Source: Beroe forskalii (Eukaryota > Ctenophora > Nuda > Beroida > Beroidae). From it: a DNA stretch of 64,000 nt. Shown here one piece after another: positions 1 through 64,000 of the stretch. The DNA is taken from assembly GCA_011033025.1 (NCBI GenBank), contig WFMF01000014.1, forward strand, positions 186,001 to 250,000. The letters run 5' to 3'. A program made the position numbers and the translations under genes. Below the pieces are notes generated by a model. That model was not told where the DNA came from. It was given only the letters and a program-made list of their open reading frames with translations, and did not search any database. The stretch's first letter is position 1. Every line of letters starts with the position of its first letter.

Positions 1-1285
1 AACTTGGGGTTTCACTTTGTGAGTCACTTAACTTGGGGTTTCACTTTGTGTTTCACTTAACTTGGGGTTTCACTTTGTGTTTCACTTAACTTGGGGTTTC
101 ACTTTGTGTTTCACTTAACTTGGGGTTTCACTTTGTGAGTCACTTAACTTGGGGTTTCACTTTGTGAGTCACTTAACTTGGGGTTTCACTTTGTGAGTCA
201 CTTAACTTGAGGTTTCACTTTGTGTTTCACTTAACTTGGGGGTTCACTTTGTGAGTCACTTAACTTGGGGTTTCACTTTGTGAGTCACTTAACTTGGGGT
301 TTCACTTTGTGAGTCACTTAACTTGGGGTTTCACTTTGTGAGTCACTTTGTGAGTTAACTTGGGGTTTCACTTTGTGAGTCACTTAACTTGGGGTTCACT
401 TTTGGTACTTAACAGGGGTTTCACTTTGCGAGTCACTAACTTGGGTTTCACTTTGTGAGTCTAACTTTTCTTTGTGAGTCCTTAACTTGGGGTTTCACTT
501 TCACTTTGTGTTTCACTTTGGGGTTTCACGTAAGGTTTTTGACTTTGTGTTTCACTTTTCACTTTGTGAGTCCTTAACTTGGGGTTTCACTTTGTGTTTC
601 ACTTAACTTGGGGTTTCACTTTGTGTTTCATCACTTAACTTTCACTTTTTTTTCCCCAGGGTTTCACTTTGTGAGGTTTGACTTTTCACTGTGTCACTTA
701 ACTTGGGGTTTCACTTTGTGAGTCACTTTACTTGAGGTTTCACTTTGTGAGTCACTTAACTTGGGGTTTCACTTTGTGAGTCACTTAACTTGGGGTTTGA
801 CTTTGTGAGTCACTTAACTTGGGGTTTCACTTTGTGAGTCACTTAACTTGGGGTTTCACTTTGTGAGTCACTTAACTTGAGGTTTCACTTTGTGAGTCAC
901 TTAACTTGGGGTTTCACTTTGGGAGTCACTTAACTTGAGGTTTCACTTTGTGTTTCACTTAACTTGGGGTTTCACTTTGTGAGTCAATTAACTTAGGGTT
1001 TCACTTTGTGTTTCACTTAACTTGGGGTTTGACTTTGTGAGTCACTTAACTTGGGGTTTCACTTTGTGAGTCACTTAACTTGGGGTTTCACTTTGTGAGT
1101 CACTTAACTTGAGGTTTCACTTTGGGAGTTACTTAACTTGGGGTTTCACTTTAGGAGTCACTTAACTTGGGGTTTCACTTTGGGAGTCACTTAACTTGAG
1201 GTTTCACTTTGGGAGTCACTTAACTTGGGGCTTCACTTTGTGAGGGGTCAGGGTTTCACTTTGTCTTTCACTTAACTTGAGGTTA
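1..1285. repeat. 29-bp minisatellite array
   Basis: About 1.3 kb of near-perfect tandem copies of a 29-bp unit, ACTTGGGGTTTCACTTTGTG followed by AGTCACTTA. A recurrent variant replaces the GAG of GTGAGTCAC with TTT. Units between about 400 and 700 are degraded by small deletions, and order returns after 700. The array runs off the left edge, so its full length is unknown. No coding potential is claimed. Confidence 0.95.
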
Positions 1286-1549
1286 GTGAGTGTTTGATTC
1301 GCCCACTTCACACCCTTTGTTTTCTTGGAGCAGCAAACGTCTCCGTACACACACTGCGTATTGTTCGCAAAGGACAAAAGCCTTCCTCTTCACAATAGGA
1401 CCACCACTGAAATTTCTTATACTCGAATTACAAAGGCACTTTTCATTCTTTCTGCCATTCTTTCTGTTGTGTGCTCATCAGTTAAAACCGAAGGCAGTGA
1501 AACTCTTTCATTGAATTTGTTGTCCCCACCACTCGGTATAGATAGAAAG

Positions 1550-1700
1550 GCTATATACTTGGTGAACTTGAGTTCATATGAGGTCGCTTCGCAGTTCAAT
1601 GCACTTCATATGAATACTATGAATGCGTTTACCAGTTCACTAACTTTTCTTATGACTCCAGGTGAACTTCATATGAAATCCATCAAGTTCATATGAAGAC
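1550..1700. repeat. TTCATATGAA-palindrome repeat, copy 1
   Basis: TTCATATGA(A/G) palindromes lie at 1573, 1604, 1668 and 1688, with GCGTTTACCAGTTCA between the second and third. A second copy in the opposite orientation lies at 54,950-55,195. The shared order of motifs shows these are copies of one dispersed element and not chance palindromes. Confidence 0.7.
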
Positions 1701-1825
1701 ATGAAGTCGATTCGAGTCGTCGAGTTGTTGAGTCGAATCGTCGAGTCGAGTTTTCGAGTCGTAAAGTCGAGTTGTCGAGTCGATTCGTCGAGTGAACTCT
1801 TTTAGTCCAGTCGAGTCGAGTCGTC
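1700..1825. repeat. GAGTCGA minisatellite
   Basis: Irregular tandem copies of GAGTCGA and GTCGTCGAGT directly follow the TTCATATGAA repeat. Simple-sequence DNA with no gene. Confidence 0.8.
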
Positions 1826-2640
1826 AATTTTATCGGTTTAACGCGATTTTGATGACGTCATCACATCAACAAGATTATTATATCACTCTGTGACACCAAC
1901 TTCTCTAACTTATACTCCTGGCCAGAAACGTCTCTCAACGTAAGATATAGACCAATAAAACTTAGTTTGTTTGAAAGTACTCATCACGCCGATAATTTTG
2001 GTAACAATTTTTGTGGGGATTCGTCCAAGTCGACGTTTCATGTGACCCCCTAATTTTAAACTTATTCAGTGCATCTATCATCAGAAACGCAAAAGATATT
2101 CGTGGACACCTTGGAACGAAAGTTGTATCTTATAGATACACATTAGTCGTATGAAAGTATTCCAATGACCCCCTACTGACCCCCTACTGACCCCTGCTGA
2201 CCTTTTTGACGTGTTGCTTTCGACTACACATAATACATCAAATGTTTGTTTTTGTTGATCAAGAACCGGTACCACAATACCTGTATATATTTTGATGTAA
2301 CGATTTGACTCTAGTTCTGCATTATTACCATCTGAAACTGTAAAGTGTAACAGAAACGTAGATAATTTGAACTTTTGAATTCACATTCACCATTATCATT
2401 ATGCGTGCAATTCCTGATTCGATGCTTTCTTGCATACCATCTAATAGGCCATTAATCCCATTACCATGGGATCAAGGGCTGTTATAACAAGCAATAACAC
2501 GTCTCCATAAGTTGGGACTTTTAACGGTGGAAACTCTATCCATTATTTACTGTTGTTGCTTTGGTTTAGAAGTTACCTGACGTGTCCTTAACACCCCCAG
2601 CAATAAATACTGCCCTTTAACCACCACTTGCATTTCAGCC
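1826..2640. other. Upstream region of the DPY19 gene
   Basis: No convincing coding region. A short CCCCCTACTGA tandem repeat lies at 2168-2205. The last bases before the ATG at 2641 (TTGCATTTCAGCC) resemble a 3' splice acceptor. A non-coding or short coding first exon further upstream is therefore possible, but I could not identify it. Confidence 0.5.
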
Positions 2641-5600
2641 ATGTTCGCTAAAGTCCTGCTCTTCTGCGTTGTGTCCTACTTGGGCTACAAACTGCCCTGC
2701 ACACTCTTCGAGAATGAGCGGTTCTTCTCTCACTTGTCTACGGTAGAGCGGGAGATGTCCTTCAGAACGGAGGCGGGTTTCTACTACATGTTCTTTAAGA
2801 TCATCGTACAGGCGCCCTCCTTTGCAGAGGGCTGGCACTCCCTCGTCAACGACACTGGTACGGAGTACCCCGCCCACATTAACACTCTCCAGCGGTTCAA
2901 TGTGTACCCGGAGGTGATCCTGGGGGCCGCATTCCGTACCTTCAGGGCCTACTTCAGGTACCGTAACCAGACCCGTGTGTACAGACAGTGCTACACCATT
3001 AACCGGGGGGAAGGGCTGTCTGCCGTGCAGAGCTGTGCAGGGCCGGGGGAGCTGAGTATCTTCTACATCCACTCCATCTTCCTGCTAGCTGGTCTCTACG
3101 CTGGGGTCCTCCTCCTCTTCGGGTGGCACTTGTCAGGGAGCCCTCTGGGCGGCCTCCTCACTGCCTCCTGCTTCTTCTTCAACTACTTCCATTCCACCAG
3201 AGTGCATGGCATTCCTCCTCTCAGAGAGAGCTTCTCCATGCCCTTCCTCACTCTCCAGACCCTCCTAGTGTCAGGCATGTTGCGGGATGGCGCCTCTCTG
3301 TCTAGCAGGCTGTGTCTGGTCCTGACTACCACCCTTCTAACCGTCCCCTGGCAGTTCACTCAGTTCGTTCTCCTCACTCAGACTCTCTCCTTGTTCGGCT
3401 CCTACCTCCTCCGCTACTCTCCAAAGCACATCATCACTCCCATCATAGACTCTGTGTTTGTAGGCTTCGTCATTGCTACCTGCTGTCAGTTCCTCAACAC
3501 GATGCTCGTCTCCTCCCTATACATATCAGCTTACCTCGCCTTCAAGCTCGTCATATACCTCGACACTCACATCCCCCTTTCCAACAAGGTAGCCAGATTC
3601 ATGAGGGGTGGCGTGGCTTTCATCATCGTGGCTGCTGCTTATAAAACTTCCTCCGCGTTCATGTTCAACTTATCGGACGATGCGCACATCTTCAACATCC
3701 TCAAGTCCAAGTTCACGGAATTCCGGGATTTCCACACTCTGCTATACGTGTGCTCAGACACCTTTAACTTTATCGGATTCCATTACTTCTGGGCGTGTTC
3801 CACGACCCTGCTCTTCCCAACTGCTGGTGCTGTGGTGCTCCGGTTAGGGTATGTCTTCCTCAGAGACTGCCTGCCTCCCTGGGGTGTAGGGGCGGGGAGT
3901 CAGGGGAAGGAAGGGGCGGAGAAGGACAGTGTGACTAGTCAGAAGTTCAATGGAAAAGGAGAGAAGAGGAAAAAGAAGCAAGCCACTGAAGAGAAGGCAG
4001 CACTTGAAGAGGAGTTCCTTGTCTCTGACTACTACCACCTCCCTTACCATGTCTTCCAGTGTGCCTGTTACTTCGTTATGGCTGTCCTGCTGATGCGGCT
4101 GAAGCTCTTCCTCACACCTTACATGGCTATTCTGTGCTCTCTGGCGGCCTCTGTCATCATCCTCCCTATAGGCTCAAAGCACAGGTTTGTTATTAGCCAT
4201 TTCTTTTCTTTTCACACAGATGCTTTAAAACAGAGGTTTGTAAGCCTTTTCATTTCACACAGATGCTTTCAAAACTTCAAAATATCGGCTACGAGGGGCT
4301 GGAAAGCCCCCCTTGGCGGTCTACGTTGCTATAAACCTTTACATGACGTTGAATAATTTTGCCGCATTTGCCTTTTTACATAAAATCGTAACAAGATACC
4401 GCAGCCCTTAGTGAGTTATCTAAGGGCGTGTTAACATGAATTACAAGAAATAAACGCGTGGACTATCAGCTATTTTTACCAGAATTTGAGAACTTTAAAA
4501 TTTTGTTCTGAAAACTACACCATCCCTTTAAACTAATTGTTATGACATGCCTTTGCCGAACCCTTCAGCTCTCCCCTTCAGCTCCCCCCTTTAGCTCCCC
4601 CTTCAGCTCTCCCTTCAGTTGCCCCCTTCAGCTCTCCCCTTTAGCTCTCCTTTCAGCTCCCCCCTTCAACTCTCCCCTTCAGCTCTCCCCTTTAGCTCTC
4701 CCCTTCAGCTCTCCCCTTCAGCTCTCCCCTTCAGCTCTCCCCTTCAGCTCTCCCCTTTAGCTCTCCCTTCAGCTCCCCCCTTCAGCTCTTCCCTTCAGCT
4801 CCCCCTTCAGCTCTAGCTCTGCCCTTCAGCTCTCCCTTCAGCTCTGCCCTTCAACTCTCCCCTTCAGCTCCCCCCTTCAGTTGCCCCCTTCAGCTCCCCC
4901 CTTCAGCTCCCCCTTCAGCTCCCCCTTCAGCTCCCCCCTTCAGCTCCCCCCTTTAGCTCTCCCCTTCAGCTCCCCCCTTTAGCTCTCCCCTTCAGCTCCC
5001 CTTCAGCTCTTCCTTCAGCTCCCCTTCAGCTCTTGCCCTTCAGCTCCCCCTTCAGCTCCACCTTCAACTCTCCCCTTCAGCCCTCTCCCTTCACAGCCCC
5101 CTCAGCTCTGCTCCCCCCTTCAACTCCCCCCTTCAGCTCCCCCTTCAGCTCCCCTTCAGCTCTGCCCTTCAGCTCCCCCCTTCAGCTCCCCCCTTCAGCT
5201 CCCCCTTTAGCTCTACCTTCAGCTCCCCCCTTCAAGCTCCCCCTTCAACTCCCCTTCAGCTCCCCTTCAGCTCTACCCTTCAGCTCCCCCTTTCCCCTTC
5301 GCTCCCCCTTCAGCTCCCCTTTAGCTCCCACTTCAGCTCCCCCTTCAGCTCCCCCTTCAGCTCTCCCTTCAGCTCCCCTTCAACTCCCTCCCCCTCCCCT
5401 TCAGCTCCCCCTTCAGCTCCCCTTCAGCTCCCCCTTCAGCTCCCCCTTCAACTCTTCCCTTCAGCTCCCCCTTCAGCTCCCCCCTTCAGCTCCCCCCTTC
5501 AGCTCCCCCCTTCAGCTCCCCCTCCCCTTCAGCTCCCCCTTCATAGCTCCCCCTTCAACTTTAGCTCCCCTTTCAGCTCCCCCCTTCAGCTCTGCACTTC

Positions 5601-8480
5601 AGCTCTGCACTTCAGCTCTGCACTTCAGTACTCCCTTTCAGATCTCCCCTCGACTAATCCTCCCCCTGCTCAGGAACACTGCAGTGATGATCCTGCTGGG
5701 GTGCATGTCCATTGGGGGCTATCAGAACCTGAAGGGCCCTCTGAACGCTACCAGGGAGTACTCCAATGTAAAACAGGAGGAGATGTTTGACTGGGTCATG
5801 AAGGAAACACCGCCTCATGCTGTCTTTGCGGGCCCTATGGCTGTCACTGCAAACCTCAGGTACAAATTGGGTTGTTTCTATCACGGTAACGATCTAATGA
5901 GGGATGCAGTGTAATTCTCATCAATCGGAGATTAGGTTGGAATAATCTGTTATATCTATTCAAATGGGGGGGGGGCAACGTCCTAAGTGGTCCGAGAGGA
6001 GGCCTATAAAAATCCGAGGATTAACTGCCCTGTGTCAGGTTGACGACGATGCGAAGGATAGTTAACCATCCGCATTACGAGGACAGTGGACTGAGGGACA
6101 GAACCAAACTAGTCTACCAGGTGACTTATGTAGGTGTCTCATTGCTGTGTGATTTGATGAGATTTCAATATTTGTCCTCTCCCCACTGGCCTTTTTGTGT
6201 ACCTTAGGGCCGGATTACACAACCGTTTAATGTCGACCTTTAGCTCTAGGTGCTCCTTAAAACGGCCCAAACTACAGTTTAAGGTCCACCTTAAAATTAC
6301 GTATTACCCAATGTGCTCCTTTAAGGCGATTTTAAGGTGCGAGTTAGGTCGACCTTAAAATTCCCGAAAAATCGGTATTACCCAATCTACCTCGTCCTTA
6401 AGTTGGTCCTTTAGCTGCTCCTTAAACGGCGAATTTTTATGGTACCTCCAGCTCGTCCTTAAAACCAGTAGGTGCTCCTTAAACCACACGTTATATGTGA
6501 TAATAATTTGGAGCTACTGAGCTACATCGTTGTCACAAAAGAAGAGATAAAATTCAATGATTCAATTTCAAATTTGCTGAAAGCTGATAGTTTGCGGTCC
6601 GGCTGTGATCAGTTCAAAAAGCAAAAACAGCCAAATTCATTAAACAATTTACCTCCATAATGTGGTGTGTTTTATTGGGCCAGGATGTTAAATGCGTGAA
6701 AAAATCGCCAAAAAGTACGACGTATTGGCCTCTGAAGAAAAATACGCGTATTTTTCTCACAATACGTGACTTAAAAATTACAACACGGATTCTGAATAGG
6801 GGTTGTTAAATACGGGAAAAAGTACGTGTGCATGCGCTTCCAAATATAATGAAACGATTGTATCGTAAACATTCAGAGTGCGCGCGCGACCACAACATGG
6901 CAATACAGTTAATTCGAAGTTTGAGCAAAATTTCAAAGATGAAGGAGAAAAAAACGGAAGTTTCTGCCAAAAAATACGTATTGTACTTTTTGCCGTATTT
7001 AAAAAAATACGTATTTAACAACCTTGCATAGGGGGATGGGGGTGTTTGGCCAAACGCGTACGTCCGCAGTTTAAGAATATTTCGCTCGTTTTGACAAGTA
7101 TTTCACTAGAAAATCGTGAAATTTCCTGCCCAAAATTGATGACTAGAAAAAATGGGAACGTCCGGGGTGAGGAGGGGGTTTCTGGAACTTGGAAGTGGGA
7201 CGCGGACGTTTGCGGAGGGGTCTAGAATGGCCGAAACTTTGCGGACGTCCCTTATGGATGGCTCCTGAGCAATTTTCAATTTTTCATAGCCCTATTTTTT
7301 CCTATTTTGCATAAATATACAGCTAAAATCATGTTTCATTAATTGATTTTAAACTCTAAAAAAGGTGATATTCTATAAAATTCCTGTATAACTGAACTTA
7401 ATTTTAACTTCCAGTGGATGTTCAAATTTTTGAGAAAATCTTAGGAAGGGCCAAGGCTCCCCTAACATTTTTCTAGGGGGTAGGGCTGTCAAAAAATTGT
7501 GGGGGGGGGGGCTGGCTCACCTAAGGGGGGGGCGTGCAATCCCATGTGGCTACGGGAGCAACGGACAAAAAGAAATGCACCGGCAGGACCCCGTTTGTTT
7601 TTCCTTGGCCCTTCCTTAGACGTTTGCGGAGGGGTCTAGAATGGCCGAAACTTTGCGGACGTCCTTTATGGATGGCTCCTGAGCAATTTTCAATTTTTCA
7701 TAGCCCTATGGGTGCAATACCATATGTGGCTACGGGAGCAACGCCAGCAACGGACAAAAAGAAATGCACCGGCAGGACCCCGTTTGTTTTTCCTTGCATG
7801 TAATTGTAAGGCAGGTGTCGCCACCTCGAAAAATGAGAATTCTTCTGAAATTTCCGATCGCGCGGCGCCATGAATACACTGTTAATCAGTATCACACGCG
7901 TACAAATTGTGGTTTTGTGGAAATTTCAGACGTGGCGACACCTCCGTAAGTGTAAGGTGTAACGTGCATTGCCAACTACCCGTCTCAGGTGTTCAGGAGT
8001 AACTCCTTCCTTATCCTAACCCTAACCCTAACTTCCTCAGGTGTTCAGCAGTAACTACAAGTAACCTCCACCCTAACCCTAACTCCCCCTCTGGTGTTCA
8101 GCAGTAACCTCCTCCCTAACCCTAACTTCCCAGGTGTTCAGCAGTAACTAAAAGTAACCTCCACCCTAACCCTAACCCTAACTTTGCAGGTGTTCAGCAG
8201 GAAGCACCCAGCGGAAGTGCACCGCTCTCTTTCCCGTCTCCAAGCAGAGTACGTGATCCTAGACAAGAACTGGTGCACGGCTAAGCGCCCTGTTCCGGGC
8301 TGCGCGCTACCCGAGATATGGGACTTGGAGGACGCTGCGAACGCTGACAAACCCACCTTCTGCGAGTCCTTCTCCTCCTTCCCCCACCTGTTCCACCTAG
8401 CCTTTGCTAACAAGCACTACAGAGTGCTGCAGGTCCTGAGTCCAAAGGGCGCTCACCAGACAATTAACATGGGGCAATAA
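2641..8480 (+). CDS. DPY19L1-like: DPY19-like protein C-mannosyltransferase, 4 readable exons
   Basis: Joining 2641-4184, 5674-5859, 6039-6120 and 8190-8480 gives 2,103 nt, a 700-residue protein, close to the usual DPY19 length. DPY19 enzymes are multi-pass ER membrane GT-C glycosyltransferases. They attach mannose from dolichol-phosphate-mannose to the first Trp of WxxW motifs in thrombospondin repeats. Family signatures visible are LFENERFFSHLSTVEREM, the RTE-G-YY motif (Glu44, probably matching the catalytic Glu proposed for the worm enzyme), ESFSMPFLTLQ, LSDDAHIFN and LMRLKLFLTPYM, with a run of hydrophobic helices. The C-terminal luminal part carries VNHPHYED and CALPEIWDLED. Every junction uses GT-AG and keeps the frame. 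Residues 410-460 form a lysine/glutamate-rich loop. The ATG at 2641 sits just before the first membrane helix. An upstream exon adding a cytosolic tail cannot be excluded because a CAG acceptor lies two bases before it. L1 versus another paralogue is a judgement by eye. Confidence 0.93.
4542..5655. repeat. Polypyrimidine minisatellite in DPY19 intron 1
   Basis: About 1.1 kb of tandem CCCCTTCAGCTC-type units of 10-14 bp, with CCCTTTAGCTCT variants. The array stops about 20 bp before the exon 2 acceptor. Each unit has the make-up of a vertebrate-type 3' splice site (pyrimidine tract plus TTCAG). The array keeps long frames open by composition, giving pseudo-proteins rich in Ser, Pro and Leu; these are not genes. 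Confidence 0.95.
5674..5859 (+). CDS. DPY19L1-like: DPY19-like exon 2
   Basis: Begins after CCCCCTGCTCAG. The split Arg codon AG|G links it to exon 1, which ends at 4184 before GTTTGT. It encodes a membrane helix, the GGYQNLKGP segment and HAVFAGPMAV, which corresponds to the AVFAGAMP block of vertebrate DPY19L1. It ends AACCTCAG|GTAC, again splitting an Arg codon. The reading frame stays open upstream into the intronic minisatellite, but that extension is not conserved coding sequence. Confidence 0.92.
6039..6120 (+). CDS. DPY19L1-like: DPY19-like exon 3
   Basis: An 82-nt exon between CTGTGTCAG and GTGACT. It encodes the highly conserved IVNHPHYEDSGLRDRTK segment. It is too short to stand out as an open frame and was found by following the protein family across the introns. 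The distance from AVFAG to HYED equals that in the vertebrate protein, which supports both junctions. Confidence 0.92.
6121..7190. other. DPY19 intron 3, left part
   Basis: No gene seen. Between 6210 and 6485 there are many short CCTTAAA/GGTGCTCC and GTCGACCTTAAA elements in both orientations, which look like a decayed palindromic repeat. Segments around 6680-7020 repeat TACGTATT-type motifs. Confidence 0.5.
7206..7797. repeat. Partially deleted segmental tandem duplication
   Basis: Block X (7206-7290, containing GGGGTCTAGAATGGCCGAAA and GCGGACGTCC) returns at 7623-7706. Block Y (7534-7605, GTGGCTACGGGAGCAACG onward) returns at 7711-7797 with a 9-bp internal duplication. The order X-Y-X'-Y' indicates one tandem duplication followed by a deletion in the second copy. 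Block X carries the end of the GGGGCCATCC MITE seen intact further right. Confidence 0.65.
7813..7943. mobile_element. Short MITE with AGGTGTCGCCAC ends
   Basis: Perfect 12-bp terminal inverted repeats AGGTGTCGCCAC (7813-7824) and GTGGCGACACCT (7932-7943). They are followed inward by the inverted pair GAAATTTC. It is 131 bp long and has no coding capacity. GTAAG flanks both sides within a few bases. It lies in DPY19 intron 3. Confidence 0.6.
7984..8200 (+). repeat. Tandem repeat containing duplicated splice acceptors and telomere-like CCCTAA units
   Basis: Five units of about 40-56 bp each carry a pyrimidine tract, CAG and GTGTTCAG(C/G)AG. Four are interspersed with CCCTAACCCTAA. CAG|GTGTTC occurs at 7988, 8040, 8133 and at the real exon 4 boundary, 8189. 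The unit at 8093 has CTG instead of CAG. Only the last continues into DPY19 coding sequence; the two units after 8040 and 8133 run into TAA within a few codons. Confidence 0.85.
8190..8480 (+). CDS. DPY19L1-like: DPY19-like exon 4 (C-terminus)
   Basis: Starts GTGTTCAGCAGGAAGCACCC (VFSRKHP) after CTTTGCAG. It encodes AEYVILDKNWC, CALPEIWDLEDAANADKPTFC and HYRVLQVL, matching the C-terminal luminal domain of DPY19L1. Stop is at 8478-8480. The first 11 bases of this exon, together with the acceptor, are repeated several times in the preceding 200 bp of intron. Confidence 0.93.
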   Translation: MFSRKHPAEVHRSLSRLQAEYVILDKNWCTAKRPVPGCALPEIWDLEDAANADKPTFCESFSSFPHLFHLAFANKHYRVLQVLSPKGAHQTINMGQ

Positions 8481-8552
8481 TGCCGGGATACCGAAATTTT
8501 GGGATTCAAAAATATTGTTGTTTTTTCAAAAATCTCTGAATTTCGTACTCCA

Positions 8553-8558
8553 AATAAA
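8553..8558 (+). promoter_or_regulatory. Probable poly(A) signal of the DPY19 gene
   Basis: Canonical AATAAA 73 nt after the DPY19 stop codon, in AT-rich sequence. Position and sequence fit a cleavage signal; nothing else tests it. Confidence 0.55.
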
Positions 8559-8996
8559 ATAATTTATATATTAAATTTAATTTAGGGATTTAAAATGTAG
8601 GGGTTTAAATTTAATTTAGGGATTTAAATTTAGTTTAGGGATTTCTCCTTTTTTTAATTCGAAAACAAGAATTGCGCCTGCGGGCTTAATTCTTCAATTC
8701 TTGTTAGTGGGATGTACCCGTATGCAGGCGCTTAATTTCCCTCCCCGGCGGTGCTACTGCTTGATGTAACCTTAGCATCATTCTACAACAGGCACTCCTT
8801 ACGTACTCTAGTAGGAGTATAAATATTGCGCCAATGCTGTGCGCGACCACCGAGAACATGCATTGGCACGTGCAATTTCTTCTGAAATTCTTGCGCGCGC
8901 GTTCTTAGTCTTACGTACCAAGTTGTTGTAATCAGTAAGTTGTACATTTCGCGCCATTTCGTTGAATTGGTTTACGTTTCGCATCAGATTGTGTAA
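8559..8996. other. Intergenic region after DPY19
   Basis: AT-rich, with AATTTAGGGATTTAAA repeated three times at 8575-8650. A short inverted pair, AATTCTTGTT and AACAAGAATT, lies around 8665-8705. No gene seen. Confidence 0.4.
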
Positions 8997-9326
8997 GGGG
9001 CCATCCATAAAGGACGTCCGCAAAATTTCGGCCATTTCAGACCCCTCCCTCCCCCCTTGTCCGCAAACGTCCGCAATCCAGAAACCCCTCCCTCCCCCCC
9101 CCCCCCCCCCCCCCGGACGTCCGCATTTTTCTTCAAAATCTTTTGGTTCATCATTTTTGGTTTATCATGATTTTCTCGTGAAATAGCCGTCAAATCGCCC
9201 AAAATTTTCATGAATTGCGGACGTCCGCATTTGGCCAAACACCCCCTCCCCCTACGTCCGCAAACGTCCGCATTGGCCAGGCTCCCCCTTCCCCCCTCAT
9301 TGCGGACGTCCTTTATGGATGGCCCC
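8997..9326. mobile_element. PIF/Harbinger-like MITE, copy 1
   Basis: Terminal inverted repeats of about 27 bp start GGGGCCATCCATAAAGGACG at 8997 and end with the reverse complement at 9326. Both sides are flanked by TAA (8994-8996 and 9327-9329), a 3-bp TWA-type target duplication as made by PIF/Harbinger transposases. The inside holds C-rich tracts and inverted CGTCCGCA motifs and no coding region. Confidence 0.75.
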
Positions 9327-9329
9327 TAA

Positions 9330-10122
9330 CCGTTTATTCACGCGCTGTATTTTCTTGACTGTTGATATATAACTTGACTGTTGATGTCACTCTTCAAAAT
9401 TTCAAATTTCATGCTTTCTGTTTCAATGCTGTCACTCGTTCTGAAAAGAATCATTCGTCTTTCACAAATCACATCGACCCACCGTATTCTTTTGAACTTG
9501 GTCAAATTCAGTATACAATCAAATAGTGATACAGTTTGGTACTAAAACTAATACAGAACCGAAGCCTTATCATCTTATCCCTCAATCCATAGCCCAACTC
9601 ACGCCTAGGATTTTAAGTCACGAATTCTTCAACAGCACTTCAATTTAGAATTTATCATAATTTTAGACTTAGAGAATTTGAGCATTTTCCGCGGATGGAT
9701 CAACTTCAAGTCATACTTTAATTTTGACAACCGACAGCCAATGGTTATAAAATTCGTGATATTGAAGATTTGTGATAAGGGGAAGGACGTGACGGACGGA
9801 CGGAGAAAGGGACATTTTCGCGACTGATATTATAAAGGAGCAATCCGGGCACTTTCCAGAAATTACAGTAGTTCTATTGCAAATCTGGACCTGATACACA
9901 ATTATCCCTATTCTCACCTTCCCAAACCACGATCTCTGCCAACCCTCTCATTTGCCTTTTTGTATTCACAAAAAGGCCAATGGGGAGGGAAAAAATAAGG
10001 TAATTTTTTGCCACAAATTACTATTAGATCTTCAGAAAGACCAATATCACTGAGGTGATCAATGTAGTACATAGTTGAATTTCCAGAGCAAGATCTTGTT
10101 CTGGTAATTCTACTATGTACAC
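9330..10122. other. Non-coding, no feature recognised
   Basis: AT-rich unique-looking sequence with no convincing open frame. One small hairpin, CCTTTTTGTATTCACAAAAAGG-like, lies at 9954-9975. Confidence 0.4.
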
Positions 10123-10929
10123 GGTTGGTAATAAGTCGGCACCCCTCTTGTGCAGCCAAAACCATATAAGTTCAAGTTGGTAACAATTCCTTTGGTACAG
10201 TTTTACTTTGATCCATTCCGATTGGATTTAAGTTCGATAAATGATTCTCCAAAAGCAACATATTTCATTTGGAAAGTGGCCAAAAACAACGAATTTTGCT
10301 TATTTTTGGCATTTTTCAGCCTCTTTTTTGGCTTTTAATGATATTTTTGACATACAATCATTAAAATTTATGTCAATATGTGATTTATGATGAAAATTTA
10401 TGTTGTAAAACGATTTATGCTTGATATTTGGTCTAAACAGCCCAAAATAAGCAAAATGCATGGTTGGGTATCAATTCTTGATCCCGCTTCCAGCCAAAAC
10501 AGGGAAAAAGTGGTAAAATCATCAAAAATAGCTAGAAATGTTCATGAAGGAGCACTTTTCAAGCGTGACCAAATGTTGGCGAAGGTGCTCCTTCACGAAT
10601 ATTTTTTCTTTTCTGATGATGTGACCAAATTTTTCTTTCACTAATAGATGGCCTTGAATATATTTAAAACGAAAAGTCTCTATCTTTAACTGTTTTTGGC
10701 TGGAGACAGGGACTCAGGCTCCATGCCAACCCTGCATATTCAAGCAATTATTGCAATTGTTGGGTAAGTTCCAAATTGCTTCTTCATAAAATATTCTGCA
10801 TCCAAAGATTGATTTTCATCACTCAAATTCAATCGCAATGGATCAATCTAAAACTGTGCCAAATGATTTGTTTTCAACTTCTATGGTTTTGGCTGCAGAA
10901 GGTGGGGGGGTGCTGACTTATTACCAACC
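10123..10929. mobile_element. Foldback element with long inverted arms
   Basis: Begins GGTTGGTAATAAGTC and ends GACTTATTACCAACC. The inverted arms extend roughly 120 bp (10,123-10,245 against 10,810-10,929) and include GCAGCCAAAACCAT against ATGGTTTTGGCTGC. TGTAC lies close to both ends (10,116-10,120 and 10,931-10,935), a possible 5-bp target duplication. No transposase frame. A smaller element is nested inside it. Confidence 0.7.
10462..10731. mobile_element. Smaller foldback element nested in the previous one
   Basis: Inverted ends GGTTGGGTA and TGCCAACC, with an inner inverted pair CCAGCCAAAACAGG/CTGTTTTTGGCTGG. TGCAT flanks both sides, a 5-bp target duplication. The centre carries a hairpin, GAAGGAGCAC/GTGCTCCTTC (10,544-10,595). 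The ends resemble those of the enclosing element, so the two are probably relatives. Confidence 0.65.
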
Positions 10930-11016
10930 CTGTACTAAATTTAAATTGAATAAAGATATCTATATCTTTATTCAATTTCAAATTGAGTTATGTTCGAAAC
11001 CTTATCGAGTGTATAA

Positions 11017-11400
11017 GGGGCCATCCATAAACTTAAAGGACGTCCGCAAAATTTCGGCTCCCTCCCTCCCCCTTGTCCACAAACGTCCGCAACTTGAAAT
11101 ACCCCCCCCCTCTCAGGACGTCCGCATTTTCATTGAAAATCTTTTGTGTCATCATTTTCATGCCCTTTTTCTCAAATATTTTGACAAAACTTTATTATTC
11201 GACTCAATGTCGAAAATATAAGTCAAAATTTAAAAAAATCGACTATTTTCAAATGAAAAACTACTCAAATCGACCAAAATTTTCATAAATGCGGACGTCC
11301 GCATTTGACCAAACACCCCCTCCCCCTACGTCCGCAAACGTCCGCATTGGCCAGACTCCCCCCTCCCCCCTCTTTGCGGACGTCCTTTATGGATGGCCCC
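11017..11400. mobile_element. PIF/Harbinger-like MITE, copy 2
   Basis: Same ends as the copy at 8997. GGGGCCATCCATAAA is followed here by a 6-bp insertion and AGGACGTCCGCA, and the right end is TATGGATGGCCCC. TAA flanks both ends (11,014-11,016 and 11,401-11,403). Longer and diverged in the middle from copy 1; no coding region. Confidence 0.75.
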
Positions 11401-11574
11401 TAATATCAATTACTTACAACGGTTTTACGTAAAATGGTTTTATTTTGTATGTTAATGTTATTTTTAGATACTTTGAAACCTTCTGCTTTTGAATTTGATA
11501 TTCATATTGAAATTTGTCTTTTTATTCGACTCCCATATTTGATATTGTCGTACGATTTCCGGTCGGTCTCCCAT

Positions 11575-11905
11575 ATAAACGTTGTCTGACCATTATTTCG
11601 GCGGACGCGAAGCGCGCGCGCGCCCGCCGAAGGCGAAGGGGTCAGACAACGTCTGACAATATGAATGTAAACGGGAGCCTTCATAGTTCATCATCTATGA
11701 CTTGTTACTGCATGTTAAATGCTAAACACGTATACCCCTGTTATCGTATTCGTCGTGTTGCCCTAACCAGGACTCTGGTTACGCGCACGGAATGCGCGGC
11801 GCGGCAAGCGTTTCGCGACGCCCCTGGTTAGGGGAATCGTCGCGCGACGTGCTTCCTCAGAAGCGCGCGCGGCGCGTACACACAACTTATACCTATGCGG
11901 GCTTA
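11575..11905. repeat. CG-rich foldback repeats, first cluster
   Basis: GTTGTCTGAC (11,580) and GTCAGACAAC (11,640-11,650) bracket a GCGCGCGC hairpin with CGGCGGAC/GCCCGCCGAAG arms. A second unit follows with GCTAAACACGTATA (from about 11,720), CCTGGTTAGGGG and CTATGCGGGCTTAGG (about 11,897). The same landmarks recur at 12,100-12,615, 13,057-13,145 and 60,222-60,685. Confidence 0.7.
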
Positions 11906-12139
11906 GGATCCTATTTGAAAAATACTATGACCCTGGTCACAAGGTCGTTTTGTCTTTAAGGGCCGGTTAAAATGTTAAATAAAGGCCAATAAGGTACATA
12001 CATTTTATAGTTGTGCACAGGGATGGGAGAAATCTTGTCGTACGATGCATGACCCGCTGACGCGATGTATGACCAGCTGACGCGGCGCTGATTCTCGAGA
12101 GGGTCTGTCAACGTCAGACAAGAGAAATCCATCTATCAA

Positions 12140-12340
12140 CCCTTTGGGTTGCCCTAACCAGGGCCCTGGTTACGCGCTTCCCCTAACCAGGGGTGTCGCG
12201 AAACGGTTTAGCGCTTGCCGCGCCGCGCACTCCGTGCGCGTAACCAGGATCCTGGTTAGGGCAAGTTACGCGCACGGAGTGCGCGGCGCGGCAAGCGCTA
12301 AACCACCCCTGGTTAGGGGAATATTGTAGGATGTTACCCT
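12140..12340. repeat. Long perfect hairpin, CG-rich foldback family
   Basis: Two perfectly complementary 40-bp arms lie at 12,205-12,244 and 12,265-12,304. Outside them are a second pair of 16-bp arms (12,180-12,195 and 12,304-12,319, CCCCTAACCAGGGGTG). Between the main arms is an 18-bp palindrome, TAACCAGGATCCTGGTTA. The arms are almost pure G+C inside AT-rich surroundings. Direct landmarks (GTAGGATGTTACCCTACCCTC) follow at 12,327 and are repeated at 60,219. Confidence 0.85.
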
Positions 12341-12449
12341 ACCCTCGCTCGAGCGGCGCTATACTCATCATGACTACCTCATCACTAGCCTATACTCATC
12401 ACTAGCCTCATCACTACCTCATCATTTGGGAAAAATACATACATACCCC

Positions 12450-12615
12450 TTGCTAAACACGTATATCCCTGTTTGCATTGCGCGGCGCGCTTCCCCAGGG
12501 TAGCGCCGCGCGCGTACACACACCTATGCGGGCTTCGGCGGACGCGCGCGCTTCGCGCGCGCGCCCGCCGAAGGCGAAGGGGTCAGACAACGTCTGACAA
12601 TGCGGGCTTAGGAAA
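12450..12615. repeat. CG-rich foldback repeat, further copy
   Basis: Runs from GCTAAACACGTATATCCCTG through CACACACCTATGCGGGCTTC to GTCAGACAACGTCTGACAA. It has the CGGCGGACGCGCGCGC/GCGCGCGCCCGCCG inverted core. Same order of landmarks as the first cluster. Confidence 0.7.
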
Positions 12616-13460
12616 CATACCCCAACAAAAATATCCCAACCTCAACTCATCATTTCAAAATTTATGTTATGTTACTGAGCTACTCATTCAATATGAAAGG
12701 CTGAAGTGATGTCAATACTGCTAGGAAAGAGTCTTTTCCTAGCTTTGACGATAATGATAATAATATGTGTTCTTACTGATTATAATGTAAGTAAATGATC
12801 GGACTATAAATTATTTAATTGAAAAATGTGTACCAAAACTGATCTTTAAAGCCCCCTCCTGGTTAAATTTTACAACGAGTGATTGATGCAGTCAAAAGTT
12901 TGCCTCTAAGTGATGAGATCATCATTTGGCAAACCTCCATACATACTACCTCATCACTACCTCATCATTTCCAAAACATACATACATACATACCCAAGTG
13001 ATGAGCTCATTTCTGGATGGCCCCCGTAGGTTGCTATGAAATTTGGTTGGCTGATAATTCCTAAGCCCGCATAGTGCATGCAGCAGGCGCCGCTACTTCC
13101 TACGGGAAGCGCCCGCAGACAAGGGATATACGTGTTTAGCAAGGCTGATAAGCAGCAGAAGCTGGGTAAGGTTGGTAAAAAATTGGCAGACTGAAGGGCA
13201 CTGGAAAGTGGGGCTATTCGAGATGAGAGAGTGGGAAAATGGAGGATTGGAGATTGAATAAGGTTGAATTGGGTTGATGGGGAGGTTATAGGATGAGCTT
13301 ACTGCTTAGTTTATCTTTTTGGTCAGAAAAGCTGATTGCCCTACAGGTGAAAGGTTTAGGTCAAACCAACCAAGAGTGAGACAATTAATTCAGGTCGTCA
13401 GGCCTAGATCCTGCATTTTCTGCTCAACAGGAGTACCTGTACCTCTCTGGAGCATTGCTT
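12616..13460. other. Non-coding, with an inverted fragment of the CG-rich repeat
   Basis: CTCATCACTACCTCATCATT motifs recur at 12,410 and 12,950. The stretch 13,057-13,145 is a reversed fragment of the CG-rich foldback repeat (CCTAAGCCCGCATAG ... GGGATATACGTGTTTAGCAA). No gene seen. Confidence 0.55.
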
Positions 13461-13465
13461 GTTGT

Positions 13466-13760
13466 ATGCCACCAATCATGCCACCAATCATGCCACCAAT
13501 CATGCCACCAATCATCTAAGCTTCATCCCCCCCCTAAGAAAAGGGGGGGGGGATGAAGATTTTGGGTCAGATAAGGTAGGTGGGGGGTTGCCCTAATTTC
13601 AACGATTCTGGGGGGACTTGGACTGGAGGGGGGAGTGAAAAAATTAAGGGGGGGGATTGGGATCTGGCAGAAGAATTTCAAAATTTGAGATGAAAATCCT
13701 ATTTCCGTGAGAAAAATTTTTTCTGACCCTCTGGCTTCTGGGGGCTGCGCCCCCAGACCC
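13466..13760. repeat. CATGCCACCAAT tandem repeat, C/G hairpin and G-rich block
   Basis: Four ATGCCACCAATC units (13,466-13,516) are followed by a hairpin CTTCATCCCCCCCC/GGGGGGGGGGATGAAG (13,521-13,558). A G-run-rich block and CTGGGGGCTGCGCCCCCAG (about 13,736-13,757), itself a palindrome, come next. The same CATGCCACCAAT and AAAAAATT-G-run-ATTGG motifs reappear at 19,050-19,226 on the other side of LINE A. Confidence 0.65.
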
Positions 13761-13974
13761 CCGCTATCTTTTTGTAAGACTGCCAAATAACTACAATACT
13801 TCAATTCCCTGCCATTTTAATATTGTGTTGACAATATCCCTGAGACTTGCTTTCATGCCATGATTCCCTTACAAGAGTCACTTCATAGCTTTAATTATAT
13901 TCAAGGATTAATTTACATTAAAATTTAACTTTATTACCATTTTAGTCATGAGCAATATTATATGTTAAAACCCA

Positions 13975-14780
13975 ACATTCAGACAGCTAGCACCATATTA
14001 CCTTAATTCAACTTTGATTTGTGGTGATTCAAATACTCAGAACCTCAAGTTTGGGGCAGGCCGGAACACATTTGGTGTTTGGATGCCTGGCTGTAGAGTC
14101 AAGGCTGGAAGAATTGATGAGATTCCTGGACCTGATGAGCTGGATTATCCCTATCGTAACTTAGTAATACACTGTGGGATAAATGATCTTAGAACCAATA
14201 ATCATCTTCCCATTCCAGTCCTCATTGAAAAACTTGAGAACAAATGTCTTGCCCTACATTCTAAATTCCCAGAAATGAAAATTCTCATCAGTCTACTCCT
14301 TCCTACCAAGGATGCTGGTCTCAATTCAATTGTACATGAATTCAACAAGAGAATCTTCAACCTGGTCAGTAAGCATGGAAATATGTGTACCATTTCACAC
14401 CAAAATCTGGCAAATAGCAGAGGCTTATTGTCTCATGATTTAGGTCGCCACCATCAAGATGGAGCAGCCAAGGTTTTTGACACTGTCCATCTGGGATCTA
14501 AAGGTATTTCAATTTTCTGTTCAAATATCAAAACAGCATCATCAAGAAGAAAACTGACAGGAAGTCAAATGATGAATATATCAGAACTAATCACCCTGCT
14601 ACCAGTAAGTCAGTGAACACAGGTTACCAGTTTTGGAATCCCCACCCTGAATACAGACCCAGTAATCGCCCTCTAGCAGCTCACCCTTACCCATGGACAG
14701 GAAATCATCAAGATAGCTTTCCTGTGGGAGGTCTTCAAAACTTTAAACCAAATGATTTGAACAATGGCTATCAACCATAG
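13975..14780 (+). pseudogene. LINE A ORF1 remnant: SGNH/GDSL esterase domain
   Basis: Starts with the tail of the AlkB domain (FRQLAPYYLNS). It continues into an SGNH hydrolase: block I CGDSN with the nucleophile Ser, block III GINDL, block V DTVHLG with the Asp-His pair. SGNH esterases in CR1-like ORF1 proteins are known; their role in retrotransposition is unclear. One missing A near 14,530, compared with element B, throws the frame off, so the open frame ends at 14,616 and not at the 14,778 stop. Intact coding would end NDLNNGYQP, overlapping the ORF2 start. Confidence 0.85.
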
Positions 14781-17700
14781 TATAACCATGACAACTAGAC
14801 GTGAACCTTGTGGGAACTGCTGCAAAGAAATTTATACTCATCATAAAATCTTGACATGTTCATCATGCAACTTAATTTTACATTACAAGTGTGGCAAAAA
14901 TTCCTTTGAATATGACCAAACAATTGATCAATGGCTCTGCCTGGACTGTCATGCAGGAAAATTGGTCACTTATTCTCCATTCAATTCTCTGAGTTTTAAT
15001 AAATATAATCCTGATGACCCTGAAGCTTATGTAGAGATTGAGAAAATAAAAGCTTGTCTAAAAGGATGCAAAGTTATTCCCAACAAATTGGCAAATAGTA
15101 AGAATTTTGGGTTTGATAAAAAGCCTTTGGCCATTTTTTCCAACAACATTGATGGAATGTCACAAAATTTTGACACCTTACTGGCCAAGCTATCCCTTCT
15201 TAGTAATCAATTTGACATTCTTGCAGTAACTGAAACCAATATCAACGAAATCCATAAAAACCTTTATAAAATTCCTGGCTATGATTCCATTTTCAGTTCA
15301 AAATATCCAAATAAGCATAAAGGGAGTGGAATAGGCATTTATTTCAATAAAAGTTTTGCAGGAAATATTATTGATGAGCTTACGATGATAGGCCCTGATA
15401 TTGAAACACTTTTCTTAAAAATGTATCACAAAGGTAAACAGTTCAACTTTGGTGTAGTCTATAGACCTCCCAGTGGCAACTTAAAAAACTTTTACCAACA
15501 ACTTGAAAGAATTTTTAATATGTTATCCAACAAAGCAGCAGATAACAATTCGATTGTATGTGGAGACTTTAATGTTAATTTGTTAAAAAACGACTGTAAC
15601 AAAACTAAATTTGAGAATGTATTTTTTGGCAACTGTTTCATACCAACTATATCACTTCCCACCCATGAAAAACCTGGATGTGACCCTTCATGTATTGATA
15701 ATATTTTTGTTTCAGATGTTGATAATGTTCTAGGTTCTGGTTTGCTACCTGATGTTAAAGTGTCACACCATTACCCAACTATTTGTTTTTATGACATATT
15801 TGACAATGATAATCAAGCTGATAATGTCAATGATAGTGATAACTGTTCTCTGCCACATTATGACTATTGCGAAACTCATATCATTGAATTCAATTCCAAA
15901 CTTTCTGAAAAGCTTTCTATGGACAATTTTAGTGCTGATGAATTAGGTTTTGAAAAATTTATTGATTGCATCAACAACACAATAGAAGACTGTTTCAAAG
16001 TAAATCCACAAAGTTTGAAAAAGTCAAAGCGTAATCGGATAGAGAATCCTTGGATCACAAATGGCCTCATTAACTCAATCAACTATAAAAATTTTCTGTA
16101 CGAAAAATGGAGAAAAAGTAAAAACAAGGGAAGTAAAATGGGGGATTCTGAACTTTATGATAAATACAAAAACTACCGAAAGAAGTTAAGAACTTTAATC
16201 AAAGCTGCTAAACATATGTTTTATTCTAAGAAATTTGACAATTGCCATGGCAATAGTAAAAAAACATGGGAATTAATCAACGAACTCAGGGGAAAAAGTA
16301 TATCTAAATCCAAGTCCTCCTTTCTCGTTAATGGAGAATTGGTTAAGGATAGAAGAGTTATAGCAAATGAATTTAATAAATATTTTGCATCAGTTGCTCA
16401 TGACTTGAATAAAAATGCTTTAAGACCAGAAAATCTTCCAATATCCCCTATTCCTGACTTCTCAACTTATATCAGTGACAGAGTAAATGACAGCCTATTC
16501 TTTGAACCATGTTCACCAGTTGAAATAGAAAAATCATTAACGAATTAGAAAATGGCAAAGCTAGTGATATACCTGTAAGAATTCTCAAGAATTGCATATC
16601 AATTATTAATCCCCATTTGACAAAATTCTACAACAATTTCATTGAATTAGGTATATTTCCAAATATCCTCAAGATTGGCCATAACTCCTGTGTTTAAAAA
16701 GACAATATACAATTGTTCAAAAATTATAGGCCTGTTTCAATGCTACCTTGCTTTGGAAAAATTCTGGAGAAGATCATCTACTCGTTTATATAGTTTTGTT
16801 ACCTCAAAAAATATCTTATATGAAAACCAATATGGTTTCCGTAGTCACCACTCAACCTCACATGCGGTGAACTACTCAGTTGATAAAATAAATGTTAACA
16901 TAGAGAATAAAAACCATGTACTTGGCATATTTATAGATCTAAGTAAAGCATTTGATACCATTTGTCATGATAAACTCCTTGTAAAACTGGAAAATTATGG
17001 CATCAGAGGTACACCACTGAATCTCTTAAAAAGTTACATGACTAATAGGCAACAACTAACTAACTATGATTCTGTTAAATCTGATTTACTGCCTGTTATA
17101 TATGGTGTCCCTCAGGGATCTGTTCTAGGACCATTGCTTTTCATTCTTTATATAAATGATATAGTCAATTGTACTAAACTTGGACACTTTGTAATGTTCG
17201 CTGATGATACAAATATATTTGTTAGTGGAAGTACTGAAGAAGAAGCTTATTCCAAGGCCAATGAGGTGCTTAGAAATGTAAATTTGTATATGATAAATAA
17301 TCAAATGCATGTTAACATTGAAAAGTGTGTGTACATGCATTTTAGACCAAGGCTTAATCACCATGAACAAAAAACTTGTGCCAGAACCAAAATTAGTGGT
17401 TTTGATCACAAACTATTCCTGAACAATAACAAAATCAAAAAACAAATAGAGCACGATACCTAGGAGTTATCATAGATGAAAACTTGAATTGGGAAAGTCA
17501 TCTTGAACATTTGGAACAAAAATTAAACAGTTCAATTATCACAATCAAAAGAATCAGAAAATTCATCCCCCAAGAGCATTTCAATAAACTCTATCACTCA
17601 CTCTTCATATCACACCTAACTTATGGGATATCAGCTTGGGGTTCTGTATCCAATAATAAATTGAAGCCTATATTCAATATCCAAAAGAGATGTTTACGCT

Positions 17701-18212
17701 TGCTATATGGAAAACAATTGAACTTTGATCATGCTGAATTCTATAAAACTTGTGCTAGAACTAGATCAATTGATGAACAATTAGCTCCTAAAGAATATGT
17801 GCTAGAACATACCAAACCTCTATTCACCGAGTTAAAATTCCTAACTGTCCATAATCTACACAAACTTTTCTTACTAAATGAAATTTTTAAAATTAGAAAA
17901 TATAGATATCCAATTCCTTTATATACACTACTCAAAAACTCACCCCAATCAACAAGAAATAATCGAAAAAATAGTATTGTTGTACCAGATTATAACCTTC
18001 ATTCTTCTAGACAACAATTTCTGTACTTTGGCTCCCATGTATGGAATAAATTCAATGATAAAACTGGTCAGTGTGGTACAAACTTTCTCTCTGACCTCTC
18101 CACATCAACCTTTGTTGCAAAAAAGAAGTTCAAAAAATTTATTTTTGACCTTCAGTCATCAGGACATATTGAGCTCTGGGAGAATCGTAACCAAAATTTT
18201 GAATTGCTTTGA
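14764..18212 (+). pseudogene. LINE A ORF2: PHD-like finger, APE endonuclease, reverse transcriptase (frameshifted)
   Basis: The N-terminus has a C4HC3 zinc finger (CGNC, CSSC, HYKC, CLDC). Next is an apurinic-type endonuclease: SNNIDGM, TETN, VCGDFNVN, SHHYPT. The reverse transcriptase follows: RPVSMLPCFGKILE, FIDLSKAFDT, GVPQGSVLGPLLF and FADD. The C-terminal domain ends QNFELL. The protein would nick DNA and copy the element RNA into it. The frame breaks near 16,530, 16,690, 16,785 and 17,440; element B has one or two more bases at each of these places, so sequencing error or recent decay are both possible. The RT resembles the CR1/Rex1 group by eye. Confidence 0.9.
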
Positions 18213-18920
18213 TTCAACCTCAGTTCTTGTGACGTTAAAGTTGCTCAAATAAAGTAGAAACTCAAAAGATATATTATTTATACATTCTGCAGCAGTTCTT
18301 AGATGCCTTCACTTTACCTCAAACCCAATATGGATTTAAAATATTCGTTATGATACACAGAATGAAAATTTTGAAATCTTACTAATGTTATCTTGCATAG
18401 AATGGACATGTATGTTATTTGTATTTTTAACTTATTAATTGTAACTTATTAATTTCAACTAATATATTGATTTTATCAAAGTGAAATTGTTTTTGACTCA
18501 CAGCAAGTAGGTAAATTTCTTTTTGTAAATTCTTATTGAATCTATTGCTGTTGTACCAAGGGTGGTACCCAAGTACCCACAAGTATTTCCTGTAGCCGCA
18601 ACAAAATCCAATTACCGTGATCAATTGCAATACATTTTCCTTAGTTTTTATTCCTGCTTGGTTTGTTTTGTAATGGGTGTTTTTAATTAAATAGTATTTC
18701 ACTATAATGGTTATGCAGCTTGTTAGGATATCCTGACTTTACTTTATTTTATTATTTCAGTTTTTAAATTATTATATCAGTATATTATGTTCATATTAAT
18801 TTAATCTAAATCACAATTGTCATATGACCAGAAAGAATTCAACTGTTCAAATTATGGTGTAATGTGCTACTAAATATAAACTTATTTGTTTTATTAAAAA
18901 ACTTATTTGTTTTATTAAAA

Positions 18921-20790
18921 TTGACTAAATTTCTTGTCTGTCAGCCACATATCATAGTTTACATACTTTCATCTTCTTATAAAGTTTTTAGTTTCGATTG
19001 ATTCTAGTGTAAACATTTCAATGAACATATCTTAGAAAGTTGTCTAAGTTTTTGGTGGGGGGTTGGTCGAATTTTTGAAATTCAGGGGGCGGGTGGCCAA
19101 AAGGGGGGGATTGAGGATTTTGAAAATTCAGGGGGGAGGTTTTGTCAAGGGGGGAGTTAAAAAATTCAGGGGGGGGATTGGACCCAGGATGAAGCTATGC
19201 AATCATGCCACCAATCATGCCACTTCAATATACTCTGTAGCTATTCACCCACATGGCACTGCTCTGCCATGAGGTTATTTAAACTCACCCACAACATGAT
19301 GGCCCCTTATGTTGTAATAAACTGACTTATTTAATTTCATTGATCAGTATCTTCTTTGTAGAACAAATACAGTCATCTTTGTTGTCAAGTCACAGAACTC
19401 TCCAACAGCTGCAACCATAGTCTTTGATGGGATCCATAAAAAATGCCCTTCAAGTTGAGTAGGTCTCAGATACCAATTCGTCCAATTGTTATAGATGCCA
19501 TTTAGTAGAGGAGAGGGGTGTGAGGTGTCACAGTCCCAATTGTCCCAAACTCAAAAAAGTGAATTGGGACAGGGAGGATTGGGATATTTGGTTCAAATGG
19601 GACATTGGGACAAATGGGACAGAGAAAATGGAAAGAATGGGACTCAAAGAGTGAATGCAGACTGGGACAATTGGGACAATTGGGACAAATGAAACAGAAA
19701 AAAATGGGACCCTAAAAGTGAATTGGAAAAGGGACAAATGTGACATTTGCAACAAATGGGACATTTGGGACAAAAGTGACAGAGACAACTGGGGTTCAAA
19801 TGATTGTGTTTTTGAGCAGCAGTTAGTGTTTTTTGGAGGCTAATGGAGTCTAATTTATCAGTAGAGCTGAGTGGAGGCTGGATAAAGGCTAATGGAGGTT
19901 AATTAACAACCACAGTGGAGACTATTAAAAAAAATTAGTGTCATGTAACCTTTAGCCTCTATGGAAGCTTATCCTCAGGATGAGCCTCCTCCCAGCCTCC
20001 ATGGTGGCTAATGGAGGCTAATTTCAGACCATAACCTGACTTCGTGCTGAACCTGGCCTTAGCTGTCCATTAACGACTGTATAAGTGAACATCTGAGGCC
20101 CTGCTTGCTATTTCTTGACTTTTTCCCTCACTAGCCTTTTGATCCCATGGAAACCCATTGCTTATCCTTGCCTAAGTCCCAGGCTGAACCTTACCTGACT
20201 CCAGGGAATCATATGTGACTCCCTGGTGATACTTGGCTATCCCTTGACCTGTAATCACTGACTCTATTGGTGCAAAACACCTCGTTAATCTCAGATGAAA
20301 CTGTCACTAGATTGAACTTTACTAGCCCTGAGCCCTGAGTAACCCCCTGTTTTACTGGTACTTGATAGTTTGCTGGGGCTCTATGTCCTTATTTCAGCAC
20401 TGAGTGGCCTCCTGGCCCCTGGTGATTCAAGTCTGACTCTTTGATTACGCCCTGTTTATCAAATCTGCCAGACCTGCAGCAACACTTGCATACTTGCATA
20501 GTACCTACTTCGCTGATAGTTCACTGAAACAATGCCTAGTACATACTGATCATGTCATAGAATACACCATGAATTTAGAAAAAACAAAAAACCCTAAAAA
20601 ACAAGGCCTACTGAACTCTACTTTTCACTTTTCAGATTCTTGGGCTAGGTTTTTTTTGTTTTTTGTTATTTTGGGCTTCATCCCCCACCTTTTAGTATTG
20701 ACAGAAAAATTTTATTAAATTATCACTTATGCTGGAGTGAACTGGATTGGATATATTAGTTTGATTTCTCATTCTTTCTGAGATAGCAAT
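18921..20790. other. Intergenic region between LINE A and calcineurin B, with minisatellites
   Basis: 19,050-19,226 is a G-run repeat ending in CATGCCACCAAT copies. 19,545-19,790 is a minisatellite of TGGGACAAT/TGGGACAAA units. 19,840-20,030 repeats TAATGGAGGCT. 20,040-20,460 is low-complexity CCTGACT/CTTGACC sequence. A short open frame at 20,494-20,718 has no recognisable product. Confidence 0.65.
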
Positions 20791-21321
20791 ATGGGTAATG
20801 AACAGTCACTACCACATGACCTGGTTTTGTCATCTCAGTTCAGTGAAGAAGAATTAAGGAGGCTTGGTAAAAGGTTCAAAAAACTTGATATTGACAAAAG
20901 TGGAACTATATCATCAGAAGAATTTATGTCCTTACCAGAGCTACAACAAAATCCTCTTGTGAAAAGAGTAATAGATTTGTTTGACACAGATCGTAATGGT
21001 GAAATCGATTTCAAAGAGTTTGTACAAGGGTTATCACAATTTACAGTGAAGGGTGCTGACAAAGTTTCAAAACTAAAGTTTGCATTTAAAGTCTATGACA
21101 TTGACCAAGATGGATATATTAGTAATGGGGAACTATTTCAAGTCCTCAAGATGATGGTGGGTACTAACTTGAAGGATGTTCAGTTGCAGCAAATTGTTGA
21201 CAAGACTATTCTTTTTGCTGATACAGATTGTGATGGTAAGATATCCTTTGAGGAATTTGTTGCAATGGTTGGCAACAATACTGACTTTCACAATCGAATG
21301 GTTGTTGATGCTGATGTCTAA
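20791..21321 (+). CDS. PPP3R1-like: Calcineurin subunit B, intronless copy
   Basis: A 176-residue protein, the usual length of calcineurin B. It is the Ca2+-binding regulatory subunit that docks on calcineurin A and activates this Ser/Thr phosphatase. MGNE at the start is the N-myristoylation signal. Four complete EF-hand loops begin at Asp33, Asp65, Asp103 and Asp144, each with D-x-D-x-S/N/D-G and a closing Glu at position 12. [26 protein letters not shown] and LQQIVDKTI are nearly identical to the vertebrate protein. The tail is MVVDADV. There is no intron across the whole coding region, unlike most animal PPP3R1 genes, so it may be a retrocopy; the frame is intact and the sequence conserved, which suggests function. 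No poly(A) tract or target duplication is visible. Confidence 0.95.
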
Positions 21322-24300
21322 TTGAATGAAACTATGTTGTAAATGAAACTGTGTTGTAAATATGAACAATAATTATTTTTTGATGAATATCATAATGATA
21401 TTATAAATTTCATATATTAGTATGATGATATTCATTCAAATTCATTAATCATACTGAATTACTTTCTTACTTTAGACTTATTATAATGCATGTTTAAGTT
21501 CTATTGATATTTGATGAATATCATACTGAATTATACACTTAGAGTATGGCTGGGAATGTGCTAATATAAATCATTGCACGAGGTGTAGCCGAGTGCAATA
21601 ATTAGTATTGTCACACAAAGAGCTGGCCAAGTGCAACAAAACCAAATTATTGGACAAGGCAAAGTCGTTTGCAATAATTTTATCAGCATCATGACCATTT
21701 GCCATGCTCTTTGTGTATTAGTCAATGTGAGGAGTGCAATATTACAAATCAATGCACCTCTACAAGTACCCTCAAAATTGGCTAATAATAATAATGCATT
21801 TTTACATTTTACCAAAATCGTTGGACAGTTTGCAAAGTTACCTTCTGCTGAATTGGGTTTGGTCACGTCTATTTTACGAGTTCTAACACCACGTAACTAA
21901 GACCATGACCTTGCACGTGCATTTCTTCTAGATTTTGTCTTAGGATATCATTGATTCTCTTGTTTCTGCTTGTTTTGGATTGTTGGTTTGGGGTGGTCTT
22001 GGAGTAAATTGAGCAATTTGTCTAGGCCAGTATTACACCATTATCAATATTTTCATCAAAATTTTCCAAAGTTGAACATAATAATCAATATTTGAGTATT
22101 AACTATGTCCACTTCATTGTCTGCTCAAGTAGGTGGGGGTTAGCCATGATTACACAATATTCTACTCAAGAGGGGGAGGGGGGGGGTTTGGGCTTGATTT
22201 TGAGGGGAAGGGAGGGGGTTGAAAATGGACAAAAATTTATTACATTATAATAGGTGAACGTCGAACAATTCCTAATGGAGTAATGAAGCACTCATAAAAT
22301 GTTGCCAGAAAATGAGCAAATTCATAGCTACTTTTTCCTACTTGCATCAACATAGTGCATGTATTTCCTCACTGAGCAATGATGGAGCACATGGTTAATG
22401 AGTTGCTAGATGAAGTTGTAAATGACAAAGATGAAGTTTATATTTGATATTGTTTATTATTATTGGATTTTATTGCAATTAATTATAACTTTATAAACTT
22501 GGTTGGAAATATATAAGATTTATGAATTAATATTATCTATTATTTACTGTATTGCATTATACTATTAAAATATTGATTGTATTATAATATCTACTTATCT
22601 AAATTAAGCAGTAAGCTATATTCTGACCCAAAATTCTGTATTATGTCAAATGTCAATGAAAATCTTCGTAAATGAAAGATGCCTTTGATTTATGAAATCT
22701 AATTGTAACATTATCTACCCATTTGGCAGTTTGGAATGAAATTTTGAAATAGATATTTTCAATTTTTATATGGAGCAATTTTATGTTTGTGGGGGTAGGA
22801 GTGAAATGTTCCAGAATTTCAAAATATGTCATTTGAAAATATTGAACAAAAATATAGTATTGATAAGAAGAAATATAATATTGATAAGAAATAACAAAAA
22901 AAAACAAATTCATGGAGATCAAAGAATCTGTAAAACTTAAAAAATTGTATTGAAGTATTGAGATGGAGCCCAAACTAAAGTATGCAATTTTTTGTTACTG
23001 GGGTAAGGGTTGGAACCCAACAAACTGACGAAATATATCCACATAAGCTTTGAAAATAAATGAAAAAATCGACAAAATTTTACGATTGCTAGAAGAGAAA
23101 TCAGATACACGCTATATTATAATTGTAATGAATTTTTACAATCAAATTTGAGTAGGTCCACAGAGTCGCAAGAGATTATGGCTAGAAGGGGTATCAGGGG
23201 AAAACCGTTCTTGCATGGGTCAAGAGATAAATCAGTTGTTGAATCAGGGAACAGTGTCTCCAGCAAACTCCTTGTTAATGCTCTAAGAAGTGGTGAGATT
23301 TTATGGACTTTATTAAGCGCACCACACTATTTGGCACCATTCCTTCAAAATATGTCACACTAAGACTATCACACCATACCACGTACAACTTATGTCCAAT
23401 TCTGGCATCTCCATAGGTAGTAAAGCACTGCAATGTAATTGTAAAGTAAGCATTTAATTCCCCATCAACCCTCTTTAAATCTTAGCTTGAAAGCTTTCAA
23501 CTATCAAATACTTAATAAACTATCGAATACTTTGCTTTGTGTAAAAATTTCATATTTGATGAAATAAGTATTTTTTAAAATTATCGTACCTGTAAAAATC
23601 CACAGGCATATAATAGCTCTCCCGAGCCATTTTTTATATGTCATAATGTTTGTTTGTTTAAGACCCGCGGTGGGGTACCCATAAGGGTTTTGAAACAAAA
23701 TATAAAGTATGGGCAGATGCCAGATATTTTCTAATCTACAAACCAAAGTAAAGGATATAATAAAAACTTTTTGTGAAGTAGTGAATCTGGTCGGACCTTT
23801 TTAATGAATTAATGGTATCCTGGTATCTCCTGTGACGATGTAATTTGCTCTGTTTTATAGTTTTATAGGTGCATAAATTATTCAGGAAGTATCAATCCTG
23901 CACTGTGGTATGTACATTAATGTTGCATACCAATGAATAATCACTACATTAAACATACCTCACTTTTTTGACTCAAATTCGTAATCATTTTGATTGATTG
24001 AACGAGTGGTTTTCGTGGATTTTTATAATCTTTAAAGCCTCACTCTCATACTTTCCTATTTATTTCTTCCCTTCAGTAGTTTAGTGTTTTCCTCATGCAG
24101 TAGATCTCTCGGCATAAACATTATCAGTTTATCAGGATGCAGTTGAGAAAGTGGGATGTGGCAATGTGATCCGGTGACAGTAGTTGACTAGGGCCGGGGC
24201 ACCATCAATTTAGCCAGGGACGGAAATGGCTGAACAAAGTTAGATAAAGAAAATAAGGGTATTTATCAGACAATACATGAAATACAGAGTATGTGCATGA

Positions 24301-25555
24301 CAGGTATTCAAAACACATTTAAGCAAAATCAACTGAAATTCAATGATATATGTCACCCGCAGGAGGCTGCGGGGATATGTATTTATGTATATACTTGTTT
24401 ACTGTACTAACTCCTTTACTCATGTAGCACTTCAACTAATGTGGGTATGCATTGAGTCGGAATCACTGCAGCACTTAGAGTAATGTTTTGAAATACATTC
24501 AACACACTGTAGTAATGTCCGACGGAAGTACTATTAGGGGTGGTAGCTGTAGGACCCTGCAGATACCTTACAGGGCGTGGAAGTACTGCAGTAGAAGGAG
24601 TGTAGTTGGTACAGTACACTGTAACCTTACAGATACCCTGCATGGTAGTAGGAGTGTAGGAGTGTAGTAGTAGGAGTGTAGTAGTAGGAGTTGGTACACA
24701 GCAACAAGAGGTCGGGTGTGTTGACATGTAGCTGCTTCGCAGCACTACACTGGAGTATAATCGACTAAAGAGGAGCAGTGTGCTTAGTGTACAACTCTAC
24801 ACTTGAGCGTTGTGTTGTGTCTTGCTTAGTGTCTTGCTCATGGAAACATGCCCATGCGACAAGTAACACTCTCATACTATCCTCATACTCATGGGATGAA
24901 TAACACTCTCATTCACCTTCTCTCTTCCTCACTTCTCACTCCTCTTGCACAGTCCTGTGAAGTTTCGGGATCTTCCGTGTAACCTTACACTTCAGATCCA
25001 CCACTGTTCAGTGCTGCATTAGTTACGATTCTCTCCAAATGCTCATTACCAGATTTCATCAGTCCTTGTCGCTACTTAATTGTTTAATGTTGATTTTAAT
25101 GTTTTTTAATGTTTTGATGCACTATATTCAACATAATAAAGTAATAGAATTATAATTAGCGTTTATTAGTCTTTCTTGACTAAAATCCCTATTCCTAATT
25201 ATAGCCACCAAAACTGTTGGACGGTTAGTCTAGTTACTAGTTATTAAATAATAAAACAAAATATGAAATCAATCAAACCGATAAAACACCTTATAATATA
25301 GGTGTATTATATATAAGGCTTATATATCCCTAATATATGGGAGGAATTGACGTAGTAAACAGTAAATTGCAAGTCCCAGCTAATGACGCAACTTGAACCT
25401 TGCTGCCAAGCTTTCTTTAAATTTTTATGTGTCTTTTATGTGAAGTTTTGTGTGATGAGCTTGCAACAGAGTCCGAATTGAAACAATTCATATTTATCTA
25501 TATTTATTGCTATTTTATATGTCTGACATTACGGAACTGTTATATTTATATTTCT
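21322..25555. other. Long AT-rich non-coding stretch
   Basis: No supported gene. Just after calcineurin B, ATGAAACT(A/G)TGTTGTAA is duplicated. ATTGCAC/GTGCAAT (21,573-21,599) forms a hairpin of the GCACGAG class also seen at 62,950. 22,170-22,220 is G-rich. 24,520-24,720 holds scrambled repeats of GTAGTAGGAGTGTAG and CAGATACC(T/C)T. Small open frames at 21,631-21,900 and 23,148-23,363 have no recognisable product. Confidence 0.5.
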
Positions 25556-25656
25556 ATTTCTATGGCACCTCAAGTCTGTGATAGCTCTAACACAAAACAA
25601 ACATTGAAACATGGATGAAGTTACCAAGGGCATCTGGGTGGCGCGACTTTTTGCAG
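25556..25656. repeat. GGCGCCA-ended short repeat, copy 1
   Basis: TCTATGGCACCTCAAGTCTG ... AAACATTGAAAC ... TCTGGGTGGCGCGAC aligns with 63,722-63,818 over its whole length. In the other copy the ends are perfect inverted repeats (ATGGCGCCAC/GTGGCGCCAT), so this is a decayed short MITE. Confidence 0.6.
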
Positions 25657-25799
25657 CTGAATCCCAGTTAAACAGAGATTGTAGTTTTTTGAAGCACTCG
25701 CACACTTTCCAAACCCTAGTTGCATGGCTGATGGCCTGTTTATCACTCCAGAAATCTGTATTAGATGTGTATCTAATACAGATCTAATAGCGAAAATCC

Positions 25800-26285
25800 A
25801 AATTTGTCTCCTTTGAAACAAAATTTTTTCCGGGCCGTTTTGGGAAAAATTTTTCTAAAAACCCTTTTCCCGAAAAAAATTTTTCCAAATTTTTGCTAAA
25901 GGCTTTTTTGCATTTCTTAAAAAAATATGTTAAAGGGCTTCTAAAAACCTTTTTTTCCCCTCCCACTTTTTTTGTAAATTAAAATTTTCCCTGCCAAAAT
26001 TTGGAAAAACCCAAAATTTTCCCCTTTTTTTTTCCATAAAAAAAAAAAAGGGGGAATTTGTAAAATTTAAATTATAAAGTTTCCGTCAGTTTTTCCAAGG
26101 GGGAAAAAAATTTAAAAGGGGTTTTTAAATTTGGATTTTTATTTTTTACTACATAACGGACAGGTCTTTTTTGTCCCAAAAAAAAGTTAAAAGAAAACGA
26201 CCGAAGCATCCCCTTTTGCCCCTTTTTTGTCATACTTTTCATACAGAAAAATTTTTTGCTTGTTTTCATTTTTTTTAACCCCTTT
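25800..26285. other. Suspect low-quality sequence
   Basis: Nearly every base is part of a run of 3 to 12 identical bases (AAAAATTTTT, CCCCTTTTTTTTT, AAAAAAAAAAGGGGG) in a style unlike the surroundings. This resembles stretched base calls at the end of a poor read more than a natural repeat. Short open frames in it should not be trusted. Confidence 0.55.
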
Positions 26286-27865
26286 TTTCCTTATAATTGA
26301 TATTGAGACATTATATTAATGAAGGAATTTTGTTTGGGAGTTATTTCAAACTTTGAAAGAATTATCTTACACCAACGCAAATAATTTGGCTTAAGATTCG
26401 TCCAGATAGTTAATCATGACCTATAACTCAGTATTTTTCAGATTCGAAGTTACATTTGTACTTGGATATTCTCTGTTCCACCGATAGTACAGGTAATGAT
26501 ATTTTCTGTTTTGAAGTGCTTCACAGTTCGACTCTTGATACTTATAATTTGACAACAAAAAACTTAGAACGAGCATCATAATCAGCAACCTCACATGAAT
26601 TCATTGAATACAAAAGTCTGATTTTTATGTCAATTCAGTTCCAACTTCCCGTCCATGCTCCATAACTTAAAACTATAAATCTACAGTTGATTTATTGGAT
26701 GCAAACACTATCATGAGTTGGTGATTTAAGAGCATCGCTTTGATTGAGAGATGTATTTTTCCATTACTTAGATTGATTAATAAACTAATTGGTCTTTTTC
26801 AGGTTGAGACTGGAGAACCAATTTAAAGTGGCTAATTGCTTCGGATGATATTATACGACAGTTACTCCTGTTAAATGGTATGTAGTTCTGCCCTATGGCA
26901 TATTGTAAAATTTCAACATTTATTCAAATTAACAGTTGAAAAAGCAGTCTGATATGACATTGGACTGAGTTATAAGCTATGGTGTGTAGAATAGGGATTT
27001 CTTCGTCAATTTAATCAGAAATAGGACGAGTAGAGTGGTTACGAACATCTTCAATTGTAACAATTAAAACGTCGTGTTCTTGTGATATTTCAATGAATAT
27101 ATCATTCATCATAGTCATACATTCTGAGAAGTTAATTGGTTAGAACATACAACTGACACGCAACATATTCATATCACTACGCTCTTATCTTAACTAAATC
27201 TATAAATAATTGAATTAAATTAATTTATTAGAAAATGCACTGAATATATAATACGACAATCTACTGTCTGCTATTATGTGAAATACAATATACATTATAC
27301 AATAGTTATACAATTAGTTATAAGCTAGTATAGCACTTTACTCCGATCGTTCGAAATCGACCGGTCTATGTACATGAACGTCGGTGGCGGGGGGGAAGGG
27401 GGAAACGAATGATCGATTTTTTTGATATCTAAATCCTTGACATGGTCCAATCGTGATCTTAAAGTTTGTTTTGAATCCTATGCACCGTTTCTTGAAACCT
27501 CATCAACGTTTTTTTTACATAGAGTGTAACCGCACTAAAACTCATTAGAAAAATTATAGTATATCATGAAACGAACGAAATCATTTAAAGACTTGATATT
27601 TGCGGACCGTGAGAGATCCAACCTGTACTCAATTTTACATTGGTAAGACATACTGTCTCCACTGTCTCCAATGTGCTTTTGTGAGATAAAATTTTGCCAG
27701 AGTGAGTGATCAGGTGATGTCCCATGGTCTCCATTGTTTAACGGGTGTCTTTCTGTCTGATACCATCGTCCCTTTTCCGAAAAAGATTAGAAGATCCTTC
27801 CAAAAATAATCCAGATCATTTCGTGAGGGGCAAGTCCGCGGTACCAAAGGACCGGTTACCATTTC
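26286..27865. other. Non-coding, no feature recognised
   Basis: AT-rich sequence without a supported open frame. A G-run is present at 27,388-27,402. Confidence 0.4.
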
Positions 27866-28085
27866 CCATAAATTCCAGTTACGATTTCGGTTTCGGTTTG
27901 CTAAAGATGCCCGGTCAACCGGTATTTCGGTTTCGGTTCGGTTTACCGACCAATTTCCCTAAACGGTTAATTGCGAAATCAAAATATTAGGTTAAGATTT
28001 CGGTTTCGGTTGGCCGAAAACGCCCGGTTAACCGATATTCGATTTTGGTTCGATTCGGTCGTTTCCTAGCGTGAGGTCCTCCACT
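27866..28085. repeat. GATTTCGGTTTCGGTT duplicated block
   Basis: GATTTCGGTTTCGGTT followed by CGCCCGGT(C/T)AACCG and TTCGGTTCGG occurs twice (27,882-27,945 and 27,988-28,052), about 106 bp apart. The two copies differ by scattered substitutions. Confidence 0.6.
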
Positions 28086-28204
28086 GGACAATAGTAGGAC
28101 CGGTAGGACTGTAGGTAAGAACGATCGTCGAACGATAGTGCTGAGGTACAGATTTCTGTGAAGTTTCTCTAAATATAACACCATGCCATGCCATTACTCA
28201 CTTT

Positions 28205-29060
28205 TTCGAGCTAGCGGGGGCCGAGGCCCCCTAGATTTTTTCTAGGGGGATGGGGCTTTTGAACACTAAGGGGGCCAAAATTCGCATGAGCAAAATTTTC
28301 AATTTTTATCATAGCCCTGGTTTTCACTATTTTGCATAAATATAAAACTAAAATCATGTATTATTGATTGATTTAACTTTAAAAAGGTGAATTTCAAGAA
28401 ACATTTCTGGGCAGACTGGTCTTCTAGTGTCCTCCAGTGGTCCTCTAGTGTCCTCTAGTGGTCCTCTGGGAGAAGTCGCCGAACCTCCAGTCTGCCCATT
28501 TCTGTCTAACTGATTCTCCTTTTGAGGCTAAATTTTTTGAGAAAAACCTTGTCAGGGCCTAGGCCCCCCTAACATTTTTTATAGGTGGCCTTTCAAATTT
28601 ATCCGTAAGGTCGCTAACAATTAATGATTGAACATTGGGCCACTGTCTGCCCAATGTCAGAAGGAAATTTTCTTCACAGCACCATTGAAGCAAACAATTC
28701 TACTGGCTTGGGCCACATTTCAAATCTCCAAACGTCTGGCTCCCGGGACTGGCCACCCCAAGGCCCAAACACCCGCCTTTTTTTCTCATTTCTATTTCTG
28801 TAGACCTTTTCATTTGAAACCTTTTGTAAAAATTAAACTGAAACGACGGAAAAATCCTATGTTGAGACTTCAATTCCATACTTCCATTAGCTCCAAACAT
28901 CTGGCTTCTGAGGGTTGCCGCTGCAAGACCCCCGCTTTGAAGAAGTTTCATTTTCATTTCTTTACACCTTTCTCATATAGGAACCTAAGAAATTACATCA
29001 AAATTAGACTGGGATGAGGGTAAAAATCGTTTTCAGACGGCAATTTTATTTGTTCTATAT
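28205..29060. repeat. Dispersed repeat related to 7,250-7,500, plus internal duplication
   Basis: 28,285-28,400 (TTTTCAATTTTTATCATAGCC, TATTTTGCATAAATATA, AAAATCATG) and 28,540-28,590 (GGCCTAGGCCCCCCTAACAT) match 7,267-7,375 and 7,440-7,490 in the same order. Within 28,720-29,060, CTCCAAAC(G/A)TCTGGCT occurs twice with similar following sequence, and TCTGGGGGCTGC a third time. Confidence 0.55.
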
Positions 29061-30870
29061 ATCTGGTGTCTGGGGGCTGCTACCCACCAACTCCTGCTGT
29101 TGATTAGGCCGTGCATTTGACCTCCATTACAACATATTACTTTCGACCTAGATATCAATTCCAAATTGATTAAATGTTGGAATTACGGCATGAAATATAC
29201 GAATATGTCTTACACGATGAGGTGTTCTCCCGCTTCATTAGTTCATATTGTCTATTTTCAGATGTTGCCAGTGATTGTGTGAGCAGACGGGTAGTCCGGT
29301 ATTGTTGAAGTTGAGCTAACGATAGACTGATCCAGACAACCATGAGTATTTTTCTCCTATTGAAACCTTGAGCCTTGGTTTGGAATGCAGATCCTTGAAA
29401 GTTGCGGTTGTATCGATTCTACTCGGAAAATAGGGACACTGACACTCCCCTTATAATTTGGTAGATTTTTAATCAAGTACACGGGTAGTGTGGTTCCGAA
29501 CGATTTTTAAACAAAACTAATGCAGTTAAACATGGTGATTGGTGAGCATGTCAATTCTCTCTTTTATATATTTACTAGCAGCCCCGGTGGGCCTGCTTAT
29601 TGCTAAAATACAGCTCACCATGGCACTACGGGCCGCCTCGTCTGCAAATTTCTACCAACGCGATATAAATCAAGTTAATTCTTTTTACCGCATCAAAAAC
29701 AAATAAAAAATTCAACCACGGCGCTAGTTATGCAATTCAGGGATCAGAGGAGCAAGAAATTGGAATAAACCACTTTACATGTTACCAACGGGAATGCTTT
29801 TCATAATCTGCACATCCATTTCTTACAAAATTCCCTGGAGCTCCTCCTCTCACACAGCACTGAGCGTTGCAAAGCTCAGCATTTTGCAATCCACTCATTT
29901 TGCGTAGAATGCACGAGCAGTGAACTAGTTAATCCATAGCAACGACACCAATTACAAGCAACTTTAGCCTTAGTTTCTCTTGATAATTTCTTAGCAAGGT
30001 TGTTTGTATACGGCGGCACAAACAGACATAATTATCGTGCAGTTTCACTTCGCTTTATATCAAAGTTTTAAGATGTTTATAGATCCTTATTCTCTGATTA
30101 ACTTAGAATAAGTCTTTCAATTTAAATGTTCAATTTCTACACCTTATTGGCCTTTATTAAGCCGGCCAATTTTAACCGGCAATATGGACAAACATCGAAA
30201 TATTTTTGAATCATCTGACCGGCCCCTTGGACAAAAACTTTTCAAGCAGTTGCCAAAGCAAGGAATTTTTGACCAAAATAGCCACGGAAACCAATTTAAA
30301 GTCAATGAATTGCATCAAAAAACAAAATTCCCAGTCTTTCATCACGATTTAGATCGTTATCTACGTGTTTTATAACTACGTTATCTAAACACTGTATAAA
30401 CCAAGTGATAAAAGATTTATTTAACGTAAATTAACTGGCGTTTTATCTCCCTTTGGACAAAAATTACGGCCAATTAGGTATTTAAAAACCTAGGCATCGG
30501 GATTTTCAAATATTTCAAATTGTTATGTTCATGAATAACATATTTCCAACTAAAATACGGCGTTTAATTTTATTTCTCTGTTCTTGTTACACCATTCATG
30601 AATTCAATATTTAGCAATTCCTCCTGGAACAACAGTCCTTCATCCCTCAAAAAATTGATTCTCTCTTTTTACTAAATCTAGTTTCGTATACAGACTTTTA
30701 TGAATTTTAACGATACTGTTTCACAGCACGCTCCTCGCCTTGCTGTCATTTTCACTGGGAAATGCGGTTTGTGCCGGGCGCTCAATCGGTCGCAATTTTG
30801 GTGAAAATGGGTCAAAATCGGAAAAACTGTAATGCGCGAAGTTATATTGTTGGAAAATACCGCGCTAAGC
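29061..30870. other. Non-coding, with one small dispersed repeat
   Basis: No supported gene. 30,140-30,180 (ACACCTTATTGGCCTTTATT ... TTTTAACCGGC) is the reverse of 11,952-11,998, so it is a dispersed repeat. Nothing else recognised. Confidence 0.45.
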
Positions 30871-30879
30871 CGCGCGCAG

Positions 30880-31125
30880 CATTTTGGCCCTTTTAGAACA
30901 CGAATATGTTCCAAAAGTACCAATTTGGCCCTTTTGGAACACGAAGCTATTCCAAAGGGCCATCTTTGGCCCTTTTGGAACACGAAGCTATTCCAAAGGG
31001 CCAATTTGGCCCTTTTGGAACACGGATACTGTTCCAAAAGGGCCAAACGAAAAAATAGGTATCGAATAGGTATCAAATAGTAAATATTCCATATGACTAT
31101 TTTCAATTTGGCCCTTTTAGAACAC
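30880..31125. repeat. Array of tandem GGCCCTTTTGGAACA hairpins
   Basis: Four consecutive hairpins of about 40 bp. Each has a left arm TTGGCCCTTTTGGAACA (first unit: TTTTAG) and a right arm TTCCAAA(A)GGGCCAA with a short loop. An unpaired left arm follows at 31,108-31,125, exactly where the 12-bp array begins. Open frames through it are compositional. Confidence 0.85.
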
Positions 31126-32440
31126 CGTACCCGGGAGTCCTCCGGGAGCCCTCCGGGAGCCCTCCGGGAGTACTCCGAGAGTCCTCCGAGAGTCCTCCGG
31201 TAGTACTCGGGAGTACTCGGGAGTACTCGAGAGTCCCCAGGAGTCCTCCGGGAGTCCCCCCGGGAGTCCCCGGGAGTCCTACGGGAGTCCTACGGGAGTA
31301 CCACGGTAGTACCCCGGGAGTCCTACGGGAGTACCCCGGGAGTCCCCCGGGAGTCCTACGGGAGTACCCCGGGAGTCCTACGGGAGTACCACGGGAGTGC
31401 CACGGGAGTGGCTCGGGAGTCCCCGGGAGTACCCTGGAGTCCTATGGAGTACCCGGGAGTCCCCCGGGATTACCCCGGAGTCCCCCGGAGTCCTACGGGA
31501 GTACCACGGGAGTGCCACGGGAGTACCCCGGGAGTCCTACGGGAGTACCACGGGAGTGCCACGTGGAGGAGTCCCCAGGAGTACCCCTGAGTCCTATTGA
31601 GGGAGTCCCCGGGAGTCCCCTGGAGTCCCCGGGAGTACCCCGGGAGTCCCCCTGAGTCCTACGGGAGTACCCCCGGGAGTGCCACGGGAGTACCCCGGGA
31701 GTGCCACGGAGTACCCCGGGAGTCCCCGGGAGTCCTACGGGAGTACCCCGGAAGTCCTACGGGAGTACCACGGGAGTGCCACGGGAGTACCCCGGGAGTC
31801 CCCCGGGAGTCCTACGGGAGTACCGCGGGAGTGCCCACGGAGTCCTACGGGAGTACCCCGGGAGTCCCCCGGGAGTCCTACGGGAGTACCACGGGAGTAC
31901 CCCGGGAGTCCCCCGGGAGTACCCCGGGAGTCCCCCGAAAGTCCTACGGGAGTACCCCGGGAGTCCCCCGGGAGTCCTACGGGAGTACCACGGGAGTGCC
32001 ACGGGAGTCCTACGGGAGTACCCCGGGAGTCCTACGGGAGTACCCCGGGAGTACCCCGGAAGTCCCCCGGGAGTCCTACGGGAGTACCCCGGGAGTCCCC
32101 CGGGAGTCCTACGGGAGTGCCACGGGAGTCCCCCGGGAGTCCCCCGGGAGTCCTACGGGAGTACCCCGGGAGTCCCCCGGGAGTCCTACGGAGTGCCACG
32201 GGAGTCCCCCGGGAGTCCTACGGAGTACCACGGGAGTGCCACGGGAGTAACCCGAGTCCCCGGGAGTACCCTGGAGTCCCCGGGGCACCCCGGGAGTACC
32301 CCGGGAGTCCTACGGGAGTACCCCGGGAGTCCCCCGGGAGTCCTACGGGAGTACCCCCGGAGGAGTCCTACGGGAGTACCACGGGAGTGCCACGGGAGTA
32401 CCCCGGGAGTCCCCCGGGAGTACCCCGGGAGTACCCTAGC
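31126..32440. repeat. 12-bp GGGAGT(A/C)C minisatellite array
   Basis: About 1.3 kb of 12-bp units CGGGAGTCCCCC, CGGGAGTACCCC, CGGGAGTCCTAC, CGGGAGTACCAC and CGGGAGTGCCAC. They are mixed in longer repeating orders. Because the unit is a multiple of three, several frames stay open for hundreds of codons on both strands. These are not proteins: there is no start context, domain or non-repetitive sequence. Confidence 0.95.
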
Positions 32441-32441
32441 C

Positions 32442-32545
32442 AGACGTTGCCTGCCCCATATTTTTTTCAAAATATGGGACTCTGCGAGTCGGGAAGCGCG
32501 CGCTTCGCGCGCGCGAGGGGGCCAGGCAACGCCTGGCAAGGCATT
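32442..32545. repeat. CG-rich hairpin at the end of the array
   Basis: CAGACGTTGCCTGCCCC and GGGGGCCAGGCAACGCCTGG are inverted partners around CCATATTTTTTTCAAAATATGG and GCGCGCGCTTCGCGCGCGC. TTGCCTGGCCCCC recurs at 60,624, so this belongs to the CG-rich foldback family. Confidence 0.7.
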
Positions 32546-32704
32546 GTCTTATAGATCTTTCAAATCATCATTAATTAATTCAAATCAACAGTCTTTAATG
32601 ATCTTTAAATTCTATTGAAAATCTTGAACCTTCAATGGAATGGGCACCGAAGTGAAATGGTGCTAGATAATTGTTAATATTTGATATTGATCAATCGTAG
32701 ATAC

Positions 32705-33450
32705 TAAAAGCAGGAACTAGCGAAACCACCCCGAAACAAGCCGAAACAAGCGGAACGACCCGAAACCACCCCGAACCAACCCAAAAACCTTCCGAAACAA
32801 GCCGAAACAAGGCGAAATGAACCGAAACAACCCGAAACAACCCGAAACAAGCGAAACAAGCGAAACAACCCGAAACAAGCGAATCAACCCGAAACAACCC
32901 GAAACAAGCAGTTTTGTATTTTCCATTTGTTTCGGCTTGTTTCAACATTTCAACTTGTTTGATTGTTGTTTCGAGTTTATTCACCTTGTTTCACTTGATA
33001 CGACAGAAAAAACACGAAACAACCCCAAATCAAGCCCGAATCAAATAATTTTTTACTTAAACCTGGAACAACTCGAAACAAGCTGAATCACCCCGAAACA
33101 AGCCGAATCACCCCCGAAACAAGCCGAATCAACCCAAAACAAGCGACTCAGAAAAAAGCGAAACAACCCGAAACAAGCGAATCAACTCGAAACAAGCAGT
33201 TTTGCATTTTCCACTTGTTTCGGCTTGTTTCGGGTTGATTCTCTTGTTTCGGCTTGTTTCGCTTGTTTCGGCTTGTTTCGGGTTGATTTGCTTGTTTCGG
33301 GTTGATTCGCTTGTTTCAGCTTGTTTCGGCTTGTTTCGCTTGTTTCGAGTAAATCAACCGAATCAAACGATTCAACCCGAATCAATATCGAAACGAGCCG
33401 AATCAATCTGAAGCCGGCCATGATCAATCCGGAATAAGTGTCAGAGTCAA
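32705..33450. repeat. CGAAACAAGC minisatellite in foldback blocks
   Basis: CGAAACAAGC/CGAAACAACC units in one orientation (32,710-32,910) are followed by the reverse orientation (32,928-32,992). The pattern then repeats (33,000-33,200 forward, 33,213-33,345 reverse). AGCAGTTTTG(T/C)ATTTTCCA marks both turning points. Two successive large hairpins could form. Confidence 0.8.
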
Positions 33451-34269
33451 GGTGAATCAACCCGTATAATTTTGGGACATAACTAATAGGATATTTATTG
33501 ATATTCAGTTTGTCAAGAAATATGTTCTTCTAGTCATCTAGCTATCTAGGCACTCTTAGAGATGTGTATACACAAATCTTATGAACTTATAATTGTATCT
33601 CCTTTTATGATAGGCGACTTTATTACTCCAGTCCCAACTCATTCAGCTCATTTTACCTGTCAACTGTGAAACACTGCGTACACTGCACATATTTGTATAT
33701 TATACATATCCTGATCTCACAGATCTCTATTTTCTATTTTTCCTTTCCAACTAACTATTTAGAGTTGACTGCGGATCCTTATTAGCACTTCCGTACTGTA
33801 GTATGTAGATAAAATACTCTGGCTACGTTATCTCTTTTCACCATTCATCACCACCCTATTCTTGATAACTGATCAACTGTGTCTGACTGATAATTACATA
33901 ATAACGTAATCACTCGAGAGGTCAAATGTTTTCAGTTTCCTATCACTCATTTACTCATTAAGGCACGGTACTTAACAGTCTTGTTTTGCTAACAGTCATC
34001 AAATTATGACAATTATGATCTTTCTCAAGCTGACAACAAAATGATACTAATGATATCCTTATTCGTGGTAAAAATGATCATTTTGAATGCAACGTCATTA
34101 ATCATTATAATAAATCATGTTATTCCCTTAATTTGCAACAAAATGAAATGCAACTCACAATTCGTAATGGAGAAAATTATTTGTGGGTCAGTTATCATTC
34201 ATGTTTGACTATATAACTCATGAATTGGTGCAGACTAGCTTTCACTTACCTTGGCTAGATCTTATTTTA
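33451..34269. other. Region upstream of LINE B ORF1
   Basis: No gene recognised. The 5' end of element B lies somewhere here. Upstream of 34,200 the sequence shows no visible similarity to that upstream of fragment D, so I cannot place the boundary. Confidence 0.4.
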
Positions 34270-36411
34270 ATGTCAAATAGTAAAAGTGGCAATAAACGAA
34301 CATCCGGGAGGGGGGCCTCAAATGTGTTTCAGTGTGATAATAAAGAAAAGACCCATGGCAATGTCAATGATAACATTTTGAAAGACCCTCTCATCACCAA
34401 TGGTGAATGTGAAAGATGTCCATTCCAAGGAAATATTGGTAATGAAGTTATTGTTTGTTCTTTATGCCGTAAATCATATCATGCACTGTGTAGAGATAAG
34501 AAAGGTGTTTATTCAGGGAATGCAATCTGTTCAAAAACCTTCTTTGAAATGTTTGGCCCTCTAGCAGCTCACTATAAACACAATTCGTCCAGGTGGGGAC
34601 AGTTTTTGTTTATTTGCCAGAAATGCAACTCTTTATACCCTGGCTTACTCCCTTGTTCAGACTCTGAATCTGATGAAATTGATGTTATAAGCACTCATTC
34701 ACCTGTTAAACCTAATTCTCTGAAAAAGGACTTCAAATGTTCTGAAACTCAAACATTCATTTCTGGCAATTTAAAGGGCTATAATTCTGACAATGAAATA
34801 CAACAGGATAATGATCTTTCATCCCTCATTAAGCTGAATCATGAAATATTAGATCGTATCAAAACTGTTGAAAAGCTATCTAGAAATCAGTCAGATACCT
34901 TCAATAGTGAAGTCAATAAAGTTATCACTGAATTAAAATCCAATTCTATTGCAGTTTGCTCTAATGTTCTCACTCAGGAAAATGGCAATGTAGCTAACAC
35001 TCATGGCAGTGTAGCTAACACTCAGCCATGTTACAAGTTTAATCCAAGTACTTGTCAACCAACAAAAGACTATGTTGAGGATTACCTTAGTGAGACCCAA
35101 TATTCAGAAGTTTTTGATTTCCTAGAAAAGTGTCCTGACCTCAAGACTATCAAGTCAGGTAGTGGAAGCAGAGATGTCTCATACTATGGTGAGTTTGATT
35201 ATCGATATGGGGCCATTCACCACAAGGCAAATCCAATTCCCAAGGTTTTAGAACCTATCATTGAACATTTGTCTGTAAAATACCCAAATACCATTGTCAA
35301 CTCTTGTCTCATCACTAAGTATAGAAATGGAGGTAATGTTTGTCCAAAGCACAGTGATAATGAGCCATTCATAGCTCCAGGTTCTGATATATTCACTTTG
35401 TCAATTGGTGCAGAAAGGTCTATGCAATTCACATCAACATCTGGGGATCTTAAGTCAATCAATTTGGCAAATAACAGCCTTCTCTCATTCTCACGTGCAT
35501 CACAACAGTTTTGGAAGCATGAAATACCAGCAATGGGTTGTTCCAGTGTTCGTTACAGTCTGACATTCAGACAGCTAGCACCATATTACCTTAATTCAAC
35601 TTTGATTTGTGGTGATTCAAATACTCAGAACCTCAAGTTTGGGGCAGGCCGGAACACATTTGGTGTTTGGATGCCTGGCTGTAGAGTCAAGGCTGGAAGA
35701 ATTGATGAGATTCCTGGACCTGATGAGCTGGATTATCCCTATCGAATATTGAACTAATTTATTTAAGTTGTTTTTGTTATTTGTATATATGTGCTATTAC
35801 ACTGTGGGATAAATGATCTTAGAACCAATAATCATCTTCCCATTCCAGTCCTCATTGAAAAACTTGAGAACAAATGTCTTGCCCTACATTCTAAATTCCC
35901 AGAAATGAAAATTCTCATCAGTCTACTCCTTCCTACCAAGGATGCTGGTCTCAATTCAATTGTACATGAATTCAACAAGAGAATCTTCAACCTGGTCAGT
36001 AAGCATGGAAATATGTGTACCATTTCACACCAAAATCTGGCAAATAGCAGAGGCTTATTGTCTCATGATTTAGGTCGCCACCATCAAGATGGAGCAGCCA
36101 AGGTTTTTGACACTGTCCATCTGGGATCTAAAGGTATTTCAATTTTCTGTTCAAATATCAAAAACAGCATCATCAAGAAGAAAACTGACAGGAAGTCAAA
36201 TGATGAATATATCAGAACTAATCACCCTGCTACCAGTAAGTCAGTGAACACAGGTTACCAGTTTTGGAATCCCCACCCTGAATACAGACCCAGTAATCGC
36301 CCTCTAGCAGCTCACCCTTACCCATGGACAGGAAATCATCAAGATAGCTTTCCTGTGGGAGGTCTTCAAAACTTTAAACCAAATGATTTGAACAATGGCT
36401 ATCAACCATAG
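34270..36411 (+). pseudogene. LINE B ORF1: PHD finger, AlkB-like dioxygenase, SGNH esterase
   Basis: The start at 34,270 (MSNSKSGNK) is chosen because fragment D starts equivalently (MSKRDSGKK). Residues 47-119 form a C4HC3 PHD-type finger (CERC, CSLC, HALC, CQKC). Residues 185-235 are helical and charged. Residues 258-440 are an AlkB-family Fe(II)/2-oxoglutarate dioxygenase: YYGEFDYRYGA, ITKYRNGG, iron ligands HSD (His361, Asp363) and His417, SIGAERSMQF, and RYSLTFR (Arg428, Arg434), the RxxxTxR 2OG and substrate motif. From 448 an SGNH hydrolase follows: CGDSN, then GINDL and DTVHLG. AlkB enzymes remove alkyl groups from nucleic acids; action on the element RNA or cDNA is inference. A 55-bp filler at 35,745-35,799 breaks the frame inside the esterase; element A lacks it. 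Confidence 0.88.
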
Positions 36412-39400
36412 TATAACCATGACAACTAGACGTGAACCTTGTGGGAACTGCTGCAAAGAAATTTATACTCATCATAAAATCTTGACATGTTCATCATGCA
36501 ACTTAATTTTACATTACAAGTGTGGCAAAATTCCTTTGAATATGACCAAACAATTGATCAATGGCTCTGCCTGGACTGTCATGCAGGAAAATTGGTCACT
36601 TATTCTCCATTCAATTCTCTGAGTTTTAATAAATATAATCCTGATGACCCTGAAGCTTATGTAGAGATTGAGAAAATAAAAGCTTGTCTAAAAGGATGCA
36701 AAGTTATTCCCAACAAATTGGCAAATAGTAAGAATTTTGGGTTTGATAAAAAGCCTTTGGCCATTTTTTCCAACAACATTGATGGAATGTCACAAAATTT
36801 TGACACCTTACTGGCCAAGCTATCCCTTCTTAGTAATCAATTTGACATTCTTGCAGTAACTGAAACCAATATCAACGAAATCCATAAAAACCTTTATAAA
36901 ATTCCTGGCTATGATTCCATTTTCAGTTCAAAATATCCAAATAAGCATAAAGGGAGTGGAATAGGCATTTATTTCAATAAAAGTTTTGCAGGAAATATTA
37001 TTGATGAGCTTACGATGATAGGCCCTGATATTGAAACACTTTTCTTAAAAATGTATCACAAAGGTAAACAGTTCAACTTTGGTGTAGTCTATAGACCTCC
37101 CAGTGGCAACTTAAAAAACTTTTACCAACAACTTGAAAGAATTTTTAATATGTTATCCAACAAAGCAGCAGATAACAATTCGATTGTATGTGGAGACTTT
37201 AATGTTAATTTGTTAAAAAACGACTGTAACAAAACTAAATTTGAGAATGTATTTTTTGGCAACTGTTTCATACCAACTATATCACTTCCCACCCATGAAA
37301 AACCTGGATGTGACCCTTCATGTATTGATAATATTTTTGTTTCAGATGTTGATAATGTTCTAGGTTCTGGTTTGCTACCTGATGTTAAAGTGTCACACCA
37401 TTACCCAACTATTTGTTTTTATGACATATTTGACAATGATAATCAAGCTGATAATGTCAATGATAGTGATAACTGTTCTCTGCCACATTATGACTATTGC
37501 GAAACTCATATCATTGAATTCAATTCCAAACTTTCTGAAAAGCTTTCTATGGACAATTTTAGTGCTGATGAATTAGGTTTTGAAAAATTTATTGATTGCA
37601 TCAACAACACAATAGAAGACTGTTTCAAAGTAAATCCACAAAGTTTGAAAAAGTCAAAGCGTAATCGGATAGAGAATCCTTGGATCACAAATGGCCTCAT
37701 TAACTCAATCAACTATAAAAAATTTTCTGTACGAAAAATGGAGAAAAAGTAAAAACAAGGGAAGTAAAATGGGGATTCTGAACTTTATGATAAATACAAA
37801 ACTACCGAAAGAAGTTAAGAACTTTAATCAAAGCTGCTAAACATATGTTTTATTCTAAGAAATTTGACAATTGCCATGGCAATAGTAAAAAACATGGGAA
37901 TTAATCAACGAACTCAGGGAAAAAGTATATCTAAATCCAAGTCCTCCTTTCTCGTTAATGGAGAATTGGTTAAGGATAGAAGAGTTATAGCAAATGAATT
38001 TAATAAATATTTTGCATCAGTTGCTCATGACTTGAATAAAAATGCTTTAAGACCAGAAAATCTTCCAATATCCCCTATTCCTGACTTCTCAACTTATATC
38101 AGTGACAGAGTAAATGACAGCCTATTCTTTGAACCATGTTCACCAGTTGAAATAGAAAAAATCATTAACGAATTAGAAAATGGCAAAGCTAGTGATATAC
38201 CTGTAAGAATTCTCAAGAATTGCATATCAATTATTAATCCCCATTTGACAAAATTCTACAACAATTTCATTGAATTAGGTATATTTCCAAATATCCTCAA
38301 GATTGGCCACATAACTCCTGTGTTTAAAAAAGACAATATACAATTGTTCAAAAATTATAGGCCTGTTTCAATGCTACCTTGCTTTGGAAAAATTCTGGAG
38401 AAGATCATCTACTCTCGTTTATATAGTTTTGTTACCTCAAAAAATATCTTATATGAAAACCAATATGGTTTCCGTAGTCACCACTCAACCTCACATGCGG
38501 TGAACTACTCAGTTGATAAAATAAATGTTAACATAGAGAATAAAAACCATGTACTTGGCATATTTATAGATCTAAGTAAAGCATTTGATACCATTTGTCA
38601 TGATAAACTCCTTGTAAAACTGGAAAATTATGGCATCAGAGGTACACCACTGAATCTCTTAAAAAAGTTACATGACTAATAGGCAACAACTAACTAACTA
38701 TGATTCTGTTAAATCTGATTTACTGCCTGTTATATATGGTGTCCCTCAGGGATCTGTTCTAGGACCATTGCTTTTCATTCTTTATATAAATGATATAGTC
38801 AATTGTACTAAACTTGGACACTTTGTAATGTTCGCTGATGATACAAATATATTTGTTAGTGGAAGTACTGAAGAAGAAGCTTATTCCAAGGCCAATGAGG
38901 TGCTTAGAAATGTAAATTTGTATATGATAAGTAATCAAATGCATGTTAACATTGAAAAGTGTGTGTACATGCATTTTAGACCAAGGCTTAATCACCATGA
39001 ACAAAAAACTTGTGCCAGAACCAAAATTAGTGGTTTTGATCACAAACTATTCCTGAACAATAACAAAATCAAAAAAACAAATAGAGCACGATACCTAGGA
39101 GTTATCATAGATGAAAACTTGAATTGGGAAAGTCATCTTGAACATTTGGAACAAAAATTAAACAGTTCAATTATCACAATCAAAAGAATCAGAAAATTCA
39201 TCCCCCAAGAGCATTTCAATAAACTCTATCACTCACTCTTCATATCACACCTAACTTATGGGATATCAGCTTGGGGTTCTGTATCCAATAATAAATTGAA
39301 GCCTATATTCAATATTCAAAAGAGATGTTTACGCTTGCTATATGGAAAACAATTGAACTTTGATCATGCTGAATTCTATAAAACTTGTGCTAGAACTAGA

Positions 39401-39739
39401 TCAATTGATGAACAATTAGCTCCTAAAGAATATGTGCTAGAACATACCAAACCTCTATTCACCGAGTTAAAATTCCTAACTGTCCATAATCTACACAAAC
39501 TTTTCTTACTAAATGAAATTTTTAAAATTAGAAAATATAGATATAAAATAAATAAATAAATATAAATCACTTATAACACGCTTAGACAATCATTAATATG
39601 ACACAAGGAAATATTTTGCCATTCAAGCGTGACCATGTCTTAAGACCAGAAAATATCAGTCCATGATAAATATCCCAACAAATACTTTTCAGTCATTATT
39701 CAACATTATTTCAAACATTATTGAATTCCACTAAATGCA

Positions 39740-42678
39740 GTCTCAAAATAATGGGTCTTAAGGAGTTGTTTGAATGTCCCCTAACTCTGTGCTGCTCCTG
39801 ATGTTATATGGTAAAGAATTCCATGTCCGGGGAGCAATATATGAGAAAGAGGCATCTGTTTTAGAGGCGTGATGGTTGAGGTACTTTAAGGAGGTAAAAA
39901 GTCATTATCAAGTCTTAGACTCACATTTTTGACTTCTCTGACTGATATGAGCTCCTTGAGATATTCAGGAGCTAAGTTATTAAGACACTTGAAAACCAAG
40001 AGGGAAATTTTGAATTTGATTCTGAATTCAACTGGCAGGAAATGAAGTTTTTTTAGGTAAGGCTTGATGTGATCCCATTTCTTCTTGCCACTGAGCTTGA
40101 AAATGAAACGGACAGCATTGTTCTGGAGCTTTTGAAGTCTGTGAACATTTTTCTGAGTGAGTCCTCCATAACAAGCATTACAATAGTCAATCACAGATAG
40201 GATATTAGAATGAACAAGCTGGATCTTGAGTTCATAGCTAAGTTTTGATCCTATTCTTCTGAGGTCCCTAAGATTGAGGTAGCAAATCTGAGAGATGACA
40301 TTGATTTGCTCACTCATATCAAGTTGATGGTCGAAATGGAAACCCAGATTTTTTGCATGCAATGAGGGGGATAATTGTATTTCACCAAAGCTATGTCCAA
40401 GATCTAGCTTCTCAATGGGACTGACATAGTAACCAATGTCCAAGAATTCAGTCTTATCATCATTGAGTTTCATAAAGTTAAGTGCCATCCATTTCTTAAC
40501 ATCTGCCAGACAAAGCTGTATATTTGTGTGGTCAACTATTTCTGAGTCAACATCAAAAGCATAGTATATCTGAGTATCATCTGCATATAAGTGAATAGAA
40601 AATCCATAATTAGTTACAACCTTTTCAAGTTCCTTGGTATAAAGAATGAACAGGAGTGGTCCAAGTATTGACCCTTGTGGTACACCAATATTGAGCAAGC
40701 ATTCAGATGAATAAGAACCTTTAACATTAACCTTGAATTTTCTTTCTGAAAGGTATGACTTTAACCATTTAATAACAATGCCATCTAGTCTATAGTAATG
40801 TTTCAGTCTTTGAAGTAAGATGTCATGATTAATTGTATCAAAGGCTGCACTTAAGTCAAGAAGCAACAGCACAGCATTATTTCTTTTATCCATCATAATG
40901 AGAAGATCATTCTGGATCTTAAGCACAGCTGTTTCGCAGCTATGGAATTTACGATAGGCAGATTGATGTTTTGAGAATAGCCCTTCATTATCCAGAAATT
41001 CTACAAGTTGAATGTGGACTACTTTCTCTATCAACTTAGATATGTAGGGAATATTACTCACTGGCCTGTAGTTACTCAATATATCAGAGTCAAGATTAAA
41101 TTTCTTTAAACTGGGTCTTATTAGAGCTGTTTTCAGTATTGAAGGAAAATCACCAGTTCTCAAAGATTCATTAACAATATAGTGAATGGTTTCAATCAAT
41201 TCTGGCAAGGATGCTTTAAATAGCCACATGGGCAGAACGTCAAGCTCACATGATTTATCTGATAGATTTTTTGCCAGGTCAAGTAACTCCTCAACAGTTA
41301 CTTCACGAAACTCAGTAAATTTTCTAAATTTACTTTGATTGTGCATGCTTTCATCGGAGATTTTATCATTATAGTTGACCAAGTCTTTCTCAATGTTTGA
41401 ATAAATATCCTTCACCTTTTGTCAAAAATGTTTTGAAATCATTTGCTAACAATGTATCATCACTGCAATGAGGTAATTTGCTTGTTCCATATTCCTTATC
41501 CAGAAGGTGGTTAAGAACCTTGTATGTTGCTTTAGGGTTTCCCCTTTGCTAGAGCTAATTTTTTCATTGAAATAAAGGTTTCTAGCTTTATTTATAATGA
41601 TAGCCTTATCAATACACTTCTCATTATAAATTTCGAGCTTGATTGTCTTCTTTGTTTTTATAGAACTTTGTTGAGCCTTTCTAGCATCAATCTTAGCTTT
41701 TTTGCAGGATTCATTCCACCAAGGTGATTGGCTTGTTTTGAACTTCCTTGTAACATAAGGTGCATGCTTATCCAGAACTTGTTTCACAGTTTTTTGATAC
41801 AAGTCAATAGCCTGATCCACAGATGTGAGTTTTTCAATGGTAAATGAACAGAACAAGTCATGTCTAAATTCGTTCAGATCCATTTTCTTAAACTCTCTCA
41901 CATCCTTTGACTCAAAGTTCACTAATTGGCTAGCAGGAGGAGAAATATGGTTGGGGATATCAAAGTATACAAGAAAGTGATCTGATGTTGTACCTGTATC
42001 ACTTTCTACTATCAGATCTTTAAGAGACAAAGCACCTGTACCTGACTCCAAAGTTAATACCAGATCAAGAATTCCCCCTGAATTGTGTGTTGGTTTATTC
42101 ACATGTTGATGGAAGCCTTTACTTTTGCACAATGCTAGGAAATTATTGGCATTTTTATCACCCATATTTTCCACATGAAAGTTGAAATCACCACATATCA
42201 TAGGGGCACCAAATTTTTCAACAACATTATCCAGATATTTCTCAAATTCATCCATGAATTTAAGTATTTTCGTTTCCTCATATTTAGTTTTACATTTAGT
42301 TCTAGTAGTACGGTAAATGACACAGATTCTTGTTGGTGTCTTAGCTGACTTGACTAAACACTCTAGAACTTCAAATGATGTAAATCCTTTGACCACATGA
42401 CTCTCAATTACGACTCTTTTTGGATTGTAAATAAATGCCACTCCACCGCCTTTACCCTTCCTTGGACAGCTTTGAATATCAAACCCAAAATCATGAATTT
42501 CTGAAGAAATTGCTTTGTCTTTAGCTTTGAGCCAAGTCTCTGTTATGCAACAAATATCAATCTTGTTCTGCTTTAGCAATTCTAATGTCCCACAAACCTT
42601 ATTACACATAGATTGAGTATTGAAACATGATGCACGTAAATCAAGATTAGGGCAAGTTGTTTCTGCACCTTTAATCAC
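39740..42678 (-). pseudogene. LINE C ORF2: APE endonuclease and reverse transcriptase, frameshifted
   Basis: Endonuclease: CFNTQSMCNK, TETW, GGGVAFIY, CGDFNFH, SDHFLVYF. Then SPWWNESCKKAKIDARKAQ. RT: NYRPVSNIPYISKLIEK, LLDLSAAFDTINHD, GVPQGSILGPLLFILYT, LYADDTQ, DDKTEF. The C-terminal domain has NLAPEYL and TWNSLPYNIRSS. Two frame changes at about 41,420-41,545 separate endonuclease and RT, and a third at about 39,885 precedes the end. ORF2 is in the -1 frame of ORF1 and lacks an ATG at its start. Motifs place the RT near L2, Crack and Daphne by eye. Confidence 0.87.
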
Positions 42679-44528
42679 ATCACGTTTTTTGAGAGAAATT
42701 CAGTGTTTTCTTTCAAGCGATTGATCTCTCTTAGTATCACTGGACACTTTGAATCACCTGCATTGTGTGATTTACAGGATTCTGCATCATTACCATGCTT
42801 TGATGCCAGACAGCGGACACAGCAATGATTTGACATATCCTTTTTCACTGGACATGTACTAGATTTGTGGTTTTTCATACAAAACATGCATACAGGTGCT
42901 TTGTCTTTGGCTGGACAGTCAACTGAGATATGTCCAAGCATTTGACAGTGATAGCAATGTTTAAAATGGAATCTATCACGAAACTGTTAACGGCTATTAC
43001 CTAGATAAATATTGCCTTGTTGGTTTTGTACAATAGCTGATCTGATAGCAGGAGAAATTTTGAGGCCAATTGTATAAAATTCATTGTTAGCATTCTTGCT
43101 GACATATACAACTTCCAGTGTATGACCCAGCTCATGCAAGTTACGGATGCATGGGTTCTTGGAGATAACCTTGTTCAAAATAAGTTCCTTTTCTTGTGTC
43201 CTTACATCTTCAACATTCTGAGATCTATCTATTTCTTCCAAAACATCATTCAGAACATTATGCAAGCTAACTTTTGGGAGCATTTTGGTTGCATGCTTTG
43301 TCTGATAGCCATGTGCCTGAAGAACTTTAGAGTCATTTAAAACTTTTTCAGTCTCATTCCTTGCTTCCAAGTTTTTAAAGCCAATCACAATTTTCATACT
43401 TTTAGAATTAGCTCGAATGAATTCTACCTGAACATTCTTCAACTTAATTTCTGCTGCTTTCTTTGCATTCTGCATATTCATTTGAGCAGATTCATTATTT
43501 TTATCAGTTGGATACAAAATAAGGACTTCTGTAGCAGATTTATTTGCTGTATTAGTGTACTGTGGGCTATTCACAGTATTAGAATTAGCAGCAACCCTAT
43601 TGGCTGATACTGTTTGACAACCAAGTATTGAAGCATAGCTGATATGATTTGCCTCACTGGAAATTTCCTCTTGGGGAGCACCAGCCTCTGACACAATAGA
43701 ATTTGAAGTCTCAGTCTCACAAACATTTTCATCATTTAAACTCAGTCTAGCATGTGATTGTGCTTCATTTCCATTATCTTGCAAATGTAGGACCTTCTGT
43801 AGCAGAAGCTTTATTTCATCCATTGAACTTGAAAGATTATCAACACGTTTGTCTATCATTTCAATTTTATCATCATATTGTTTATTATTGACCAGCTCAC
43901 AACTCACCAAGCTTTCCTGGGCATTATCACACAGCTGTTCATCTTGCATGACAGGGGATTCCTCACCCTCACTGCTTTCCTCTTCACTGCTTTCATCTTC
44001 ACTGCTTTCATCTGAGCTGGAATCACCTTTGAAGACTGACATGGCACTATCATTTCCACTTTCAAAACAGAGATCTGTAGAAATAACTGTATCATCTTTG
44101 CATGAACAATCAATTTTAGAATCTGATGCTGAAGAAAGATCTTTATTGAGTTGATCAAAGCTTTTGATAAAGTAGATTAGGGCTTTGATAAGGGGATCCT
44201 TGTTAACATATTTGAATGAGTCAAATTCAATTAAATCAGCATCAGTGCTCACAATCTCATCAGTAGTAACATTTCTTTGAAACTTAAAACATGGTATATT
44301 GGAACTTATCTCTGGTTGGGAGGTACCATCATTGGGGTCTTGTCCTTTGGTGGTTGAGTTTGACTTCTTTAGCACTACTTTAACAACCTTTGGAGTAACA
44401 GCATTGTCTTTTTCAACAGCATTATTATCCATTTTGCCATTGACATTCTTGCCTTGGTCATTTACCTGTAACAATGCTCTAACCGAGTCCTCCAGAACCT
44501 TCTCCTTTGAACCATCACCTTGTGACAT
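42675..44528 (-). pseudogene. LINE C ORF1: acidic, coiled-coil, zinc-knuckle RNA-binding protein
   Basis: A 617-codon frame with one internal stop. From the N-terminus it has a basic/Asn-rich region, a Ser/Glu/Asp tract, a heptad-like segment (MIDKRVDNLSSSMDEIKLLL), and a region with RRM-like pattern (TEVLILYPTDK ... SMKIVIGFKN). The C-terminus has zinc knuckles, C-x2-C-x4-H-x4-C first (CYHCQMLGHISVDC). The stop TAA at 42,984-42,986 sits where element F has TAC (NTRYQVKD), a single-base nonsense change. Such ORF1 proteins bind and chaperone element RNA. The end, SKNVM-stop, contains the AAAAAAC heptamer at 42,684-42,690. Confidence 0.85.
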
Positions 44529-45672
44529 GGTACACCTGGTATACCACAGGCAAACACAACAATGTCACAGGGAGGGGGCTCTAGGGTTGTGGATTTCAGA
44601 GTCCTCAGTTAGTTAATTTAATATGTGTTGTGTTGTAAGTTTATATACACTACTCAAAAACTCACCCCAATCAACAAGAAATAATCGAAAAAAGAGTATT
44701 GTTGTACCAGATTATAACCTTCATTCTTCTAGACAACAATTTCTGTACTTTGGCTCCCATGTATGGAATAAATTCAATGATAAAACTGGTCAGTGTGGTA
44801 CAAACTTTCTCTCTGACCTCTCCACATCAACCTTTGTTGCAAAAAGAAGTTCAAAAATTTATTTTTTGACCTTCAGTCATCAGGACATATTGAGCTCTGG
44901 GAGAATCGTAACCAAAATTTTGAATTGCTTTGATTCAACCTCAGTTCTTGTGACGTTAAAGTTGCTCAAATAAAGTAGAAACTCAAAAGATATATTATTT
45001 ATACATTCTGCAGCAGTTCTTAGATGCCTTCACTTTTACCTCAAACCCAATATGGATTTAAAATATTCGTTATGATACACAGAATGAAAATTTTGAAATC
45101 TTACTAATGTTATCTTGCATAGAATGGACATGTATGTTATTTGTATTTTTAACTTATTAATTGTAACTTATTAATTTCAACTAATATATTGATTTTATCA
45201 AAGTGAAATTGTTTTTGACTCACAGCAAGTAGGTAAATTTCTTTTGTAAATTCTTATTGAATCTATTGCTGTTGTACCAAGGGTGGTACCCAAGTACCCA
45301 CAAGTATTTCCTGTAGCCGCAACAAAATCCAATTACCGTGATCAATTGCAATACATTTTCCTTAGTTTTTATTCCTGCTTGGTTTGTTTTGTAATGGGTG
45401 TTTTTAATTAAATAGTATTTCACTATAATGGTTATGCAGCTTGTTAGGATATCCTGACTTTACTTTATTTTATTATTTCAGTTTTAAATTATTATATCAG
45501 TATATTATGTTCATATTAATTTAATCTAAATCACAATTGTCATATGACCAGAAAGAATTCAACTGTTCAAATTATGGTGTAATGTGCTACTAAATATAAA
45601 CTTATTTGTTTTATTAACTTATTTGTTTTATTTTTTAAACTTTACAACACTACTTTATACAATCAAATTTGA

Positions 45673-46758
45673 GGACCCCGAACTGTTGTTTACCTTGTCA
45701 CTAAACCCATGGATGCTTATTTCCAACTAGCTCCAACTCGCAAAAGCTAGATTGACTACTGTAATATGTCTAAGAGAGATAGTGGCAAAAAACAAGCATC
45801 CGGGAGGGGGGCCTCAGATGTGTTTCAGAGTGATAACAAAGAAAAGACCCATGGCAATGTCAATGTTCTTACTTTGAAAGACCCTCTTATCACTGATGGA
45901 AAATGTTGTAGATGCCCCTTCAATGGCAATATTGTTAATGAAGCTATTGCCTGCTCCATATGCCGTAAGTTATTTCATGCCCTGTGCAGAGATAAGAAAG
46001 GTGGGTTTGCTGCTAATGCTATTTGTTCAAAAACTTTCTTTGAAATGTATGTTCGTTTGGATGCAAACCATAAGCAAAATGTATCCAGGTGGGGACAATT
46101 CTTGTTCCTTTGTCAGAGTTGTCATCTGAATTACCCAGGTTTATTTCCAAGCTCAGATTCAGAAGAATTAGATGTTGTTTCCTTGAAATCCCCTGTTAAG
46201 TTTATGCCTCTGAAAAAATCTTTGTGTGCTGAAGTACAAACTGTTATATCAGGAAATATGGAAGGGTATAGTTCTGAAAGTGAAACCAACCAAGACTATG
46301 ATTTGAAAACCCTCACTAAACTCAATCATGAAATACTAGATAATATCAAAACCATTGAAAAATTATCTAAAGAGCAGGCAAAAACATTTAACACTGAAAT
46401 TGGTAAAGTTTTAACTGAGCTGAAATCAAAGCAATTTACTGGCTTCTCTAACCCTCCCATGCAGGAAACTAATGAGATTACATCCAGATTTAAGTTTGAT
46501 GCCACCTCTTGTGAACCAACAAAAGCCTATGAAGAGGGTTTTCTCAATGAAGACCAACACAAACTAGTGTTGGACTTCCTAGAGCAGTGTGGCGACTTCC
46601 AGACTATCAAATCAGGTAGTAGTAGTAGAGAAGTGGCCTACTATGGTGAGTTCAGGTACCGCTATGGTGCTATTCAACATGAAGCTAATCCAGTACCAGA
46701 TGTTTTGCAGCCCATAATTGATCAAATATCATCCAAGTATCCAAAGTCACTAATTAAA
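45673..46758 (+). mobile_element. LINE fragment D (diverged AlkB-LINE family), cut by element E
   Basis: Contains only the 5' half of an ORF1 related to that of B, and stops at 46,758 where the 5' end of element E starts. The missing remainder is not found after E, so it was lost by truncation or rearrangement. It lies directly behind the 3' tail of element B in the same orientation. Confidence 0.8.
45766..46758 (+). pseudogene. LINE D ORF1 fragment: PHD finger and N-terminal half of AlkB domain
   Basis: Starts MSKRDSGKKQASGRGASDVF. It keeps the PHD finger (CCRC, CSIC, HALC, CQSC), the acidic/helical linker and the AlkB N-terminal part (TIKSGSSSREVAYYGEF, RYRYGAIQHEANPVPDVL). It ends after SSKYPKSLI, before the HxD iron motif. 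The protein is clearly collinear with B ORF1 but with many substitutions, so it represents an older or separate subfamily. The few codons after 46,758 belong to element E. Confidence 0.85.
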
Positions 46759-46925
46759 CTTACAACACAACACATATTAAATTAACTGAGGAACCCCAGT
46801 CAAATTTCCTTGGATTTATTGTCTAAAGTTCTGCTTGCAGAGCTTAAACTCAACAGTGAAAGCACTTTGCTTATCCTGTCTGATACCCTAGCCAAAATTT
46901 TCTCTCCTGGGGTTCTTCGGATAGG

Positions 46926-48423
46926 ATGTCACTGTTTCAGGCAAACGTTAATGACAATGGGAATGATGCAGACTCATCAACTTCAGCCCACAATATCCGA
47001 AAGATTAGTGGAGATAGTGTTAATAGTGGATCTGAACCTACTGCCCCAAACTCAGAGATAAGTTCTAGTCCCACTACTGGCTTTAAGTTCAGTAAGAATG
47101 TGTCAACAGATGAAATAGTTAGTTCTGATGCTGATACAGTTGAATTTGACTCATTTAAATATGTGCTAAAGGAGACTGTTGTCAAAGCCTTGTTATACTT
47201 TATGAAAAGTTTTGATGAACTTAATAAGGAATTTTCTTCTATATCAGATTCTAGTGCTTATGATAAGAGTGAGAGTCCATGTAAAGATGATACAGTCATC
47301 TCTACAGATCTTTGTATGGAAAGTGCAGATGAGAATGGGATAACAAACTTGGAGGATGAGTGCAGCTCTAATGACAGCAGTGATGATGAAAGCAGTGAGG
47401 ATGACAAAGATGATGACTTGCTGGATGAGCATGGGTCTAGTATGCATGAAGATTTAGCTTCAACTGGTGAGATTTCAGGTAGAAATAGTAGCTGTGATAA
47501 CAAAGTTGACATGATTGATAAACGAGTTGACAATCTTTCTAAGTCAATAGATGAAATGAAGCTATTACTGCATAAGGTCTTGAATGTCAACAATGATGAG
47601 AATCACTCACATACAGTTAGCAAAATCAATTTTGTTTCAAATGATACTGAACAGAACATATCTGTCCTCCACCTTCAAGACCTAGTTATGCACATATTGC
47701 TGGTTCTAGCACCATATCTGTGAGCCCTGTACAATGTATGAAAAAATCTGACCATACATTAGTTTCTAAAGATACAATAATCAATGGAAAGAAAAGTTGC
47801 TGCTTCAGACCCAAATTCCAAGAATGCTGAAGTTCTTTTGTTAGTCCCTAATGAAAATGTAAGCAGATCAGCTGAGAAAATGAACAATGTTAAGAAAATT
47901 GTTGAGACTAGACTGAAGGACACACAAATTGAATTTGTAAAGGCAAACTCTCAAAGTATGAAAATCATAGTTGGTTTCAAAAGTAAAGAACTCAGAGATA
48001 AGGGAAAAGAAAAAGTTGATTCATGTGGTTCTCTGGATACTTTTGGATATCATACTTTAGCAGGAAGTAAGATGCTGCCAAAAATCTACCTGTCCAATGT
48101 CTCTGAAGAAATTATCAGTGAAGTTGATGCATCCCTGGAAGGATCTGAGAAACGGCACATGGAAAAAGCTGTAATTTTAGATAGAATCCTTGATAAAAAT
48201 CCTGGAGTAGTTGAACTGAGAAGGGCCGGCCACACATTGGAAGTTGTGTACATCAACAGAAATGAGTCCTCAAAAAACAATTTCTATTGGTTTAAAAGTG
48301 TCACCTGCAATAAGGGAGACAATTCTTCAGAATCAAGGAGGTAATTTGTATCTGGGTAACACTCGGTATCAAGTAAAGGACAGGTACCATGTGAAATCCT
48401 GCTATCATTGTCAACTCATTGGG
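46926..48423 (+). pseudogene. LINE E ORF1, 5' part
   Basis: Collinear with C ORF1: FKFSKNVSTDEIVSSDADTVEFDSFKYV, acidic DSSDDESSEDDKDDD tract, coiled-coil MIDKRVDNLSKSIDEMKLLL, RRM-like AEVLLLVPNENV ... MKIIVGFKSK, up to CYHCQLIG where the insert begins. Compared with F it has one-base indels at about 47,667 (C run), 47,790 (A run) and 48,275 (A run), each breaking the frame. Start chosen at MSLFQANVNDN by alignment with C; uncertain. Confidence 0.8.
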
Positions 48424-51113
48424 ACACGTTCAACAAAAACATGTCTGAAATTCAAAATTTCATTTTCAAAAATGTGGCAAATTTCACAAAACTGTCTATA
48501 GATCATTTGCCTTGAATCCTAGAGGTGTCAAAATTTGATACAAGGTCAATAATTGACTATTTATCACATTCCAATTTCTTCTGATAAAAAATAATATTTA
48601 CAGGGCCATTTATGATACCAGAATCACTGTAGTATCATTTTTTGGCCCTGGACTGAATAATTTGCATATATCACCCATGTGAACATTGTGTAGCCATTTG
48701 TGTATCCATGGTGAATGGGATTTCGAAATATGGTCGGTGAGTCACAGGCAAATGGCCATGAAATAATACTAAAGTCACATAGAGGTTTTATGTACCTGTA
48801 TTCCTTAAATCAAGAGGCCATTACAGTGAAACCATACGGTTTATGGTTATCAAAACACCATAAATTGTTGAGAATATTGCTATGCTATGATATTGGGGCT
48901 CAAAATTAAATTGTGGCCAATTTGATACCAATATCACATAATAAACACCAGATCTCATATTCATGTGGAACAAATTTCTGTATTATATGTGATTTCTGTA
49001 TCCATATTGGACCTAGTTTCGTGAGTTTTTAGTTTCTAGTGTAAGTTACATCTATATTATAGCTGAATCTGGATCAAAAATCACAGATCTGTAAATGGAT
49101 ATATTCATCACATGCCTTACAATACCAATACTGTGGGATTCTTTGGCCAACTATTATCACTTGTAGCGAAATAATGTGATCAGTGTATCATAAAGTGACT
49201 ATTTATCTCATATCAAACGGCAAGTACAGTTTCTGTAAGGAGTTTACTTTCCAAAATATACAGAATATTAACCTAAAATGTCATTGGTGATACTGAGATC
49301 ACAATAAAATGGTTTCACTACACAATGGAAATCATGTGTGATTTTTATATCTTTTTGACCTTAGATTGAGGAAAGTTCATTTTAATTGATAGGTTAACTT
49401 ATACGATGTGAAAAATCATATCATTTTCCATAAAAAATACCTTCTGTGATACTTAAAATCACACATTTGTTTCCATCTATCATTTTATTCCATCAGTTAC
49501 AAAGGGGGGGGGGGCCAACCCCCTCAATTTTGGTGGATATAAAAAATCGCCAATAGGGGTTTAATTTTGGGGGTTTTGGGGGTTTTAGGGGGTTTTGGGG
49601 CTTAATTCTTAGTGCAAAAATGGGCATTTTTTCTCAAATGGTACCTTTTTGTTCCTGATTTTTGCACCATTTCAAAATGGTACCATTTTTGGTCGTGATT
49701 TTGGCGATTTTTATAAATGGTACCATTTTTGTTCCTCATTTTTGCACCATTTCAAAATGGTACCATTTTTGTTCGTGATTTTTTGGCTATTTTTAGAAAT
49801 GGTACCATTTTTGTTTCCGGTTTTGGTACCATTTTTGTTTATAATTTTGGAACTTTTATAAAATGGTACCATTTTTGTTTCTAATTTCAGCATCTTTTTC
49901 AAATGGTACCATTTTGTTTCTGATTTTTACATCCTTTCAAAATGGTACCATTTTTGTTCCCTCATTTTTGCACCATTTCAAAATGGTACCATTTTTGTTC
50001 GTGATTTTTGGCTATTTTAGAAATGGTACCATTTTTGTTTCCGGTTTTTGGTACCATTTTTGTTTATAATTTTTGGAACTTTTATAAAATGGTACCATTT
50101 TTGTTTCTGATTTTCAGCATCTTTTTCAAATGGTACCATTTTGTTTCTGATTTTAACACCCTTTCAAAATGGTACCATTTTTGTTCCTGATTTTTACCAT
50201 TTCAAAATGGTACCATTTTTTGATGGTGATTTTGGCGATTTTTAGAAATGGTACCATTTTTGTTTCCGGTTTTTGGTACCATTTTTGTTTATAATTTTGG
50301 AACTTTTATGAAATGGTACCATTTTTGTTTCTGATTTTCAGCATCGTTTTCAAATGGTACCATTTTGTTTCTGATTTTTAACATCCTTTCAAAATGGTAC
50401 GGTTTTTGTTTCAGGTATTCAGCCCCTTTTTAAATGGTACCAATTTTGTTTTTGATTTTTGGCATCATTTTTAATTGGTACCTTTTTCGTTTCTGATTTT
50501 TCAGAAGTACCCTTTTAAAATGGTACCAATTTTTTGTCCGATTTTTTGCGCCTTTTCGAAATGGTACCTTTTATTCGTGTTTTTGGCAACTTTTTCAAAT
50601 GGTACTTTTGGTTTCTTCATTTTGGTGCTTTTTTGAATCATACTAGAATAATTTCTGCTGTCGATAGGGGGGGTTTAATTTTGGGGGTTTAATTTTTGCT
50701 GTCGATAGGGGTTTAATTTTGGGGTTTAATTTAACCCCCTGGTGGATATAACAAATTTCCAATAGGGGGCTTAATTTTGGGGGGTTTTGGGGGGTTGGCC
50801 CCCCCCCACAAAGATGTGACCTTTGTATCAATTTTTCGAGTTAAAGTGATTCTCGTGATGTTTAGCTATCAGCAGATGCATGAAACTATGTGATTAAACT
50901 GAGAAACCTTAGAAAAGATAGATAGAAGATACTTAAATCACGACATAGAAATGGGTAAATTTTCAAAGAAAATGTGTGACTACTGTATCATCTTTGACCC
51001 CAAAGTGAAAATTTTCATTGGAACAAGTATGTAAACAATACATCAATGCACTCCTAAAATATTGGTCATTTTCGATGCTCAGCTGCATTTTCATGAGATG
51101 CAGTATCAATCTG
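48424..51113. mobile_element. 2.7-kb insert in LINE E with GGTACC palindrome array
   Basis: Bounded by comparing E with F: TCAACTCATTGGG and GCATATATCCACAG are adjacent in F but separated here. The left 1.07 kb is AT-rich with hairpins (CAGGGCCA/TGGCCCTG, 48,601-48,650). The centre (49,505-50,812) is a G-rich-ended palindrome array. The right 0.3 kb is AT-rich. No open frame with a recognisable product, so the element is non-autonomous. Terminal inverted repeats and target duplication were not evident. Confidence 0.75.
49505..50812. repeat. Array of AAATGGTACCATTT palindromes between inverted G/C runs
   Basis: About 25 copies of GGTACC, most inside the 14-bp perfect palindrome AAATGGTACCATTT, at a spacing of about 40 bp. 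A higher-order unit of about 220 bp (GTTCCTCATTTTTGCACC ... CATCCTTTCAAAATGG) repeats about three times from 49,735. The array is enclosed by GGGGGGGGGCCAACCCCC (left) and its reverse complement (right), each followed inward by GGTGGATATAA and AATAGGGG-type copies. Confidence 0.88.
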
Positions 51114-51372
51114 GCATATATCCACAGATTGTCCAAATAAAAATAGTCCCCCAGTGTGTTTGTTTTGTATGGGGAAGCATAGATCAGCTGCATGCTTTTA
51201 TAAGGAAGATAAGGCTAGACATTGTTGTGCAAGATGCCTTGATTCAGCACAAAGTAATGATGCAGAAAATTATAAGACACATAATGCTGGTGATGCTTCA
51301 TGCCCTGTAACACTCAGAGAGATTGAAAGATTGAAAGGGAATACTGATCTGACCTCAAAAAACGTGATGTGA
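51114..51372 (+). pseudogene. LINE E ORF1, 3' part (zinc knuckles and slippery site)
   Basis: Continues the protein after the insert: second knuckle CLFCMGKHRSAAC, then CCARCLDSAQ ... H ... CP, ending LTSKNVM-stop. The AAAAAAC heptamer at 51,357-51,363 is in the X-XXY-YYZ phase of this frame, three codons before the TGA at 51,370-51,372. Confidence 0.82.
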
Positions 51373-54300
51373 CAAGTGGTGCAGAATACAATGATAACCT
51401 AATGATTGCTTGTTTCAATGCTCAATCAATGTGCAACAAGATAGACAATGTTTTAGAACTGTTGATTGAAAGGAAAATTGATATATGTTGCACCACAGAA
51501 ACATGGTTCAAATCAAATGAAGCTGCCAGATTCTCCAAAATTCACGAATTGGGCTTTGATGTGCTGAATACACCACGCAAAGGAAGGGGAGGAGGTGTAG
51601 CCTTCATTTATAATATGGAAAGGGTTAATCCAGCCTTAAACAAAGTAACTGGGTTTAAATCTTTTGAAGTTTCAGAAAGTATAGTCAAAGGTACCAATGA
51701 GCTTATTAGATTCTGTACTGTCTATAGGACCACGAGTTCTAAGACAAAAGAAAAGTACAATGAGACAAAAGTTAATTCTTTTCTTGATGAGTTTGACACA
51801 TATCTTGATAATCTAGCTGATAAATCTGGCTTCCCTGTTATATGTGGGGATTTCAACTTTCATATCCAGGATATAAATGATTTTTATGCCAAAAAATTTG
51901 TGTTATTGTATGAAAGTAAAGGTTTCACTCAACATGTGACCGAACCAACTCACTATGGTGGAAGTACTCTTGACTTGGTATTAACTTTGAGTTCTGCAAA
52001 AGATAACATTCCTTTAAAAGACTTGACTGTTGATCAAAACACAGGTACAACATCAGATCATTACCTTGTATCATTTGCTTTGCCCGTGGTTTTAAAGCAA
52101 CAGAAACCTGATCAAAAGATAGTTGTTAAAGAGGTCAGAGAATATGCAAAAATTGCCATATCAGAATTTAGAGAAAATCTGTTTTTTTCTCCAATAAACT
52201 TTACAAACTTTGAGTCAGTTGACCAGGCTGTTGAATTATACTCAGAAACAGTCACTAGAATTTTGAATGTTCATGCCCCATATGTGACCAAGAGATTTAA
52301 TCAAAATCGGTCACCTTGGTGGAATAGTGAATGTCAAAATGCAAGAACTGAAGCAAGAAAAGCACAAAGAAAACTGGCAAAAGATCCATCTGATTCAGAA
52401 CTTGGCAAGTTATATGGTGAAAAATGCATTGACAAGTCAATCATAATTGACAAGACCAGGAATAGATATTATGATGGGAAGTTGGCAGCAGCTAAAAATG
52501 ATCCTAAGAAAACATACAGGATTATAAATCACCTTCTTGATAGAGAATTTGGAGCAAACAAACTTCCTAATGAATCTGAGGATAGTATTATTGCCCAAAA
52601 ATTCAGTTCATTTTTCAATGAAAAAGTCCATTCAATTTATAGCAATATTGATATTAAGAACCAAGAAATGTCCCTCAGCCAACCTGTGTTTGCTCAATGT
52701 GGATCTGATGTCAGAAGTCTGTCATGCTTTAAAGAAATATCGATTGAAGAGCTTATGGACCTTGCTTTGAATCTTCCTGATAAGTCTTGTCCCTTAGATG
52801 CTATGCCAATCAATCTGTTCAAGGAATCTCTCCCAGAGTTGATACATGTGCTTCACTATATTGTTAATGAATCTCTTCGAACAGGAAAATTTCCTACAGC
52901 TTTCAGAACAGCAGTTGTGAGGCCAGGACTGAAAAAACCTAATCTTGATTCAGATGTCCTTAACAACTATCGACCCATAAGTAATTTATCCTATGTCTCT
53001 AAATTGATAGAAAAAGTAGTACATAAGCAGCTTGTTGATCACATTGAAAGTCAAGGACTATTTGCTGAAATGCAGTCAGGGTATCGTAAACACCATAGCT
53101 GTGAAACTGCTGTTTTGAAGATCCAGAATGATCTATTGATGTTGATGGACAAAAAAGACAATACAGTACTACTTCTTTTGGATCTTAGTGCAGCATTTGA
53201 TACAATCAATCATTCTTTGCTTCTTAAAAGACTAAGATACACATATAATATCACAGGGATTGCACTTTCATGGATAGAATCGTACTTGAAGGACAGAAAA
53301 TTCACTGTTTTGGTCAATGGTTGCTATTCCCAAGAGTGCTCTCTTGAAATAGGAGTACCACAGGGATCTATTCTAGGACCTCTCCTCTTCATTTTGTATA
53401 CCAAAGACCTGGAGAAAATAGTTACCAAGTATGGTTTGTCCATTCATTTGTATGCTGATGACACCCAGGTATACTTTTCATTTGATGTACATAGTTCTTC
53501 TCCTGATTTGACAAAGATAAAGTCTTGCTTTGCTGAAATACGTGCATGGATGAGTGCAAACTACTTGAAGATGAATGATGACAAAACGGAATTTGTTGAC
53601 ATAGGTTATTATGTGAGTCCCATAGATACCCTGGACCTTGGACATGATGCTTGTAATTTATCTGTAAGTCCAGCATTAGCAGCTAAAAATCTTGGTTTTC
53701 ATTTCGATCATAGACTCAGTATGGATGATCAAGTAAGTCATGTTTCCCAGATTTGTTATTTGAATTTGAGGAACATCAAAAAGATTGGATCTAGACTCAG
53801 CCATGAATTAAAGGTTCAGTTGGTGCATGCTAACATTTTGTCGGTATTGGACTATTGTAATTCAAGTTATGCAGGCATAACAGATAAAAACTTGCAAAGA
53901 CTTCAAAAATCCAGAACAATGCTGTGATTTATTTTAGGTTGAATGGAAAGAAAAGTGGCAGTCAATTAGTCCTTTCCTTAAAAACTACTTTTTGCCAGTA
54001 ATTTATAGAATCAAATTTAAAGTTGCTTTGTTAGTTTATAAGTGCATCAATAATTTAGCTCCTATTTATTTGAAGAATATGATATCATTAAGAGATACTA
54101 AGAGGATGAGTTTGAGGTTAGATGATGATTTCTTTATACTAAAAACGCCTGGTCCTGTTAACTTGAAAAGAACAGAAGGTGCTTTTCAATATTATGGTCC
54201 ACAAGTTTGGAATAGTTTACCTTATGAAATAAGAAGTATTGGAGAAATTGATAATTTTAAGAAACTTTGACATATTATTTTGAAGATGCATTTTCGGGAA
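51369..54300 (+). pseudogene. LINE E ORF2: APE endonuclease and reverse transcriptase
   Basis: Open without interruption to 53,927, about 850 residues. Endonuclease: CFNAQSMCNK, TETW, GGGVAFIY, CGDFNFH, SDHYLVSF. Then SPWWNSECQNARTEARKAQ. RT: NYRPISNLSYVSKLIEK, LLDLSAAFDTINHS, GVPQGSILGPLLFILYT, LYADDTQ, DDKTEF. The C-terminal domain (NLAPIYLKNMISLRD, VWNSLPYEIRS) follows in shifted frames because of small indels at about 53,908-53,990 and 54,262. The first codon of the open frame after the overlap is GTG; an in-frame TGA at 51,345 means the frame cannot extend upstream of the heptamer. Confidence 0.9.
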
Positions 54301-54523
54301 TTGATTAAATTAAAGTTAGGTATGGTGGGTATTTTATATTTTGTAATATTCTATATTAGATGAAATTTTCCTTGGGCACATTTTTGACATGAAACACTTT
54401 TGCTATCTGAGCCTTTGAGTTTAGTTTTAGTCACGCTTAAATGGCTAGAGTAGTTCCCTCCTAGATATCTATTTGACAATGTCTAAGCGTGTAATAAATG
54501 TTCTAATTTATTTATTTTATTTA

Positions 54524-54940
54524 TGAATCTAACACCCCCACACAACCACGCAAATCTACTGACAGTTTCTGAATTTAATAAAATTCCATCTTCAGATCTC
54601 TGTGTGAATGTTAATCATCCTGAGTAAAATGAGGAAAAGGGTGAGGGTTAAAAACATTTAATGTGATATGAAAATGCTGGTAAAACTAATACAGAACATG
54701 TGAAGATTCTGAACGTGAAAATGTAATCTTGTGAAACAAATCTTTACACTGAAGGGTAGCCTATCATTAATATTTATAAATATATTTGATATGATTTGAT
54801 TGTAAAGTGCCGAAAAATTTATTAAACGTTGTTTCTCTATTCAACGTTGTTTCTCTGTGAAAAATGACTGTTATTGTGTATGCAAGGATTCTAGTGTGAT
54901 GGTGATGAAAGTATAAAAAATAAAGTTTAAAAGTTTAAAA
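54524..54940. other. Spacer between LINEs E and F, left part
   Basis: AT-rich unique-looking sequence. It does not continue fragment D. AACGTTGTTTCTCT is repeated directly at 54,828-54,858. No gene seen. Confidence 0.4.
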
Positions 54941-54949
54941 CATCTCAGT

Positions 54950-55195
54950 TCACTAAATTTTGGTGAACTGGTTCATCCGTGTTTAATAGATTCATATGAA
55001 TTCATATAGAGATTCATATGAACGGTGAGTTCATATGAAGTTCGCCATGAATTATGTGAAAGTTCATATGAAGTTCATTCATATAAAAATTTATTGAACT
55101 GGTAAACGCATTCATATGAACTCATATGAATTCATATGAATTCATATGAAGTGCGCGGCGACTTCATATGAACTGCAGTTCACCCAGTATATAGC
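54950..55195. repeat. TTCATATGAA-palindrome repeat, copy 2
   Basis: About nine TTCATATGAA-like palindromes. On the minus strand the order GGTGAACTGCAGTTCATATG, AAGTCGC, CACTTCATATGAAT, ATGAATGCGTTTACCAGTTCA, GAACTTCATATGAA matches 1,560-1,700. The left end carries its own inverted pair, CAGTTCAC/GTGAACTG. Confidence 0.75.
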
Positions 55196-55654
55196 CAGAT
55201 ATATTTGAATTAAAAAGAAGATATATGTTTTACAAGATATATGTTTTACAAAGGAGTTATATGCTTTACATGTGATTTATTTTTAAAATAAATCAAATCT
55301 TTTCTTAATAAGCATGATATGACTGTACAAAGATGACTGTATTTGTATCCCAAAGATAATAGATACATGATATGATATGATATGATATTGATAAGAAATT
55401 AAAGTCTGAGACTGAGAGTTTAATATCATAAATAATAATATAAATAAATAAATAAATTAGAACATTTATTACACGCTTAGACATTGTCAAATAGATATCT
55501 AGGAGGGAACTACTCTAGCCATTTAAGCGTGACTAAACTAAACTCAAAAGGCTCAGATACCAAAAGTGTTTCATGTCAAAAATGTGCCCAAGGAAAATTT
55601 CATCTAATATAGAATATTACAAAATATAAAATACCCACCATACCTAACTTTAAT

Positions 55655-58607
55655 TTAATCAATTCCCGAAAATGCATCTTCAAAATAATATGTCTTCAAG
55701 GATTTCTTAAAATTATCAATTTCTCCAATACTTCTTATTTCATAAGGTAAACTATTCCAAACTTGTGGACCATAATATTGAAAAGCACCTTCTGTTCTTT
55801 TCAAGTTAACAGGACCAGGCGTTTTTAGTATAAAGAAATCATCATCTAACCTCAAACTCATCCTCTTAGTATCTCTTAATGATATCATATTCTTCAAATA
55901 AATAGGAGCTAAATTATTGATGCACTTATAAACTAACAAAGCAACTTTAAATTTGATTCTATAAATTACTGGCAAAAAGTGTAGTTTTTTAAGGAAAGGA
56001 CTAATTGACTGCCACTTTTTCTTTCCATTCAACCTAAAAATAAATCGCTTTAGCATTGTTCTGGATTTTTTGAAGTCTTTGCAAGTTTTTATCTGTTATG
56101 CCTGCATAACTTGAATTACAATAGTCCAATACCGACAAAATGTTAGCATGCACCAACTGAACCTTTAATTCATGGCTGAGTCTAGATCCAATCTTTTTGA
56201 TGTTCCTCAAATTCAAATAACAAATCTGGGAAACATGACTTACTTGATCATCCATACTGAGTCTATGATCGAAATGAAAACCAAGATTTTTAGCTGCTAA
56301 TGCTGGACTTACAGATAAATTACAAGCATCATGTCCAAGGTCCAGGGTATCTATGGGACTCACATAATAACCTATGTCAACAAATTCCGTTTTGTCATCA
56401 TTCATCTTCAAGTAGTTTGCACTCATCCATGCACGTATTTCAGCAAAGCAAGACTTTATCTTTGTCAAATCAGGAGAAGAACTATGTACATCAAATGAAA
56501 AGTATACCTGGGTGTCATCAGCATACAAATGAATGGACAAACCATACTTGGTAACTATTTTCTCCAGGTCTTTGGTATACAAAATGAAGAGGAGAGGTCC
56601 TAGAATAGATCCCTGTGGTACTCCTATTTCAAGAGAGCACTCTTGGGAATAGCAACCATTGACCAAAACAGTGAATTTTCTGTCCTTCAAGTACGATTCT
56701 ATCCATGAAAGTGCAATCCCTGTGATATTATATGTGTATCTTAGTCTTTTAAGAAGCAAAGAATGATTGATTGTATCAAATGCTGCACTAAGATCCAAAA
56801 GAAGTAGTACTGTATTGTCTTTTTTGTCCATCAACATCAATAGATCATTCTGGATCTTCAAAACAGCAGTTTCACAGCTATGGTGTTTACGATACCCTGA
56901 CTGCATTTCAGCAAATAGTCCTTGACTTTCAATGTGATCAACAAGCTGCTTATGTACTACTTTTTCTATCAATTTAGAGACATAGGATAAATTACTTATG
57001 GGTCGATAGTTGTTAAGGACATCTGAATCAAGATTAGGTTTTTTCAGTCCTGGCCTCACAACTGCTGTTCTGAAAGCTGTAGGAAATTTTCCTGTTCGAA
57101 GAGATTCATTAACAATATAGTGAAGCACATGTATCAACTCTGGGAGAGATTCCTTGAACAGATTGATTGGCATAGCATCTAAGGGACAAGACTTATCAGG
57201 AAGATTCAAAGCAAGGTCCATAAGCTCTTCAATCGATATTTCTTTAAAGCATGACAGACTTCTGACATCAGATCCACATTGAGCAAACACAGGTTGGCTG
57301 AGGGACATTTCTTGGTTCTTAATATCAATATTGCTATAAATTGAATGGACTTTTTCATTGAAAAATGAACTGAATTTTTGGGCAATAATACTATCCTCAG
57401 ATTCATTAGGAAGTTTGTTTGCTCCAAATTCTCTATCAAGAAGGTGATTTATAATCCTGTATGTTTTCTTAGGATCATTTTTAGCTGCTGCCAACTTCCC
57501 ATCATAATATCTATTCCTGGTCTTGTCAATTATGATTGACTTGTCAATGCATTTTTCACCATATAACTTGCCAAGTTCTGAATCAGATGGATCTTTTGCC
57601 AGTTTTCTTTGTGCTTTTCTTGCTTCAGTTCTTGCATTTTGACATTCACTATTCCACCAAGGTGACCGATTTTGATTAAATCTCTTGGTCACATATGGGG
57701 CATGAACATTCAAAATTCTAGTGACTGTTTCTGAGTATAATTCAACAGCCTGGTCAACTGACTCAAAGTTTGTAAAGTTTATTGGAGAAAAAAACAGATT
57801 TTCTCTAAATTCTGATATGGCAATTTTTGCATATTCTCTGACCTCTTTAACAACTATCTTTTGATCAGGTTTCTGTTGCTTTAAAACCACGGGCAAAGCA
57901 AATGATACAAGGTAATGATCTGATGTTGTACCTGTGTTTTGATCAACAGTCAAGTTTTTTAAAGGAATGTTATCTTTTGCAGAACTCAAAGTTAATACCA
58001 AGTCAAGAGTACTTCCACCATAGTGAGTTGGTTCGGTCACATGTTGAGTGAAACCTTTACTTTCATACAATAACACAAATTTTTTGGCATAAAAATCATT
58101 TTTATCCTGGATATGAAAGTTGAAATCCCCACATATAACAGGGAAGCCAGATTTATCAGCTAGATTATCAAGATATGTGTCAAACTCATCAAGAAAAGAA
58201 TTAACTTTTGTCTCATTGTACTTTTCTTTTGTCTTAGAACTCGTGGTCCTATAGACAGTACAGAATCTAATAAGCTCATTGGTACCTTTGACTATACTTT
58301 CTGAAACTTCAAAAGATTTAAACCCAGTTACTTTGTTTAAGGCTGGATTAACCCTTTCCATATTATAAATGAAGGCTACACCTCCTCCCCTTCCTTTGCG
58401 TGGTGTATTCAGCACATCAAAGCCCAATTCGTGAATTTTGGAGAATCTGGCAGCTTCATTTGATTTGAACCATGTTTCTGTGGTGCAACATATATCAATT
58501 TTCCTTTCAATCAACAGTTCTAAAACATTGTCTATCTTGTTGCACATTGATTGAGCATTGAAACAAGCAATCATTAGGTTATCATTGTATTCTGCACCAC
58601 TTGTCAC
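55655..58607 (-). pseudogene. LINE F ORF2: APE endonuclease and reverse transcriptase, near-intact
   Basis: Same protein as E ORF2, with only D/N- and I/K-type single differences seen by eye (QDKNDFYAK, PLKNLTV). One frame change at about 56,040-56,056 separates the RT part from the C-terminal domain, which then runs to ...YYFEDAFSGID. All endonuclease and RT motifs are present, including CGDFNFH and LYADDTQ. A single indel therefore separates this copy from a full-length ORF2. Confidence 0.9.
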
Positions 58608-58610
58608 ATC

Positions 58611-59901
58611 ACGTTTTTGAGGTCAGATCAGTATTCCCTTTCAATCTTTCAATCTCTCTGAGTGTTACAGGGCATGAAGCATCACCAGCATTATGTGTCT
58701 TATAATTTTCTGCATCATTACTTTGTGCTGAATCAAGGCATCTTGCACAACAATGTCTAGCCTTATCTTCCTTATAAAAGCATGCAGCTGATCTATGCTT
58801 CCCCATACAAAACAAACACACTGGGGGACTATTTTTATTTGGACAATCTGTGGATATATGCCCAATGAGTTGACAATGATAGCAGGATTTCACATGGTAC
58901 CTGTCCTTTACTTGATACCGAGTGTTACCCAGATACAAATTACCTCCTTGATTCTGAAGAATTGTCTCCCTTATTGCAGGTGACACTTTTAAACCAATAG
59001 AAATTGTTTTTGAGGACTCATTTCTGTTGATGTACACAACTTCCAATGTGTGGCCGGCCCTTCTCAGTTCAACTACTCCAGGATTTTTATCAAGGATTCT
59101 ATCTAAAATTACAGCTTTTTCCATGTGCCGTTTCTCAGATCCTTCCAGGGATGCATCAACTTCACTGATAATTTCTTCAGAGACATTGGACAGGTAGATT
59201 TTTGGCAGCATCTTACTTCCTGCTAAAGTATGATATCCAAAAGTATCCAGAGAACCACATGAATCAACTTTTTCTTTTCCCTTATCTCTGAGTTCTTTAC
59301 TTTTGAAACCAACTATGATTTTCATACTTTGAGAGTTTGCCTTTACAAATTCAATTTGTGTGTCCTTCAGTCTAGTCTCAACAATTTTCTTAACATTGTT
59401 CATTTTCTCAGCTGATCTGCTTACATTTTCATTAGGGACTAACAAAAGAACTTCAGCATTCTTGGAATTTGGGTCTGAAGCAGCAACTTTTCTTTTTCCA
59501 TTGATTATTGTATCTTTAGAAACTAATGTATGGTCAGATTTTTTCATACATTGTACAGGGCTCACAGATATGGTGCTAGAACCAGCAATATGTGCATAAC
59601 TAGGTCTTGAAGGTGGAGGGACAGATATGTTCTGTTCAGTATCATTTGAAACAAAATTGATTTTGCTAACTGTATGTGAGTGATTCTCATCATTGTTGAC
59701 ATTCAAGACCTTATGCAGTAATAGCTTCATTTCATCTATTGACTTAGAAAGATTGTCAACTCGTTTATCAATCATGTCAACTTTGTTATCACAGCTACTA
59801 TTTCTACCTGAAATCTCACCAGTTGAAGCTAAATCTTCATGCATACTAGACCCATGCTCATCCAGCAAGTCATCATCTTTGTCATCCTCACTGCTGTCAT
59901 T
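58611..59901 (-). pseudogene. LINE F ORF1, 5'-truncated
   Basis: More than 400 uninterrupted codons from the acidic tract through the coiled coil (MIDKRVDNLSKSIDEMKLLL), the PPPSRPSYAHIAG linker, the RRM-like region and all three zinc knuckles (CYHCQLIGHISTDC, CLFCMGKHRSAAC, CCARC). A 15-bp in-frame deletion relative to E lies in the acidic tract. It ends LTSKT-stop because the A run of the heptamer has only five A (58,614-58,618). Confidence 0.88.
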
Positions 59902-60218
59902 GTAGATAACTAATTCATTGGAGCCATGAAAGAAATGCCTTCATCGGCAGATCCAATTAAAGCACTATAAAAAGCACTGTTTTAATGTTTTATGAATAAT
60001 TTGGCAAAGTGAAACGAACTTTTGTGAAATTCAATTGATTTCACCGACATCCTAGGAAATCTCAAATTTGATGGTTTATTGGTATAAAGTAGTATTGTAA
60101 AGTTTAATAGAATAAAGACAAATTATTCATTCTGTTATTTTGTGGCTCAGACAATAGAATAAATTTGACAATGCAATAGAATAATTTTGACATGATATCA
60201 ATTCAAATATTTTTGTCG
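59902..60218. other. Non-coding flank of LINE F
   Basis: AT-rich. TTGGTATAAAGTAGTATTGTAAAGTTT (60,079-60,105) is the reverse of the sequence at 45,640-45,668 and 62,744-62,772, a small dispersed piece of the gypsy-related repeat. No gene seen. Confidence 0.5.
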
Positions 60219-60685
60219 TAGGATGTTACCCTACCCTCGCGCGCGCGGCGCAACGTTCCACATTTGGACGTCACTTTGCGCCTTGTCCAACAACAAGTCA
60301 GAAGAAAGGGACGGACATCGCCCGTCGAATATTTTTGCTAAACACGTATATCCCTGTGTGCCGTGTGGCTCGCGTGGCGCGCTTCCCCAGGGAAGCGCGC
60401 GAGTCGTACACACACCTATGCTGGCTTTTCCCCTAACCAGGGCCCTGGTTACGCGCGCAGCGCGCGCACAGAGTGCGCGGCGCGGCGCTAGCGGTAAGGG
60501 GAAGATAAAAGCAAACTTTGAGAGTTTCCCTGACCATGGATGTCGGTTAATTAGCCGCGCCTCGCACCCATTGTGCGAAACCAGGGCGCTAGTTAGAGCA
60601 AAATTGCAAGCGATTGTTAACCGTTGCCTGGCCCCCTAGCCTTCGCGCGCTTGCGCTTGCGGCCCGTCTGGCAAGTTAACATGTA
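60219..60685. repeat. CG-rich foldback repeat, distal copy
   Basis: GTAGGATGTTACCCTACCCTC, GCTAAACACGTATATCCCTG, CACACACCTATGCTGGCTTT, CCCCTAACCAGGGCCCTGG, GCGCGCACAGAGTGCGCGGC and GTTGCCTGGCCCCC follow each other, matching pieces of 11,575-12,615 and 32,442-32,545. Short GTTAAC-ended hairpins close it at about 60,617-60,679. Open frames inside are compositional. Confidence 0.7.
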
Positions 60686-61257
60686 GCTCTACACTATATA
60701 AATTCAATTAACTTGCTTATGAATTGCAGTCTTCTTCCTGGTTTAAAGTTTTGCTGCCTTTCTCTTCTTGAGCCATCAACCATAGTTCTATATTCAGCCC
60801 TTTACTCATATGATGCAGATGTGTCATGTCAGGAGACAAAAACTTAAAACACTGTATTAATGCTATCACTCCCTAAGTTCATGTCCCTTAGATATGATCT
60901 GAGAAACATCATGAATAGCTACTAAGGTATTATAAATACATTTCAAGATTTTTTTCATTCAATGTTGAATTTTTTGGCATCTTAAACTCCTCTTTGGCTG
61001 TTTCCTAGACAGAGGACCTTCCATCCTTCCACTTGATGTGACTGCACAAAACTGTTCATACTCTTTGAACTCCAGCAATGCAACTGCTTTTGGAGCTGTG
61101 CCACATTCTTCTGAGACTCCTGTCTTCAATAAAATGGAAATTGTGTGAGCTATAAATTGTATATTTTGTCTTTTGACTAAAGATTTTGTTTGCCTCAATC
61201 AGTTTCTGTTACAACACAACCATCTCATCACCTTTTAATTTTATTTTTTTTTTAAAT
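60686..61257. other. Non-coding, no feature recognised
   Basis: Moderately AT-rich sequence without a supported gene. A minus-strand frame at 60,959-61,198 has no recognisable product. Confidence 0.4.
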
Positions 61258-61747
61258 TAAGTCCATCCTTTCAAAGAAGTCAGCCCAAGTGCCTTGGAAG
61301 AACTCCTAGCATGTCGTCTTATCTCCCTAGACAAGGGCAATGATAAGCAAGGAGGCATTGGAGTGAGACCAGTGGGTGTTGGTGAGGTGTTGCAGTAAAT
61401 TGTGGGCAAACTGGTTATCAGTGTCTTGAGGAAGGACATCCAGTAGACGGCAGGGCCACTACAAACCTGTGCTGGTCTGAAAGGGGGAATAGAGGCTTCC
61501 ATCCACACCACTCAGGATCCAATGGGAGCTGCCTGGTACTCAAGGCATGTATTGTTAGTGGATGCAGACAATGCATTTAACACAATCAACTGAGAGCTGG
61601 CAGTTCATTACATCAGGGAACTGTGTCCACCCTTCTATCCTTTCATTGCTAACACTTATCAGCAACCAGCCATGCTGGTTGTAAGTGACTGTCAGAAAAC
61701 TGAGTACATTTGGTCGGAGGAAGGCTGTACGCAGGGGGATGTTGCTG
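61258..61747 (+). pseudogene. Broken reverse transcriptase of an unplaced retroelement
   Basis: Conceptual reading shows ISLDKGNDKQGGIGVRPVGV, a stop, IVGKLVISVLRKD, a stop, then GPLQTCAGLKGGIEASIH, LLVDADNAFNTIN, a stop, and CPPFYPFIANTYQQPAML, ending EEGCTQGDVAA. These are RT fingers, the first catalytic Asp (DADNAFN, motif A) and the QGD motif. At least three in-frame stops show it is dead. Motif A and QGD differ from the LINEs around, so it is another lineage which I cannot name. It is cut at 61,747 by the gypsy-type LTR. Confidence 0.75.
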
Positions 61748-61970
61748 CTATCAGCCGAATAAAACGCAAGAGTAAATAGAATATCCAAGATGATATAATG
61801 AAGATGATCCACAATCTCTATACTAACATAGTACTTCCTGAGCAATGTAGGTTAAGTAATATACAATAATAATCATAATATAATATAAACAAATATAACA
61901 AATATTATCAAGGGATAATGATATTTCATCACAAAAGAAGGGGTAGATACCCCTGACATTACTCTCCCCC

Positions 61971-62320
61971 TAAAAATAAGTTTAAAAATCATTGCTCAGG
62001 TAAAATTTACCAATTTAACCTTCAACTTCTTGATACTTAATTTATACATTAAAACTTATGAAAAATTGACTGATAAAATGTTTAAAAGGTACCGAACTGT
62101 AACAATTTCAATACAAGAATACTGAATCATGCACGGTAAATTAACCTGTTGACTTCAATCATTCACTGAATAATTTCTCAACTGGGAAATGGATTTCACA
62201 TGCAGAAAAATACTCTTCCAGAGCCATGCACACTCCAAACCATGCAATACAACCAATACAAAACCAATATGGTTTTACGTAATCTTAATTAAAATCACAT
62301 TAAAAATGTGTACCCAACAG
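61971..62320. other. Region between gypsy purine tract and pol end
   Basis: AT-rich 3' untranslated part of the gypsy remnant. No further feature recognised. Confidence 0.4.
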
Positions 62321-62323
62321 ATA

Positions 62324-62748
62324 TCATCCCATATTGTCAATTAACCGGTTTCCAACAACTGGCCGTGATACCCGGCCAGATCTGGTTCTCACCAGATCCT
62401 GATTAACAATTCCCTGGGAGGTCGCTGGGACACTCCCCTGATTCCTGAAAACATTTACCGCAAAACGCTGCTGATCCATGGTGTTAGACAGGTTATTTGC
62501 AGTCACAGATGAATCCTGGCGTCGAGGTAATAGAACATGTGAGGAGTCTGCTTTCTCTTCTCCATCTGGCCCCAGATTATCTGGCTGTGCTGGGAATATA
62601 TGTGCATCACAACTTACTTTAGCTGGCTTAAGCAAGTTGTGATGAACGATTTTGGTTTTGCCAGATGTTGTGCTCTGAATGCCCCAGTTTACTGGTCCAT
62701 ACTTCTTAACCACAGTGTATGGCCCAGTAAACTTTACAACACTACTTT
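62324..62748 (-). pseudogene. C-terminal end of gypsy pol (integrase GPY/F module)
   Basis: The frame reads KFTGPYTVVKKYGPVNWGI, then KIVHHNLLKPAK, the GPY/F domain found at the C-terminus of Ty3/gypsy integrases. It ends with a low-complexity tail containing RTRSGRVSRPV, also common at that position. The catalytic core of integrase and everything upstream are absent. Only the end of the gene survives. Confidence 0.8.
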
Positions 62749-62901
62749 ACAACACTACTTTATACAATCAAATTTGAGCAGGTAATATCAGCCGAATAAA
62801 ACGCAGGAGTAAATAGAATATCCAAGATGATATAATGAAGATGATCCACAATCTCTATACTAACATAGTGCTTCCCGAGCAATGTAGGTTAAGTAATATA
62901 C

Positions 62902-63084
62902 AATAATATACGGTAAATACACACTTGGGTGTGTAATTAACACATTAATTCCACGAGCTTGCGAGTGGAATTCATGCAATAAATGCACGAGCTTGCGAGT
63001 GCATTTATTGGAGTAATTGCACGAGCTTGCGAGTGCAATTACGATGGTAATTGACACACCCAAGTGTGTATTTACTGTATTATT
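62902..63084. mobile_element. Palindromic element with three covarying hairpins
   Basis: Outer inverted repeats of about 31 bp (62,902-62,934 and 63,054-63,084; GTAAATACACACTTGGGTGT inside). Inside are three hairpins with the same 10-base loop region GAGCTTGCGA: AATTCCAC/GTGGAATT (62,947-62,972), AATAAATGCAC/GTGCATTTATT (62,978-63,009) and GTAATTGCAC/GTGCAATTAC (63,013-63,042). The stems differ in sequence but each pairs perfectly. No coding sequence. Confidence 0.85.
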
Positions 63085-63720
63085 ACCCTGCCATATACGC
63101 ATCAATCAAAGTAGACGGTTTGAAACTTAGGTATTCGAACTCAATGTTTTATGAATAATGGGTACACTATTTCATAATTGAAACAGGCGAGAATTTTGGA
63201 CAAATTTGCCAGTGATTTGTAAAAGTCAGAATCACATCATCATCGTATCGGGGTCAATTCAGCGAATAAGTTCAAAAGTCCAAATGATACAACCAGCGCC
63301 CAGCATTGATACATACTGTTAGTGTATGACGTAGTGTATGTATATGTACTTAACAAAATTTTTTTTTTGATCTTTCATTGCCATAAACAATTAATGAACC
63401 ATGAAAGTTAAGTACTCAATCGAAAACAAAACAATTCACACCACAAACATTAATAACAACTGACTCGAGAGCTACAATCTTATGCGGTTCTCGTATAGAA
63501 TCTGCCCTTAAAGAAAAACACGATCACATGTGAATGTAGTCAGCTAAATCTTTAGAGTGCATCAAAATGTATGTATGTACTCCTCAGTTGAACAATAAGT
63601 TTTGTGCCATAATCATTATCTTCATCCCGATCTATTATAAGTAACGAACACTGACAGATAGAAATGACGGCGCACAGAAATAATGTAGTTGAATTTGATA
63701 AAACGGAGCAATACACCCTA
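63085..63720. other. Non-coding right flank
   Basis: AT-rich sequence without a supported gene or recognisable repeat, apart from a T run at 63,359-63,368. Confidence 0.4.
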
Positions 63721-63721
63721 T

Positions 63722-63818
63722 ATATGGCGCCACAAGTCTGCGTTATATCTCTAAGACTAGATAAATAAACATTGAAACACAGATGGAGTTATCAAGCCCG
63801 TCTGGGTGGCGCCATTTA
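63722..63818. mobile_element. GGCGCCA-ended short MITE, copy 2
   Basis: Perfect 10-bp inverted ends ATGGCGCCAC and GTGGCGCCAT bound about 90 bp containing AAACATTGAAACAC. The same element, more decayed, lies at 25,556-25,656. Confidence 0.65.
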
Positions 63819-64000
63819 GGTGTATACGATAGTGTTCCTTCTATCTATTTTATCTTTATCTTGTGTTGCTCATAAAATCGTTTAGATATATCGTATCTTA
63901 TACATTGTGCTCATATTAACTTTATCTTGTGCTACCGAATGTGCCATGAAGAATATAACATATATCGTACCGAACATTTTGTGCTCCTCATCGCTATTTT
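63819..64000. other. Right edge of window, nothing recognised
   Basis: AT-rich; TATCTTGTG(T/C)T and GTGCTCAT-type words recur, perhaps a decayed repeat. No gene. Confidence 0.35.

Follow-up and report, generated by a model that had tools for sequence, protein, structure and literature searches.

An ORF1 that joins a PHD-like finger, an AlkB-like dioxygenase domain and an SGNH esterase in a LINE group of Beroe forskalii

A stretch of 64,000 nucleotides from contig WFMF01000014.1 of Beroe forskalii, called the window here, contains at positions 34270-36411 a coding region in which a finger, a domain resembling AlkB dioxygenases and the blocks of an SGNH esterase follow one another. The question raised by this locus is whether a LINE carries a dioxygenase of its own within ORF1 and, if so, what such an enzyme would do for the element. 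The most far-reaching of the readings considered here, to which we assign a probability of about 0.45, is that of a large, old and currently active-looking LINE group with a new type of ORF1 (finger, helix, AlkB, SGNH), whose dioxygenase would clear methyl groups that block reverse transcription within the ribonucleoprotein and so render this step tolerant of alkylation or of marks set by the host, and which would go back to one ancient fusion that spread over the subfamilies. The parts of ORF1 in the window are given below; row counts refer to alignment A1 (44 rows: the window and proteins P0001-P0043, with P0044-P0049 excluded) unless alignment A2 (39 rows: ORF1 of the genomic locus L035 and 38 of the P proteins) is named.

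34270-35757, + strand: first open part of ORF1, 495 aa, with the PHD-like finger, the helix, the AlkB domain and the start of the SGNH esterase
34408-34626, + strand: PHD-like C4HC3 finger (C47, C50, C63, C66, H71, C74, C116, C119)
34813-34959, + strand: long single helix, residues 182-230 (AlphaFold, pLDDT 67-94 per block of ten)
35041-35589, + strand: AlkB-like 2OG-Fe(II) dioxygenase domain, residues 258-440 (PF13532, AlphaFold, Foldseek)
35350-35358, + strand: iron ligands H361 and D363 (HSD), then the invariant E365 (44/44 rows)
35518-35520, + strand: distal iron ligand H417 (44/44 rows)
35551-35571, + strand: RYSLTFR with R428 and R434 (44/44 rows)
35611-35622, + strand: SGNH block I, GDSN, with the catalytic Ser (44/44 rows in A1, 39/39 in A2)
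35755-35766, + strand: two in-frame stops disrupting ORF1 (35755-35757 and 35764-35766)
35767-36411, + strand: remaining SGNH esterase and C-terminus of ORF1, 214 aa, in unchanged reading phase
35806-35817, + strand: SGNH block III, GIND (Asn 39/39 in A2)
36109-36120, + strand: SGNH block V, DTVH (Asp 37/39, His 38/39 in A2)

Counted from the M at 34270, the residue numbers of an earlier note on this DNA (H361, D363, H417, and RYSLTFR at 428-434) are correct. That note also placed all blocks in one frame, which is right for the reading phase and wrong for a single open frame from 34270 to 36411, since the two stops interrupt it. They fall after the GDSN block of the esterase and before its GIND block, and because of them the window copy of ORF1 is broken; ORF1 copies free of breaks are present at other places in the genome.

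The surroundings of ORF1 in the window are made up of the following features.

36478-37752, + strand: APE-type endonuclease of ORF2, frame broken at the start (PF03372, 5.6e-7)
37828-39559, + strand: reverse transcriptase of ORF2, in two overlapping frames (PF00078, 3.1e-18 and 3.2e-14)
about 39545-44639, - strand: a different LINE inserted in the window copy (ORF2 at 39886-42699, upstream ORF at 42987-44564)
44640-45632, + strand: 3' part of the window copy of the AlkB-bearing LINE, past the insertion (98.8% to 17918-18916)
13975-18916, + strand: second copy, 5'-truncated, with its start in the final residues of the AlkB domain (98.4% over 3987 columns, 98.8% over 1000)
45751-46785, + strand: third copy, confined to the 5' part and ending near ORF1 residue 343 (tblastn, 59%)

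Because an APE-type endonuclease and a reverse transcriptase come downstream on the same strand, 34270-36411 is the ORF1 of a LINE. ORF2 of the window copy is itself broken and is also split by the inserted element. In the 1144-aa ORF2 of L035, the Pfam families reported up to an E-value of 0.05 were RVT_1, Exo_endo_phos and Exo_endo_phos_2 only, with no RNase H found by Pfam in this one sequence; an ORF2 without RNase H is usual in the CR1 and L2 groups. Part of the reverse transcriptase gave three weak matches in the PDB, to retron-type and group II enzymes (E 0.012-0.029), and a group II match in NCBIfam under the cut-off of that family. Among the 120 relatives of the reverse transcriptase that were listed, the only one bearing a species name was a protein of Mnemiopsis leidyi, at 58% identity.

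The assignment of residues 258-440 to the AlkB family is borne out by sequence profiles and by predicted structure. The Pfam family 2OG-FeII_Oxy_2 (PF13532) matches residues 309-434 with an E-value of 3.5e-15, far beyond chance, and with 57.2 bits against a curated cut-off of 31.2. The window domain contains both the HxD...H iron triad and the RxxxxxR motif (R428, R434), which we take to be the 2-oxoglutarate-binding motif of AlkB proteins, so that the ligand set is complete, as had been claimed. Searched as a single sequence against the PDB, it matched ALKBH2 (7.5e-9), ALKBH3 (3.2e-7), ALKBH8 (0.0013) and E. coli AlkB (0.09); the A1 profile matched ALKBH3 at 1.3e-22 and ALKBH2 at 1.5e-22. In the AlphaFold2 model of the window, pLDDT of the AlkB part is mostly above 90 (blocks from residue 261 onward). 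Foldseek matched this model to human ALKBH2 (E 1.0e-16, TM on the target 0.74) and to ALKBH3 chains (0.68-0.77), which supplies the structural match to 2OG-Fe(II) oxygenases whose absence the earlier note had named as refuting its reading. In the model of the unbroken 687-aa ORF1 of L035, the finger (less certain), a helix at 176-221, and the AlkB and esterase parts (mostly above 90 pLDDT) were recovered; its top fold matches were ALKBH3 and ALKBH2, with a TM of 0.68-0.79 for ALKBH3 chains. Through these matches, both predicted models point to a double-stranded beta-helix of the AlkB type.

ALKBH2 and ALKBH3 act on N1-methyl-A and N3-methyl-C, and lesions of this type are named in the titles of PDB entries that were matched by Foldseek. 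Marks of this type prevent bases from pairing and are able to halt reverse transcriptases. Nucleotide modifications of tRNA able to interfere with cDNA synthesis by reverse transcriptases are described in PMC12140624. Since the domain is nearest to ALKBH2/3, its likely substrates would be single-stranded RNA or cDNA bearing N1-methyl-A and N3-methyl-C, although an identity of about 25% to these proteins leaves the substrate unfixed. We put at even odds the proposal, derived from sequence and models, that an ALKBH2/3-like demethylase in the ORF1 protein clears lesions of the N1-methyl-A/N3-methyl-C type from the RNA or cDNA of the element. In this scheme the ORF1 protein would coat the element RNA and probably oligomerise via its long helix, and the AlkB domain would oxidatively strip methyl groups of this kind from the base-pairing face of that RNA or, while target-primed reverse transcription is under way, of the first strand of cDNA. 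With the methyl groups removed, the reverse transcriptase of the element would not be stalled; the simplest advantage would be that target-primed reverse transcription proceeds on a cleared template. The esterase may associate the protein with membranes, a role that has been proposed for ZfL2-1.

The earlier note had left a choice between repair or an m1A-type activity and the removal of m6A-type marks. Its AlkB identity and its LINE membership stand, and the repair/m1A option is favoured over m6A because the domain is closest to ALKBH2/3 in both sequence and fold. An m6A eraser, which would demethylate the element RNA and let it escape host readers as proposed for a Ty3/Gypsy element of orchids, is nevertheless the best of the other readings, if an unlikely one: an ALKBH5-like protein of that LTR retrotransposon demethylates RNA in vitro, as stated in PMC9289625, whereas the structures nearest to the present domain are ALKBH2 and ALKBH3. 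ALKBH5 is a much weaker match, first appearing at rank 46 (E 2.7e-10) in the fold search with the L035 model; it is absent among the best 50 fold matches listed for the window model and, at the thresholds used, from the PDB sequence matches of the window sequence and of the A1 profile. In addition, the invariant glutamate of the HxDxE motif is aligned to a glutamate in both ALKBH2 and ALKBH3. A point against the proposal of an ALKBH2/3-like demethylase is that residue 364, adjoining the ligand Asp, is variable (N in 25 rows, D in 17, others in 2; n=44).

Regarding the N-terminal part, the C4HC3 finger proposed earlier is called PHD-like here. All eight ligands are kept in 20/20 rows (the window and P0001-P0019), whereas the Pfam PHD match at residues 47-76 is below threshold (E 0.0043, 17.5 bits against a cut-off of 24), and no PHD match was found by Pfam at E 0.05 in the ORF1 of L035. 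The motif was not found by pattern in P0023-P0030 and P0033 (486-617 aa, possibly incomplete), which keep the AlkB domain, so the coupling of finger and AlkB may not be obligatory. These observations bear on a reading that we consider slightly less probable still than the m6A eraser, in which the enzyme targets host mRNA, tRNA or, via the finger, chromatin, and favours the element in this way without acting on its RNA. The presence of a PHD-like finger would suit such targets, PHD domains of other proteins being recognised as readers of modified histones (PMC4120745), but its similarity to PHD is below threshold and the nine proteins just named carry AlkB without a detectable finger. The predicted helix at 182-230 is a possible coiled coil for self-association.

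The six residues H361, D363, E365, H417, R428 and R434 are invariant in A1, in which identity to the window drops to 23%; this sample leans to conserved members, because the homologues were recruited by shared words. Among genomic loci, where retention of the ligands had been set as a check, 138 of 140 covered ligand cells are kept and all five ligands occur in 25 of the 27 fully covering rows, with L023/L024 and L026/L028 overlapping the same places. (This count was made without L001-L022, all of which duplicate L031-L050 and the window except L015, which stops short of the ligands.) Such retention weighs against the idea that catalysis was lost and that the AlkB fold is kept as a module of the ORF1 protein binding single-stranded nucleic acid, in place of an RRM or zinc knuckle: binding alone would not demand ligands for iron and 2-oxoglutarate in every row. 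The idea agrees with the absence of RRM and CCHC by Pfam in the ORF1s scanned and with the titles of PDB entries in which AlkB folds bind nucleic acid; we rate it as improbable, a shade below the host-target reading.

Purifying selection acts on the AlkB part. In the pairs L035/L036 and L045/L050, respectively, dN/dS was 0.07 and 0.09 for the AlkB part, 0.20 and 0.38 for the linker, 0.12 and 0.03 for the finger region, and 0.07 in both for the start of the esterase; in L035/L036 it was 0.10 for the reverse transcriptase and 0.16 for the endonuclease. Where dS of the AlkB part was below 1.5, as in six pairs, the ratio ranged from 0.07 to 0.13; the pair L034/L042 (AlkB 0.13) has a dS of 0.02, too small to count. 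Most other pairs were saturated at silent sites and little informative. This answers the call for dN/dS across copies. The distances of the AlkB domain and of the reverse transcriptase are correlated (0.95; 15 pairs from six loci), as expected if both parts travel together.

The GDSN, GIND and DxxH blocks read as an esterase were likewise upheld. Within A2, the SGNH residues that characterise the type IV (esterase-type) ORF1 are present, with Ser, Gly and Asn each in 39/39 rows, Asp in 37/39 and His in 38/39. The A1 profile also matches the structure of the ZfL2-1 ORF1 esterase (4c1b, E 3.1e-5), which was reached by profile only; the esterase part as a single-sequence query yielded no match in the PDB. 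The Pfam family GDSL was sub-threshold in relatives and was not reported for L035 and the window.

The search of the assembly (216 Mb, 1134 contigs) for ORF1 yielded at least 90 matches from the 86 of 395 candidates that were scored, and these correspond to 78 places after fragments belonging to one place were merged. An uninterrupted ORF1 frame of at least 600 aa, with no stop within the match, was present at 35 of the 78 places. At least 31 of the 78 are followed on the same strand by a reverse transcriptase at a distance of 1.5-7 kb, whereas the controls gave one upstream on the same strand and one downstream on the opposite strand (n=78); this linkage supports the reading as a LINE ORF1. 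The counts of places and of linked places are lower bounds because only part of the candidates was scored. No partner was found for 47 of the 78 places among the 132 reverse transcriptase candidates scored, which may be partly explained by the total of 2604. Both an ORF1 above 600 aa and an ORF2 of at least 1000 aa were present in 6 of 20 genomic regions.

Matches to PF13532 over the cut-off number at least 150 in the assembly (150 of 189 candidates scored), of which 64 overlap the 78 ORF1 places and 86 lie outside them; the latter presumably include some host ALKBH genes. A reverse transcriptase lies downstream of 31 of the 150, against 0, 1 and 2 in three controls, and the distance is 2.7-3.4 kb in 23 of these 31; the counts of 31/78 and 31/150 overlap and are not independent.

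Beyond the assembly, 44 matching proteins were found, every one with PF13532. One of them, the fungal P0044, is an AlkB that stands alone and lacks the esterase. Regarding the other 43, GDSN and G[ILV]ND were each found by pattern in 40, and the serine block of P0041-P0043 is a variant one. TFR and the catalytic DS[N/I] are separated by a spacing of 14 residues in 58 of 67 sequences and of 27 in one, the pattern being absent in eight. A fusion confined to one locus, which the earlier note had named as fatal to its own reading, is ruled out by tens of loci and divergent relatives elsewhere; that chance or an assembly artefact placed an AlkB gene beside or inside a LINE is accordingly of negligible probability, for although the window copy is broken, there are the 78 places in the genome, the esterase block in most of these 43 homologues from other data sets, and the near-constant junction.

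The constancy of this AlkB-esterase junction suggests a single fusion. In a tree, all AlkB domains of the LINEs split from three cellular ones (pieces of human ALKBH2 and ALKBH3, and P0044) on a branch with 100/100 support; this is compatible with one capture, although three cellular rows are far too few to prove it. Long branches were found for P0036, P0041, P0043 and the ALKBH3 row. A search for a cellular donor with the AlkB domain alone returned 7 proteins from 24 candidates, none of them recognisable as a host ALKBH gene. A viral origin was sought by scanning IMG/VR with two peptide patterns from A2 (55 stretches matched), and prokaryotic relatives by scanning GTDB contigs with two patterns from the subgroup alignment A3 (49 stretches matched); the stretches were pattern-carriers only, and no relative was among them. 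P0023 and P0030 are named as proteins of Moritella MAGs; their contigs are some 2 kb long, and the most likely source is eukaryotic DNA that was binned in error.

If true, a demethylase borne by a LINE would link methyl marks on RNA or DNA directly to target-primed reverse transcription. For annotation, the PF13532 matches of this assembly, 64 of them overlapping ORF1 places, could mimic an expansion of the ALKBH gene family. A search of the open PMC literature with AlkB/2OG terms (Repbase and subscription papers being outside its scope) gave no recognisable AlkB-bearing LINE among the matches listed. A term search likewise found AlkB absent from the main texts of PMC6338049 and PMC5408684, which treat extra domains in retroelements. 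Papers on krill and tubeworms in which AlkB and retrotransposons are paired are, in the portions seen, about host alkB2/ALKBH2 instead.

The present case would add a further, apparently separate capture of AlkB by an RNA-based replicator to those of plant RNA viruses and of an LTR element of orchids (PMC9289625). According to the same paper, Ty3/Gypsy elements of Phalaenopsis orchids carry an AlkB-family dioxygenase with RNA demethylase activity in vitro; there it is ALKBH5-like and encoded in a separate ORF of an LTR element, whereas here it is ALKBH2/3-like, lies within the ORF1 of a LINE and is fused to an esterase. The AlkB domains of Alphaflexi-, Betaflexi- and Closteroviridae, cited there as well, resemble the present case in that replicators with RNA genomes have a built-in AlkB. 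These, however, lie within long polyproteins or replicases without LINE machinery, and in the fold search of viral models the virus AlkBs were at 12-24% identity among the matches listed.

GDSL ORFs also occur in LTR elements of bdelloids (PMC5408684). Closer to the present ORF1 is that of ZfL2-1, a zebrafish L2 element, described as a coiled coil plus an SGNH esterase (PMC3905857). The catalytic residues follow in the same order, a long helix is predicted upstream of the esterase in the ORF1 of L035, and the spacings in L035 and ZfL2-1 agree for S-G (20 and 22, if the Gly residues are equivalent, as the sequences suggest), S-N (51 and 52) and D-H (3 and 3), whereas N-D differs (99 and 84). 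Unlike ZfL2-1, the present element has an N-terminal PHD-like finger, and its AlkB domain sits directly before the esterase. PHD and esterase are known ORF1 modules of CR1/L2/Jockey LINEs (types I-V), in which domain shuffling is known; the ORF1 table of PMC4120745, as far as its text was available, gives them in different subgroups, whereas they are joined here, and the word "oxygenase" is absent from the main text of that paper. Compared with these types, the combination of PHD, AlkB and esterase would be a further type of ORF1.

The copy in the window of the AlkB-LINE, the LINE retrotransposon whose ORF1 carries an AlkB dioxygenase and an SGNH esterase, is cut in two by a different LINE on the opposite strand, which is a nested insertion. 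The ORF2 of the inserted element encodes an APE endonuclease and a reverse transcriptase (RT), and a Pfam scan of its upstream ORF gave no match. Another LINE, with an ORF1 of the CCHC type, forms the repeated unit of an inverted repeat with two long, opposed arms, which are near-perfect (99.4-99.5% identity) and could be a recent inverted duplication or a feature of the assembly. Two long open frames are probable host genes.

Features of the window (positions, strand, description)
2581-4356, +, long open frame, Dpy19-family protein (PF10034, E 2.6e-124)
20782-21321, +, long open frame, EF-hand protein, resembling calcineurin B by eye
39545-44639, opposite to the AlkB-LINE, second LINE
47386-48423 with 58861-59900, inverted repeat, pair 1
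51113-54524 with 55440-58862, inverted repeat, pair 2
62327-62746, -, retrotransposon-type integrase, C-terminal fragment (Integrase_p58_C, E 9.9e-11)

A minisatellite of GVPRESPGSPTGVPRE-like repeats, open in several phases, was spotted by eye at 31100-32550, approximately 2 kb upstream of the AlkB-LINE.

Elsewhere in the assembly (G000), matches to PF13532, the AlkB-type dioxygenase family, lie within open frames of 2026 aa (C847:366411-366803) and 1169 aa (C225:193073-193480). Both frames exceed every AlkB-LINE ORF1 frame among the matches listed (maximum 859 aa), and may belong to elements of another type that also carry AlkB, or be the product of ORF fusion.

Regarding homologs from other data sets, two AlkB-esterase ORF1 proteins (P0023 and P0030) are deposited under Moritella MAGs, on contigs of approximately 2 kb, and are probably eukaryotic LINE DNA misbinned into bacterial genomes. 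In the AlkB tree, the AlkB-LINE subfamilies of the assembly are interleaved with sequences from other data sets: locus L044 groups with protein P0010, and loci L045, L046 and L050 group with P0012. Because of this interleaving, the subfamilies may be older than the split of their hosts, or may have been transferred between hosts.
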